64,000 bases of DNA from Ilex aquifolium. Lineage: Eukaryota; Streptophyta; Magnoliopsida; Aquifoliales; Aquifoliaceae. Both the position numbers and the translations under genes were made by a program. Positions 1 through 64,000 of this stretch are shown here, piece after piece (positions within the stretch are counted from its first letter, which is position 1; each line of letters begins with the position of its first letter). The notes under the pieces are model-generated. The model was not told the DNA's origin, did no database searches, and was given only the letters and a program-made list of their open reading frames with translations. The stretch spans positions 24,238,045 through 24,302,044 of the forward strand of contig OX637404.1 of NCBI GenBank assembly GCA_951799425.1. Reading direction: 5' to 3'.

Positions 1-25
1 TATTAATATAATACCATTTTTTTTA

Positions 26-36
<11 letters not shown>

Positions 37-60
<24 letters not shown>
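37..60. repeat. (TA)n microsatellite
   Basis: A run of about twelve TA dinucleotides in AT-rich DNA at the left edge. No gene is seen in positions 1-160. Confidence 0.9.
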
Positions 61-62
<2 letters not shown>

Positions 63-169
63 TTATCTTCAAAAAAACAAAAAAAAACGTGTATCATTTC
101 CTACCATTGAACTAATGGTCCATGACAAGATTCAAGCAATGCAAAAGAAATCTAGGACACTGTATTATC

Positions 170-1999
170 GGGTCTGGCTCGTCTACTGTTAGTGAAGTAA
201 CAACACATGGTGCTGTTAAGTTATACGGCGCCGTTTTGTCCATAAACAGAATCCACATAAGCATCTCCCCTAAACGACACGGTTTTGAGGTAGTCAGTAT
301 CTTCCCTAAAACTAGATGGTCAAACTCTTGCTCTTCAATTTTTTTGGGTAAGTTCCTTACTTTTTGACGAGTCCAAATTTGACTAGACCAAGCCCAACTT
401 GAATGGACCGAGAAAGCCCAAAGGAGATACTATTCGGAGCTGGGCCGTAAAACAATACGGAGGGCATAAAGGGAATTAGGCGGCCGTAAAACAATACGAA
501 GGGCATAAAGGTAATTAGGCGGTCGTAGATCAATACGGAGTCCAAAGAACCCAAGCCCAGGGACCAAGGGGCGCCGCCCATGGGAGGCCACCCGCTTGGT
601 GCCGCCCAAGGGGGCGCCGCCCATGGGGGCGCTGCCCATGTGGGCGCCTGCCTAGCCCTCTGGTCTCCTCCTCCTCCTTTGTCTCCTGACTCCAATGAAG
701 GCCCACTCCAACTCAAGCCTAGTCCAGCTCAGGACCCTCCCGACGGAATAGGAGCACGAGGGAGAAAGTATCGGAATACACACGGAGATCTAGTCATACC
801 ATAATTGTGCTTGTCAAAGTGGTGGAGTCCTACCTTAATTATACTTACCTAAATAGTAGTGACCGCCTCAACTCACTGCCTTACTAAGCCTATATAATGT
901 AAGCTCTCTCCACATAGAGGACATGTTTTACACACTACGCCTCCAGTACTTCACATACTGCACGATACACACATTGCTCTCTCCCTTGCTCCAAGCACTG
1001 TAAAACTCCTGAAGAGTACTCTTCCAGAGACTCTTATTCATCAATAAAGAACACCAGGCCACCGCTGCCATTCCCGAAAGTGGAGTAGGTCATCCGAGAC
1101 CGAACCACTATAAATCCCTGTGTTGATTCTCTGTTTACAGTTTTGATTCATTGATTGCCATTGATTGCTCGTTAATTACTCATTAATTGCATCATTATTC
1201 ATACTTGACTGTTGATCTTGTCAAAGACAATTTTGTGCATCATCACTTTTCATTTTTCTCCCACAAAATTACTGTGTTTTGTATTTACTGTGTTTCTTTC
1301 TCCACCAAACTCTATTGTGGTGGTGTAAACAGTAATTGTGAATTTGTATTTGTCTGTGTGTTGTTGCACAAAGAATGAAAAAAAATAGAGAGAAGCTGGA
1401 ACACCTCACAATTGCTTCAACAACTGACTACATGTCAAAAGCTCACAAGTGCCCCAAGATACCCATTACCCAATAGTGCAAGAAACCCATTTATTGCACC
1501 AATAAGTGCAAAGAACCCATTATTCATGAATGGATAGGTTAAATCCAATTGGTCAAAAATATAGTCTTGCAGAAAGAAAAAAAATGATGGATTGGTGGAA
1601 ATTCAGCTAAAATAAAGTATTTTTGAAATACTTCTCAACCCTTGAAGCAATTCGTGAAGCTGGAAGAGACACAGAGAGTAAAGTTTTGGGTCTTCAATTT
1701 GTTGTTATAACACCGGTTAAGAGAGAGAGATAGAGAAATTGTATGGCAAGAGAATGAGAGTGTAGAAACCCTCATATGGAGCTTGGCAGACGTAGAGAAA
1801 GAATGAAGAAGAAGGGCTTCTTGGCGTTTGGAATCTACATGAAGTTATTTACTGTGGGGATTTGACCATAAAACTATGCCGTTTAATGGGAGATCCTTAA
1901 TTGTAAGTCGATGTGACCATAAAATTGGACAAAACGGCGCCGCATAACTTAACAGCACCATGTGCTGTTACTTCGCCAACAGTAGACGAGCCAGACCCC
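170..1999. mobile_element. Non-autonomous Mutator-like element
   Basis: Terminal inverted repeats of well over 100 bp begin at 170 and end at 1999. The left end reads GGGTCTGGCTCGTCTACTGT and the right end is its inverse with a few mismatches, including the shared core CGGCGCCGTTTTGTCC. The same 9-bp sequence, TGTATTATC, flanks both ends (161-169 and 2000-2008), which is the duplication size of Mutator-like elements. No transposase ORF is present. A solo LTR lies inside at 365-1245, so the element without it was about 945 bp. Confidence 0.88.
365..1245 (+). mobile_element. Solo LTR of a Tat-like gypsy element
   Basis: The segment starts TGACGAGTCC and ends GTGCATCATCA, the same ending as the LTRs of element T1. 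It is flanked by the 5-bp duplication CTTTT (360-364 and 1246-1250). It holds a TATA motif near 892 and an AATAAA-like signal near 1045. There is no internal domain or second LTR, so it is a solo LTR, presumably left by LTR-LTR recombination. A GC-rich stretch at 560-650 repeats a GGCGCCGCCCATGGG-type motif; the proline- and alanine-rich ORFs there are artefacts of that composition. Confidence 0.9.
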
Positions 2000-2008
2000 T
2001 GTATTATC

Positions 2009-2970
2009 ACTCCAATCATGATTCCAATCATTTTAGATCGACCGGACCTACTGTATTGCGTTCTTTTCAAGACTTGTTGTCTCCACATGTTCTCGAAATA
2101 GAGAGAAAATAGTAATTTTTTATTTTATTTTCCACTTTTTTTTTTTTTTTTGGAGAGGGGGGTGGTTTTTTTTTTTTGTTATATCCAATTCTTTTTAATG
2201 TTCATAGGATGGCAGTGGACTCGAGCGGGGGACGGGAGAGTAGTCTTTATCTCCACATCCGCTTCAAAAATATTCATTTACCCTCGATCTACCCCTGTTA
2301 ACAGGAAAAATATTAATCCCCGTCCTCGCTCTGTAGGTAAATATTGATCACTGTCCTTATTCCCGTCACTGTCCCTGTCCATAACAACTAAATTATATGA
2401 TTTTAAGAAAAAAGTTCAAAAAAAATAAATAATAAAACCTCACAAATGGATCTGTAAGAAGAATAAAACCCCATTATATAACAAATAGATCAAAGAAAAA
2501 AAGAAAGTAAATTTTTTTTTTTGGTAAAGAGGAGTGTGTGGGTTTGTGATATTATATATATCTATTAATAAGTGGGGTGAGGGTGGGTGGAGTTTGTGAT
2601 ATTATATATCTATTAATAAGTGGATGGGAGAGTGCCTGGAGTTTTTGTTTTTGTGACATTATATATATGTATTATATATATAAGAATATATATATCATGG
2701 GTTTAGCAGGATGGATAGGGGTAGGGCGGGGATGAGTTTTAGTTCATTCACGTATAAGTTTATGTGGATATTTTTGTATACGTCCACTGTCCAATATTTA
2801 TAATCCATTCTCAGTTCAAATAGAACGAATTTAAACGAATAAATTATAGTATACCCCAATTTTTTGTTCATTAGTTAGGCGTGTTTGGCTAGATAATTTG
2901 GATTGGGTTAAATTGAATTGAAATTTAAAGTCCAATCTCATCCCAACCAATCCAATGGATGGCTCACGGG
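2009..2970. repeat. AT-rich spacer with a diverged ~50-bp tandem repeat
   Basis: No gene is seen. Three diverged copies of a unit containing TTTGTGATATTATATAT lie at about 2540-2680. Poly-T tracts lie near 2136 and 2511. Confidence 0.5.
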
Positions 2971-3374
2971 CAGGGGCGGCTTAAGGTAAATTGAGGCCTA
3001 AAGCGGTAATACTAAATGAGACTTTTTTATTTTTAGTATTATTTTTTAAAAAAAATATTTTTAATTTTTTTTAAGTCAGAGAGAGGATGTGATATTTTAT
3101 TTTTGTGTTTTAAGAGAGAGAGAGAGAGATTTTATTTATTTATTTTTAAAATTTTTGATTTTCTAATATTTTGGATTGAATTGTAGGCCCAAATTATTGA
3201 AATTATAATTTTTTGATTGGGCTTAAATTTTTTGGGGCCTTTTTATAAGACCTAAAATTTTCATGGATTTAAATTTTTTATGTGGACTAGTTATGTATCT
3301 ACAATTATGGGGCCTTTTAAAAATTTAGGTCCTAAAATCCATGCTTTTTTTTTAATACTATAGGGCCGGCCCTG
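2971..3374. mobile_element. hAT-type MITE
   Basis: The element starts CAGGGGCGGC and ends GGGCCGGCCCTG, so the ends are imperfect inverted repeats of the common hAT pattern. A perfect 8-bp duplication CTCACGGG flanks it (2963-2970 and 3375-3382). The interior is AT-rich and has no ORF. Confidence 0.88.
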
Positions 3375-3559
3375 CTCACGGGGAAAGGTCTCTTTTTCCT
3401 TCCAATCCTCCATTTGGATTTTATTTTTGTGAAGTGTGGATCCCATGCACTAATCAGCTTGAATGATTGCTGAAATCACATCGATTTGATTATAATTAAT
3501 ATTCATGTAACAAACCAGAGATTGGAGAGACATGATTGATACTGACGAGTCTTTGGAAA

Positions 3560-3732
3560 GAGTAATGTTATGCATCCCAAATGTGCAACTCAAATTTGCA
3601 TCTCAAATGAAGGGAGACCGTTGGATGAGTGGACCCCATCAACTTTTTTAAATGGGATTCACTCATCCAACGGTCTCCTTTCATTTGAGATGTAAATTTG
3701 GGTTACAAATTTGAGATACATAGTATTTCCCA
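3560..3732. mobile_element. Hairpin MITE, probably Mutator-like
   Basis: Nearly the whole 173 bp is one inverted repeat. Both arms contain CTCAAATGAA and GGAGACCGTTGGATGAGTG and meet near 3640. The flanks share TTGGAAA (3553-3559 and 3733-3739), extendable to 9 bp with one mismatch. As RNA it would fold into a long, nearly perfect hairpin, as small-RNA-generating MITEs do. Confidence 0.8.
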
Positions 3733-4206
3733 TTGGAAATGCCAGCTAGACAAAATATATGGATGCCATGTTGCCATGACACAGTATTGAATCAGTCCAC
3801 ACAAAGGAAATTGGTTTCCCAGAATGTGAGGAGACCAAAAGAGATACATATAATGACAAAGATAATGATAAAAAAATTTTAATTTTTTTTTGATAATATA
3901 ATTTTTCTATTATATTAAGAAATCTTTAATATAATAAAATAAAATCAAAAATCAATTTAACTGTCAAAAGAAATACGTATGATTTAAGGGATGACAAATA
4001 TGTTAAAGAAAAATCATAAAAAATTAAATTGTGTACTTAGAAACAATTAAGTTTTAAAAATAAGGACTTAATGACCTAATATTAAGAGGTATATACTTTT
4101 TGACCAATAACTTTAATTCCATGTTCTTTCTTACAATTTTCCCTTTATTCAATCATCTTTCTTAATACCTAAGCAAACGCATCCCGAGGGACTTATAAAT
4201 GCATTT

Positions 4207-4310
4207 TTTTTTCTTTTTTAGAGAGAGGAGTGGGAGACCGGAACCCTTGACCTCCAGAATGCAAAACTTTCACGGCAAGAAATAACATTGAATCAAAGGC
4301 CGTTGGTATT
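4207..4310 (-). mobile_element. Short SINE-like insertion
   Basis: A 104-bp segment sits between perfect 12-bp direct repeats ATAAATGCATTT (4195-4206 and 4311-4322). Read on the minus strand it ends in an A-rich tail and carries GGTTCCGGTCTCC, which resembles a tRNA-type B box. Long target duplication, A-tail and B-box-like motif together suggest a tRNA-derived SINE, perhaps 5' truncated. Confidence 0.65.
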
Positions 4311-5043
4311 ATAAATGCATTTAAGTACCATAATTAGACTAATTAAATACATTTGTAGTATTAATTGTCGAAAAACAATCATACCAATATCTAAATTTCT
4401 GTTCGTTAATTTGAACCCAATTCTTTCTCAACGTGTGTGTGTGTGATTGAGCCCAATAGTTCATGGACAGCAACATAATGTTGGCAATCGAATAGCAGCC
4501 AAGCCAAAGGCAGGAGGATGGGGGAACATAATCGCTTCCCCCACATTAACTATTAACCAGTTCGATGAAGACTCCTATCTAACCACCCCGCTTATGGAGA
4601 TGATGGAGAAGTTTACTCTACGTGTTTACTTCGTAACCATCCATGACATACATTATCAGAGAGAGAGAGATACCTCATGCATGATTTGCTTCAGAGACCT
4701 TACAGGTACAAAATTTCTTCCGCCCCAGAACACTTGTACGAAGCCTTTGCCCCTCTCTCTCCGAGGTGGTGAAAAAAAACAAAACGATTTCAAATTGGTG
4801 AGGTCAGCGTTTGGTGATAGCATATTTGGCCTTTATATGAAAGAAACTACCTATGCCTATATGTGAATGCGATTGGATTGGTTGTGTGGCTTCTAATAGA
4901 ACACGCAGAGAGAGAGAGAGAGAGAAGGCTGACAATGGAAGCTTTTGATCGGTGGCGGCTGGGTTTTAGGTTTAGGGTTTGGCAAGTGTAGAAGAAAAGA
5001 CTGGTCAGGGCATTGGGTTGGGATAGTCGAGATATTTTATAAA
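4311..5043. other. Spacer with no recognised gene
   Basis: A 139-codon ORF at 4447-4866 has no recognisable domain, and the region shows no exon pattern I can defend. A (GA)n tract lies at about 4907-4925. Confidence 0.4.
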
Positions 5044-5072
5044 CTAGTTGATGCACACGTGCGTTGCACGTG
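5044..5072 (-). other. Helitron 3' terminus: hairpin plus CTAG
   Basis: On the minus strand CACGTGC and GCACGTG pair as a 7-bp stem around a 3-base loop (5056-5072). Eight bases later comes the terminal CTAG (5044-5047), followed by T. Hairpin, spacing and CTRR end match the Helitron 3' consensus. Confidence 0.9.
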
Positions 5073-5103
5073 GACCATTTTGAGTGTACCTGTTATATTA
5101 GAG

Positions 5104-6479
5104 ATTTCTCTAAACTTCAAAATCCCACTAAACAAGTACAAAGCAGCAAAGTCCAATGCACTTATTGACCAAAAAACATTGTAAATGCATACCTAGAAAA
5201 TAGTAAGAAGGTTATTCGTGCACTTAGTACAAAAAAAAAAAAAAAAAAAAAACTACTCGTCCATTATAGAAACACTTGTCCAAACTCATTAACCAGCAGA
5301 GATCAATAATTCAATTCCATTTGTTTATTTCTTGAAGAATTTGAAACTTTTATAGATGACAATCATAAGCACAATGTCTGAAAGTTTTTCAAAGACTTGT
5401 CATTCCATTCGTTAGTTTGCTATTGTATCCATAGAAGCCATGAAATCTGCTGTAAGGATATTCCACAACTCTTAAATGAAGTCTTGATTTTCTGCGAATA
5501 AGAACAATGGCAGAAAAAAATCTTAAAATCTTAAAAGCTGCATTGCCATATTGTTATTTTTTAAAGAACAATGAAATAGGTCTGTACCACAGTAAAATGT
5601 AATTTTATATATATATATATATATATTGCAGTTGAAATGTGAAAAATCATGAACTACCATAAACCATACATTTATTGTTTCTTTGTCAGCTTTCATACAA
5701 AGGTTTTGAACCTTTTTATTATTAGATGTCCACAATGAGTTAAGTGGTATGCATTGCTTAGTGTTCACCAAAAAACAAACATATAGTTAATAACCAAGAA
5801 TTAAAATAAGCTTTTCATCAACTATACTCATCTAATTCAACAAAGTAATTAGACAACACAATTAGTATACTCACCTGATTCATAATTCTTCATTGTCTTT
5901 AGAGCTCTCATAAGTAGGATTCTCGTAAATATTGGACTCTTTAGATGCCTTTAGCTCATATATACATAGGCTGATCTGTTTGTGGACCATTGAAACCACC
6001 CATGGCTCAAGTGTCTAGTATATACCATTGACGGTCCTTAATCATGTATCTAATAAGACGTTTTGATGACCAAAGTAAAAAGTCGTTGGATCAGACAACA
6101 GTTCATCAATTTAAAGAGTTAATACAAGTAAACTTCTAGCAATCCAGGATTGTTAATTTTTCACAATCCACCAATCGTAAGATGCTTAATACCTAAAGCT
6201 AATAGCCTACTATAGCTGCCCTCTTTTTTAAGTATGTCCAAGGAAGAGACTAAATGAAGCATGATGATCACAAAGGTCCCTATTTGTGCTTCAATTCACT
6301 GAATTCTCGATTTTTAACATTTTAAGCATCATGTTCTTGGGGTATCACAGCATCACAGTCCTAAGGAGCCATATCGGTAATATCTGGTGTGCCAATTTGA
6401 AAAATACTGTCAAAAAATAAAAGCATAATATTAAGTATTATCTGAAATAAAGTAAGGCCTCTCCAAAAATGCTTTATAC
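5104..6479. other. Helitron interior without a recognised gene
   Basis: This is the 3' part of the Helitron. It has a poly-A tract near 5230, a (TA)n tract at about 5606-5626, and no protein similarity I can recognise on either strand. Confidence 0.4.
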
Positions 6480-6885
6480 CTCCATCTGGACACGCATTGT
6501 CTCTAACAAGCCAACAATACCAGGTGTGTGTTGAGACTGAGTCACAGGATGTTCGCTCTTACTCCGTCCATGCTTCCGCATCTGTTTGGACTTTCTTTCT
6601 TTCTTTTTCTCCTTTGATGGTACAATGAGGCCCCTGTTTGTACAATGATTACAAAATATATTCCAGAGAGTTGCTGGCTAAGAATTAAGGGGAGCAAAAG
6701 GAAAAAAAAAGAAAAAGAAAAAGAAAAAAGGAAATATGAAAAGGAATAAAACAAAAACATTAACCATTGTCAAATTAAATGAATGTATATTCACAAGCCA
6801 AGACAAGGGGAAGCATACCCTGAAGCCCCTGCAGCAGGCAACAGGATTTCATATGCAGTTTCACGGTGATCATCATCTGTAATAC
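6480..6885 (-). pseudogene. Captured fragment of a PATROL1/Munc13-like (DUF810) gene
   Basis: Two exons are visible on the minus strand. The first (6885-6819) encodes GITDDDHRETAYEILLPAAG. The second (6633-6480) encodes LIVPSKEKKKERKSKQ, a lysine-rich linker, and GIVGLLETMRVQME. They join in phase across an intron at 6634-6818 with GT donor and AG acceptor. Order and wording match the N-terminal part of plant PATROL1-type proteins, which act in vesicle trafficking of plasma-membrane proton ATPase. The full protein is around 1,100 residues; only about 73 are here. A GT follows the second exon at 6479, but no next exon was found. No stop lies within the two exons. Confidence 0.8.
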
Positions 6886-7146
6886 CTGGATTGAAAAAAA
6901 GGATGTTTAAACATTACGTATTGTGTTCCAAACTTTTAGCATAAGAGAAAAACAAATATCACATCTCATTCATAAGTCATGACTTTGCCAGATTCATTTT
7001 GCTCCAAGCACATAAATTATAAAATGACAAATCATGAAGGTCTGGTAAATAGTTCTAATACGAAATCACCAAGCAACTCAGAATTGAACAAATCGAAATA
7101 TTTGCAACTGAAACAAAGTAAAGGAATGCAATAAAAATCAACTTAC

Positions 7147-7205
7147 ATCGCCAACACCAAGAACTTTGGGAGGTGAAAAACTGAAATATGGGCGCGAAAA
7201 CAGAG
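7147..7205 (-). pseudogene. Exon-like fragment of unknown origin
   Basis: On the minus strand this 59-bp piece lies between an AG acceptor and a GTAAGT donor. One frame is open and reads LFSRPYFSFSPPKVLGVGD. It does not join in phase with the PATROL1-like exon downstream. I do not recognise the parent gene; it may be another captured exon. Confidence 0.25.
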
Positions 7206-7559
7206 CTGGAATTCACAGGATCATGGAATTAAAAGAAAAAAATGACAACCTTCACAGAGCAAACCAAATCAATAGCCTAAATGCTGATAAATGCATAAAT
7301 TTTAAATGGAAAAATGCATAAATTTTCTAACTGACAGAGTGTCCTAATACTTTTTAGTATCCTAGAAGCTGTAAGCTGACAAATGCTTTCAAGAAGCTCT
7401 AAGTGTCTATTTTCTAGATTACCTTAGATGCACCTTGGCAGATCATCTAGACATTGACTCCATTGGTGCGAGGGACATGAAAGACCTGCCACAAACCAAA
7501 GAATCAGGAATAAATGGTAGTAGTTGTAAAGAAAAGGGACAGCTGGATGGTGTTGAAAC

Positions 7560-7640
7560 CTGCAGAGAAATGATTGATCTGTGCTGTGGGAGATTCAGAA
7601 CTGCAATTTTGTCAAGTTCTTCCACAACATGATCAAGTTC
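7560..7640 (-). pseudogene. Captured exon of aspartate kinase (ACT region)
   Basis: The 27 codons on the minus strand read ELDHVVEELDKIAVLNLPQH, then RSIISLQ. Plant lysine-sensitive aspartate kinases have nearly the same stretch at the junction of their two ACT domains, where lysine feedback is sensed. The residues just upstream (EQ) also fit the family, so the coding match may extend a little past the apparent acceptor. A GT follows the last codon, but the expected continuation is missing. Enzyme activity is impossible from this piece. Confidence 0.72.
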
Positions 7641-8594
7641 CTGCTCAAGTAAGTACCAAAAGAGGTTAGAACTTACCAGTTGAAAATTCCCAGATACACA
7701 AGCATAGAAAAGGAGTTCAAGCAAATGTGCAAGCTAGTTTTGAACAATTGAAGCGAAAGTCATGTCGTAATGGAGAACTTAAAACTGATAAGTGTCATGA
7801 CACGAAGAAATCTTGCAAATTTCTGCAAAAATAAGTCAACATGCTTTATATAATGTAAAAGTGTATGCATACTGCACATCATTCGCATGCACAAAGATCA
7901 GTCAGCAATCATTCAATCCAATTTTTGCACAGATCTAAGTTTTCACTGTACACCAACAAGATCATTTGAGATTGGTTAAAAATGAATGGAGTATTTTCTT
8001 TTTAAACAATCAACATGCCAATTTTAGCAACTCTTGTAACTACAGCTATGTTATTCACAAGAATTATCATTTTAAATAGTGGCATATGAGGCGATCAATG
8101 ACTAACCTGACTAAACAATATTATATCCTCAAACAGGGAAAGAACCATACTGTTAGTACATAATTTATCAAATAAAAGCCCAAAAGCAAGGCAAGCAGAA
8201 AGATTTATAATGAAGAATCCAAAACATCGAACAAAGACAACAGATAATGAAAACAAATGCAACGGGCTGTGGATACAATTGCTTTATATACAAAATGAGA
8301 GCATGGCTATAAGAAATAAACTTTTTTCTTGGTCTGCAAATTTTTTTTTTAGATAAAATAGAGCAGATAAACAGCAAAAACAGCCCATAATTGGATATAG
8401 AGCCTTCTGTGATCCCAAGATTGGTTGCCATCCAACCCCTTCAAGTATATACAACAAAAACACAAACTTGTATCACGACCAGGCTAAAAAAACAACAAGG
8501 AGGACTGCTTGCTGAAGATGAGAAATTTGATAATCAGATAGCAAAAGAATAAGGACAACTATTTTTTCATATGCCTTGGCCCTAAAGGACTGAC

Positions 8595-10311
8595 CTGCAG
8601 ATGTCCCAGAGCATATTGGGCACGAGGCTTCGCCATAGAAGCTTCAAAGTCAATGTAAAATAGGTAATCACAGTACCTGCCACCAGAATTCAAGTCACAT
8701 CTACATATACAATCACACTTGTTCTAGATTCATTTTTTATTAGTTGAACAACATTTTCCATAATCATCCAGTTATATTCTGATAAAACTTGAGGAATAAA
8801 AGGAAAATAAACCTACACATCTTATCATGCCCTTTTTGGCATTTTTTGTTTATTTTTATTTCATCTTCGACAGAGGATCTTGCTAATTCAGGATACTTAT
8901 TATGAAGTCTTTGGAGAGAATCTCTTGTTTACAGGTGTTTGTCTCCAGTAATACATATGCAACTAAGCCACTGCACGTTTAAGACTCACTGTGGGCGAGG
9001 ATTTAAATTCCCCCAGATCCCTAAAATTCGGAAGATTTTGACTCACACTTTCAACATGTCCTCTCAATATTTTTCAGCAATCAAAAAGTAGGAACAAATA
9101 CACAATCACTTTTAGGTGAAAAGCAGAGAGTACGATAGTTTGTGATATGGGATATAATCATTTCATTTTGTCTTCTATAATGTTTCAGGTCATAAATTAA
9201 CACTTAAAAAAAGATAGAACTTCAGGAAGCAAAGAGTAAAAACATACAAAACAGTAATTAAAGGTATTTAACTATTTATAAATTTGTCATTTGATGAAAA
9301 TATAAAATTACTCTTTGTGTAGTGGGGAAAAAACCATTTCAAAGGCAAAGAAATAAAAAACAACTCAGCTTAAGGGAATTTAGAGTACAAATGAAATTAT
9401 CTCATTTCCATGTAATGTCCAAATGTCCATTCCACCTGCCTTACCCCCCCTTCCCCCAAAAAAATAATAAATAAAATAAAAAACACCACACGCACAATCT
9501 AAATCATTGAACATTGTGTTGGTAAGCCATGCTGCACATTTTCGAGGCTTTGAATATAAACCCATTCAACCAGAAGCTACAAAAGGATCTGTGGATGAAA
9601 ATCCACAACATTATACTTTCGTGAGTTCTACACATAAGGAACAAGCTATAAAAGCAAAGGCCATGGTTTGAAACCCATAACATTTACCCGAGGAAATGTA
9701 TACATAAAGTATTCAACTCGTGTGCAATAATAGAATTTTCATTCTATTTATAGGTTAGACCTTAGTTGCTTCTCCTTTAATTGCTTCGGCTTTCACATAT
9801 TGTTACGTTATGCCATGAACATATCACATTGCTTCCATTATTTTTGCAAACAACCATCTGCCTATATATTTCTGCAAAGTGGCATCCACCATTCCTACAC
9901 CTGTTCCAAAAGGAAATAGCACTCACTTGGCACTCCCCTTGTTGGAGGCATCAACAACCCGTAATGGACGTTTTCTCTGTGGTCGGCTCCCTATATGAAC
10001 TTGCATTTGGGACAAAAAAATATTCAAAGCCTATAAAAAAAAAAAGAAAAACCATTCGCAGAACCAAACTCCTGAAGTTACCTTTGACAAATTAATGCCC
10101 CTCAGAGCAAACACTACCAAGGCTTTGAAAAGTACTCCAGGGCCTTCTTCTAAAGTGAAGACAATGCTTGTCTGAGAATCGAAAAATAAATCCTCTTTAA
10201 CTTGCTTTCAAAAATATACATTAGGCTAGAGAAGGAGTAATACTATACCTTATGGGGCCTGTCAGTCCCAGGGATTATAGGTTCCCTTGCAAGTATCAGA
10301 AAACGAGTATC
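8595..10311 (-). pseudogene. Captured fragment of arogenate/prephenate dehydratase (ACT domain)
   Basis: Four exons on the minus strand carry the C-terminal regulatory part of an arogenate dehydratase, the plastid enzyme of phenylalanine synthesis. Exon a (10311-10249) reads DTRFLILAREPIIPGTDRP. Exon b (10171-10082) reads [20 protein letters not shown] and ends ALRGINLSK. Exon c (9994-9927) reads SRPQRKRPLRVVDASNKG. Exon d (8676-8595) reads YLFYIDFEASMAKPRAQYAL. Donors of a-d and acceptors of a, b and d look normal, and c-d joins in phase. The acceptor before exon c reads AT, not AG, so correct splicing is doubtful. The catalytic N-terminal domain and the last residues of the ACT domain were not found. 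Confidence 0.85.
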
Positions 10312-10398
10312 CTGGCCAATACATTGTAGAATTACACCAAATTAAGGAACAAAAACAAACAAAGGATATAAATATTATAAGAAAAGAAAATGGAGTAC

Positions 10399-10489
10399 CT
10401 GTTGAAGCTTCTCCGCCATCTTATTCGACATTGACTCTCCTTCCTCTACGTGTTCAGCCAGATGACATACCAGAGCAATATTCAAAACC
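10399..10489 (-). pseudogene. Exon-like fragment of unknown origin
   Basis: This 91-bp minus-strand piece lies between TTTTTAG and GTACTCC. Its open frame ends GESMSNKMAEKLQQ and would join in phase to the next dehydratase exon. The text does not match the dehydratase sequence expected there, so it is either a strongly altered exon or a piece of another gene. I do not recognise it. Confidence 0.3.
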
Positions 10490-10687
10490 CTAAAAAGATA
10501 AAAAAATATTCAAAATTAAAGATTAGATATAGAGAAATTCTGATAAATACATAAGTAGAAGGTCAAAATTTATGCCAAAATAGTAACGAAGCCGAAAAAA
10601 ATTGAACAGTCATCTACACGATTACTCGTCCTTTGATTGATCGTCCTTATCCTACTCTGCTTGTGATCATTGCAGTCGTTGTAGTGG

Positions 10688-10827
10688 TTAAAATGGAAAA
10701 GGATTTGAGACGGTGGACTCTCCGATCAGAGCGAAGGTCATGTGACCGGCCTTTGCGTTGGCCTTGACGATGTATTTTCCGATGTATCTGGTGCCTCCGA
10801 TGATTAGAATCTTGTTTTTTGGTCCAT
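10688..10827 (-). pseudogene. Captured 5' exon of a PCBER/isoflavone reductase-like gene
   Basis: The minus strand reads KILIIGGTRYIGKYIVKANA, then KAGHMTFALIGESTVSNP. This is the N-terminal NAD(P)-binding strand and loop of the isoflavone reductase / phenylcoumaran benzylic ether reductase family, which act in lignan and isoflavonoid metabolism. The motif normally reads GGTGYIG; here arginine replaces the middle glycine. The putative start codon at 10827 is one base out of frame with the homology, and a stop follows at 10688-10690. The remaining roughly 270 residues of such an enzyme are absent. Confidence 0.8.
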
Positions 10828-11179
10828 TTCAGAGAGGGAGAGGGTGTAACGGCTGAGAAGTAAATCCCAGGGCAGTGAATTTGAGAAAGGAAATAGGGAG
10901 AAAGAGATAGAGACACAGAGAAGGAAGATGAAGAGAAGCGGGTGTTAATTTGCAGGAGAGAGAGAAAAAAAAGAAGGGAGAAAGTAGGAGAGAGGGAGAG
11001 AGTGTAACGGCTATGTGAATGTGATAGAGGAAATAGGGAGAGAAGAGAGAAGAGAGAAGAGAGAAAGAAAATAGGAACAGAGTGATATAGGAAGAGAGGG
11101 AGACAGGTTAACGACCGGGAAGTAGAGGATATAAATGACATAATCAAAATGTTAGAGGATAAAATTGAAAATAAAATGT

Positions 11180-11210
11180 TTTTCACAGACTTTTTAAAGT
11201 AGTATAGATT
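11180..11210 (-). other. Helitron 5' terminus
   Basis: On the minus strand the element opens TCTATACTACTTTAAAAAG, preceded by A. TC followed by a TATACTA-like stretch is the usual 5' end of plant Helitrons. Confidence 0.85.
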
Positions 11211-11478
11211 ACTGTGATAATTCGTGTCTGAAAGTATAGTATAATGTGAATGATTTTAACAGAAACGTTGATGACCGTTAAATGAGTCTATTTATGACTG
11301 TCAGATAAATTTATTGAAGTCTACTCAATTTTATATTTTAATTTATAGATTAAGGGAGAAACAAGTGTCTTTTCATAAAAATTAGACTGAATTGAAAGGA
11401 AAGTTTAGAATGAGTCAAATTAAAAAATTTCTATGACATAACTAAATTTAGTTAATTGAGCAGTTTCCTCTTTGAAAT

Positions 11479-11962
11479 TAGGGGTAATAATCGTGTCGTA
11501 TTCGTGTCCTGTTATTTCGAGTTTATGTCAAATATTAATCAATCTTAATTTAACTCGTTTAACTAATTGTGTCGAGTCGAATCGACCTATTTATTTTTGT
11601 ATCGTATTCGTGTTGACCCACATATCCCGTAAATAAAAAATTTAACGCTCAGGTTTAAGTCTAAAATTTAATTGTCACTTAATCGAACCTATGCTCATAC
11701 TTTTTTTATAAACTAAAAATTAACTTAATAAATATAATAATAATAATAAAAATTAATATTTATTTTTATAATACTAGTTAAACGTATTAATCGTGTCAAT
11801 TTTGTATTGTTCGTGTTTGACACTAACTCGACTCATTTATTATTTGTGTTAATGGTTTGTGTTATTTACGAGTTCGTGTCGAGAAATAACCAACTTTAAC
11901 CCATTAATTTCATATTGATTTCAAATCGTATTTTCGTGTCGTATTAAAAATTACCACCACCA
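11479..11962. mobile_element. hAT-like non-autonomous element
   Basis: The left end is TAGGGGTAATAATCG and the right end is an imperfect inverse. A perfect 8-bp duplication TTTGAAAT flanks it (11471-11478 and 11963-11970). The interior is rich in CGTGTCG/CGACACG words in both orientations and has no ORF. A related element lies at 49069-49688. Confidence 0.8.
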
Positions 11963-11970
11963 TTTGAAAT

Positions 11971-13794
11971 ATGCAAGATCTTATTTTTTAAAGTGACTCT
12001 TTCATTAAGGAAATACCAAATTCAGTTCTTGTAAATTGGCTAAGCATACATATAAAACTACTGTGTGGAAATTTTATTTACTCGTGATGAAAAAGGGTTA
12101 AATTCAAATTACCTATGTTTGCTGTCAAGAGAAAATTGCACAACCAAAAAAATATTAACAAAAAGAAAAAAAAAAAAAAAAAGTAAAAGGATAAAGTGGG
12201 TGTAATTCTCTTTTTAATTTCAGAATTTTTAAGGCTCTCTCACTATAATGTCCATAAAATGAAAATAAAATAAAATAAGAGGCTCTGATTCCAATAATGA
12301 TTGATGATGGGTTGAGCTAAAGCTTATGCGAGCCTGAGGACATATTGAAACTTAATGAGTTCGAGAAGAAAGGTCTTCTCTTTCAACTGAATCGACTTTT
12401 TCCCTTCAACTTGCTTTAGCTCTGTCATTTTTTTTGTCCGAGTTTGTTTTGTAAAAAGTGAGTTTATGCACACAACACAGCGAGAGAGAGTGTGTGTTCT
12501 AGCCTTACAACAAAGATAGACCCTGAACTTGTTGACACGTGAAGATGATTTGCTGAAGCTACTTGATAAAAGAAAGCTTTACCACATTAGCCATCAATTC
12601 AACTCAGTTTTACAGTTTTACTTATAACAAAAGGAAAATTCTACCGTATTAGTATGGCCCATTTTGTACGATAAAATTATAATTTTAAAAGAAGAAGTTA
12701 TAATTGTTCAAGGGCGATAATGATCGATCACAAAAAACCCATGATTGATCATGAAATATGCGGTATCGATTTCAATATTTCATTATCAATCATGCTCTTT
12801 GAAATTAAAATTGTTTACCTATTGCAAGGAAAAGGCTTCGTTTGTTGCGCTTTCTTCCCCCATAAGTTGTTGGTGGTAGCTGAAGCATGTTGTTGTTGAC
12901 TGGGTAGCTAAATGAGAGTTTTGTCATATTGTTTGTCTTGAAGGATTAAAGCCGCAAATTTGGCTTTTTTTTCTTGATCGTAATTTTTTGATTCGTGTAA
13001 TTTCTTGGTTTCAATCAATAAAACATTTCCTTTCTTAAAAAAAAAATGTCATTTGAAGTTATAACTTACACCTCAAAAATTATAATTTAACCTTAAAAAG
13101 TTATAATTTTCAGTACCGGTATTACCGCTGGTACTGTAGAACTTCTAAACAATAACTAGCAAACTATGTGCAAACACGATGCAACATAAAATTCAAACAT
13201 TTAAAAACTAATATTATTATTTTAAACAATAATATTTTTTATTTTTAAGTCATGTATTTTTGAGAAAATTTTGTCTATTGTTTTTTAAAAAAATAATGTT
13301 AGAAGTTAATTTTAATTATCACAAAATAATAAAAACTTAAATAATTCAAGTTGTGATAGATGAATGATATGAATCATATGATAGAAATAAACAAAAAATA
13401 TATATATAGAGAGATAAAGATTCAAACTCATAACTCTTTTATTATATAATTTTTTTTAGATTATTTTGACGTAACACAATTTTACAGGTTGATAAAAGTT
13501 TTTTCTTTTGTAACAATATTTTCTTTGGATTTATTCCACGAAACAAATCCTGAATATCTACACCTTCCTGTTATCTATAGATAGATATAACTCAAAAAAT
13601 ACTAACAAGAATCGAATTAAATATATGAATTTATAATTTAATTTTTTGTATTGATATGTATATACAGATAGACAACTGCACATATTCGTTAGAGAACATT
13701 ATCCTTCAGCATCATGTAGTTATTTGCAAGATATTCCACTGCACCAATGGAACGAAGTTAAGATTTCACGGTGTACTTTAGACACTTAAGAATA
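11971..13794. other. AT-rich spacer, no gene seen
   Basis: Only AT-rich DNA with A- and T-runs (for example near 12165) is visible. No ORF, exon pattern or transposon end was found. Confidence 0.5.
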
Positions 13795-13799
13795 AGTTT

Positions 13800-14390
13800 T
13801 GATGGACCAAGCCCAAATGGCTCAATCCATGTGGAAAGTCCAAACTTAATTAAGAGCCCAAGCTCCTAGAGGACCCAGTAGGCCCTATGAGGTCCAAGTC
13901 ATTCTAGCCCATCAGAGAGCTACGCCACCAAGGGAGCATCACCCTTACCGCCTGGAGAGAGTCGACCTTCCCTCATCCTTTGACCAAGTCCTTTAGAGAG
14001 CACCATAACTTCTTTGCCCGTTGAGGAGAAGAGAGGTCACCAAGTTATTCAATTACTATTAAATTCGCCCCAATCCGTTATGATGGCTGGATCAGCTATT
14101 TAATTAATATCCATTATCAGGCGACTATTATAAATGTAAGCCCCGCCAACACTTGGGGGGCATCACACTCATTCTAGCATCATTCTCTCCTCACTCTCAA
14201 AAAACTTGTAACCATTTGCTCTCTCTCCACACCGGAGTCAATAAAATCTCGGCGACCCTTGCCATTCCAAGTGGACGTCGGTCACCTTGACCGAACCACT
14301 ATAAACTTTGTCTTCTCTCTCCCTCTACTTGACTGCATTTTATATTGCTTAATTGACAGGTGGTGTGCAAACCAATTTTGTGCATCATCA
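13800..14390 (+). repeat. T1 5' LTR
   Basis: 591 bp, TG...CA. It contains a TATAAAT motif at 14129-14135 and CAATAAAA near 14238, the expected LTR promoter and polyadenylation signals. Confidence 0.95.
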
Positions 14391-14393
14391 GTT

Positions 14394-14411
14394 TGGCGCC
14401 GTCTGTGGAAA
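14394..14411 (+). other. T1 primer binding site
   Basis: TGGCGCCGTCTGTGGAAA follows the 5' LTR after GTT. TGG would pair with a tRNA CCA end. The same site with one or two substitutions follows the LTRs of N1 and T2. I do not assign the tRNA with confidence. Confidence 0.8.
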
Positions 14412-14478
14412 AGACAAAATTCTCATTTCTGAAAAAAAAACTTTCTCTATTGAATCTACTACGATCATCACTAGATCC

Positions 14479-15648
14479 ATGAATCACCTTGAAGACAATC
14501 CAGCACGAGAGGAGGAGGTTGCTCCTCCTCCACCTGCCAATCCAGTCCCAAATGCACAACAAATGCTGGACACGATGCAACAGCTTATAGCCCAGAACTA
14601 GCAAATTTTGTAGTTGATGCTGGGACAGCAAGGAGGAGCGCAGCCTGGACCCCAAGTTAGAGGAGCTCCACACCCCGGTTATCAAGGAGCTCCCCATCTG
14701 GGCGGCCCCTTGGGCACCCCACCTTTGGAGGTTCCCTTGGGCGCCCCACCTTTGCGGGTTCCCCTGGGCACCCCACATAGAGGGGCCCACGATGAGGGAC
14801 CTCCACCTCTTGCTCCCCATGGTAAAGACTCTCCTTGCCAAGAGGATGAGGGTGAAAACCAAAGTATGGGGCACGGGAGTCATTTCCATGATAATTCCAG
14901 AGGACCTCCTCTTCCTCCAAATCATTTGGACGAAAAAATTAAGGAGGTGCAAAATCAATTGGGTGATATCTTCAACGCTATGAAGCACAGGGACCGAGAC
15001 AGTGGACTACCTCGTAAGGCGAATCGACACACCTTTCAAACCTAACGTGGCTAACTACCCACTTCCTCAGAAATTTAAAATGCCATCCGTCGAGACCTTT
15101 GACGGTACGAAGGATCCACTAGACCACCTCGAAACTTTTAAGACCTTGATGCAGCTGCACAACGTCCCTGAAAAAATCATGTGTCAAGCGTTCCCAACCA
15201 CCCTGAAGGGATCCGCTCGACAGTGGTTCGCCAAGATCTCCCCCGCCTCTATTGGCTCATTTGCTGAGCTGAGCAGGTTCTTTGTGTCGCACTTTATTGG
15301 AGGACGCCGCCACCAGAAGCATGCCACCCACCTGCTCAGCATCAACCAGGACAGAGATGAGAGTCTGAGAAGCTATATCACTCGTTTTAACGAGGAGGTC
15401 CTTCAGGTCGAAGAGCCCGATGAAAAAGTCAGCATGACCACCTTCTTGGGAGGCCTCCGGTCATCAAGCTTCCTTTTCTCGGTGATGAAGCGCCCACCAA
15501 AGAGCATGCCAGAGCTGATGGCGAAGGCCCAGAAATACATGAATACTGAGGACATTACAAGGGCCAGACGAGGGAAGTCCTCTAGAACTGGGGAGAAAAT
15601 GAAGGAAAGAGACAGGGAGGACAAGAATGAGAGTAGCGACAAGCGTAG
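14479..15648 (+). pseudogene. T1 gag, 5' part, interrupted by element A1
   Basis: The frame opens at 14479 with a proline-rich stretch, hits TAG at 14599 and 14611, then continues through three 9-residue repeats of the type PLGTPPLEV (about 14710-14790, 27-bp period). A frameshift near 15000 moves it to another frame, which carries a clear retrotransposon gag domain: KFKMPSVETFDGTKDPLDHL, LKGSARQWF and FVSHFIGG. The gag matrix/capsid packages element RNA. At 15648 the reading is broken by the A1 insertion and resumes at 27155. Confidence 0.88.
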
Positions 15649-17263
15649 TGATTAATCCTAATTAATGCATGAATTAATTAAGTTAATAAGTCAATTGTGT
15701 TAGTAAAACAAAGTTAAACTAATCAAAATTGACCTATTAAGGGTTAGTGTGTGAATTAGGGATAATGCATTAATTGTTGTTCTTTTCAGGGTTTTATGCG
15801 TCAAAACTACGAACTATCGGGGAGCCAATTGCAACAAAGTTACAAATTCTAGGATAACAATTATTAAAGCTCTAAACAAAGAGAGATTAAAGTAATCCAA
15901 ATGTCATCTTTTGGAGGTTTGTGAATGACAACTTTTGGAAGCTTGTGAATGACAACTTTTGGAAGCTTGTGAATGTCATCCCTTGGGCTTGTGAATGGCA
16001 TCTTTGGGGTTTGTGAATGTCATCCCTTGAAGTTTGTAAATGCTATCTTTTGGTTGCCTATAAATACCACCCCTTTGTGGCTTGTAAAAAACATCAAATT
16101 TTTGCTAGAGCTCTTGGTTGTAGAAAACCCTCCAAGTTGTTATTTTCTTTGTATGCTTACTAGATCTCTCTTGGTTGTGGAATACCCTCCAAGTTGTTAT
16201 TACTTTTTTTGTATTATTGCTTTCTTTTATGGTATTATCATCTCTTGGTTGTGGATGACCCACCAAGTAGTTATTGTTTTCTTTTGTATTATTGTTTTCT
16301 TTTAATTTATTATCATCTCTTGGTTGTGGAATACCCACCAAGTAATTATTGCTTTCTTTTAATTTAAGTATTGTTTTCTTTTACTTCCATTGTTGGAACT
16401 TCCTTCTTCCCTTAGAGGAGTGAAACTCTTCCACTTTTCTAGAGCTTTACCAAAGCCGTGAAGGGTGGAACGTGATTCACTCATTCTTTTTCGAAGATCG
16501 GCTCTTTTTGTAATATGTCGAAGTTATATTGATGCATTTCTTTTATGCTTATCTTTAATCTTTATTTCTTCATAATGTCTTCCCATTTCATTGTTGTTTC
16601 TCTTTTAAGCATGAGTAGCTAAGCTTTTTAGTTGGCTAGTCCAAAAGGAGACCTCCATTTGGAAATGCTATTTCAACTCTTTTTCTCTCCTTCCCTCAGA
16701 GTACGGTGGTTCGGTTTGACTGGGTAGAGAGTGGATGAGATAGTGAGTCTTTGATATTCCGTAGACTTGTCACGGTTTATGCTTAGATCCTCACCCAATC
16801 TCGTCCCTAGCTTCCCACGAATCAATCGTTCACCTATGCTCTATTAGAGGAATGATTTGAGTTGAATTGGTATTTCCATTGGAGTGACCCCTAGGACTAG
16901 CCAACATTTTTTGTCCATTCAAATTTCACCACAAAACAAACCACAAACCAACTCCAACAACAAATGATTTTACACTTTTCTTGCACCAAAATCACCTTCA
17001 TGATGATACAACTCCTTCCCTGAGGAGACGACCTTGGAATACCACCAAGTAAAACACGACCTGCAAAAGTCTTCTTGCGCTTGGGAAGCATTTTTGTCCA
17101 TTTCGCACATTCCATTTCATACATTTCATTTCCACCACCATTCCGTTGCCCTATTTCCCACATCATTCCGAAGGAGAGTGACACTCCCCTACACACTATA
17201 AATCATATACACATTAAGGGATCATATTAGGAGGTTAGGAATAACAACGGTTTTCGTCAAGCA
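15649..17263 (+). repeat. A1 5' LTR with internal subrepeats
   Basis: Short repeats of TTTGGAAGCTTGTGAATGAC lie at about 15910-16010. Four copies of a 57-75 bp unit beginning CTCTTGGTTGTGG start near 16112, 16169, 16243 and 16318. No gene lies in the LTR; ORFs of 110 and 99 codons are LTR artefacts and recur in the 3' LTR. Confidence 0.95.
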
Positions 17264-17267
17264 TTTT

Positions 17268-17285
17268 TGGCGCCGTTGCCGGGGA
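17268..17285 (+). other. A1 primer binding site (tRNA-Asp)
   Basis: TGGCGCCGTTGCCGGGGA is complementary to the 3' end of plant tRNA-Asp, the usual primer of Athila elements. It begins four bases after the LTR. Confidence 0.9.
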
Positions 17286-17421
17286 AGGCAAGCGTTGAAC
17301 CTAGAAGGTGATTTTCGGACAACGGAGGTAAGTCCCGTGATGTTCATCATGGGCTGAGGTACGTTGATCCTTGTATATACTTTTGTTTGTTTACATTTTC
17401 ATTTACAGATAGTTTTGTTGC

Positions 17422-18765
17422 ATGTGGGGTAGAGACGAAAAAAATCGACTAGTTAGACAACCCTTGGGCCCCAACATGAACCTTGACCTAGACCTACCCG
17501 AGAATGCAGGTGAAAATTTTGACAATGTGGGAGACATTCCTAATGTTCAAAGGGGTGGGGGAGTGCTCGAACATAGGATGCCAAATCCACAAATGCAATT
17601 TCCCCCTCCCGTGAATGAAGGGAATAACATTCCAATGGATCCTCAGGTAAGGTCTATGAGGGATTTCCTTCAACCAACTCGTAGCACCACACCCTCATGT
17701 ATCTTCCTCCCAGTCCAAGCTCAGCTTTTCCAAGTTAAGCCGGGGATGTTGCAACTACTTCCCACATTCCATGGGATTGAAAATGAAAACCCGTACCGGC
17801 ACATAAAAAGGTTTGAGGATATAGTTGCAACATTCAATGCTAACTATGCTATGGAGGACAGAGCTCGATTGAAATTGTTCCATTTCTCCCTTAGTGATAA
17901 GGCCAAATCATGGTTTGATGGCATGCGACCTCGATCCATTACTGCCTGGCCTCAAATGGTTTCGATATTTTTGAATAAATTTTTTCCAGCTCATAGAACC
18001 ACTGCTTTGAAAAAGGAAATTCAAAATTTTTCTGAGAAGCCCAATGAGCAATTTTATCACTGCTAGGATTGTTACAAAGAGTTGTTGCAATCCATACCAC
18101 ATCATGGCTTTGAGTCGTGGCAATTGGTAAGTTTCTTCTATGAAGGAATCACACCAACCCATAGACAATTCATTGACATGACGTGCAATGACGAGTTCTT
18201 GAACAAAGACCCTGATGAAGCTTTAGACTACTTTAGTACATTGGCTCAAAATGCACAATCTTGGGACATTAGGGATCCCACCGATGTACCAAGATCTTCT
18301 CATCAAGGGAGTGGCCAAACTCAAGGGGGAGAGATGTATGACTTGAGAGACCGGGAAGACTTGCTTTCAAAAATTTCTAAATTATCAAGGAAAGTTGAAA
18401 GTCTTGAAGTCAATAGGAGGCACGAGGTGTCTAATGTTTCAAAGATAGAGGAGTTTTGCTCAATTTGTGAAAGTGTAAAGCATTCCATATCGGATTGCCC
18501 CAACATTCCGACACTTAAGGAAGTGTACCATGAGCAAGTACATGCCTTTAACCAAACGAGGCAATCATTTTCTCCACATTCAAACACCTACAATCCGGGT
18601 TGGAGCAATCACCCGAACTTCAGTTGGAGAAATGAAAATCCCATTCCTCATGGTTCAAATGCATATTCACCTCCTGTACCTCCTAGGCAAAATCAATTTC
18701 AATCCCAAGGTCAAGGGCAAGCGTCTAGCTCCCAATACCCCCGGTCCAATCCGCAAGGGTATTAA
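17422..18765 (+). pseudogene. A1 gag region
   Basis: The gag frame runs from an ATG at 17422 and is interrupted by TAG at 18064-18066 and TAA at 18763-18765; the frame itself never shifts. The gag domain is visible around NPYRHIKRFEDIVATFNANY, LKLFHFSLSDKAKSWFDG and ITAWPQMVSIFLNKFF. After the first stop it continues with YEGITPTHRQFIDMTCNDEF, a CCHC-like segment near FCSICESVKHSISDCPN (about 18459-18509), and a Gln/Pro/Ser-rich tail. The same frame leads directly into pol. A start slightly upstream or downstream is possible. Confidence 0.88.
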
Positions 18766-21700
18766 TCAAATCCATCCCCACAAAATTTCTCCCAAGGTCC
18801 ATCTCCCCAAAGTTCTCCCCAACAAGCACCATCTAATCCTTCCACCTACCAACCTCCCCATAAGAGGAACTTGGAGGATGTGCTTTATAATTTCATCCAA
18901 AGTCAAACCACCTTCAACAACAACATCTCGACTCAACTCACGAAAATTACCAATGCCATAGGGTTATCACAACAAGAGAAAGAGAAATTCCCCGCTCAAC
19001 CCCAAGAGAACCCTAAGGGGCAACATGTCATTGAGTCGTCCGAGCCCACCAAAGAGAGTTATGAGCAACTTAAGGCAGTCACCACCCTTCGAAGTGGCAA
19101 GGAAATTGATAAGACCATTGCGTCAAAGGCCTCACCCAAGGTCACATTACCAAATGAAAAAAAGACCAATGGTGACACCGACGAAGGTGAGGTAAGTGAA
19201 AAGAAAGAAAGTGAGGTGGTTGAGAAAGAAAAAATGATTGATGAAAGTGTGCTTGTTTCTCCTATTCCTGCTCCTTTTCCAAATCGTTTGAAGCCACCTA
19301 TCAAGGTGGCTAATTATGCTGATATACTTGAAATGTTTAAGCAGGTGAAAATCAACATCCCACTCCTCGATGCCATAAGGCAAATTCCATCATGTGCAAA
19401 GATCTTGAAGGACTTATGCATGGTAAAGAGGAGGTTGAATGTCCACAAGAAAACATTCCTTACCGAGCAAGTGAGCTCGATGTTGAGGACAAACACTCCT
19501 CCGAAGTTTAAAGACCCCGGCTGCCCCACCATTGCCATAACCATAGGAAATTGCCAGGTAGAGCAAGCCCTTCTTGACTTAGGGGCTAGTGTGAACCTCC
19601 TTCCATACTCGGTGTACCAACAACTTCAGCTCGAAGAATTGAAGCCCACTTCAATCACACTTCAACTGGCGGACCGTAGTGTCCGAACACCAAGGGGAGT
19701 AGTTGAGGATGTCTTAGTGCAAGTTGATAAATTTTATTTTCCTGTTGATTTTATTGTGCTTGACACTCACCCGGTTGCAAATCTTAGTTCCCAAATCCCT
19801 ATGATACTTGGTAGACCTTTTCTTGCTACATCTAATGCTGTGATTAATTGCAGAAACGGTCTTATGAAGCTAGCATTTGGGAACATGACTATGGAACTCA
19901 ACGTGTTCAACTTGTGCAAGCAACCGGGAGATGATGAGGAGGTGCATGAAGTCAATATGATTGACACCTTGATGGAAGAACACTTGGAAACTATGAGAAT
20001 GTTAAAGCTCAAAGAAGAGGAGAATGTTGATCTAGAGGAAATGGATGAGCAAGAGGAAGTAGAGAGTTTAAAAGGGGTAGAAAATTGGACCCCTACATTC
20101 GAGAAGCTCCCACCCCAATACAAGAAGATTTTCCCTTCAAATGAGCAAAAGCCCAAATTGGAATTGAAGCCATTGCCATCTCATTTGAAGTATGCATATC
20201 TCGAGGAAGATGAGACATTTCCGGTGGTAATTAGCTCAACCTTGGATGCAAAGCAAGAAGAGGAACTCTTGGAAGTGTTGAGAAAGCATAACAGAGCGAT
20301 TGGTTGGACAATTGCTGACATAAAAGGGATAAGCCCCCTCATTTGTACTCATCGGATCTATCTTGAGGAGGATGCCAAACCGTCTCGACAGCCACAAAGA
20401 AGGTTGAATCCGATTATGAAGGAAGTGGTAAGAGATGAGGTGTTGAAACTACTTGACGTGGGCATCATTTTTCTGATTGCCGATAGTAAGTGGGTTAGCC
20501 CCACGCAAGTAGTACCCAAGAAGTCGGGAGTCACGGTTGTGGAGAATGAGGAGAATGAGCTTATTCCAACGAGGGTGATCACGGGTTGGAGAGTTTGTAT
20601 TGATTATCGGAAGCTTAACCTGTGCATAAGAAAATATCACTTTCCAATGCCATTCCTTGACCAAATGTTGGAACGAGTAGCAGGGCATCTATTTTATTGC
20701 TTCTTGGATGGATACTCCGGCTACAATCAAATTGAAATTGCATTGGAAGACCAAGAGAAGACCATCTTCACTTGTCCCTACGGTACTTTTGCCTACCGTC
20801 GCATGCCTTTTGGGCTATGTAATTCCCCTGGGACCTTTCAACGATGCATGATGGGAATCTTTAGTGATATGGTGGAGAAAATTGTTGAAGTATTTATGGA
20901 TGACTTCTCGGTCTTTGGTGATTCTTTCAATGGATGCTTGGAGAATTTGGAGAAAGTTCTCGAGAGATGTGAAGAAAAGAGTTTAGTATTGAATTGGGAG
21001 AAGTGTCACTTTATGGTGACGGAAGGAATCGTGTTGGGCCACATAGTATCGGCAAGGGGCATTGAAGTTGACAAATCTAAAGTGGAGGCCATCTCCAACC
21101 TCCCCACACCGTCAGCCATCAAGGGAATTCGGTCATTTTTAGGCCATGCAGGTTTTTATCGTCGATTCATTCAGAATTTTAGTGCATTGGCCCGACCCCT
21201 GACCAACCTGCTGTCTAAGGAGGTTCCCTTTGAGTGGTCGAATGAGTGTGAGGCATCTTTTAAAAAACTAAAAAGCATGCTTGTCATGCCTCCTATCATG
21301 CGACCACCTAATTGGGATATTCCTTTCGAGCTCATGTGCGACGCGAGTGATTACGCGGTTGGCGCAGTGCTTGGTCAAAGGGAGGACAATCGACCGTACG
21401 TTATACACTACGCTAGCAAAACACTTAATGAGGCTCAAATGAATTACACTACCACTGAAAAAGAATTGCTAGCCGTAGTGTTTGCTTTAGATAAATTTTG
21501 GTCATATATCATTGGTTCGCCTATTGTTGTCTTTACTGACCATTTTGCCTTGAAATACTTGTTATCTAAGCAGGATGCGAAACCAAGACTCATTAGGTGG
21601 ATCCTCCTCCTACAAGAATTTAACTTGACAATTAAAGACAAGAAAGGAGTTGAGAATGTTGTGGCGGATCACTTATCCCGGCTAGTGGTGCAGGAGACTA

Positions 21701-23073
21701 ATGAACATATTCCTATTCCTGACTCTTTTCCTGATGAACATTTACTTTCTATTCATTCAGTATGTCCTTGGTATGCTGACATTTGTAATTACCTTGCAAC
21801 AGGACAAATACCACCACAATGGAGCCCGCAAGATAAAAGACGATTCATGGCAGACGTGAAGTATTTTTACTTCGACAATCCGTACTTGTTCAAATATTGC
21901 CCAGACCAGGTCATGAGGAGATGCGTACCCGAAAATGAACAGCGGAACGTCCTTGCATTCTGCCATTCCCAAGCTTGTGGCGGACATTTCTCGGCGAAGA
22001 AAACTTCGGCCAAAATTCTTCAGTCAGGTTTTTATTGGCCCTCTCTTATTAAAGACTGTGTTTCATATTGTAAGGCATGCGACAGATGCCAACGATTGGG
22101 TAGTGTGACCCGTAGAAATATGATGCCCCTTTCCCCCGTGCTTGTCATCGAAATATTTGACTGTTGGGGCATCGATTTCATGGGTCCATTCCCCATATCT
22201 TTTGGTTATCTGTACATTCTTCTGGCAGTGGACTACGTGTCCAAGTGGGTAGAGGCTATCCCAACCAAGACTAATGACCACCGGGTCGTAGTCAAGTTCC
22301 TCAAAGAAAATATTTTTTCGAGGTTTGGGATGCCTCGTGCAATGATCAGTGATGGTGGATCCCATTTCTGTAATAGGCCATTTGCATCATTAATGTTTAA
22401 ATATGGCGTTACACACAAAGTATTCACTGCATACCACCCACAAACTAATGGCCAAGCTGAATTAGCCAATAGGGAGATTAAAAATATCTTGGAAAAAACG
22501 GTTAACCCAAACAGGAAGGATTGGTCAGTCAGACTGACCGATGCCTTATGGGCGTACCGTACTGCTTATAAGACTGTTTCGGGCATGTCTCCCTACCGAC
22601 TGGTTTATGGAAAGGCTTGTCATTTGCCGGTTGAAATGGAGCACAAGGCCTATTGGGCCATTAAGACCTTGAATTTTGACTTGAGAATGGCCGGTGAGTA
22701 GAGAAAGTTGGAACTGAATGAATTGGAAGAAATCCGCCGAGATGCGTATGAGAGTTCAAAAATTTCAAAAGAACGGACCAAAATCTTTCATGACAAATCC
22801 ATTGTGAGGAAATCATTTGAGTCCGGGCAAAAAGTGCTTTTATACAATTCTCGTCTATCCATTTTTCAAGGAAAACTTCGATCCCGTTGGGATGGCCCCT
22901 ATCTTGTCAAGGTGGCCTACCCCAACGGAGCTGTGGATGTCACAAACCCCGACAATGGCCAGACATTCAAGGTCAATGGCCAAAGGCTTAAGCCATTCTT
23001 TGAGGGTTTTGAAGGACAGATGGTGGAGGAGGATTTAATTGATCCGGTGTATCCGGATTTGGTGGAGGAGTAG
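18766..23073 (+). pseudogene. A1 pol: protease, reverse transcriptase, RNase H, integrase
   Basis: One frame is open from 18766 to 22698, then TAG at 22699-22701, then open again to 23073. Protease: [17 protein letters not shown] at about 19568-19620. Reverse transcriptase: VCIDYRKLN, then [13 protein letters not shown], then the catalytic FMDD near 20893-20905. RNase [18 protein letters not shown] near 21330 and [12 protein letters not shown]. Integrase: the His/Cys zinc motif from [11 protein letters not shown] to CDRCQR (21955-22095), first Asp in WGIDFMGPF, second in ISDGGSHF, and Glu in [12 protein letters not shown] (about 22450). After the third stop the end reads [20 protein letters not shown]. 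All catalytic residues are present, so only three stop codons disable the polyprotein. Confidence 0.94.
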
Positions 23074-23353
23074 CTAATGTTTATGCTTTTTAGTGTACAG
23101 TTGCTTTTATTTATTCATGTTATTTTTATGTCACTTACTTTCTTTGGTTGTATAGTATTGTTTTTCTGAGTTTCAGATATTGGTGCTTTTATCGAAGCTA
23201 AATTGCAAGGTGTTTTCTAACCCTACTCATTTTTTTTTTACTGTCATTCATTGAATATCATACCTTGTTGTTTCATTGAGGACAATACATGATTCAAGTT
23301 GGGGGGTGAGGAGCACTATTTGCATCTTAAACCAATGTTTGTGGGAATATTCT

Positions 23354-23369
23354 GCGCGAATATTCGCGC
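23354..23369. other. 16-bp perfect palindrome
   Basis: GCGCGAATATTCGCGC is its own reverse complement. It lies just before the poly-A run that precedes the small cysteine/histidine ORF. Confidence 0.9.
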
Positions 23370-23406
23370 CTGCCGACACTCGTTTTAAAAAAAAAAAAAA
23401 AAAAAA

Positions 23407-23637
23407 ATGGGTGCTTGTTACCAATGTGGCAGGATATTTCACATGAAAAAACATAATCAGTGTTCTGAACCAATTTCGGGTCGTGCGACCGATCGATTAA
23501 ACTGGATAGTGTATGAGCAGAATAAGGATTTTCCTGACACGCCATCCTATGCCAGTCCGGGACTTACACGTTATGTGCGACAAGAAGTTGGAAGGGTCAC
23601 TAATAATGACATAGACACAAGCGATGACTCAGATTAG
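23407..23637 (+). CDS. 76-residue ORF with a zinc-knuckle-like motif
   Basis: The ORF starts at an ATG right after a run of about 21 A. Its N-terminus reads CYQCGRIFHMKKHNQC, close to a CCHC knuckle but with wrong final spacing (C-x2-C-x4-H-x6-C). The rest is hydrophilic and ends in an acidic tail, DIDTSDDSD. I recognise no family. It could be a relic of a second gag-type zinc finger, a captured fragment or a chance ORF. Its position between duplicated polypurine-like blocks is odd for chance sequence. Confidence 0.35.
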   Translation: MGACYQCGRIFHMKKHNQCSEPISGRATDRLNWIVYEQNKDFPDTPSYASPGLTRYVRQEVGRVTNNDIDTSDDSD

Positions 23638-23682
23638 ATTTTTTTAATTTTTAATTTTTGTTTTTTTATTTAATGATCGAAT

Positions 23683-23724
<42 letters not shown>

Positions 23725-23850
23725 CATACTCATTTATCCTTGAAAAATAATATTTTTTTTAAATGTCAAATGTACCTCATTTCCCATGTTACTTTCATTT
23801 TTCTCATTGCATGCTTTTTTATGCATTGAGGACAATGCATAGTTCAAGTT

Positions 23851-23870
23851 GGGGGGGGGGGGGGGGGGGG
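23851..23870 (+). repeat. Run of 20 G in a duplicated polypurine-like block
   Basis: Twenty consecutive G follow TTCAAGTT. The sister block at about 23298-23305 has only six G. The run is probably an expansion by slippage and could form a G-quadruplex. Confidence 0.85.
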
Positions 23871-25539
23871 TGAGGTGCACCATTTACATTTTTTACCAAT
23901 TTTTGTATAGAATAATGGGAAATGTGAAAATTTTAAACATTTTGGACATTTTTTTTTTGTAAAGTATCTAATATTGAACTATATTCCTCTATCCTAATTG
24001 TTGTGGGAGTTGTGATTGCTTGATCCTCATTTTGAACTTTGAATACATGAGCACATTATAGAAGTTTATCCTATTGCTAAGAGTATCACATACTTGTTTG
24101 CTTTTCAACTCATCCATAAGTGCACCATGAACTTGTAATTTTGACAATTTACGGATTGAGTTCACATTTAGTGCTTGACATGAATAGTGGAGATGAGTAA
24201 GAACCCATGTGAGCTTTTAGTACCAATCCTTGTTGGAGGGAGCTTACATTTACTCAAGGAACAATTTTTCAAATTCCAAATTTGTTTAATAATCTCATTA
24301 TGCTTGTTTTGGTTAGAGTGCATTTGGGTAGTTGATTGATTTGGTCTTGAAAAGAAAAATGCTCCCCCATGCTTATTTAGAAATGATTTTAGGCCATCTT
24401 TGAAATGTTTTGAGCCTTACCCTTTTTTTGTGAAATTTTATCTCTAGTGCCGTGATTGAGCCTTAAATTATAAATTCGTTTCCATGCCACACATTTGACC
24501 AAGCCAGTGCAAAATGATAAAATCTACCTCACCTTGGTTGTTCCTAGTGCTGAGTATGATAGATCATAAAAGAGAAGGAAGTATGGTGTGGAAATTCAAA
24601 CAATAGGGATGAATGATGTTGAAACTCAAAATAGTTGAAAAAAAGAAAAAAGAAAAAAAAAGGGAAATGTTAAGGAAAAGAAATAAAAGAAACAAATAGT
24701 GTGGTGATGGTGTTAACCTAGAAATCCCATAAAAGGGAAATCTGTTTGAAATAAAGGTCATTCATTCGGAACAAACCTCTTTGTTATCCTATATCCTTCA
24801 CTTCATTTACCTAGATATCACCCCAAGGCCTCATTACAACCCTTGAAAGTCCTAAATGATCTAGAGAACCATGGGGATGCATACTTTTAAAAAAAAAGAA
24901 CAAGAAAGGTTGATTTTGCTATCTAAATGCCCTAGCATTCTTTTCATGAGATTATGCCAAGGTTGTTTCATTTTCATGTATGAACTTCATTTTTGATTAT
25001 ATGTGAACATACTTTGTTTTGTGCACAAGATTCTACCTCACATATACACATGGAGAGCATGCCAGGATAACCAATGTGTGATTCATTGTTGAGAGACACC
25101 TTTCGTGAGTTTTGCATCAAAGCTTAATTTGGATAAGCCAAAGTAAATGTGAACTATGTTGTGTAAATGTTTAAATTACGTGTCTATTTCACACACATGC
25201 GAGTTTTTGAAAGGAAATGTGTAGGTGAATACTCTAGAATAGCATTTAAAGCTATGATGTGTTTCATGTGTGATTAGTTCAGGTGTGTTGGACAAGATTA
25301 TTGTTGGCATCCCAGTGCTAGTTAAGATAGGGGAATATGCTTTAAATATTGGATATAAGGAAAAGAAGTTTGTAGGTACCTTCACTGGAAACCTTCACGA
25401 GACAAAACTCGTCCCCTAGAGATCACCTAGGGGTTTAACGGCTTGTTGCATATGCTAAATGCAATCGTGTTATCTACGAAAGTGATGTTTTATGTTGTTA
25501 TTTATTACTAGAGACTAGTAATGTTTAAGTTGGGGGGTG

Positions 25540-27154
25540 TGATTAATCCTAATTAATGCATGAATTAATTAAGTTAATAGGTCAATTGTGTTAGTAAAAC
25601 AAAGTTAAACTAATCAAAATTGACCTATTAAGGGTTAATGTGTGAATTAGGGATAATGCATTAATTGTTGTTCTTTTCAGGGTTTTATGCGTCAAAACTA
25701 CAAACTATCGGGGAGCCAATTGCAACAAAGTTACAAATTCTAGGATGACAATTATTAAAGCTCTAAACAAAGAGAGATTAAAGTAATCCAAATGTCATCT
25801 TTTGGAGGTTTGTGAATGACAACTTTTGGAAGCTTGTGAATGACAACTTTTGGAAGCTTGTGAATGTCATCCCTTGGGCTTGTGAATGGCATCTTTGGGG
25901 TTTGTGAATGTCATCCCTTGAAGTTTGTAAATGCTATCTTTTGGTTGCCTATAAATACCACCCCTTTGTGGCTTGTAAAAAACATCAAATTTTTGCTAGA
26001 GCTCTTGGTTGTAGAAAACCCTCCAAGTTGTTATTTTCTTTGTATGCTTACTAGATCTCTCTTGGTTGTGGAATACCCTCCAAGTTGTTATTACTTTTTT
26101 TGTATTATTGCTTTCTTTTATGGTATTATCATCTCTTGGTTGTGGATGACCCACCAAGTAGTTATTGTTTTCTTTTGTATTATTGTTTTCTTTTAATTTA
26201 TTATCATCTCTTGGTTGTGGAATACCCACCAAGTAATTATTGCTTTCTTTTAATTTAAGTATTGTTTTCTTTTACTTCCATTGTTGGAACTTCCTTCTTC
26301 CCTTAGAGGAGTGAAACTCTTCCACTTTTCTAGAGCTTTACCAAAGCCGTGAAGGGTGGAACGTGATTCACTCATTCTTTTTCGAAGATCGGCTCTTTTT
26401 GTAATATGTCGAAGTTATATTGATGCATTTCTTTTATACTTATCTTTAATCTTTATTTCTTCATAATGTCTTCCCATTTCATTGTTGTTTCCCTTTTAAG
26501 CATGAGTAGCTAAGCTTTTTAGTTGGCTAGTCCAAAAGGAGACCTCCATTTGGAAATGCTATTTCAACTCTTTTTCTCTCCTTCCCTCAAAGTACGGTGG
26601 TTCGGTTTGACTGGGTAGAGAGTGGATGAGATAGTGAGTCTTTGATATTCCGTAGACTTGTCACGGTTTATGCTTAGATCCTCACCCAATCTCGTCCCTA
26701 GCTTCCCACGAATCAATCGTTCACCTATGCTCTATTAGAGGAATGATTTGAGTTGAATTGGTATTTCCATTGGAGTGACCCCTAGGACTAGCCAACATTT
26801 TTTGTCCATTCAAATTTCACCACAAAACAAACCACAAACCAACTCCAACAACAAATGATTTTACACTTTTCTTGCACCAAAATCACCTTCATGATGATAC
26901 AACTCCTTCCCTGAGGAGACGACCTTGGAATACCACCAAGTAAAACACGACCTGCAAAAGTCTTCTTGCGCTTGGGAAGCATTTTTGTCCATTTCGCACA
27001 TTCCATTTCATACATTTCATTTCCACCACCATTCCGTTGCCCTATTTCCCACATCATTCCGAAGGAGAGTGACACTCCCCTACACACTATAAATCATATA
27101 CACATTAAGGGATCATATTAGGAGGTTAGGAATAACAACGGTTTTCATCAAGCA
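25540..27154 (+). repeat. A1 3' LTR
   Basis: 1,615 bp, about 99.5% identical to the 5' LTR. It is followed directly by the target duplication CGTAG and then the resumed T1 gag. Confidence 0.96.
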
Positions 27155-27706
27155 CGTAGCAGGACAGAGAGGGTACCTGCCAAAGACCGGCTCGGTCCTG
27201 CCCCCCAAAGAGAACGACAAGCCTTCACTCCCCTCAATGCCTCTGTCGGGCACATCCTATTACAGATTCAGGATGACCTCGCAGTAAAGTGGCCAGGGAG
27301 AATGAAGTCTTCCCCAAACCGTAGGAACCTGAACAAGTATTGTTGCTTCCATCGCGACCATGGTCATGACACCGACAACTGCTATGACCTCAAAAGACAG
27401 ATTGAGGAGCTCATCTAACGGGGTCACCTACGCCAATATGTTGCCGGTAGAGGACAGGCGCCGATGCCACCTCGTAATCAGGAAGACCAACAACCCATCG
27501 GGGAAATTAACACCATCTCCGGAGGGCTTGCAGGGGGAGGAGAATCTCTCTCCGCTATGAAGGCTCATGCCAGGAAAGCTAGGCACCCCGATGAATTGCA
27601 CCCATCTAAGGCGTCCAAGCATGGCATCAGCGAGGTTATATCCTTCTCAGACAAGGATTTGGAAAGAATCCAGCACCCCATGATGACCCTCTGGTGCTCA
27701 CCATGA
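27155..27706 (+). pseudogene. T1 gag, 3' part
   Basis: This continues the gag broken at 15648. It contains a Cys/His motif typical of the Tat gag-protease junction, YCCFHRDHGHDTDNC (about 27338-27382), then LKRQIEELI and an in-frame TAA at 27416-27418. The reading resumes with INTISGGLAGGGES and a DLERIQHP segment before ending at 27706, where the frame is lost. Confidence 0.85.
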
Positions 27707-30700
27707 CCGTCGCCAACTTCCAGGTTCCATCACCCTACCAGTCACTGCCGGCGCAGCACCCCGAAGCTCCACAGACATGGTCAACTTCCTAGTCATAGAC
27801 TGCCCGTCAGCGTAGAACATCATTCTAGGGTGTTCTCTCAACACTCTAAGAGCGGTGCCCTCCACCTTTCATCTCATTCTCCGCTTTCCAACCCCAAATG
27901 GAATCGGAGAGGTCCGAGGAGACCAAGCAGCTGCCAGAGAATGCTACGTCTCCTCTATGAAGACCAAGAAACCGCAAAAGGCCCTACAAGTGAAGGTCTT
28001 GGACCCAAGGGATGATGCCACCATAGAAAGAGGAGAACCATTCGAGAAGCTCACCCCAATGGTCTTAGATGAGGAGCACCCAGATAGAAGAGTGTACATT
28101 GGCTCTTCCCTTTCTAAAGATTTAGTCTGTCAGCTTGTAGATTTTTTGAGGCGCAACATGGATGTTTTTGCATGGTCGCATGCAGACCTTGAAGGCATCG
28201 ACCTAGAGATCGCCACACACCGCCTCAATGTCGACCCCCATCACAAACCTGTTCGCCAAAAGCTAAGGGGCGCCTCCACTGAAAGGGCCCAGACGACGGA
28301 GCGGTCAGAGAAGTAGCATATCCTGAATGGCTCTCCCACGTGGTGATGGTGACTAAAGCTAATGGGAAGTGGCGCCTCTGCGTCGACTTTACTGAGTTGA
28401 ACAAGGAGTGCCCAAAAGATAGTTACCCACTACCACGAATTGACATCCTTATCGACGCCACCGCAGGACATGAATTGCTCACCTTCCTGGATGCATATTC
28501 TGGGTATAACCAGATCAGCATGCACCCCCCAGACTAGGAGAAGACGTCGTTCATCACTCCCAAGGGGACCTACTACTACAGGGTCATGCCGTTCGGGTTA
28601 AAAAACGTCGGAGCAACTTATCAACGGCTGGTAAACAAGATGTTCTAGTCACAGATCGGGAAAACAATGGAGGTGTATGTGGACGACATGTTGGTAAAAA
28701 GCCTCGCCGCAGCAGATCATATCGACCACCTCCAAGAAACTTTCAACGTTCTCATGTCATACCGCATGAAGCTGAATCCTGAAAAGTGCATCTTTGGCGT
28801 AGGGTCAGGAAAATTCTTAGGCTTTATGGTCAACCAAAAAAGAATTGAGGTGAACCCCAACAAAATCAAGACCATCCTCGATATGAAGTCACCCTCCTTA
28901 ACCAAGGAACTTCAGCGCCTCAATGGGAGAATTGCAGCACTTAACAGATTCGTCTCCAAGTCTATAGACAAATGCTTGCCTTTCTTCAAGATTCTCCGAA
29001 AGGCCTTCGAGTGGGGACCAAAGGCAGAGGAAGCCTTCCAGAGGCTCAAAGCCTACTTGGCTACACCTCCCCTCCTTTCACACGTTACACCGGGTGAAAG
29101 TTTATACTTATACCTTTCTGCTTCTCCATCAACTGTAAGCTCAGTCCTCATCAAGAACAGTGATGGAGTGCAAAAGCCAATTTATTATGTGAGCAGAGCA
29201 TACCGAGGAGCAGAGGTCAGATATTCGGGGCTGGAGAAACTAGCGCTCGCCCTCATCTCAACAGCAAGGCGTCTACGACACTATTTCCAGAGTCACACCG
29301 TTATTGTGATCACAGACCAGCCTCTAAAGAGAGTCTTGGGAAAACCAGATGTATTCGGGAGACTTCTTAAGTAGGCAGTGGAATTAGGCGAGTTTGATAT
29401 CCAATACCAGCCAAGGTCGGCCATCAAAGCACAAGCCCTGACAAATTTTATTGCTGAGCTTACACCAGCAGAAGAGATCAATGAGCTTTCCACACTTCAG
29501 ACATCAAGCCTGGACACCCAAAGCAAAGTGATACGCGACGAGGACACCTAGACGCCCAGTCCAGGCACTCCCAGGTGCCCAGACCTCCTCCTCAGGCGCC
29601 TAGGCTCTCCTAGGTGCCCAGACCCCCTCCTCAGGCACCCAGAGACTCCCAGGCGCCTAGACTTCCTCCTCAGGCGCCTAGACACTCCCAGGCACCCCAA
29701 CTTGGCTCCCTGGCTTCCGCATTGTTCTTTGAACTCTCCTCTCCGCCACTCTGGAAGCTCTATGTGGATGGCTCCTCGACCGGTGAAAGAGGTGGAGCTA
29801 GCCTAATCCTAGTTAGCCCCGATGGCACTCCCATCAAGTATGCTGTGAAGCTCCACTTCATTGCCTCTAACAATGAATATGAAGCCCTCATCCCTGGCCT
29901 GAGGTTGGCAATTGAAATGGAAGTCCAACACTTCATCACCTACAGTGACTCTCAGCTGATAGTCAACCAAATGAAGGGCGAGTTCGAAGCCAAGGGAACG
30001 AGAATGCAGGAGTACCTTGTCATGGTGAGAGCGTTGGTCGCGAAGTTCCAAAACTTTCAAATCAGCCACATCCCGAGGGAGGAGAACATGGTCACTGATA
30101 CATTAGTCAGCCTCGCCTCATCCTCAGAAGCCCCACCGTGGCCAACGTTCATGGGTCACCAGTTCGAACCAAACAAGTTAGACGGGGAAGCCACAAGCGT
30201 CAACTGTACATCTGCCGAATTAAACTGGATGACACCAATAAAAGCATACCTCCATGAGGGCGTGTTTCTAGATGACCCTTTCGAAGCCAGGAAGCTCAGG
30301 ATGAGAGCCTCCAAGTTTACTATCTTACAAGATACCCTGTACAAAAAAGGCTACTCCTTGCCATTACTGCGGTGCCTTTCACCCGAAGAAGCTGACTATG
30401 CCCTGCGGGAGATCCATGAAGGGGTTTGTGGAAATCACTCTAGAGGACTCTCCCTCGCCCACAAGGCACTCAGACAGTGCTACTTCTGGGCTAGCATGAT
30501 GAAGGACGCCCAGAAGTTCGCCAAGAAATGTGACAAGTGTCAGCGTTTTGCCACTGTGCCTAGACAACTGCCAGAAGAACTCACAGTCATCACAAGTTCG
30601 TGGCCCTTCTCCAAATGGGGCATCGACATCCTAAGCCCCCTACCACTCAGTAAAGGACAATGCAAGTTCGTGGTGATGGCGGTTGACTACTTCACCAAAT

Positions 30701-31461
30701 GGGCGGAGGCTGAACCCCTAGCAAAGATAACGGACGCAAAGACCAAAGATTTTATTTAGAAGAACCTGGTCTGCTGCTTCGGGATACCCCACGCCATTGT
30801 CAGCGACAACGCCAAGCAGTTCGACAACAAGCTTCTGAACTCCTTCTACTCCGACCTTCAAATAAAGCAGCCTCATTCAAGCCCGACGCATCCGCAAGCA
30901 AACGGGTAAGCAGAAGTCATGGTGAGAATGGTGATACACAACCTAAAGACAAGGCTCGAAAACGCAAAGGGTTTGTGGGTTGACGAGCTCCCAGGTGTAT
31001 TATGGGCCTACCACACCACACCAAGAACTCCAACTAGAGAAACCCCATTCTCCCTCTCTTTTGGAACTGTGGTAGTCATCCCTGTGGAGATCGGAGGGCA
31101 TTCTCTAAGGGTCCAACACCACGACCCCGTCACCAATGAGGAAGGACTCCGCATCACCCTCGACTTGGTAGAGGAGGTAAGGGAAATGGTTGTGGTCCGC
31201 AACGAGGAGTACAATCGCCGCATGACAAAGTACTACAACTCAAGGGTGAACCCTTGTTCCTTCCAACCAAGAGACTTGGTCCTCAAGAAAGTGATCCTTG
31301 CCACAAAAGATTTACGAGAAGGAAATCTGGGACCAAATTGGGAAGGACTCTACCTCATAACAGAAGTGGTGATATCGGGCACCTACAAGATACAAAGTTC
31401 TGAGGGGAAGGTTTTGCCCCATCCATGGAATGCCGAGCACTTGAAGAGGTACTACCAATGA
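27707..31461 (+). pseudogene. T1 pol: protease remnant, RT, two RNase H domains, integrase
   Basis: The protease lacks its catalytic DNGSS segment: the text jumps from VANFQV to the later TDMVNFLVIDC. Reverse transcriptase follows ([40 protein letters not shown] and the YVDD box near 28675-28686), with a frameshift near 28285 and TAGs at 28538 and 28646. The first RNase H ends at a TAG (29372). A proline-rich tandem repeat then shifts the frame. The second, archaeal-type RNase H has LYVDGSSTGERGGASL, NNEYEAL and TYSDSQLIVNQ (29760-30100). Integrase has the His/Cys motif to KCDKCQRFA, WGIDILSPLP, IVSDNAKQFD, a TAG at 30757 and a TAA at 30907, and ends HPWNAEHLKRYYQ. Two RNase H domains mark the Tat lineage. 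Confidence 0.92.
29545..29705 (+). repeat. Proline-rich minisatellite inside T1 pol
   Basis: Three to four imperfect repeats of about 45-48 bp contain CAGGCGCCTAGAC and CTCCTCAGGCGCC. In the downstream frame they read as PPQAPRDSQAPRLPPQ. They lie between the two RNase H domains and coincide with a frame change. Confidence 0.75.
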
Positions 31462-31716
31462 CACCTTGAATGAGTCAAAGTAGAAAAGTTGAGGACTTGA
31501 TTTTATTTTTTGTACTTTTTTGAGGCTATTACCCGATATTGCTTTACATAAGCAGTGAAATGAATAAAATAAAATTTCTAGATTTACTTCAAAAGGTCTT
31601 TGCATTTTTGTATTCAACTTCTCAACTTCAAAGGAGCATCAGTGGCAAAAACCACTTTTAGAAAAGTAGGGCTACGAAATGTTTTCCTAAAAAAAAATCA
31701 AAAAGCCCCTAGCACT

Positions 31717-34011
31717 CTAACTACTCTCATGGTCGTCATCCTCCTCCTCATCATCACCCTCAGCATCGTCAGAGCCTCCATCACTATCATCAGATGCCTC
31801 AGTTGGCAAGAAGCCTGAGACATCAACATCGGGGAAGGCAGCAGAAATCTTTCCCCGAAGCTCCTCGTAACCGTCAATAAAAGCATCTGCGATGCCATTC
31901 TCCTGGTCCGCCTCAGCCCGAGAAGCTCTTTCCTGAGCAGCCTTCACCTCTGCCTCTGCGGTAGCCTCTCTGAGCATAGCCCTCTCGCGGGTCTCTACAA
32001 GCTCAGCCTCACTGAGCGTGGCCCTCTCACGGACCTCCGCAAGCTCAGCCTCGAGCCTGACCACCCTTCCATGGGTCGCCGAAAGCTCTGCCTCACTGAG
32101 CGTGGCCCTCTCACGGACCTCCGCAAGCTCAGTCTCGAGCCTGGCTACCCTCTCATGGGTCGCCAAAAGCTCAGTCTCAAGACCAGTCGCCCTCTCACGG
32201 GTTGCCGCAAGGTCAGCATCAAAAGTCCTGCCAGCAATCTCAAGCTCGACGATCCTCCCCTGAGCAGCCAGAATCTCATTTTGCACGACTTCATGATTGT
32301 GTTTCAGCTGGTGATAAAGGAGGGTCCTTGAAAATAAACACATAGATGCAGTTGAGGCCTGAAGAAAAACAAAAGTCAAAAGGATGTCAGACACTTATGG
32401 AAGGAAGGGAGAAATGGGAGATAACAAACTCTTACCTGAGCCCAGCCTTCCAAAAAAGAGTTGAGGATTCCCTCGGTGCCTAGGGAACTAATTTCATTCA
32501 CATCATTAGCGAGCATGAACCTCCCCTACCGATCCTTGATGACCCGCGCGTTACCCAGCATGGAGCTAATTTGAGAAGGTGCCCCAGCAGAAGTCCCCAC
32601 AGGAGGAGCAGATGAATGAGGGGCAGAAGGTGCAGCCAACGAGGGTAACTTTAGAACAGGAAATGCAACTGAAGGAGTCTCCGACTGAGGAGGTACCATT
32701 GGAGTAACGAGCGCAGTTAATGGAGTCGTTGCCTGAGGAGGCATCACTAGAGGGGTCGCTTGAGGGGAGCCCACCTCGAGTAACACCATTAGAGAGGTCT
32801 CTTGGGAGACATCGCCCATCCTAGCCACCTTGGAAGGAGGAGGACTCCTACTGGAAATGCGGGACCCAATCACCTCCCTATCTACTTTTGCAAAGAAAAT
32901 AAAGTGTTACCTAGATGAAAAACATCAAGTAAAGGAAGGTACCAAAGAATCAACTCATCATTCCTCTTCAAAGAGGAGCCACCGGACTTCGGGGTAGCAC
33001 GAACTCCAAGAGCACTTTTGGTCTCACCGTCTTTGGACATAAGGACTCCAAAGTCTTTTTCAGGATAAGCCCTCACCGCGGGCAGCTTCCACTATTGATC
33101 CCCGGAAAGCACATGAGGATTTGTGAAAGGAATGATGAGTAAAGAAAAAAAAAAAAGCAAAGGAGAGAAAGCAAGTGTAAGGCATACCAAGTTTCTTAGG
33201 GGTACCCTATCCTCTTGGTACCAAATCCCTATCGGCCTCTGCAGCCCACTCTCCGCCGACAAATATAAAAACGAGATTTCTAACTATGACAGTTGGACCT
33301 CAGTCCAGTGATCAGCTTGTCTTTCGTGATAAAATAATACCAACCCTGATTGGGAGCAGGGATCTCGCTCAAAATATAAGCTCCATGAAACTCCTTCGGA
33401 AAGGCATCCTCATGGTGCACTTTCCTCCACAACACCAGAAAGCATAGCAAAATCCTTCAACCATTAGGTGACAATCGCCCCGGAGTGAGTGAAAAATATT
33501 CGAGAATGCGACAGATAGAAGGAGACATGGGAAACCTGAGTCCAGCCTCAAACATCTCCTCATAGATGGCAATGTCCCCAGAAGAGTCATCAGAGGCGGG
33601 CTCACCCATCTCAGCCCGACGGCACAGCACAGTCGGAGGAATATGGTAGGTGGAGACAATCCGCAAAATATCGGCATCTGTATTTAAAGTGCTAGAAATA
33701 GTACTCACTTTAGACCCATCATCATCAAGAGTTACCTTTCCCCCGTACTTTTTGGTGCGAGGACGCGAAGTATTGGTTGAGCCACCACCAGAGAGGCCCT
33801 GAGGAGTCTGATTTTTAAATGGTGCGCTTGAAGGAGCCAAATCACTCACATAATCAGAAATATTACCACAAAAAGTGCCTAGTTGCGCAGGCACCTCACA
33901 AGCAGAGGCCAATGTGGTAGACACTTCATTGCCAGCACTCACTGCTTGGAGCGTCCAGTCCAGCACCCTAGGCACCTCAAAACTGCTACCCACTGCTCGG
34001 GGAAGCTCCAC
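31717..34011 (-). pseudogene. T1 antisense gene: gypsy-type 'transposon domain' plus coiled coil
   Basis: On the strand opposite to pol lies a decayed, apparently multi-exon gene. The N-terminal exon (34011 to about 33310) has STYHIPPTVLCRRAEMGE, EEMFEAGLRFPMSP and LTPGRLSPNG, then a TGA (33457-33459) in a conserved position. A low-complexity exon (about 32873-32436) has one TAG (32526-32528), ends LNSFLEGWAQ and uses a GTAAGA donor. The last exon (32358-31717) starts after TTCAG and encodes a coiled coil with an 84-bp (28-residue, four-heptad) tandem repeat and an acidic tail. The N-terminal block resembles the domain described as 'putative gypsy type transposon' (Transposase_28-like) in plant databases. 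Function unknown. Confidence 0.8.
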
Positions 34012-34800
34012 TTAGGGTCATAGGCGTCCCACAGTGGCCACCCAACAACCCGACAAGCACCCGAGGCGCCACAAGGTCAGTAGTCCCAAATTCGGACCCA
34101 TGGCCTGCTCGCCCAACGAGGATGGTGCCCAAGCCTGCTCGCCCGTCGGACCCCACCTGGCCTGCTCGCCCATCTTGGGTTGCGCGCCCATCACCACGCT
34201 CCCTTGCGCGAGCAGGCTGCCTGCCAAGACCACTTGGATCAGCGCCCAAGGCATCCCCATGCTCGCCCAGCGCTTACGCTGCAAGCCCAGCTGTCCCGCG
34301 CATAGAAGCCACGCCCAAGACCTCCTCTTCTCTCTCATCTCCTTCGCCCAACGGGCTGCCCAGCACAGTGGATGCCAGCGCCTCCCTCTGCCCGCTCCTC
34401 TGCTCCATCACGCGAACATTGAGTTCGCCCAAGCTGCCATGTCCAACGCCTAAGGTGGCGCCCAGATCTCTGCCATGTTCAGCGCCTAAAGTGGCGCCCA
34501 GATTGCCTCCACCAACTGCAGCGACACCCAATGGCGCCCCCTTCTTTGCGTGAACAACAGAGGCGATCAGCAGCTGCTCCGCCTCCCTTAGGCCGCGCGC
34601 CTCCTCTCCAAGAACCACGCAAATTTCTTCGAGTTCTCCACCATGATCAACAAACTCACCTTCAGTCGACATTGATCGAAGTAATCTATGTCCAAACTCA
34701 AGAATGTCTAACTTTGGGTCTCCAAGAAATTTCAAGAAGGGACACTCTCTCAAAGTTGAATGAAATGGGTAGAATAAAGAAGAAAGCTACTACTTATAAC
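34012..34800. other. GC-rich T1 interior, no gene called
   Basis: This likely holds the 5' end and leader of the antisense gene. Repeats of GCCTGCTCGCCC-type text give long overlapping ORFs on both strands; none shows a domain. Confidence 0.5.
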
Positions 34801-34989
34801 CTAGGGTTTTAAAGAGGGAAAAAACCCTAATTGAGAATCAATGGCTCCCTTAAAAATCCAAAAATAAGAAAAGATTTGAGGGATCTTGAAATATGAGATA
34901 AATCACGGAGAGTCATCTATGGGAAGGAGTTTCCATCGCCCAGAGCTCAAGATTCAAACAAATGCCTCATTCTCCAAGTTTCCTTAGAC

Positions 34990-35010
34990 ACGGGGGCATT
35001 AGGGGGCAAA
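34990..35010 (+). other. T1 polypurine tract
   Basis: CGGGGGCATTAGGGGGCAAA lies directly before the 3' LTR, the priming site for plus-strand DNA. N1 and T2 have similar GGGGCA-type tracts. Confidence 0.85.
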
Positions 35011-35601
35011 TGATGGACCAGGCCCAAATGGCCCAATCCATGTGGAAAGTCCAAACTTAATTAAGAGCCCAAGCTCCTAGAGGACCCAGTAGGCCCTATG
35101 AGGTCCAAGTCATTCTAGCCCATCAGGGAGCTACGCCGCCAAGGGAGCATCACCCTCACCGCCTGGAGAGAGTCGACCTTCCCTCATCCTTTGACCAAGT
35201 CCTTTGGAGAGCACCATAACTTCCTTGCCTGTTGAGGAGAGGAGAGGTCACCAAGCTACTCAATTACTATTAAAGTCGCCCCAATCCGTTATGACCGATG
35301 TATCAACTATTTAATTAATATTCATTACGAGATGACTACTATAAATGTAAGCCCCGCCAACACTTGGGGGGCATCACACTCATTCTAGCATCATTCTCTC
35401 CTCACCCTCAAAAATTTTGTAACCATTTGCTCTCTCTCCACACCGGAGTCAATAAAATCCCGGCGACCCTTGTCATTCCAAGTGGACGTAAGTCACCTTG
35501 ATCGAACCACTATAAATTTTGTCTTCTCTCTCCCTCTACTTGACTGCATTTTATATTATTTAATTGACAGGTGGTGTGCAAACCAATTTTGTGCATCATC
35601 A
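35011..35601 (+). repeat. T1 3' LTR
   Basis: 591 bp, TG...CA, followed by the duplication AGTTT. Its TATAAAT (35340-35346) points toward the MYB gene, whose ATG is at 35953. Confidence 0.95.
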
Positions 35602-35838
35602 AGTTTAATCCCATCGAACTAATACGTGTAAAAATTCGAACTCAAACAGTAAGCTAGAAAAAATGAGTTCGAATCAATCCACCGTTAAACTATAATGCTG
35701 AACTATACGTGCGTGTTCAAGTTGATAAAAGTGGAAAAAAAGGACATCAAATCAAAGCATAGTCCATGAAATCTAGCCACACACAATCTTCCAACACTGT
35801 CAGCCTGTCTGGTATTCCTGAACTGTTCGCATCACTGC

Positions 35839-35845
35839 TATATAT
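35839..35845 (+). promoter_or_regulatory. Candidate TATA box of the MYB gene
   Basis: TATATAT lies about 110 bp before the start codon. The only other nearby TATA motif facing this way is inside the T1 LTR. Confidence 0.45.
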
Positions 35846-35902
35846 GTAAGAACTGTAAGAAGACTTTCCAAAGATCCAATTCCAACCTAATCACCCAATT
35901 CC

Positions 35903-35907
<5 letters not shown>

Positions 35908-35943
<36 letters not shown>
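35908..35943 (+). repeat. (CT)n tract in the MYB 5' leader
   Basis: About 18 CT repeats end ten bases before the ATG. Such tracts are common in plant 5' leaders. Confidence 0.9.
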
Positions 35944-35947
<4 letters not shown>

Positions 35948-35952
35948 CAATA

Positions 35953-37164
35953 ATGAAAGAAGGAAAGGGATACAAAAAAGGTTTCTGGACAGTGGAGGAA
36001 GACACAATTCTCAAGGAGTATGTAAGGAAGCATGGGAAAGGCAGGTGGAATCGAGTGACTAATATGACAGGTTTACACTTTTCTATATCTCCATGCAATA
36101 ATTCAGTTTAATTATTTACTAACAAAGTCCAATTTAATAAATACACTTGAGCCGGCCATTACACTTGTTAGTTTCTGATTGGTTGTCAATGTGATAGGGT
36201 TGAAAAGGTGTGGCAAGAGTTGCAGATTAAGGTGGATTAATTATCTTTGTCCTAATGTAAATCGTGAAGATTTTACAGAGGAAGAAGATGACCTCATCAT
36301 TAGGCTCCATAACCTCCTTGGAAACAGGTCATTTTCCTTTTTCCAAACACAACCATTTAATTTTTTCTTCATCTATATATTTTCGGGGAAATAATTTCTA
36401 TTTTGAATAATGTTATTAATATCTAATAATCAGATCTAACACAATAACTTAATGATGTATGGGCTGACACTATATATCGAACAACATCATTGTAATTACA
36501 TCCGTCAAATTTTTTTTTATCGAAACCATATCAAATGATATGACACAAGTCGAGGTCACTGAAACTAATAGATAATTAGGTCCCCCGTGGTGTTATTGTT
36601 TTCTGTAGCATAACATATTCAGTTTTAATATTCATATAGTGTGAAGCTTTAATATTGATTTTTTTCTTCAAAACTAACTTTAATATTCATATAGTAGAAC
36701 TTTTAATGTCAATGAAGCAAACTAAATAGGTGGATTAATACTGATCTTATAGGTGGGCTTTAATTGCTGGGAGAGTGCCTGGACGAACCGACAACCAAGT
36801 GAAGAACCACTGGAACACTCGTTTGAGCAAAAAGCTAGGAATCATCAACAAGGAAAAAAACAAAGCTATAGCTTCTTCGCAAACCCTACCCACAACAACA
36901 GAAGAGAAGTTCAATATCTCTCAGGAGACAAAGACGAAGACGAACTATGGAGCATCAGTTGGAGCTACAAGTCAAAAAGTGCTTGAAGGGGGCTGCTCTG
37001 AAGGCACAAAGGGGTTGTTTGACACACTAGAGCCAACCCTGAATAATGATGGTTACGATAGCTCTTTTTGGTTTTTGAATGATGATTTTAACGTAAATGC
37101 TCCTGATTTAATAGGTCTTTCGGGTCAATGTTCTCCGGATGATTTTGTTTGGAATGGATTTTAA
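35953..37164 (+). CDS. R2R3-MYB transcription factor, WER/GL1/MYB23-type (subgroup 15)
   Basis: Three exons, 35953-36070, 36198-36327 and 36753-37164, join in phase with GT/AG introns to give 219 residues. R2 covers about residues 8-56 ([32 protein letters not shown]). R3 covers about 58-107, with Phe65 for the first Trp as is usual, then W84 and W103. Residues 71-90 fit the bHLH-interaction signature DLx2Rx3Lx6Lx3R. Intron positions are those of most R2R3-MYB genes. The C-terminus has FWFLNDDF, like the Trp-centred activation motif of subgroup 15. Family members act in the nucleus with bHLH and WD40 partners to set epidermal cell fate (trichomes, root hairs). The start was chosen because it opens directly before R2 and no upstream in-frame ATG is seen. 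Exact orthology is inferred. Confidence 0.93.
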
Positions 37165-37212
37165 AGTTGCTTCTTTGCAAACTTTAGAATAAAATTGTAG
37201 TAATTTTGTTTC

Positions 37213-37752
37213 ATTTTTCGGGAATATATGTCGGTGTTTGCCATCTTCACGGTTTTACTTTTTTCGAGTTGGGCCCACTCTGAGGCTCTACGCTGACTTT
37301 TCATTGGTTTCTCCACATAGTTTACAAATATAATAATTCTCTTTTAACTAATGTTACATAAACTTAAAAAATAGATTTAAAAATTATACTTGACAATTAT
37401 AATTATTGATTTCACTGTGGGTCTTAGTATTTAATGAGACTCATTATCTATTCAATGATTAAGATTATCAAATCTAATTATTAAATCTAATTTTTAAATT
37501 TAAATCTATGTAACATTACTCTCTCTTTTTGCTTACAGAAGTATAGAATACACACTATGCTAGGACAACAACGCATTTGATTTGGCTTGTCTTGCATGTG
37601 AACCAAAGATAGCAACGTGTGGCTATAATGCTGACAAGTACAAAAGCTGAGGTTAAGGAAAAAAGAGAAAAAAATAATAATATAATTAAGATCTGATCTA
37701 AATAAATTAATTATGTGTCCAGTGAAATGATTTAATAATTTATAATATAAAA
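37213..37752 (+). repeat. Duplicated MYB 3' flank, copy 1
   Basis: Starting about 50 bp after the MYB stop codon, this block recurs at 40460-40852. Shared text includes CGGGAATATATG, CCATCTTCA, ACAACGCATTTGATTTGGCT and AACGTGTGGCTATAA. Copy 1 contains a MITE that copy 2 lacks. Confidence 0.88.
37346..37522. mobile_element. MITE inside duplicated flank copy 1
   Basis: The ends are inverted copies of TAATGTTACATA, and CTCTTTT is repeated at the two borders (37339-37345 and 37523-37529). Copy 2 of the duplication has the empty site, which supports an insertion. Confidence 0.75.
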
Positions 37753-37810
37753 CAAAGGTTTTATCCTAACCCAAGGGATTTTACAAATTTATACCAAAAA
37801 GGGAGTTGGT

Positions 37811-38610
37811 TTCAAACTATTTTTCAAATTCATGTCATTTTAAAAACGTTAGATGGAATGACGTTTTCGGGCTTAAAACATCAATTGGAATAACGTTTTT
37901 AGCGTAAAAATATCAGACCAAGTGACGTTTTTCTCTTGTAGTACAACCATGTAAAATAGCTAAAAATGTCAGTTGGACTAACGTTTTTAGTAAAAACGTC
38001 ATTTGAACTGACTTTTCTAAAAAACTTAGTCCAACTAACGTTTTCACTGAACACGTCAGTCCAACTTACGTTTTTAGAAACCGTTTTTCTCCCTCCCTTT
38101 TTTATAAGTTTGAATGTTTATTGAAAAATTTAATTATATTGAAAATAAATAAATTTTGATCATTTCAAAATACATAAATTTTGATCATTTCAAAATTAAA
38201 AAATTGAAAACGTATACATATAATTAATTTTTATTTTATCATATAATTTTAAACGTATACATATAATAAAAATCAAATTTTATTTTAAATTTTGTTCATG
38301 TTGACAATAATGTTTATTAAACGATGTATTTTAATTATATTAATTGTAATTTTTAATTGTAAATGTTAAAATTGAGCATTTATTTTAATTATATTGAAAA
38401 TAAATAAATTTTGATCAAAATTTAATTATGATCAAAATTTATTTATTTTGAGCATATCAAAATTAAAATATTGAAAACGTATTCATATAATTAATTTTAA
38501 TTTTATCATATAATTTTAAACGTATATATATAATAAAAATAAAATTTTAGTTTTAATTTTGATCATGTTGACAATAATGTTTATTAAGCGATGCAAAAAT
38601 ATAAGTTATT
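37811..38610. repeat. AT-rich region with internal direct repeats
   Basis: An ACGTTTTTA / CAGTTGGACTAACG-type motif recurs at 37850-38085. A block of about 130 bp containing AACGTATACATATAATTAAT and TGTTGACAATAATGTTTATT occurs twice (about 38195-38330 and 38470-38600). No gene is seen. Confidence 0.6.
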
Positions 38611-38699
38611 CATAACTAAAATTATGAATAACAGTGAATCTGACGAGGTAAAAATGGCTTTCAATAACGTGGTTGATGTTCAAAATAATATAAAGGATT

Positions 38700-39354
38700 A
38701 TCGAGTACATATAAACATGATTGAATAAAAGTGTCAGACGCATCATCGTCCAAATAAGAGAAATCAGAAAAGTTCAGGATCGAAAACAAGTAACGGATCC
38801 TCTAAATTTCTATTTCGGCATATTCATGATCAAAATACTCTGTTTTTGCATACTCGATTGCATGGAAACGATCAAGACAACGCTGCATTTAATCATTTTC
38901 ACGTTCAAGCCTTGATATGCTCTCGTCATGATTGTTTGAATACCGTGGATCGTAAATATCAATTGAACGTGCATTTGGTACCGCAAGTCCATGTCAACGA
39001 CAAAATACTTCAAGGTCATAACGTTTTGTCATATAACTGTCGTCATCTTAGTGTGAGTTCGATATGAGCACCTAAAGGCAAATAGTCAGTTGCAGGCCCA
39101 ACAATTACATGTTCAGCTTGACCGAATGGGTGATAAAGGTTGATGGACTCATTACAGAATGCATGCTTTCGTCCATACCACGTTACACCACTAGAATCAG
39201 TATATGATCCAATAGAAGGAACTTTGTTCATCGATGTTGATCTGTCAGTTGAGTGTTCACGTTTGGTAGCCGAAGATGAACTATTTTGGTCTTTGTGTGA
39301 AGAAGAACCTTCATTGGTTTGGCTGTATTGTGTATGTGATGTGCATCTATACAT
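38700..39354 (-). other. Unidentified minus-strand coding remnant 1
   Basis: A 103-codon ORF (39354-39043) is serine-rich and then reads SSGVTWYGRKHAFCNESINL, YHPFGQAEHVIVGPATDYLP. In another frame further down, the minus strand reads NNHDESISRLEREND and RCLDRFHAIEYAKTEYFDHE, ending near FLDD-like acidic text around 38740. It looks like a decayed protein gene crossing at least one frameshift. I do not recognise the family. Confidence 0.35.
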
Positions 39355-39611
39355 TTTATTTAGTGGTGGTGCATTTACACAATTGTGAATGCTAGTATAT
39401 ATATGTTCGGTTTGACAATTTAAAATAACAGTGAAATGACATCACACTACAAAGTTCGGAACTGATTTGACAATGACAAAATGTGACAATGAAAAAGTTG
39501 TGAAATGACAAAACACTGAATAGACTGATAAAGTCATGATATTGATTAACACTAAATAGGACGTAGACATAAACGTTATATGCTTAAAAAGTTGGACACT
39601 GATTACATTTG

Positions 39612-40090
39612 TTAATTTTCATCAGATATATACTCATTTGATAGATATTGTTCATTAGACATTGCAGTAGATCGCTCAGTAGCTGTCAACTCCTTGTTAA
39701 ATGCGGTTGCCACCATATCAGTTGCTAATTGGAGCATATAATATTGACACTTACGCAACATCATCCTATTATTTTCCTTTTGTACACGTTTAACTGCTGT
39801 TTCGAAGTTCACTCTATTCCTTTGCGGCATGGTAAGTGAAAGTATATGTGTCACCGGTATACCAAGTTCTCTCAGATCTGTGCATAATGAGTGTGATTCA
39901 TTAGCACGAAAAGTCCACTCTCGTCGGAGTCCAAAATAATACTATTTTGGATCAGAAAATCTCTCAGTCTTGTAATCATCATTTCGTTCTTGTAATAATC
40001 AAACTGGTTGATGGCTACGACTGTTATCATCGGCTCGTGATCTTGATGTAAACATAATGTGCAATACATGTGATATGAACCACCCTGTAT
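39612..40090 (-). other. Unidentified minus-strand coding remnant 2
   Basis: An 80-codon ORF (39854-39612) reads MPQRNRVNFETAVKRVQKEN and MLRKCQYYMLQLATDMVATA. Its frame continues upstream as ESHSLCTDLRELGIPVTHIL, with stops further up near 39955-40010. Composition looks protein-like, but no domain is recognised. It lies in the same orientation as remnant 1 and may belong to the same mobile element. Confidence 0.35.
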
Positions 40091-40116
40091 TGTGTTTTTA
40101 TAGTGGTTTCATTGTC

Positions 40117-40400
40117 TTAAAATGCAGTAGTGTGTAGTCACCTTTATATTTGAGTTGATGGTCAAACATTAAAAAAAGAGTGCAATCAGTGTGATTACAC
40201 ACTGTTATCTGTCGGCATAACCACACACTGGTACACGTCACTGTGACTGCACACTGAGACGTTTAATACATTGAAGTTACTAGACCCTGATTCACACTGA
40301 TTCACGTCCATGATATATTCAACAATATCAGGGTTTTTTGACATTAAACTAGTGTGTAGTCACAAAATTTTGATTGTGACTACACGCCAGTATATTGAAG
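40117..40400. repeat. Cluster of inverted TGTGACTACAC-type repeats
   Basis: CAGTGTGATTACACACTG (about 40187-40204) is a 7-bp stem with a 4-base loop. GTGTAGTCACA (about 40354-40364) and TGTGACTACAC (40375-40385) form an 11-bp stem with a 10-base loop. Further partial copies lie between. The cluster sits upstream of the unidentified minus-strand ORFs. Confidence 0.65.
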
Positions 40401-40459
40401 TGTAATGCAGGATATTCATTAACGTGGTCTACTGAACAAAAAACATATACAACATGACA

Positions 40460-40852
40460 ATTTTTCGGGAATATATGTTGGTGTTTGCCATCTTCATGGT
40501 TTTCCTTTTTTCGAGTTTTTTTTTCAAACCTTCAAGTGACGATCTTCGCTTGGGCCTACTCTGAGGCTCTACCCTAACTTTTCATTGGTTTCTCCAAGTA
40601 GTTTACAAAAGTAATAGTTCTCTTTTCGCTTAAAGAAGTATGGAATACACACTACCCTAGGACAACAACGCATTTGATTTGGCTCGTCTTGCATGTGAAC
40701 CAAAGATAGCAACGTGTGGCTATAACGCTGACAAGTACAAAGGCTGCGGTTAGGGATAAAAGGGAAAAAAATAATAATATAATTAAGATCTGATCAAAAT
40801 AAATTAATTATGCGTCCAGTGAAATGATTTAATAATCTATAATATAAAATAA
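40460..40852 (+). repeat. Duplicated MYB 3' flank, copy 2
   Basis: This matches 37213-37752 over most of its length, lacks the MITE, and has about 35 extra bases near 40515. No MYB exon precedes it. Confidence 0.88.
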
Positions 40853-41717
40853 GATAAATTTTAATAACGCATTCGACGGTCTCAAATATAGTTATTCAAC
40901 TGCCCCCAACATCTCTCTCAAAATTATTTACATTGCACCGTATCTTCAGGTATGGATTACTCCTAGTGTTTTTATAACTATGACGATTACATTTTTTACC
41001 AGATTATTATGGCAAAATATTAGATCAAATTTTTAAGCTAAGATGTTACACTATAAATTTTAGATAATGAATTAGTGGTGCCTCTTTAATTTATCAATTC
41101 CGAAGCTTGTCTTGTCTGAATATGTATTAGTGTTGTTTCTTCATCTTAAGTTGACTGTTCCTATCATTGACTCGTGTCGTCTTGTATTTTAAATGGTATA
41201 AGTCGGGTTGTGTTTTTAAATTTGTAAATCGTGTCGTGTCAAAATTTGATTAACTCACTCAAACCATTTATAATTAGCTACAATCAAGTTAGTGATGTGT
41301 ATAAAGTTATAAATGGTGTTCAGCAGAGTTTTTATGGTGTTTTGTCTGGTTGATAACTGCCCATTACTAAATGAGTGAGGCTCTCATAATTCATAAACTT
41401 GTTAAACCAAAACTCATACTCGTTAATTCCATATCAATCCCTTTTCGTGTTAATAGATCGTGCATCCGACTAGATGCTAATTTGGGACACAATAGAGTTT
41501 GAATCTTGGGGGGAAATAACATCAAGGATTTTAAAACTTAGGGTTGAATTAAAATAAGGGCAAATTATACACTTTGCCTTACTTAGCTATTGACCCGATT
41601 TCACATTGCCCCTTTAACTATTGAATTTTTTCCATTGTTCCAGCAAGTCAGCAACTGCTGGAATTATGTTACATTGCCATAATACAAACATCCATTATTG
41701 TTTTGGATGAAAATTAC
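40853..41717. other. Spacer; degenerate hAT-like fragment
   Basis: The stretch 41160-41470 is rich in CGTGTCG-type words like the hAT-like elements at 11479 and 49069, but clear ends were not found. No gene is seen. Confidence 0.4.
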
Positions 41718-42189
41718 TGTCGGGACATTTCTGTCAAGTGGGTCCATCAGCCTCACTCCCAATGAAGGAATTGACATATATCACAAGTAGGACCTGCGAC
41801 AATAAATAAAGGCAGGTAATAAGTGTTTTTAGTAGGCTAGCCATGCCTATCTCTCTGTATTGATGGTTGCACAGTACATGATGGTAAGTGACTCTCTAAT
41901 ATTCTCTATATATATGGGTGAAGACCCAAGAAAGAAGGGGCCTCAAGTAAGAGCACATCGGCTCTATACTTCACATACACACACTTATATTATTTTTCTA
42001 GTTTATATATTCGCCTATTCATGTATTGATCGCAGTAACTGACTTAGGCATCGGAGGGGCCTCCCCTTGCTCAACGCCGGGGGTCCTTCTAACCTCTCTA
42101 TGATTTTGCAGCTCACGAACGGGATGATATTCGAAGGTTAGGGGCGTACCTTCAACATTTCAGTGATTTTGCGAATTTTAGCTCGCACA
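41718..42189 (+). repeat. N1 5' LTR
   Basis: 472 bp, TG...CA, with a CTATATATATG TATA region near 41906. Confidence 0.93.
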
Positions 42190-42192
42190 ATT

Positions 42193-42210
42193 TGGCGTCG
42201 TCTGTGGGAA
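42193..42210 (+). other. N1 primer binding site
   Basis: TGGCGTCGTCTGTGGGAA differs from the T1 site at only two positions. Confidence 0.8.
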
Positions 42211-45200
42211 ACGAAGCATATGTGTCCCCTAGGTCTGCATATCGTCCAGTTCATGAGTCCTGCCCAAGCCTCCATCTAGTCTTCAATCTCGGTTTGTTCA
42301 CATCAGTTCACTTTGCACACCGTTTGGTGTTTGATATTTGTATGATGGACTTCAGTCTCTCTTTCTATCTGGTCTGTTTATGGAGCTTTATTCAAGACCA
42401 TTGGTAACAAGTAATCAAGAGTAGTATCTCAAGAGAAGGCCTCACCAACATCACGTGAACCTTCTGACAATCCTTATTTATAAAGTCTCTTGATATTTTA
42501 TTGTGATCATATATTCCTTGGCATGGGACCTTTTCTTTTATTAAATGCATGGTAGAGGTTCCTCGGCTGGGGTCGGTCCATTATGCCAAAAGAACAACTG
42601 TGGAAATCTCTTTTAAAGCTTACCATCAACTCGGCGCGAACCCAGCACTTTGTGGTGGTGCTCGGCCTCTCTGTTGGTCTGTTCAAGGGGATCTCGGTTC
42701 ATCATGTTGTCTTCGAAATATGTTCTGGAGGTCGGTTCTCTATTTCATCTCCATACACAGAGTTCGACCAATGCAAATATAAGTGATCTCTCTCCCCCCC
42801 AGCTATCTGAACGAGCCCAAGAAACAAGGGTTTTGCTGGGTCTATCTTGTATGATCTTTGCGCATCTTGACCCTTCTAGGAATCACATTAACTTTTCAAG
42901 AAGAAATTTAAGAATGGAAAAAGACTGGTATGGCTGCCACGATTTTCCCATCACTTGACAATAGTTACACCTGCTCACTTGGTGAACCTATGCGTGTAAA
43001 CACAAGCACACGAATGGAAAAAATGATTTTTGCCTACTGTGACTAACAAGAAGCAAAACTCCTTTAGTACAATTGCTTTTGCTTTGTTAATTTTGCAGGG
43101 CTGACTTCTAGGTCTTGAGCTCGGCTGGTCAGTCTCCTTGCCATCAAGCCAATCTCTGGGTTTCCAGCAAGTTTGAGCAGATTACGCAGCGGTGATCAAT
43201 CTCGCACCAGAAATTCAAAGGAGTTCGGTACTATCATGAAGTGTGTCAATCGGCATCACAACCACAAAAAAGTATATATATACAAACCTTGTGGACTGTC
43301 GGTGCACCCCTCTGTAGATCATTGGAGCTCGGCATTGCCACTTTGAGTCATCAAGATGCAGACCTACCTCGGCTCACAACAGCCGCAAGCGGTCTCTCGG
43401 TCACAATAGAGTTCAAAATAAGTAAACTCAGCATATGCAAGCAGCCCATGTTCGACATAAGCCCAAGCATATTCTGGACAAGATTGCCATCATGAATGAA
43501 GCTTTACAGTGTTCGGCTCTCCATCGCTGACAAACTATGAAACTCGGGCTTTCCGAATAATGCTGGGAGGGCGCCGAACGAAGAGATTGGCACCATCTGT
43601 CGAAGGAACATGCTTGGCACTTAAAATAATCTGTCCATCTTCAATTGAAGCTCCGTATCGCCTATGGGTAGGAGACCTTGCTCGGCCTATCATCCACAGG
43701 TGTCGGAGCTCGGTCTCACTTCTCGGATACTGTTGCAAACCACTCAAAGGTTGTAAATTACTCACCCACCGTGATCAGCACACCACAGATTTATACTCTT
43801 CAGTTAATATGGATGGGCGGCGTACCAAATCCAAAGCTAACTGGAAGCTAGCATAGCCCGAGTCTAAAGTTGTCCGAGGACTCACTTTGTAGCATCTAAC
43901 TTCTCGGCATCATCAAGGCATCTCGGCCGCAAACGTCCCCTTATTTTGGCATGGCATCGAGGGACTGCTCACAGCAGGGGGTATGTCCCGAAGCCACGTG
44001 TTCTCGGAGCAAGGCCTCTCCGGTAGTCGGCCTCAACTATAGTTCTCGGCATTATCTAAACCCATAATATTTTGGGTGGTCAGCCCATCAAGTGGTGTTC
44101 AGCGATGCCTACGGACAAGAGACCTTGCTTGGTCTCCTTTCTTGAATGTCTCTCTGCAACTAGCGACAATATTTCGACCTTCGTATCATTTGAACAAAAC
44201 TCTCTTCAAGTAGTGCTCGGCTTCACATCCAGCAACGGGTTATGGTTTGTCCTCGGGCTAAAGGATTCTCTTGGGCTATTTAAGTCAAACAAGTGATAGA
44301 TGGCGCCATGTGAACGGTTTGTCCTACCGAGGTACTCAGTCTCATCAATCGACACCAATGGTCAGTCCCAAGTGGTCGGTTCCTCACCCAGATTAGTCCG
44401 AGAAATCATTTTGTGATCTCTTCTTTCGGATTATCATTCTTTTCATCAAAGACTAATGGAAATAACAGCCAGCCCACGTAGATTTTCGTTTGGGTATGTG
44501 TTCAAACACCACAACTCGCCCATGATGGTACCTTCTTGGCCCTAGTGTAATCTTGCAGGCCTAATACATTTGGGAGTTCACAGTCGGTGCTATTAATAAA
44601 ACTCATGGAAATTATTCGGCATCTTCGAATAAGCACATAGAAGTAAGTGCTCGCCACCATCTTGCTTGTCTCTCTCTCTCTTCTTGATGCACCCATCCAA
44701 GTTTTGTCAAAATTGGGCGAAGCCCACTCCCTCTTCACAATCAATGGGTGTGAAAATACTGGGCAAGCTACTGTTATAGCATCGGTTCACCGCTTATGGC
44801 TCAAGGGGAAAAATTTCCCAATTGATGGGTCCAAATCCAGGAAAACAAGCTTCCATGGTGGTCTTTCACCTCGGCTAGGTGATGGCGACCTATCAACCCC
44901 AAGGGGGAAATTTCGTCAACAAAGGCCGAAGAATAATCGATCTATCTCCAAACATTTGCTCTATATGAAGGATTCCCCCTAGCACTCAAAGAACATGGCC
45001 ATGACCTGCATAGTCAAGGGTTATTATATTAAGAAGAAATTCCTCTTTTCGGCATTATCAAAAAAGTGGTTGGTACCACTACTGAATATCACTCCCAGAA
45101 GACGGAGCTTTTTCTATCTCCTCATATGATATATCTGAGCCCACATTCAAGTAAAATTGAATCTGCCACCTAATTTCTTGGTCGATATAACGTTAGGCAC

Positions 45201-47844
45201 TTGGAAGACGATCGGCCTCACACAAGAGCTGTCGGCCTATCAATCCCTAGTTGGTTAATCCATCAAGTGCTAAAGATGATCAGTCTATCACCCCAGAGGA
45301 CTCGATTAGTAACATCCGTCAGTACCCAGAAAACTTATGACATACACAGTAGAGACATTGCAGCTGCTCGACATCTCGGAATGAAATCAATGCTCGGCGT
45401 TAGCAAAGAAACTAATCGACATCATCTCCAATTAAATCCAGTGGGGGGCAATAATAAACACACATGAGTTGACAAACTTTGGGCTAAACAAGAATTCTTC
45501 TAGCACCATTTGGTGAAATCTCAAGTAGTGGGAGAAACTTCTGTGTGCACAAGACACTCGGTGGGCTCCGGGCCCTAGAAACAAGTAAGCCTTTGCTCGG
45601 CCAAAGCACTAAAAGTCCTAATGAAGGCATAAAACCTCTCGGGGACAGGTTCAAGGACTTGGACTCGCGAGTACTCCTTGTTTAGGGAGGTGGTATGAGA
45701 CTCGGGGTCAGGCCCTGAACACGAGTAAGTCTTTGCATGACCAAAGCACCCAAAGCCCTATGTGATTAGGCACTTGATGGGCTTCAGGCCCTAGGAACAG
45801 ATAAGACCTTGCTTGTCCAAAGCACCAAAAGTCCTATCAACGGCAAACGAAATAGTCCAGAACACCTAGCGTAATATGGATCAAAGCAAGCGATGGAGGA
45901 CACTCGTATGGGGGGTATGTCACAGAGATGATCGGTATCGCCTAAGAACCACTGTGCACCGATCAGTCTATCGTCAACTGCTCTCTCCAAGAGGATCATT
46001 CAGGCATTTGACTGAGCACCAGGGTTGCTCTTATTATCTTGATGACATCGATGATGGTCAGTCAATTCTTGTGCATCATTGGTGATTGATTTATCACCAA
46101 GGGGTGAATCGCAAATTCTGCAAAGCTTCATTACGTGGTCTCCATGCGGATTGTCACCATTCTCATCTAGCAAAAGCAGAAATAATAGCCAGCTCACAGA
46201 GGGTTTTTCAATCAAGCATCCTATTAAACGCCCTCAAAGTATAACACGAGCATTGGCCTCGGTCGTTAGGGGCAAGGCCCCGAGGGGTATAAGACTCCAC
46301 CCTTGGAGCAACGCCCTCAAAGTATAACACGAGCATTGGCCTCAGTCGTTAGGGGCACGACCTCGAGGGGTATAAAACTCCACCCTTGGAGCAACGCCCT
46401 CAAACACGGGTAAGCCTTTGCTTGGCCAAAGCACCAAAAGTCCTAATGTAGGCAAAAAAACCTCTCGGGGACTGGTTCAAGAACTTGGACTCGAGAGTAC
46501 TCCTTGTTTAGGGAGGTGACATGAGACTTTGGGTGAGACCCTAGACACAGTGCAATATAGTTACAAGGGAAAGCTTGACCCGACGTCAACATTCATGTTC
46601 GGAGGTCAGACATAAAGACCATCTCAAAAAGAGTCTCCCGGTAGGAGCCTTGAATTGCCTAGCTACGGGTTTGATATATTCAAGACTCGGTTTGGTAAGG
46701 TATGCTTTTATTTATTTCAATTAAATGTTATTTGAACATGATAAGAAAGGACAAGACTCAAAGCCCAGTTGATCATCAAACTTGGGGCTGTCGAGGCCAA
46801 GTGACGGATATGTCCGGGCCTTCTTTTATGGACATTTTAAAGAAGCCAAGATTATTCGGTCCCTCTTCAGAGGACCTGGTGTATTCGGCCTTTCTTTACA
46901 AGGATATATTTATTTTGATCTTTCTCAAGATTCAAGGTTGTTTGGTCCCTCTTCAGAGGACCGACTATTATTGTTCTCTTTAGGCTCATTCATGCTCGAC
47001 GTTCGTCGCATTCGATTATAGTAACCCTTCTCGGGGTTCTGATATTGTTATCTTCGTAGGAGTTGGATATGGAGTACCTATGATTATTACATTCGGGATT
47101 TAAATCTCTCTAGCAAACATTGAATAATTATCTTCGGTATTCCTTGAGCCGCTCAATAAAGGACTTCATTATTACTCGGCCTCAAGGGACAGATGTGTTT
47201 GGGGTCTCTTTATTAAAGCCCCTCGTCAAGAAACTCATGTACTGAGGCTTTCTACATAGAGACTTCTCAAAAATCAAGATTGTCCGGCCATGTTGTGGGG
47301 ACACAGTGTATTCAGTCATTCAAGAACCAAATTTATTCGATCCTGCCTCGGACTCATTTGGTTTATCCTTGGGGGCCAAGCTTATGCGGTCTCTAATCAA
47401 AAGATCAGCAACATCTATTATTGATATATGTCGGACATATTTGGCTTGGACGGTGCCTCATGATCGTCTCGTTTATAGCTCGATAATTGTTTATCGTAAT
47501 TAGGATTCAATTATACTCATCCCTCAGATTTGATTGTGCTCATCCTCTTTTAGACTTGAATATTATTGTTTCTTCAGATGAGTATGAACCAACTATGGTT
47601 GTCTCGTATAAGATTCGGCTTTCTCCAACGACATCTTATAATTATGTTTGAGATTCTATTATTTTGCCCTTCAATGAGGCATCTCATTATTGCTCGACGT
47701 AAAGGGTTTCTTGTCTCGGCATATCTCTCCCAAGGCGTACATTACCAAGGAGAATGCGAATATTATCCCCAAAGACATGAATATTTCAGGTAGCTTCCAT
47801 CTTCTTCTAAGGGTGACAAAAGAAAATGGAAGCTGAGGGGCAGT
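42211..47844 (+). other. N1 interior, non-coding, TCGG-rich
   Basis: No gag, RT, RNase H or integrase motif was found in any frame. CTCGGC, TTCGGC and TCGGCAT words recur every few tens of bases. Paragraph-like repeats are visible: a CACCAAAAGTCCTAATG ... GAGTACTCCTTGTTTAGGG block occurs near 45605-45690 and again near 46430-46515, and a GGACCT/GTATTCGG-type phrase recurs around 46860-47350. Either a long-decayed coding region or a true non-coding payload would fit. Confidence 0.6.
46228..46404 (+). repeat. 83-bp tandem repeat in N1
   Basis: A unit beginning ACGCCCTCAAAGTATAACAC occurs twice in full with few changes and starts a third time at 46394. Confidence 0.85.
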
Positions 47845-48316
47845 TGTCGGGACATTTCTGTCAAGTGGGTCCACCAGCCTCACTCCCAATGAAGGAATTG
47901 ACATATATCACAAGTGGGACATGCTACAATAAATAAAGGCAGGTAATGAATGTTTTTAGTAAGCTAGCCATGCTTATCTCTCTGTATTGACGGCTGCACA
48001 GTACATGATGGTAAGTGGCTCTCTAATTTTCTCTATATATATGGGTGAAGACCCAAGAAAGAGGGGGCCTCAAGTAAGAGCACTTCGGCTCTATACTTCA
48101 CATACACACACCTATATTATTTTTCTAGTTTATACATTCGCCTATTCATGTATTGATCGCAGTAACTGACTTAGGCATCGGAGGGGCCTCCCCTGGCTCA
48201 ACGTCGGGGGTCTTTCTAACTTCTCTCTGATTTTGCAGCTCACGAACGGGATGATATTCGAAGGTTAGGGGCGTACCTTCAACATTTCAGTGATTATGCG
48301 AATTTTAGCCCGCACA
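47845..48316 (+). repeat. N1 3' LTR
   Basis: 472 bp, same ends as the 5' copy, followed by the duplication ATTAC. Confidence 0.93.
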
Positions 48317-49068
48317 ATTACCAATGTGTCGGGCAAATTAACACTGAAGTGTTTAGGGTCATCCCAACGGGCCAACCCATAGTAGCGTTCAATGTCCAAT
48401 TCAAATAAAGAAAAATAAATGGTCTAATCAATCTTCATATTTTAGGTCAACTTCCATTAAATACCATAATCAATTCAATGCAAGCCATGATGCTAGGACT
48501 ATATCATTGGAAAGCTCGGAGTCTACTTTCTAACGCATCACGGTGCATAATTTAGAGTTTTTTTTGGAGGGAGTTATGACAATTTTACTAAATAGTTATA
48601 ATTTGTCTACTAAACCAGAAATTGTTATTTTAATTTTCTTTAGTCTTACATCTATAATGCTCCGTTTGGTACAATGAAAAAATAGAATGATGAAAAATTA
48701 GAAGGATGGAAAGTTGGAAGGATAAATAAAACATTATGTATGATAAGGAAGGAAAATAGGAAGGATGCAAAAGTGGATGAATTAACTTTCCTTCCAACTC
48801 ACCAAAATCAATCCCTCCAAAATCGAAAGGAAAGTAGATGGAGAGTTAATTATTTGTGTTGAGATGTATCTTATTTGTCTATATATCTTTTGATATATAC
48901 ATATATTATGTATACATTAATTTCATATAAAAATAAAATGATAAAATATGTATATATATATATATTTAAAAATAAATTTAAAATAAATTTAAAAATAAAA
49001 AGTAAAAATAAAAATGAAAAATAAAAATAAAAATTTGAAATTAAAAAAAATATTTTTTCCATCTTAAG

Positions 49069-49688
49069 TAGGGGTGAAAATTTTCGACTCAACACGATTA
49101 CACGACTCGAACTCGACACGAATTTTATGACACGAACTTGATTATAACTCGACACGAACTTAAAAATGACCTGACACGCGAACAAGAAATATAAAAAGAC
49201 TCATATTCAGTTCAACCAGTCAAACTTAAAATTGACACCATCAACCAAATTATTTAAAAATAAACACTTTCTCTATTTTCTCATTTGTATGGTAACACGA
49301 AATTAACACAAAACTAACATGTTTAACTAGTATTATAGACATAAAATGTTAATTATTTGTAACTATTTATTAAGCACTGATATAATTATTATATAAAAAA
49401 AATATTTTTATTTATTATTATTATATTTATTTAAGTTAACTTTTAGTTTGATAAAAAATATTAACATGGATTCATTTAAGTGAAAATAGAATATTAGCGT
49501 TAAATTTTTTATTCAAAGTTTATGTGGGTCAACACGAATACGAACACGACATGAAAATAAACAGGTCAACTCGCAACTCGACACGACACAATTAGTTAAA
49601 TGATTTGAGTTAGGTTTGACTAATGTTCGACACAAATCTGTAATACTCAACACGAATCTGACACAACACGACTCGATTGTCACCCCTA
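49069..49688. mobile_element. hAT-like non-autonomous element
   Basis: Perfect 9-bp terminal inverted repeats TAGGGGTGA / TCACCCCTA. The flanks ATCTTAAG and ATCTTAGC match at 6 of 8 positions, consistent with an aged hAT duplication. The interior is full of CGACACGA words, as in 11479-11962. Confidence 0.8.
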
Positions 49689-49715
49689 ATCTTAGCCAGC
49701 ACAAAAAAAAAAAAT

Positions 49716-50577
49716 TAAGGCCTGTTTGGTTTGCATTTCAAAAAACAGTATTTGAAAATTATTTTTGGGAAGAGTTTTAAGAAAGTGTTTTTAAAAATTT
49801 TAGATTGTAAAACTTATTTGGTTATATATTTTTTAAAATAGTTTTAAATAACAAAAAATAGTAAAACTTGTTTGGACAATGATCCATAAAACTAATTTTT
49901 AACTTATCCCTTCTGATTAAAAAAAAAAAAAAAACCTATCACTCTAGCAGTCACGTCCATCGCCTTCTCATTATCTTCCATACAACAACCATCTCTCTCT
50001 CTCTCTCTCTCCATTATCTTCCACCCAGCTAGTCTCTCCCTCTCCATTATCTTCCACCCAGCAAGTCTCCCTCTCTCTGTTATCTTCTCACCCAGCAAGT
50101 CTCCCTCTCTCTCCATTATCTTCCACACAGCAACCATATCTCTCTGTTATCTTCTCACCCAGCAAAAACAAACACACACACAGATCTGTTGCGCAGAGAA
50201 AGAGAGAGAGAGAGAGGAGATGAGTTGGAGAAGATGAACAGCAGGTCACATTTTTAGCGAAGATGAATAGCCAGTCACATTTTTAGAGAAGATGAACAGC
50301 CGGTGGAGAAGATGAACAGTCGGTCACATTTTTTGTTTCCAACGAAAATCAAAGGAGAGACCTCATTAATTTGGAGATAGTGTGTGTTTTCCGTGTTTTC
50401 ACTTTACCTTAGAAAACAATGAAAACACCATTTTTTGTTGTTCTATAAAATCACATCTCATTTCCCAAAATTTTCAAAAAATTTGAGAACAAAAAAGCTA
50501 AACAAACAAGTTTTCCTTGCTTTTAGAGTTTTGAGAACAAAAAACTGTTTTTGAAAACCAAACCAAACATGCTCTTA
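49716..50577. mobile_element. Nested hAT-like element with GCCTGTTTGG ends
   Basis: TAAGGCCTGTTTGGTTTGC on the left pairs with CCAAACATGCTCTTA on the right. The interior has repeats of ATTATCTTCCACCCAGCAAG (about 49970-50165), with (CT)n, and of GAAGATGAACAGCC (about 50225-50320). No transposase was seen. Confidence 0.65.
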
Positions 50578-50702
50578 GTCATTTTTAATTTTCATCCATC
50601 CAACCAAAAACAAAGGAAGGAAAATGTATCATTCCTACTTTCTTTCCTTGAATGATAGAAAGTGTATCCCTCCTACTTTTCATCCTTCCTAATAAACGAA
50701 GC

Positions 50703-52513
50703 ATAAATGTCTTATGTTTTCCAAGATTCTTTTATAGTTTTCAAGCATTTTTAGGTTTTTGTCAAAAAATTTAAGTATTAGACTTGAAAATGTAAATTGC
50801 CATTACTTATACTTGGAGGGTTGTTCCAAATTAAATCATATAATAGTCCAAGTCATGTATGAGTGGAGGGAGTTTTGATATTTGAATGAAATTACAACCT
50901 TTGACTTTTGAAAAGACGGTTTCCTTTTTATTAAACTCTTCTCCTATTGGTGGACTTCTAATTCGTGACGAGTTTTGCTCTTGTTTGGATTTAAAATATC
51001 AAATTATAAAAGCATTTGATGTATGTGTTGTTGGCAAGTCTAGAGTCATTAAGAGGTTGCCATGTGTCAAGATCTGAAGAAAATATGGGTAATGATCAGC
51101 CACAACTTTTGTTTGAAAGAAGGAATAGTTGTCTAGGAGTTACAAAACCAATCAACCGTCGATAAAAGAAAACTGTCGAAGAAAGTGGCTATAAAAAGAG
51201 CAAAAGAAGGAAGTTGAAGGACAACTCAAACTTCCCACAAGACTCATGATCAGGACATTCAGGAGTAGTGTTAAAGTTAATTTTTGGAAGTAGTTAGTAC
51301 TATAACAAAAGACTTTTAATTCAGTCTATCTGTAACTGAAACTCATTCGATTAGACTAATAAAGGAGTCTGTTTTTATTGATTCATTATTCTATATGTTT
51401 ATCAATTTAAGAATTCATCCAACGAAGTCCTGAAAGAAGGCATTTGAACCCATCCACAAGTAATCGCTAGAGAACTGTCTATCGATTGAGGCATTCTGTC
51501 GATCAGCACAGATTTTGGGGCAACAGTTCTGCATCTCTTTGGTGAATTGTTTAGAGTGGTGAGCCTATCTACTATCCTTGATTGTTCCTTGTGTTACCCC
51601 TAATTCTCCATGTTTGATGCATCACAAAGTGAAAAAAAAAAATAGTTCAGAAGGATAGAATGAAAGGATATCCGAAAAATCTATAACAGACATTAATAGT
51701 TGGGGCGATGTCTAACTAATTGTATAATTGAGAATGTAATGTGAAAAATATAATAGTTTGGAGGGCAGTATGAAATAAGGGTTATACTTGAAGGGATCAA
51801 TATAATGTATAATTTGTCCTTAAAATAAAATGCAAATTGAACAGATATCACAACAAAAACTTCGAAGGAGACAAGAAAGGATATTGAGCAACTTGTACTA
51901 GAGAGACTATCAACAAAGAAAATTATTTTTCGGGTGATGCTAATACTAATAAAATACTTTCTTTCTTTTTTTGGTTCAACGGTTAGGGGTGTTTGGACAA
52001 TTTATGCGTACCTCAACTAATTCTTTTTTCGGTCTGGTCAAAGACAAGTCATCCATACTGATATTAAAATATTCATGAGTAATAAATCTCTCATGACACA
52101 TTATAGTGATCATGTTCATTTTTTACTCCAATGTTGCACTATAATTGCAAAAAATTGTCTTTAGCGACGACGTCGTTTGTATTTCATGCCTTCTAAAACT
52201 AAAATTATAAAAGCCATCCAAATAATATGTTTGCTAAGTCTCACTGTTGAGTTAATAAGGATAATATTCAATGTAATACTAACACTTAGTCATCATCGTC
52301 ACATGACGTCACTAATTCAATACGTATACAAGAAAATAGATAAAGTGAATCTCACTTATTTATATTTAATAGTTATTAAATTAAATAAATGAGTAGTTAC
52401 TAATTTATGTAGTATTTATTTGTTTATTTGTTGCATTGTTATTGGATGTTGACATCAAATTGTAGCGATAACGTAGGGTCACCGTTGTCAAAATTACAAC
52501 GTTACACAACGTA
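50703..52513. other. Spacer, no gene called
   Basis: AT-rich DNA. The stretch 51060-51600 has the look of an old LTR (GCTATAAAAAGAG, AATAAAGGAG), but I could not define ends or a duplication. Confidence 0.4.
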
Positions 52514-52518
52514 AGTAT

Positions 52519-52696
52519 TGATGATGCACAAAAGTGAATTTATGCACAATCAATTAGTAGAGTGTATGATATAAAGCAATTATTGAAACATTTAATAATA
52601 ACAGACAAAGATTGGGTGGTTGGGTCTGGGTGACCTAACCACTGAAGGTGGCAATGGTTGTCCGAGAACTCTATTAATGAGAGAGTAAAAGGTAGT

Positions 52697-52756
<60 letters not shown>

Positions 52757-53069
52757 AGAGAGTACGCACAAGATGAGGTGAGTGTGAGATCTCTACCCCC
52801 ATGTGTAAGGGGTTTATAATTTATAGGCACAGAACCTTAATTGAGGCGGTGACATGAATGTCAAGCTACTAATTTATCAGGGATGATAGTTACAGTTGGG
52901 GATAGGCACTATCTTGGAGTCATGGTTATCCCGATGGTCGCTCTCCCACATGTGTTAACCCTGCCTGAACTCTTGAGATTTAGACTGGATTGAGATTATG
53001 AACTAAGCCTGGATGATTTTGACTTAATCTATGAACTGAGCCCAAACATAGTTAAATTTGGGCTCATCA
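52519..53069 (-). mobile_element. Solo LTR, minus orientation
   Basis: On the minus strand it starts TGATGAGCCCAAATTTAAC and ends TGTGCATCATCA, the ending shared with T1 and the solo LTR at 365-1245. The perfect 5-bp duplication AGTAT flanks it (52514-52518 and 53070-53074). A (GT)n(GA)n microsatellite lies inside at about 52697-52752. Confidence 0.9.
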
Positions 53070-53323
53070 AGTATTATCACGAGATGTAAATCCTATTTTT
53101 TTTACATGGGTTGGTAACTATCTTACAAAGAGGAATAACTTCCGAAAGATTCGCATCGTTCTTCACCCCTTTCCCTTCATGACGAATTAGCAACTGGAAG
53201 TGGGAAGACAGAGACGAAAAAAATGGCATGCATGCTGCTGGAAGTTTGATGACTAGTCATTTTCTATGTCTAATCCCTCATGCATTATCAGCCATCAAAT
53301 TCAAATTAATTGATGTTGCTTTT

Positions 53324-53983
53324 TGATGGTGTAAATCTACCGAGAATGAACTGGAGGTCAGATATGCGTGGAGTTAAGAGTGTTGTCTGAGCTACGAGGC
53401 TAGTGTTAGGCAATGCTGGTTGATGTTTTGGGGAATTGAGGATGGGGAGATAACACAACAGAATTATAGTGGTTCACCGGCCTGAGCTCGGCTAGTCCAC
53501 TCTGGAATGGAGCCTATAGCTCATATCTTCTTATTGATGGTCTTGAATCTGTTACAATGCAGTCAGAGAGGTGTTAGGGTTCTTCGTGGCTCTACCCTTA
53601 TAGCCTCTTGCTTACCTCTCATCCGATTTTACTTCATATAATGGAGGGATTTTCTCCCCTCTACTCTCCTCCGTTCCGGGGTTACCTAAACTCCTTTTGG
53701 TTTGATCAATGGACTCTATCCCGAAATCTTTGCCTCCTATCGTGGGATCCTTCTCAATCTTCTGAGAGGATCTCAATCGGCTACGAATCTAATGCCTTAA
53801 ATCCAGCTTGGCTATCGCTCTGGAGGTATTTGTTGTTGTCTTGCTGTCCCCTTGTCATTCCCTATTTCATTTCTCCTGTGGGGAGCTCTGACTGCAGCTG
53901 GATGAGCTCTGCTGGTCTTTCCTGACCTCCCATGCTGAGCTCACTTCCCGAGCTGAGGCTTGGGCTCTTTTTAGGTATCATCA
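53324..53983 (-). repeat. T2 3' LTR
   Basis: 660 bp. On the minus strand it starts TGATGATACC and ends in TTTACACCATCA. The polypurine tract GAGCTGGGGGGCAAC lies next to it (53984-53998). Confidence 0.9.
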
Positions 53984-54161
53984 GTTGCCCCCCAGCTCTT
54001 GTCTTAAGTTAGCTTAGGCAGGGGTTGAACTGCTTCCCAAACTGAGCTAGATCTGCACATGGCTACCCTTGGCTTCACACGTGACTGAAGCTTTTTGACG
54101 GTTTGCAGCGATCATGACTCTCCTCGATTCCCGCGCACGTTTCAGCCCACGTCCCTTAAGC

Positions 54162-54169
54162 TTTAAATA
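54162..54169 (+). promoter_or_regulatory. Candidate TATA box of T2 antisense gene A
   Basis: TTTAAATA is followed by a C/T-rich leader and lies about 450 bp before the first ATG. A leader intron is possible. Confidence 0.35.
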
Positions 54170-54614
54170 CCCAAACGGTTACCTGAACCGCTTCTCTCCA
54201 CTGTTCATCTTCTTCCCCCTTCGATTTCCGATTGAATCCTTCTAAATCTCACCCAAAATCGAGTCTTTGTGTTCGAATTAAGGACCTGCGGTGCCTTCTT
54301 CCTCCAACTCTGCTCTGGATTGTCGCTCGTTTCTCATTCCTAGCTAGGTACGCTTTCCCTATTCTCTTTTCAGCTTTTCTAGTTCTGGATCTTTTGAGTT
54401 CTAGGTGGTTGTTGCGTTTTTGGGCTCATAGGTTCTTCTATTTCTGGTCCCGCTATTGTTGCCTATCTCCCCTTCCACATTTCGTGGATTGGAGCTCTAT
54501 TGTGCACATACTCGCTATTGGGAGTTATTGTGCTGATCCTAGGGTTATCAGAGAGTGTCTGACTGGAGTCCCCCCCTTTATCGTTCCTTTAATCTTCCCT
54601 TCTCTTGTCCGAAC

Positions 54615-57269
54615 ATGCGTGCCTCTTCCAAACCTACTCGCCCCTCTGCTTCTTCCCTAAAGGATAGGTCTGCCGAAGAAGAGGCTGACTTAGGGGAGGT
54701 AGGTGATGAAATCGATAATTTCCCCGGTGTTGACGCTGTTGAGTCTGGAGTTCGAACCGAGGAATTTCCCTCATCGTCTTCCCCTAGGCCTCCCAAGCCT
54801 GACAAAGGTAAGGGCAAAGTCAGCGGGGTTGGGGTTTCTGGTAGTACAACATATCTAGGAGCTGCCTTAGACCATGCCAAGGTTGTGGGCCCTAGTAAGG
54901 TCCACCCTTCCTTCATGAGGATTTTCACAGCCCGCTATGGGTTTCCTGAGGGTGTCCAACCCTGGTGTCCTGACAGCTCTACCTATTATGTTGCCAGTGT
55001 TCATAAGAGGGTCTGCTTTTTTGAGGCCGCGTTCGAGAATGGCCTTCGCTTCCCTCTTCATCCCTTCATCAAGAATGTTCTGCAATATTTCAATGTATGT
55101 CCCTCTCAGCTTGCTCCTAACTTCTGGGGGGTTTTGGTGGGTCTTCTGGTCTTCTTTAAGGACCACAAGCTCGGGGTTCCTAGCATTTCCCTACTTTTAG
55201 ATTTTTTCAACGTCAAGCAGACCTCTTCTGAGGGATTTTTATACATCTCCAAGCGAGTCAACGTTAGGCAGATCATTTCTCACATCCCATCCTCCCACAA
55301 ACACTAGAAAGAGCGTTTCTTCTTTATCGGGGGTACCAATTGGGAATACAACCCTGCTGATAGCTCGGATACTCTTGGTGTCCCAGAGCCTGGACTGTTC
55401 CATAGAACTTGCGTGAGTCCTTGCTTGAATTGGCTGAGTTCTGCTTTGAGATTCATAAGTTTCTAACTCTGTTCTCCATGGGTTGTGTCCAGGTACCAGA
55501 CCAGAGCTCAGTGCTGAGGATGAGGAAGTAAAGCTGGAGCTGGTCAAGTGCAATCCCCTAAGGTACTCTGAGCTTATCCGGCCCTTTGTTCTGGTTGAGA
55601 AAGTATTTAGTCCTCTTGGGATAGAGGTAGAAGCCCCTCTTCCTCTTTCTATTGTCAGACCTGAAGAAGTAACAGGTAATTCCCTTTCCTTATTAGTTGT
55701 GCTGCCTCTCCTCTTACTTCCCCTTATTCATTAGTCTTTGGTTTTAGATTTTCCAGCCTCTTCCGTAATGAAGCCCACCCCTGAAGAAATCCAGGCCAAA
55801 ATCGACCACTTATCAAAAAGTGGGAAAAGTGGCAAACGGAAAGCCATAGCTGGTTCTGGAAATAGCCCTGTCACACGGGCTAAGTTTCAGAAATTGGGAG
55901 TGTCCTCTTCTTCACCGACCTCGACCTCATCAGAGCTAGCTAAAACGTTGAACACCCTTCCAGTTGTTGAGGTCCGCCCGCCATCTGGGGTCCAGCCCTC
56001 TTCTAGTCAAACTGACGAGCCAGGCGAGGCTTCCCCCTCTTCGACTGAGGTTAGGGAAGCTTTAAAGTTGGTCCCTGGCCTTCAGCCTGGTGGTTTCACC
56101 TATAGCCCTTCAGGGAAGCTTATTGAGTCTTTTCCGAAGAAAACTGAAGGTGGCAGAGCACAGCACCCCAAGGTGGAGGAGAGTGAAGATTCATTCTTCG
56201 AGAACAGCGATCTCGCTGCTGGGGCCATCTATTCTGTTCTTACTGATTTTGACGTTCAAAAGGCTTCCTCCTTGCCTCTCGAGGAGACTATTAGCTCAGC
56301 TCTTCAGGGAACAGCTGTTGTAAGTTCTAACCTCCTTATATATCCATTTATTTTTTATGTGATAACCTTAAGCTTATCTTTTCTCGCTTACTCTCCTGTC
56401 CCCAGTTGGTTCTTCATGTGAAAGGTTTGGTGCATAGGATTCAATCTTCTGAGAGCTCTGTCAAAGCTTTAAAAGCCTATGAGCTTAAGGTTGCTGAACT
56501 CACTTTTGACAATGACGACCTCCGAGCTCAGGTGACAAGCCTCAAGGAGGAGTTGGAGAGACAGGCTTCTTCCCTTCAAGGCTTACAAAAGGCCAAAGAC
56601 GTCGCTGACGAAAGGGAAAAGAAAACCAGGGATGAGCTGAGAAAAGCCAAGGAAGAGCTGAAGCTTAAATCTGAGGCTTGGGCTAAGGCAAGTCAGGAAG
56701 CTTTTGAAGCTCATAGCTCCTTGCAGAGTGCAAATGAGGATTATTTAACTGTGACTGAGGCAAACGCAGCCCTCTGCACCGAGCTTGAGGGGCAGAAAGC
56801 CCTTGTCCAGAGGAAGGAGGGTGTGATTGCTGAGTTAAGGGATGATGTCACCACCCAATGGGCGACTGGATGGCTCGCCTTTCAACGCAGAGCTATAAAG
56901 ACTTACCCAGACCTCGACTTCGACTTGGCTATTCCCACCGAGGAAGAGCTAGAGGAGACCGATACAGATGGCGAGGGAAACAGCTTGGCTCCTCCAGATG
57001 TTGCCCCAGGAGGTGTTGAGATGTCTATCCCTCCTGCTGAGACTCCTGAAGTTCTTACTACTGGGACAGGCTCTGTTGCTGCAATTCCCGAGCTCCCAGC
57101 TACGACTTCTGTTGTTTCTGCTACTACACCATCCTCAGCTGACCTTGTGGCTGAGGCCCTTGCCCATAATTCAGAATCAATAGGAGTAGAGATCCGCGCA
57201 GCTGGTACTCCTAGAAGTTCATCCGCATGGTTGCAAACTCCTACAATTACACCTTCTACAGACCCCTAG
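54615..57269 (+). pseudogene. T2 antisense gene A: four-exon gypsy-associated gene
   Basis: On the strand opposite to T2 gag-pol. Exon 1 (54615-55412) has an N-terminal acidic/Ser-Pro region and then a domain with YYVASVHKRVCFFEAAFENG, LRFPLHPFIKNVLQYF and KERFFFIGGTNWEY; a TAG interrupts it at 55305-55307. Exon 2 (55493-55675), exon 3 (55748-56319) and exon 4 (56406-57269) join in phase through GT/AG introns and stay open; exon 1 to exon 2 is out of phase by one base as read. Exon 3 is Ser/Pro-rich. Exon 4 opens with a long coiled coil (LKAYELKVAELTFDNDDLRA to about VIAELRDDV), then a conserved-looking AFQRRAIKTYPDLDFDLA and a Thr/Pro-rich tail. It resembles plant proteins labelled putative gypsy-type transposon. 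The function is not known. Confidence 0.78.
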
Positions 57270-57916
57270 AGCTTTTCTTATGTTCATGGCATTCTTCCCT
57301 GTATCTTGAACCTGTTTATTGAAATACAAAGACTCTTGTTTTTGTCTTTGTTTTGAATTGCAATGTGATTTCTGTCTTTGGGGCATGGTTGTTTGTGTTT
57401 ATGTTCCCCTTGCCCCCATTGTTTTGAGAAGTACTTCAGTCCTTCTTGAAACAAGATTATAGACTTTATGAGCTGTCAGGTTCTGTTGATGTACTAATGA
57501 CCTCCTCCGGAACTCCTTATCCTGATGTAAGCAAGGCTCTTGGGACTGGAGGTCTCAAGGGCTTGCTATAGAGATGCTATGTTGTCAACCGAGCTGAGCT
57601 CAAGTATGAGGAATATTCTGTGTAGGTGGGGTCAGACTCCTTTTCGATTGTTTTAAGTGTCTTAGGAGGGGTAATCTTGTGCAGATTCTTTTTCCCGCCT
57701 TTTCCCAACTGCTCTCCATAACCGTAACCACCTTTATTAATTAGGAAACCAAAAAGACCGCCGACTCTGCCCTTCGCGTGGCTCTGGGTTTCCTAAAAAT
57801 TTACAAACTTCTTTAAGTCTCCTAACTTCTGCTGAGTTTCTTCTCTCTTGCTAAAAATATCTTTGAGTTTCTTCTTGATCTATCGTGGTTTCCCTCTGTT
57901 TTCATCATAATCTTTA
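57270..57916 (+). other. Spacer between T2 antisense genes A and B
   Basis: Presumed 3' region of gene A and promoter and leader of gene B. C/T-rich near 57830-57900. No ORF with a domain is seen. Confidence 0.45.
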
Positions 57917-59006
57917 ATGGCTGCCACCGTCTCCTCTTTGTTCAAGGAACGTACTTCCTTCGGAATCGAATGGAAGTGGCATTGTCGCTACTTGTCTCCT
58001 TCGACCTTAAAGCCTTCTGATTTGGTATCAATCAAGAAACGGTTTTTTTCTGATCTTGATTTGCCTCTGCGAGTCCCTTCCCTTGATGAGCCCTGCAACT
58101 ACCTTTCTCGAGGGGAAGTCTGTCTTTTTGAGGGTGCCATGGACATGGGACTTCGCCTTCCCATTCATCCGGCTATTGGGCGAGTTCTTGCCTATTATGG
58201 CCTATGTCTCTCTCGCCTTTCTCCACGAGGATGGGCTGCTATGGTGAGCTTTTTCCTGTTCTGGCGCCTGTATGGCAGCGGTAGATTCCCTTTTGTTTCC
58301 GAATTCCTTTACTTCTTCGAGATCGAGGAAGACGATGCCCCCTGCTTTAGCTTATTTCGTTGGAGGAACTTTAATTCACCTCCTTTGGTTCTAGGCCTTC
58401 CTTCCAATCCTGAAGGGTGGTTTAAACGTTTCTTTTTTGCTTCTGGGGAGTCTTGGCGGTCCCCTGAGGTGCGCTGTCGTGATGCTAGGATTCCACGGTC
58501 CTGGAAGAGCTTCTCTCGCATTGGTAACATCGAGCTGAGCTCTCTTGAACATATTTTTTTTTGAAGACATATTCTTATTATATTCATGTTGCGCAGGTCC
58601 ACCTGATCTGGACGTTCCCGAGATGACGAACATTGATGAGCTGTTGCTTGTGGAGCCGAGGACTTATTCTAAGTTGATGACGAGTGCCAACCTTTATTTG
58701 CTTGGGGCTGAGGCTACTGAGTATGAATTTTCCTCTGTTCCCTATTCTTCCTGGACCTCTTTCTCTGATTCTGACGAGGAAGGGGATTCCAACGAAGAGG
58801 GGGACACTGGTGCGAGCTCAAAGAGGCGTAAGAGGGATGACTCCTTTTCTCTTGACTCTCTTTCCACTATTTTTCTTACCCCAGCAGGTCAGAAGCTTCT
58901 TGATTCACTCTACAAAGCTGAGCAGGAAAGGGATGAGCTGAAGGAGGAGAATGCTCGCCTGAAGGAGGAAGTGGCCGAGCTGAGGTCACTGCTTAAGAAG
59001 GATTAG
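57917..59006 (+). CDS. T2 antisense gene B: two-exon gypsy-associated protein, apparently intact
   Basis: Exon 1 (57917-58523) ends in CGCATTG before GTAACA. Exon 2 (58597-59006) starts after GCGCAG. They join in phase to give 338 codons without a stop. Residues 1-202 contain a domain related to gene A: YLSRGEVCLFEGAMDMGLRL, HPAIGRVLAYYGLCLSRLSP, and KRFFFASGESW. Exon 2 has an acidic Ser/Asp/Glu stretch, a possible nuclear signal KRRKR, and a C-terminal coiled coil (ERDELKEENARLKEEVAELR). It lies 650 bp after gene A on the same strand, with a Ct-rich leader between. No catalytic motif is visible. It could bind DNA or RNA or regulate the element; that is a guess. The ATG was chosen as the first in a long open frame. 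Confidence 0.75.
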
Positions 59007-59462
59007 GGGTTCTGCCTCCCTGTACTTCCCTTCTTTTTTTTTTTTCTCTTCTTTTTTTTTTTTTGAATGATGTCAAACTATGTCTCTCTTTATATTTTTT
59101 GAACGCTTGTGCTCTTGAATTCTTGGAATGCCAGACCTTTCTTTTTGAATATGCATGTCTATGTATGAGCTGAGGGGCTCATCTCTTATGAGCTAAGGAG
59201 CTCATTCTGAATTCTGTAAGTTTAGGCGCTGAGCTTTTTCAGCACATTCTTCGTGTTCAGAACACGAACGTGGATGGAAAACAGAAGATCATGTTTGTAT
59301 TGACATCTACTGTACCAGACATGGAGCTGAGAGATGATCCTGAATGTTTGGAGAAGATCAGGAACCACTGTGGCCTTCGTCAGTATTGGGGTCTTTGAGT
59401 GCGTGGCAGCACACGAAGACTGCTGGTCGTGGGGAAAAGACTGTTGGTGTCTCCAAGAAGAG

Positions 59463-60104
59463 GCCAACTTAAATTTTATGAGCTTAGAAGCTTATCGTTT
59501 GCATATGAGCGGAAGAGCTCATCTTGAATTTTATAAGCTGAGGAGCTTATCGTTTGTATATGAGCGGAAGAGCTCATCTTGAATTTTATAAGCTGAGAAG
59601 CTTATCGTTTGTATATGAGCTGAAGAGTTCATCTTGAATTTTATAAGCTGAGAAGCTTATCGTTTGTATATGAGCTGAAGAGTTCATCTTGAATTTTATA
59701 AGCTGAGAAGCTTATCGTTTGTATATAAGCTGAAGAGCTCATCTTGAATTTTATAAGTTGAGAAGCTGTTTGTATATGAGCTGAAGGGCTCATCTTGAAT
59801 TTTATAAGCTGAGAAGCTTATCGTTTGTATATGAGCGGAAGAGCTCATCTTGAATTTTATAAGCTGAGAAGCTTATCGTTTGTATATGAGCGGAAGCGCT
59901 CAATTTGAATTTTATAAGCTGAGAAGCTTATCGTTTGTATATGAGCTGAAAAGCTCATCTTGAATTTTATAAGTTGAGAAGCTTATCGTTTGTATATGAG
60001 CGGAAGAGCTCATCTTGAATTTTATAAGCTGAGAAGCTTATCATTTGTATATGAGCTGAAGAGCTCATCTTGAATTTTATAAGCTGAGAAGCTTATCGTT
60101 AGTT
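59463..60104. repeat. 55-bp tandem array; each unit carries two 18-nt hairpins
   Basis: About 11-12 units follow a strict 55-bp period: the CGTTT mark recurs at 59496, 59551, 59606, 59661, 59716, then, after one 5-bp deletion, 59822, 59877, 59932, 59987, 60042 and 60097. The consensus is ATGAGCTGAAGAGCTCAT, CTTGAATTTT, ATAAGCTGAGAAGCTTAT, CGTTTGTAT (18+10+18+9). Both 18-mers are 7-bp stems with 4-base loops. Diverged forerunners of the first hairpin lie at about 59165-59205. The array follows antisense gene B and precedes the integrase stub. Confidence 0.93.
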
Positions 60105-60217
60105 GTAGAGCTCGTCCCATTTGTACTTTTTGCACATTCCTTTACTTTGGAAATCATATGAGGATGAATAAAAGACTCGTTTATTTTTATTGAAAATAGC
60201 TCTATTACAAGGAAAAC

Positions 60218-60265
60218 TTACTGAAAGAACTTCTTAAGGTGTTCGGCATTCCAAGAGTGAGGTAG
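60218..60265 (-). pseudogene. T2 integrase C-terminal stub
   Basis: The minus strand reads LPHSWNAEHLKKFFQ and a stop. T1 integrase ends with nearly the same text, HPWNAEHLKRYYQ. The rest of the integrase and the second RNase H are missing, and the stub is in a different frame from the RNase H fragment that it abuts. Confidence 0.85.
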
Positions 60266-62401
60266 GATTCTCCATCTTTGGATATCTCTCCTCTGCCCCC
60301 CCTCAGAGTTCTGCTGCAGTAGTAGACTGGTTGCTGAGCTCTGTCTCGCTCCCTAACCAGCGCTGTGCTTGTTGAAAAATCTGAAACTGCTAGGTAGAGG
60401 GTAAGGACTTCCCCTTCTAAAGGGCTTACCAAAACAGGGGGGGAGCTCATGTAATTTTTTAAGCCTTTGAATGCTTCTTCGCACTTGGCATCCCACTGGA
60501 ATGCCTTCTTCAAGACTTGAAAGAATGATTGGCACTTATCGCTTGACCTGGACACAAAACGGCTCAAGACAGCTATTCTACCTGTCGGGCGTTGTACCTC
60601 CCTTGTGTTGGATGGTGATTGCATATCTAACACCGCCCTAACCTTTTCTGGGTTAGCTTCAATTCCTCGGCTACTTACCTATAAAACCAAGAAACTTTCC
60701 TGCCGAGACCCCGAATGCACACTTCGTAGGGTTGAGCTTCATCTTGTATTCCTTTAGGATCTGGAATGATTCAGCTATGTGTTCGATGTGGAGCTCTGCC
60801 TTCAGTGACTTTACTAACATGTCGTCGATGTAAACTTCCATGGACGCACCTATCTGCTTTTGGAACATCCTATTCACCAACCTTTGGTAAGTGGCTCCAG
60901 CGTTTTTCAATCCAAAAGGCATGACCTGATAACAGTATGTTCCCTGTTCAGTCACAAAGGAGGTCTTCTCTCGGTCGCTGGAATCCATCCTGATCTGGTT
61001 ATAACCTGAGAAGGCGTCCATGAAGCTAAGGAGTTCGTGTCCGGCTGTGGCGTCCACTATTAAGTCGATCCGAGGTAAGGGAAAGCTGTCCTTGGGGCAT
61101 GCTCGGTTGAGGTCGGTGAAGTCGATGCACAGTCGCCACTTACCATTGATTTTTTTGACAAGAACCACATTTGCTAGCCAGGTGGGGTAGTCAACCTCCC
61201 TGATGGCCTTTGCGTGGAGGAGTTTTTCGACCTCTTCGTTGATTGCTTTTTGGCGTTCTGGGGCGAAACTTCTCCGCTTCTGTTTGATAGGTTTGCAAGT
61301 AGGATTCACGCTGAGTTTGTGCGTAATGATCGAGGGGTCGATACCTTCCATATCTTCTTGTTTCCATGCAAACACTCCTATATTTTCCTTCAAGAACTGG
61401 ATGAGGAAGTTTTTGACTTCTCTGCTCAGCTTGGACCCTATATAAACGAGGTGTTCTGGTTCCTTGTCCAGCTGAATTGGCTCTAGCTCTTCTGAGGGCA
61501 TTGGCCTTGTTTCCAGCTCATCCCTCATGTCGAGTTCATCCAGTAGGATATTCTCAACCTCCTTCATCTTTACAGACGCCATGTAGCATTCTCTTGCTAT
61601 ACGCTGGTCTCCCCGGACCACTCCAATTCCATTTTCTGTTGGGAACTTAACGACCAAGTGATAGGCAGATGGGATTGCCCTCATAGAATTAAAGGATGGC
61701 CTTCCAAGCAAGATGTTGTATGCACAAGGTGCATCCACCACTAGGAATTTTACGGTCGTGGTGGCTTGGCAAGGTGGGTCACCTAGGGTGAGCACAAGTT
61801 GTATTGAGCCCAGAGGGAGCACTATTTCTCCTGAGAATCCCAGCAAGTGAGTACTTACAGGTTCAAGTTTTTTCCTTCCTATGTCCATTTTGTCGAATGC
61901 AGGTGCAAAAATGATGTCTGCCGAGCTCCCGTTATCGATCAGAACTCGATGAACGGTCCTGTTAGCCACCACAGCTCGTACCACCAATGGATCATCATGA
62001 GGGTATTGGCATCCGTCCAAATCAGAATCTGAAAAAGTGATAGTTGTATCTATGCGTGGTGCTTTGGATATAATGTGCACTTTGAGAGCTTTTTCGGCTC
62101 TGATTCGTCGGATGTGCGCTTTCCTGGCTGAGCTGGACTCTCCACCTCCCGCGAATCCTCCAGATATTACTCTAATCTCACCTAGAGGTTGCTGGTGTGG
62201 CGCAGGTGCCTGCTGTTGAGGTGGCGGCGGTGGAAGAGCTCGGTGCTGGTTGTCATGGGCCACAAAGCGACGCAACTGTCCTCGCTGGATTAGGAACTCG
62301 ATTTCCTTCTTTAGTTGAATGCAGTCATCAGTGTGATGACCATGATCCCTGTGGTAATCGCAATACTTCGTGGGGTCTCTCTTGGCTGGATTTGCCTTCA
62401 T
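60266..62401 (-). pseudogene. T2 pol: protease, reverse transcriptase, truncated RNase H
   Basis: The frame is open from 62401 to 60671. It begins in the gag-protease linker with YCDYHRDHGHHTDDC. Protease has the catalytic VLIDNGSSADIIF (about 61905-61945) and YNILLGRPSFNSMRA. Reverse transcriptase has [53 protein letters not shown] and the YIDD box near 60822-60833. At about 60680 a one-base shift breaks GKFLGF from the next residues. The text continues in the frame that opens MLDMQSPSNTREVQRPTGRI, through the start of RNase H (LTLYLAVSDFSTSTALVRE, QQPVYYCSRTL), and then stops at the deletion junction near 60265. Confidence 0.92.
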
Positions 62402-63755
62402 CCGAGGTGGCCACCTTAGGAACTTCTCGTTTTGGCCCTCATACAGAACTTGGGATACAACAGCGGTGAGCGGGGTGTATCGCTGAGGTCCATATCTAGG
62501 CTATAGTTCGGGCTGTATGGGGCCCAAGCGGTCTCTAACATTTCCTCTTCTCTTCGGGGAGCGATCTCTATCCCTCCTTGGGGGCCTCTCTCGCCCCTTT
62601 TCTTTCCTGGGACTTCTATCCCTTTTCTTCTCTTCTTTTTCCTTCTCCTTACGTGAGGATGTACTTCCCACCTTGGAAAGGAGTGCCTCTTCCCCATTTA
62701 TATACTTTTCTGCCTTGGCTAACACCTCAGCCATGCTTGCTTGAGGGTTCTTTGATATAGAGAACATTAGGTCATTTTGACTGCACTCCTAATCCTGCAA
62801 TGAAGGCAGTTATGGCAAACTTTTCGTCTGGGATGTCCACCTTCAGAGATTCTGAATTGAACCTCTGCACATAAGATCGCAAGTTCTCCTCGGGCCTCTG
62901 CTTGATATTTAATAAATAATAGCTCGGCTTCCTATAGATCCGAGCTCCAATGAAATGAGATACGAAGGAAATGGAAAGTTCCTTGAAAGAAGATCTTGAG
63001 GCTGGGGGGAGCCTATTGAACCATGCCAAGGCCGACCCCTTCAAGGTAATGGCGAAGGCCCTGCATCGCACAGGGTCCTGGTATCCGTGCAATTCCATTT
63101 GGTTTTTGTAGGTGTTAAGGTGATCCACAGGGTCTTTTGTCCCATCAAAGACCTCTATCTGAGGTACTCTGAACTTCGGAGGAAGGGGGAAATGCAGCAC
63201 CCCGGGGGTGAATAGGGATTCAGTTTGTTGCACCAAGGCATCCATCGTCACTAGGGCTTTGACTTTCACTGCCTCTCTCATGTGGCTGAGCTCTTGCTGG
63301 ATATCGTTGAAGCGGTGTTCTCAATATTGCTCCATTGTTTCATGTTGGAAAGGAAGGAAATCATTCCTATCCAGTCCTTCATTCTGGCTTTGTGCTTTTT
63401 CATTGACTCCCCTCCTAAGCGGCTGATGGGGTGCTTGGCTGCTTTCTCCTCCTTCGTTTGCTTCCCTGAGGGGATCAAGGCACTGCCGTTCCCTAGGAGG
63501 AAGATCATTCAGCCCTTGTTGGGGTGGTCGCGCCTGCTGAGGATCTTGTAAGAGCTTCAAGAGCTCTTCATTTTGTTGAAGCAAGCGTTGATTGACCAGG
63601 CGAAGGGCATCCAGCTCGTTGTTAGGGGGAGGATCCACCGTAGGAGGGTCGTTTTCATCAGTGGGGATGAAATCGTGAAGGTTTTCCGGTTGCCTCCCAC
63701 TGGTGACCTCCTGGGGGTTCTACACTCTTGGAGGATTCATCTGATTTTTACTCAT
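62402..63755 (-). pseudogene. T2 gag
   Basis: The first ATG on the minus strand is at 63755. The frame meets TAG at 63720-63722, TGA at 63321-63323, shifts near 62770, and meets TAG at 62501-62503 before it continues into pol. The gag domain is clear: LPPKFRVPQIEVFDGTKDPV, DHLNTYKNQMELHG, LKGSALAWFNRLPPASRSSF and SFVSHFIGARIYRKPS. After the shift come MAEVLAKAEKYINGEEAL and a charged Lys/Arg/Glu/Asp-rich stretch (about 62540-62650), probably RNA-binding. It is close to T1 gag in wording and order. Confidence 0.88.
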
Positions 63756-63814
63756 GTTTCGTGTAGAGACCATCAATTACTGAGAAATCAGTATATTTGT
63801 AATAAGAACTGTCG

Positions 63815-63832
63815 TTCCCACAGACGATGCCA
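63815..63832 (-). other. T2 primer binding site
   Basis: On the minus strand TGGCATCGTCTGTGGGAA follows the 5' LTR after GTT. It differs from the T1 and N1 sites by two or three bases. Confidence 0.8.
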
Positions 63833-63835
63833 AAC

Positions 63836-64000
63836 TAATGGTGTAAATCTACCGAGAATGAACTGGAGGTCAGATATGCGTGGAGTTAAGAGTGTTGTCT
63901 GAGCTACGAGGCTCGTGTTAGGCAATGATGGTTGATGTTTTGGGGAATTGAGGATGGGGAGATAACACAACAGAATTATAGTGGTTCACCGGCCTGAGCT
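63836..64000 (-). repeat. T2 5' LTR, partial
   Basis: The stretch matches 53324-53488 almost throughout. The terminal TG seen in the other LTR (plus strand) is TA here, a single transition. About 495 bp should lie beyond the window. Confidence 0.9.

Follow-up and report, generated by a model that had tools for sequence, protein, structure and literature searches.

A non-autonomous Helitron of Ilex aquifolium as a mosaic of two Helitron lineages and pieces of host genes

Pieces of several unrelated host genes crowded between the ends of a single element raise the question of what that element is and how DNA from unlinked loci came to lie inside it. A sequence-only reading of the window, i.e., the whole 64,000-nucleotide stretch of Ilex aquifolium (holly) DNA that was analyzed (GCA_951799425.1, contig OX637404.1, positions 24,238,045 to 24,302,044), had proposed a Helitron carrying PCBER-like, arogenate dehydratase (ADT), aspartate kinase (AK), and PATROL1-like pieces in one orientation. 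We find a five-part mosaic, made up of a 5' end with the PCBER piece, an ADT piece, an AK module, a PATROL1 piece, and the 3' module of a second Helitron lineage (Table 1). It is very probable that this is a non-autonomous rolling-circle transposon (Helitron), a mosaic whose direct gene pieces were taken up through microhomology-assisted repair or template switching rather than through 3' read-through.

Table 1. Features of the element in window coordinates, all on the (-) strand; element coordinate x equals window 11209 minus x.
Feature	Position	Remarks
Whole non-autonomous Helitron	5044..11208	6,165 bp; based on termini, family copies, empty site
Target-site A before 5' TC	11209	
Helitron 5' module	10831..11208 (element 1-378)	roughly this segment is spanned by 14 further listed genome matches
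PCBER-like exon 1 piece	10699..10834	common to PCBER-bearing Helitron lineage
Rest of 5' lineage	10350..10698	common to Helitrons on C13 (L014), C14 (L016), C8 (L030)
Open stretch, 31 aa, without known homologue	10414-10490	within 5' lineage part
Junction Helitron/ADT	10350..10353	4-bp overlap TTTG
ADT genomic piece	7799..10353 (element 856-3410)	2.55 kb, from intron into last exon
ADT exon a	10249..10311	15 nt shorter than donor, in frame; acceptor kept
ADT exon b	10082..10171	
ADT exon c	9927..10030	carries 12-residue extension ALNIFLSQMQVH
ADT exon d	8595..8676	
ADT last exon	7799..7822	truncated after FLRV
Junction ADT/AK module	7799..7802	4-bp overlap TGTC
AK-bearing Helitron module	6916..7802 (element 3407-4293)	2.6% from C20 copy
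AK exon piece ELDHVVEELDK...	7563..7640	truncated by internal deletion
AK exon VFHVPRTNGVNV*MICQGASK	7423..7485	in-frame TAG
PATROL1 genomic piece	6142..6915 (element 4294-5067)	774 bp
PATROL1 exon GITDDDHRETAYEILLPAAGASG	6819..6885	
PATROL1 exon GLIVPSKEKKKERKSK...VQME	6480..6633	
Helitron 3' module	5044..6142	common to AK-bearing Helitrons
3' hairpin CACGTGC-AAC-GCACGTG	5056..5072	17 nt, 7-bp stem, 3-nt loop
Target-site T after 3' CTAG	5043	

Helitrons are defined by a CTRR 3' end (mostly CTAG) and a GC-rich hairpin of 16 to 20 nt located 10 to 15 nt upstream of that end (PMC6591975). The element begins with TC at 11208, reading TCTATACTAC... with A before it, and ends at 5044 in CTAG followed by T, its hairpin lying 8 nt before CTAG (5044-5047) and 12 nt before the 3' end. 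The extent originally proposed, 5044..11210, holds for the left coordinate; the right end lies 2 bases inside the one claimed.

Within the window alone, loose end motifs are weak evidence, with one 5' motif seen versus 0.88 expected and two 3' motifs seen versus 0.23 expected (60 shuffles). Across the 800-Mb assembly, the 5' 17-mer of the element occurs 616 times versus 1 for its reversed control, and the 29-mer spanning the 3' hairpin and CTAG occurs 200 times versus 0. Among the 32 3' ends listed on contigs C1 and C2, 8 have a same-strand 5' end 2.3 to 10.7 kb upstream (0.26 pairs expected), and 4 end pairs no more than 20 kb apart stand in other arrangements.

Family copies also end at the same points. 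The 3' terminus is that of the element, with T following, in all seven relatives read, and the 5' terminus is the same in all three PCBER-lineage copies; A precedes the 5' end in seven of eight sampled copies (T in the remaining one) and in two of the three PCBER-lineage copies (G in the C14 copy). Only for the C8 and C13 copies were the two termini both seen, the other relatives showing one end. The C8 relative is complete at 4,687 bp, and that on C13, of about 6.8 kb, aligns to the last base of the 3' end at 85%, with no perfect hairpin in a scan of that end. In the flanking DNA examined, no 5' end was found for the C20 copy and no 3' end for the C14 copy. Sister copies ending elsewhere had been named as an observation that would speak against the element; as far as seen, its relatives use the same termini. 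Of 971 candidates, 40 were scored, and among these the full composite occurs once. We count this against our preferred explanation, together with the two ends not found and the deviating bases before two of the 5' ends.

A search for an empty site, also suggested by the sequence-only reading, recovered, on the element's own contig, two paralogous loci that have neither the element nor a target duplication and match the joined flanks at 90% and 84%; the first reads A-T at the insertion point and the second C-T, the latter also counting against the preferred explanation. The element itself sits as A-TC...CTAG-T. The genome-wide end counts and these empty paralogs bear out the proposal of a Helitron with both canonical ends at an A-T target.

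Pack-CACTA and Pack-MULE elements have terminal inverted repeats and target duplications. Unlike them, the holly element has neither, its ends agreeing at 2 of 20 positions and the longest word common to its 40-bp flanks being 5 bp, and a Pack-MULE or CACTA identity was therefore rejected. More broadly, it is exceedingly improbable that the locus is no Helitron but such an element, a processed or segmental pseudogene cluster, or a row of real neighboring genes: nothing was found in favor of this, and besides the missing repeats and duplication, the pieces keep introns, the donors are unlinked, and the ends occur in hundreds, so that the end counts and the empty site refute it.

No Rep/helicase family was found in the frames of the element that were scanned (part of all frames), and the longest stop-free frame inside it is 188 aa. 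Since non-autonomous Helitrons lack Rep/helicase, the missing protein leaves Helitron membership possible. The assembly holds 150 scored Helitron_like_N matches above the cutoff, all listed outside the element and none inside; some lie in frames of >1,100 aa, and helper elements for supply in trans may thus exist. The element would then have inserted with Rep/helicase supplied in trans. Rfam gave no match within window 3000-14000, an open frame just outside the element (4447-4863) had no match in Pfam or PDB, and the end sequences were not found in the literature searched.

The four gene assignments of the sequence-only reading and their common orientation were confirmed. Donors were found for ADT (C2:58398685-58401227), AK (C8), and PATROL1/unc-13 (C6:32308908-32309670), and the best candidate for the PCBER/isoflavone-reductase-like gene is on C5. 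The source genes are mutually unlinked and on contigs other than that of the element, and not four complete genes side by side in this order, the second outcome named beforehand as contrary evidence. Because introns are retained in the pieces, genomic DNA was copied.

The count of four host genes needs qualification: all four pieces are present, but PCBER and AK were inherited from two older Helitron lineages. From the copies compared, only ADT and PATROL1 appear peculiar to the element among the scored candidates, which warns against treating every fragment as a capture of its own. Two stretches of the module, element 3407-3646 and 3642-3798, align with the AK gene, which has a further 577 bp between them that the element lacks. 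A putative AK splice donor at 7560 was rejected, as the donor gene shows intron sequence there, brought in by the deletion. In the AK-bearing relatives on C3 and C10, similarity ends earlier, at element 4231, and about 1.3 kb, instead of 84 to 166 bp, precedes element 5067, a point against our preferred explanation. The ADT piece, which among scored candidates matches only ADT genes (the donor and a weaker paralog), bridges the two lineages, PCBER type on its 5' side and AK type on its 3' side. The PATROL1 piece matches only the PATROL1 gene among scored candidates; its parts had no match in Pfam or NCBIfam, and the identity came from another search and the donor gene. At its position, relatives have native DNA of 84 bp (C20) or 165 to 166 bp (C6, C13, C19, and C4).

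The joins bear on how ADT and PATROL1 arrived. Overlaps at the PATROL1 junctions are 0 and 1 bp, and those flanking ADT are 4 bp each; of 200,000 random sets of joins, 0.3% had overlaps of 4 bp or more at two or more of the four joins, and 1.5% had an overlap sum of at least 9 bp. This statistic concerns four junctions, two of them with little or no overlap, and later mutation may have shifted the apparent overlaps. Because the overlaps exceed those of random joins, break repair or template switching is favored over 3' read-through. Read-through, in which the transposase bypasses the 3' end and takes flanking gene DNA, was experimentally shown for Helraiser (PMC4778049), and Helraiser/Helibat of bats resembles the holly element in its Helitron ends, hairpin terminator, AT target, and captured host DNA. 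However, Helraiser captures adjacent DNA, whereas the holly captures are internal and from unlinked loci: ADT and PATROL1 have Helitron modules on either side, their genes are on different contigs, and PATROL1 stands where several relatives have native internal DNA. Read-through is therefore very unlikely here.

ADT and PATROL1 would instead have entered Helitron DNA by microhomology-assisted break repair or template switching, perhaps in one or a few events. Intron divergence from the donor is 3.0 ± 0.4% for ADT and 4.4 ± 0.9% for PATROL1, a difference within error that is compatible with one event or two. We give roughly even chances to stepwise capture over several rounds of transposition, in which ADT joined the lineages once and PATROL1 replaced native DNA separately. 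Other copies carry AK or PCBER without ADT or PATROL1, one study of maize describes stepwise acquisition of fragments by Helitrons (PMC3288121), and PATROL1 introns are nominally the more diverged; on the other hand, that difference is within error, and no ADT-only or PATROL1-only intermediate occurs among the scored matches (40 of 971 candidates). Stepwise capture is itself a form of the preferred explanation, with the same joining chemistry in separate events.

Less likely is assembly in a single replication-repair event, one strand switching among four templates, from a PCBER-type Helitron to ADT (C2), an AK-type Helitron, PATROL1 (C6), and back to the AK-type Helitron. If true, this would present microhomology-mediated template switching as a mode of Helitron gene capture, as opposed to one fragment per transposition. 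Somewhat less likely still is a hybrid of adjacent PCBER-type and AK-type Helitrons, whose inner ends were deleted and the break filled with ADT DNA, PATROL1 being added separately and a single outer end remaining on the 5' side and on the 3' side. ADT does join exactly the two lineages, a 5' module starts one base after a 3' end at C1:4799191-4799600, and hybrids of neighboring elements are described for Pack-CACTA (PMC13317346); no remnants of inner ends were seen in the element, which argues against such a hybrid.

The element belongs to a known class, the gene-capturing plant Helitrons, and is unusually well resolved. Maize helA-type Helitrons likewise carry several gene fragments per element (0 to 12, mean 3) and modules common to related copies (PMC3288121); the holly element differs in its plant lineage and cargo genes and in having its donors and both parental lineages identified near base level. 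Pack-CACTA and Pack-MULE elements are DNA transposons that similarly carry parts of host genes, and uptake of unlinked gene pieces between transposon ends is still described as perhaps involving an undiscovered mechanism (PMC13317346). With the empty site, copies of both parental lineages, and the donors (a best candidate in the case of PCBER) surviving in one assembly, the joins and the order of events can largely be traced. Internal replacement, together with overlaps of 4 bp at two joins, speaks for repair or template switching and makes the question testable in sister species.

The impression of mostly working-looking splice sites was borne out: of the 17 exon edges of the donor genes that fall within the pieces, 16 keep GT or AG (ADT, 9/9; PATROL1, 4/4; AK, 3/4), the exception being the AK donor site removed by the 577-bp deletion. 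A four-gene protein is unlikely because of the PCBER frameshift, where the start has lost its frame through a missing base behind the ATG (MDQKTRF*), and the AK stop. As a coding unit, the element appears to be decaying, and a spliced chimeric RNA, if made, would most likely be non-coding or specify no more than short stretches of ADT or PATROL1. The suggested promoter near the 5' end was not supported: the PCBER piece includes about 7 bp upstream of the ATG (10827) and about 42 codons, the DNA farther upstream is the Helitron's own 5' module, and the PCBER promoter was not captured. If there is a promoter, the Helitron itself would have to supply it.

The 31-aa open stretch had no match in PDB, Pfam, or NCBIfam, and a protein search gave no candidate. 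Its identity as an ADT exon was considered and rejected, as a low-stringency ADT protein comparison was unconvincing and the stretch lies in the PCBER-type Helitron part. The extension in ADT exon c has a counterpart in 1 of 120 listed ADT proteins, that of Ilex paraguariensis.

The 6,165-bp element is a Helitron with a mosaic structure, in which parts of two older Helitron lineages are combined with pieces of arogenate dehydratase (ADT) and PATROL1 genes. Its ends read A|TCTATACTAC...hairpin...CTAG|T. The exact 20-base 5′ end has a single occurrence in the window, as has the exact 14-base hairpin; the loose 5′ end motif is at chance level (1 seen versus 0.88 expected), and the loose 3′ end motif is in modest excess (2 versus 0.23). 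Across the 800-Mb assembly (103 contigs, numbered C1, C2, and so on; the window sits on C14), the first 17 bases of the element occur 310 + 306 times versus 1 + 0 for a reversed control, and the 29-base 3′ end (one degenerate base) occurs 102 + 98 times versus 0 for its control, confirming the Helitron ends claimed in the sequence-only reading. On C1 and C2, a 5′ end lies at most 20 kb upstream on the same strand for 8 of the 32 3′ ends listed (0.26 pairs expected), and 4 end pairs are in other arrangements. Among eight sampled 5′ copies, similarity starts at TC and the preceding base is A in seven. Features were checked against the Helitron definition in excerpts of PMC6591975. Two Helitron copies stand head to tail at one genome match (C1:4799191-4799600): the 5′ module (element 8-378) begins one base after a 3′ end (element 6126-6165).

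Features of the window and matches of the element (element coordinate x is window position 11209 minus x)
Feature	Window	Element	Match in assembly	Remarks
Helitron	11208-5044			minus strand
Lineage-one part		1-859	C13, C14
PCBER piece		375-510	C5:41538940-41539059	90%
ADT piece		856-3410	C2:58398685-58401227
AK module and 3′ module		3407-4293, 5067-6165	C20, C3, C10, C2, C6 (two), C13, C4, C19	common to varying extent
AK gene			C8:424937-425038
PATROL1 piece		4294-5067	C6:32308908-32309670
Open stretch	10414-10490			31 aa, between AG and GT
Imperfect palindrome	3569-3722			154 bp, 82%
Host flanks	~2500-5043, 11209-12800			locally duplicated
Outer LTR pair	13800-14394 / 35011-35606			94%; encloses inner repeat pair
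Inner LTR pair	15648-17263 / 25539-27154			1,616 bp; 8 differing sites, 99.5%
MYB gene	35770-37161			two open pieces
Tandem array	59457-60103			55-bp unit, ~12 copies

The four proposed host-gene pieces were each matched by protein or structure searches. A whole-element genome search scored 40 of 971 candidates and produced 68 matches. Parent genes were located in the assembly for three of the pieces, on C2 (ADT), C8 (aspartate kinase [AK]), and C6 (PATROL1); for the PCBER/isoflavone-reductase-like piece (best PDB match A622, E 1.3e-13), the best gene-like candidate locus is on C5 (85% over 40 residues, open frame of 117 aa), with weaker loci elsewhere, e.g., on C16. Protein matches of the ADT piece are prephenate dehydratases. 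After splicing, 112 of its 120 positions are the same as in an Ilex paraguariensis protein, and the match covers a 12-residue extension that, among the best 120 of 1,171 matches examined, this protein alone carries. The C2 gene has further exons outside the matched part, and a paralog on C3 matches the element more weakly. The AK piece matched structure 2cdq, an Arabidopsis aspartokinase (E 1.6e-11), and neighboring AK exons flank the C8 match. For the PATROL1/unc-13 homologue piece, I. paraguariensis gave the best of 122 matches (E 1.2e-33, 91%), and the C6 locus, the only match among the candidates scored, belongs to a gene whose exons cover residues 1 to 434 of the Ilex protein in the correct order. 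From these protein matches, the host is probably an Ilex. The donor DNA of the captured pieces was genomic and intron bearing. The 31-aa open stretch lies in the region that is common to PCBER-type Helitrons, and homology searches found no homologue of it.

The 5′ part of the element belongs to a PCBER-bearing lineage, whose copies continue beyond element 859 with sequence that the window element lacks. A complete copy on C8 (4,687 bp) shares element 1-83 and 375-859; the C13 copy (~6.8 kb) aligns to the last base of the 3′ end at 85% without a perfect hairpin, and no 3′ end was found within 6.6 kb for the C14 copy. The AK and 3′ modules belong to a second lineage, and the AK module is C20-like (2.6% different). 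A single, earlier capture of AK is probable, because C20, C10, and the window element have in common a 577-bp deletion within the AK piece (nearly the same in C3) that is absent from a C6 copy, in which 922 columns are continuous with the AK gene at 94.5%. The C20 AK piece begins 285 bp further upstream than that of the window element. No 5′ end of the C20 Helitron was found in the ~4.9 kb upstream of its AK; ~10 kb upstream of its AK module there is a Helitron_like_N match (C20:16323517-16323930) that contains one stop.

The ADT and PATROL1 direct captures lie internal to the element. Base-level comparison with the templates gave 4-bp overlaps at the lineage one-ADT (TTTG) and ADT-AK module (TGTC) junctions, 0 bp at AK module-PATROL1, and 1 bp at PATROL1-3′ module. 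In 200,000 trials of random joins between the same templates, at least two overlaps of at least 4 bp arose in 0.3% and an overlap sum of at least 9 bp in 1.5%. The 774-bp PATROL1 piece occupies the place of 84 bp (C20) or 165 to 166 bp (C6, C13, C19, C4) of native sequence between the modules in relatives; in C3 and C10, similarity is lost at element 4231, with ~1.3 kb at the PATROL1 position instead. Both pieces were probably joined by microhomology-assisted repair or template switching.

ADT differs from its donor at 77 of 2,501 sites (introns, 3.0 ± 0.4%) and PATROL1 at 35 of 761 (introns, 4.4 ± 0.9%), counting point differences, and judging from these divergences the two captures may be of the same age. 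The 5′ module diverges by 5.2% from C14 and 4.5% from C13, and the 3′ module by 5.0% from C20. Residues differ from the I. paraguariensis proteins at 8 of 120 (ADT) and 7 of 74 (PATROL1) positions; at 6 of 8 and 6 of 7 of these, respectively, at most one of the aligned proteins has the window residue. One of the ADT sites falls in the extension, where a single protein is aligned. At two sites (ADT 6 and PATROL1 47), the I. paraguariensis residue is the odd one, and the assembly's donor genes carry the window residue. The first captured ADT exon lacks 15 nt of the donor, in frame; the PCBER piece has an out-of-frame start, and the AK piece carries a stop that is absent from the C20 copy.

The joined flanks match two paralogs on C14 without interruption, with the insertion point A|T in one (C14:24196459-24196751, 90%) but C|T in the other (C14:24417281-24417567, 84%). 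Relative to both, there is no target duplication, and the joining point differs only slightly; right-flank paralogy reaches 1.1 to 1.6 kb at about 86%. Insertion probably relied on a helper protein. The assembly contains Helitron_like_N domains in abundance (150 scored matches over the cutoff, many with stops). The host flanks are part of a segment duplicated on the same contig; one paralog lies about 46 kb upstream of the element and another about 168 kb downstream.

Excerpts of published work describe multi-gene Helitrons as common in maize, where helA carries 0 to 12 fragments (mean, 3) and stepwise capture is proposed (PMC3288121), and where Helitron transcripts are chimeric and alternatively spliced (PMC4528327); few captures are reported for rice and Arabidopsis (PMC2575219). 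Read-through is the experimentally shown capture route for Helraiser (PMC4778049), and a 2026 review allows a further, still undiscovered mechanism for unlinked fragments (PMC13317346). The excerpted text of an Ilex transposon paper describes no such element (PMC11435385), and a search of open-license literature found no prior description of it.

Elsewhere in the window, positions 13800 to 35606 are apparently nested LTR retrotransposons. Between the inner LTRs lies an open 1,311-aa frame with reverse transcriptase, RNase H, and integrase; this frame and the few LTR differences therefore indicate a young insertion. The MYB gene carries parts of Myb DNA-binding domains, the tandem array adjoins a minus-strand reverse-transcriptase frame, and the palindrome is possibly a foldback element.
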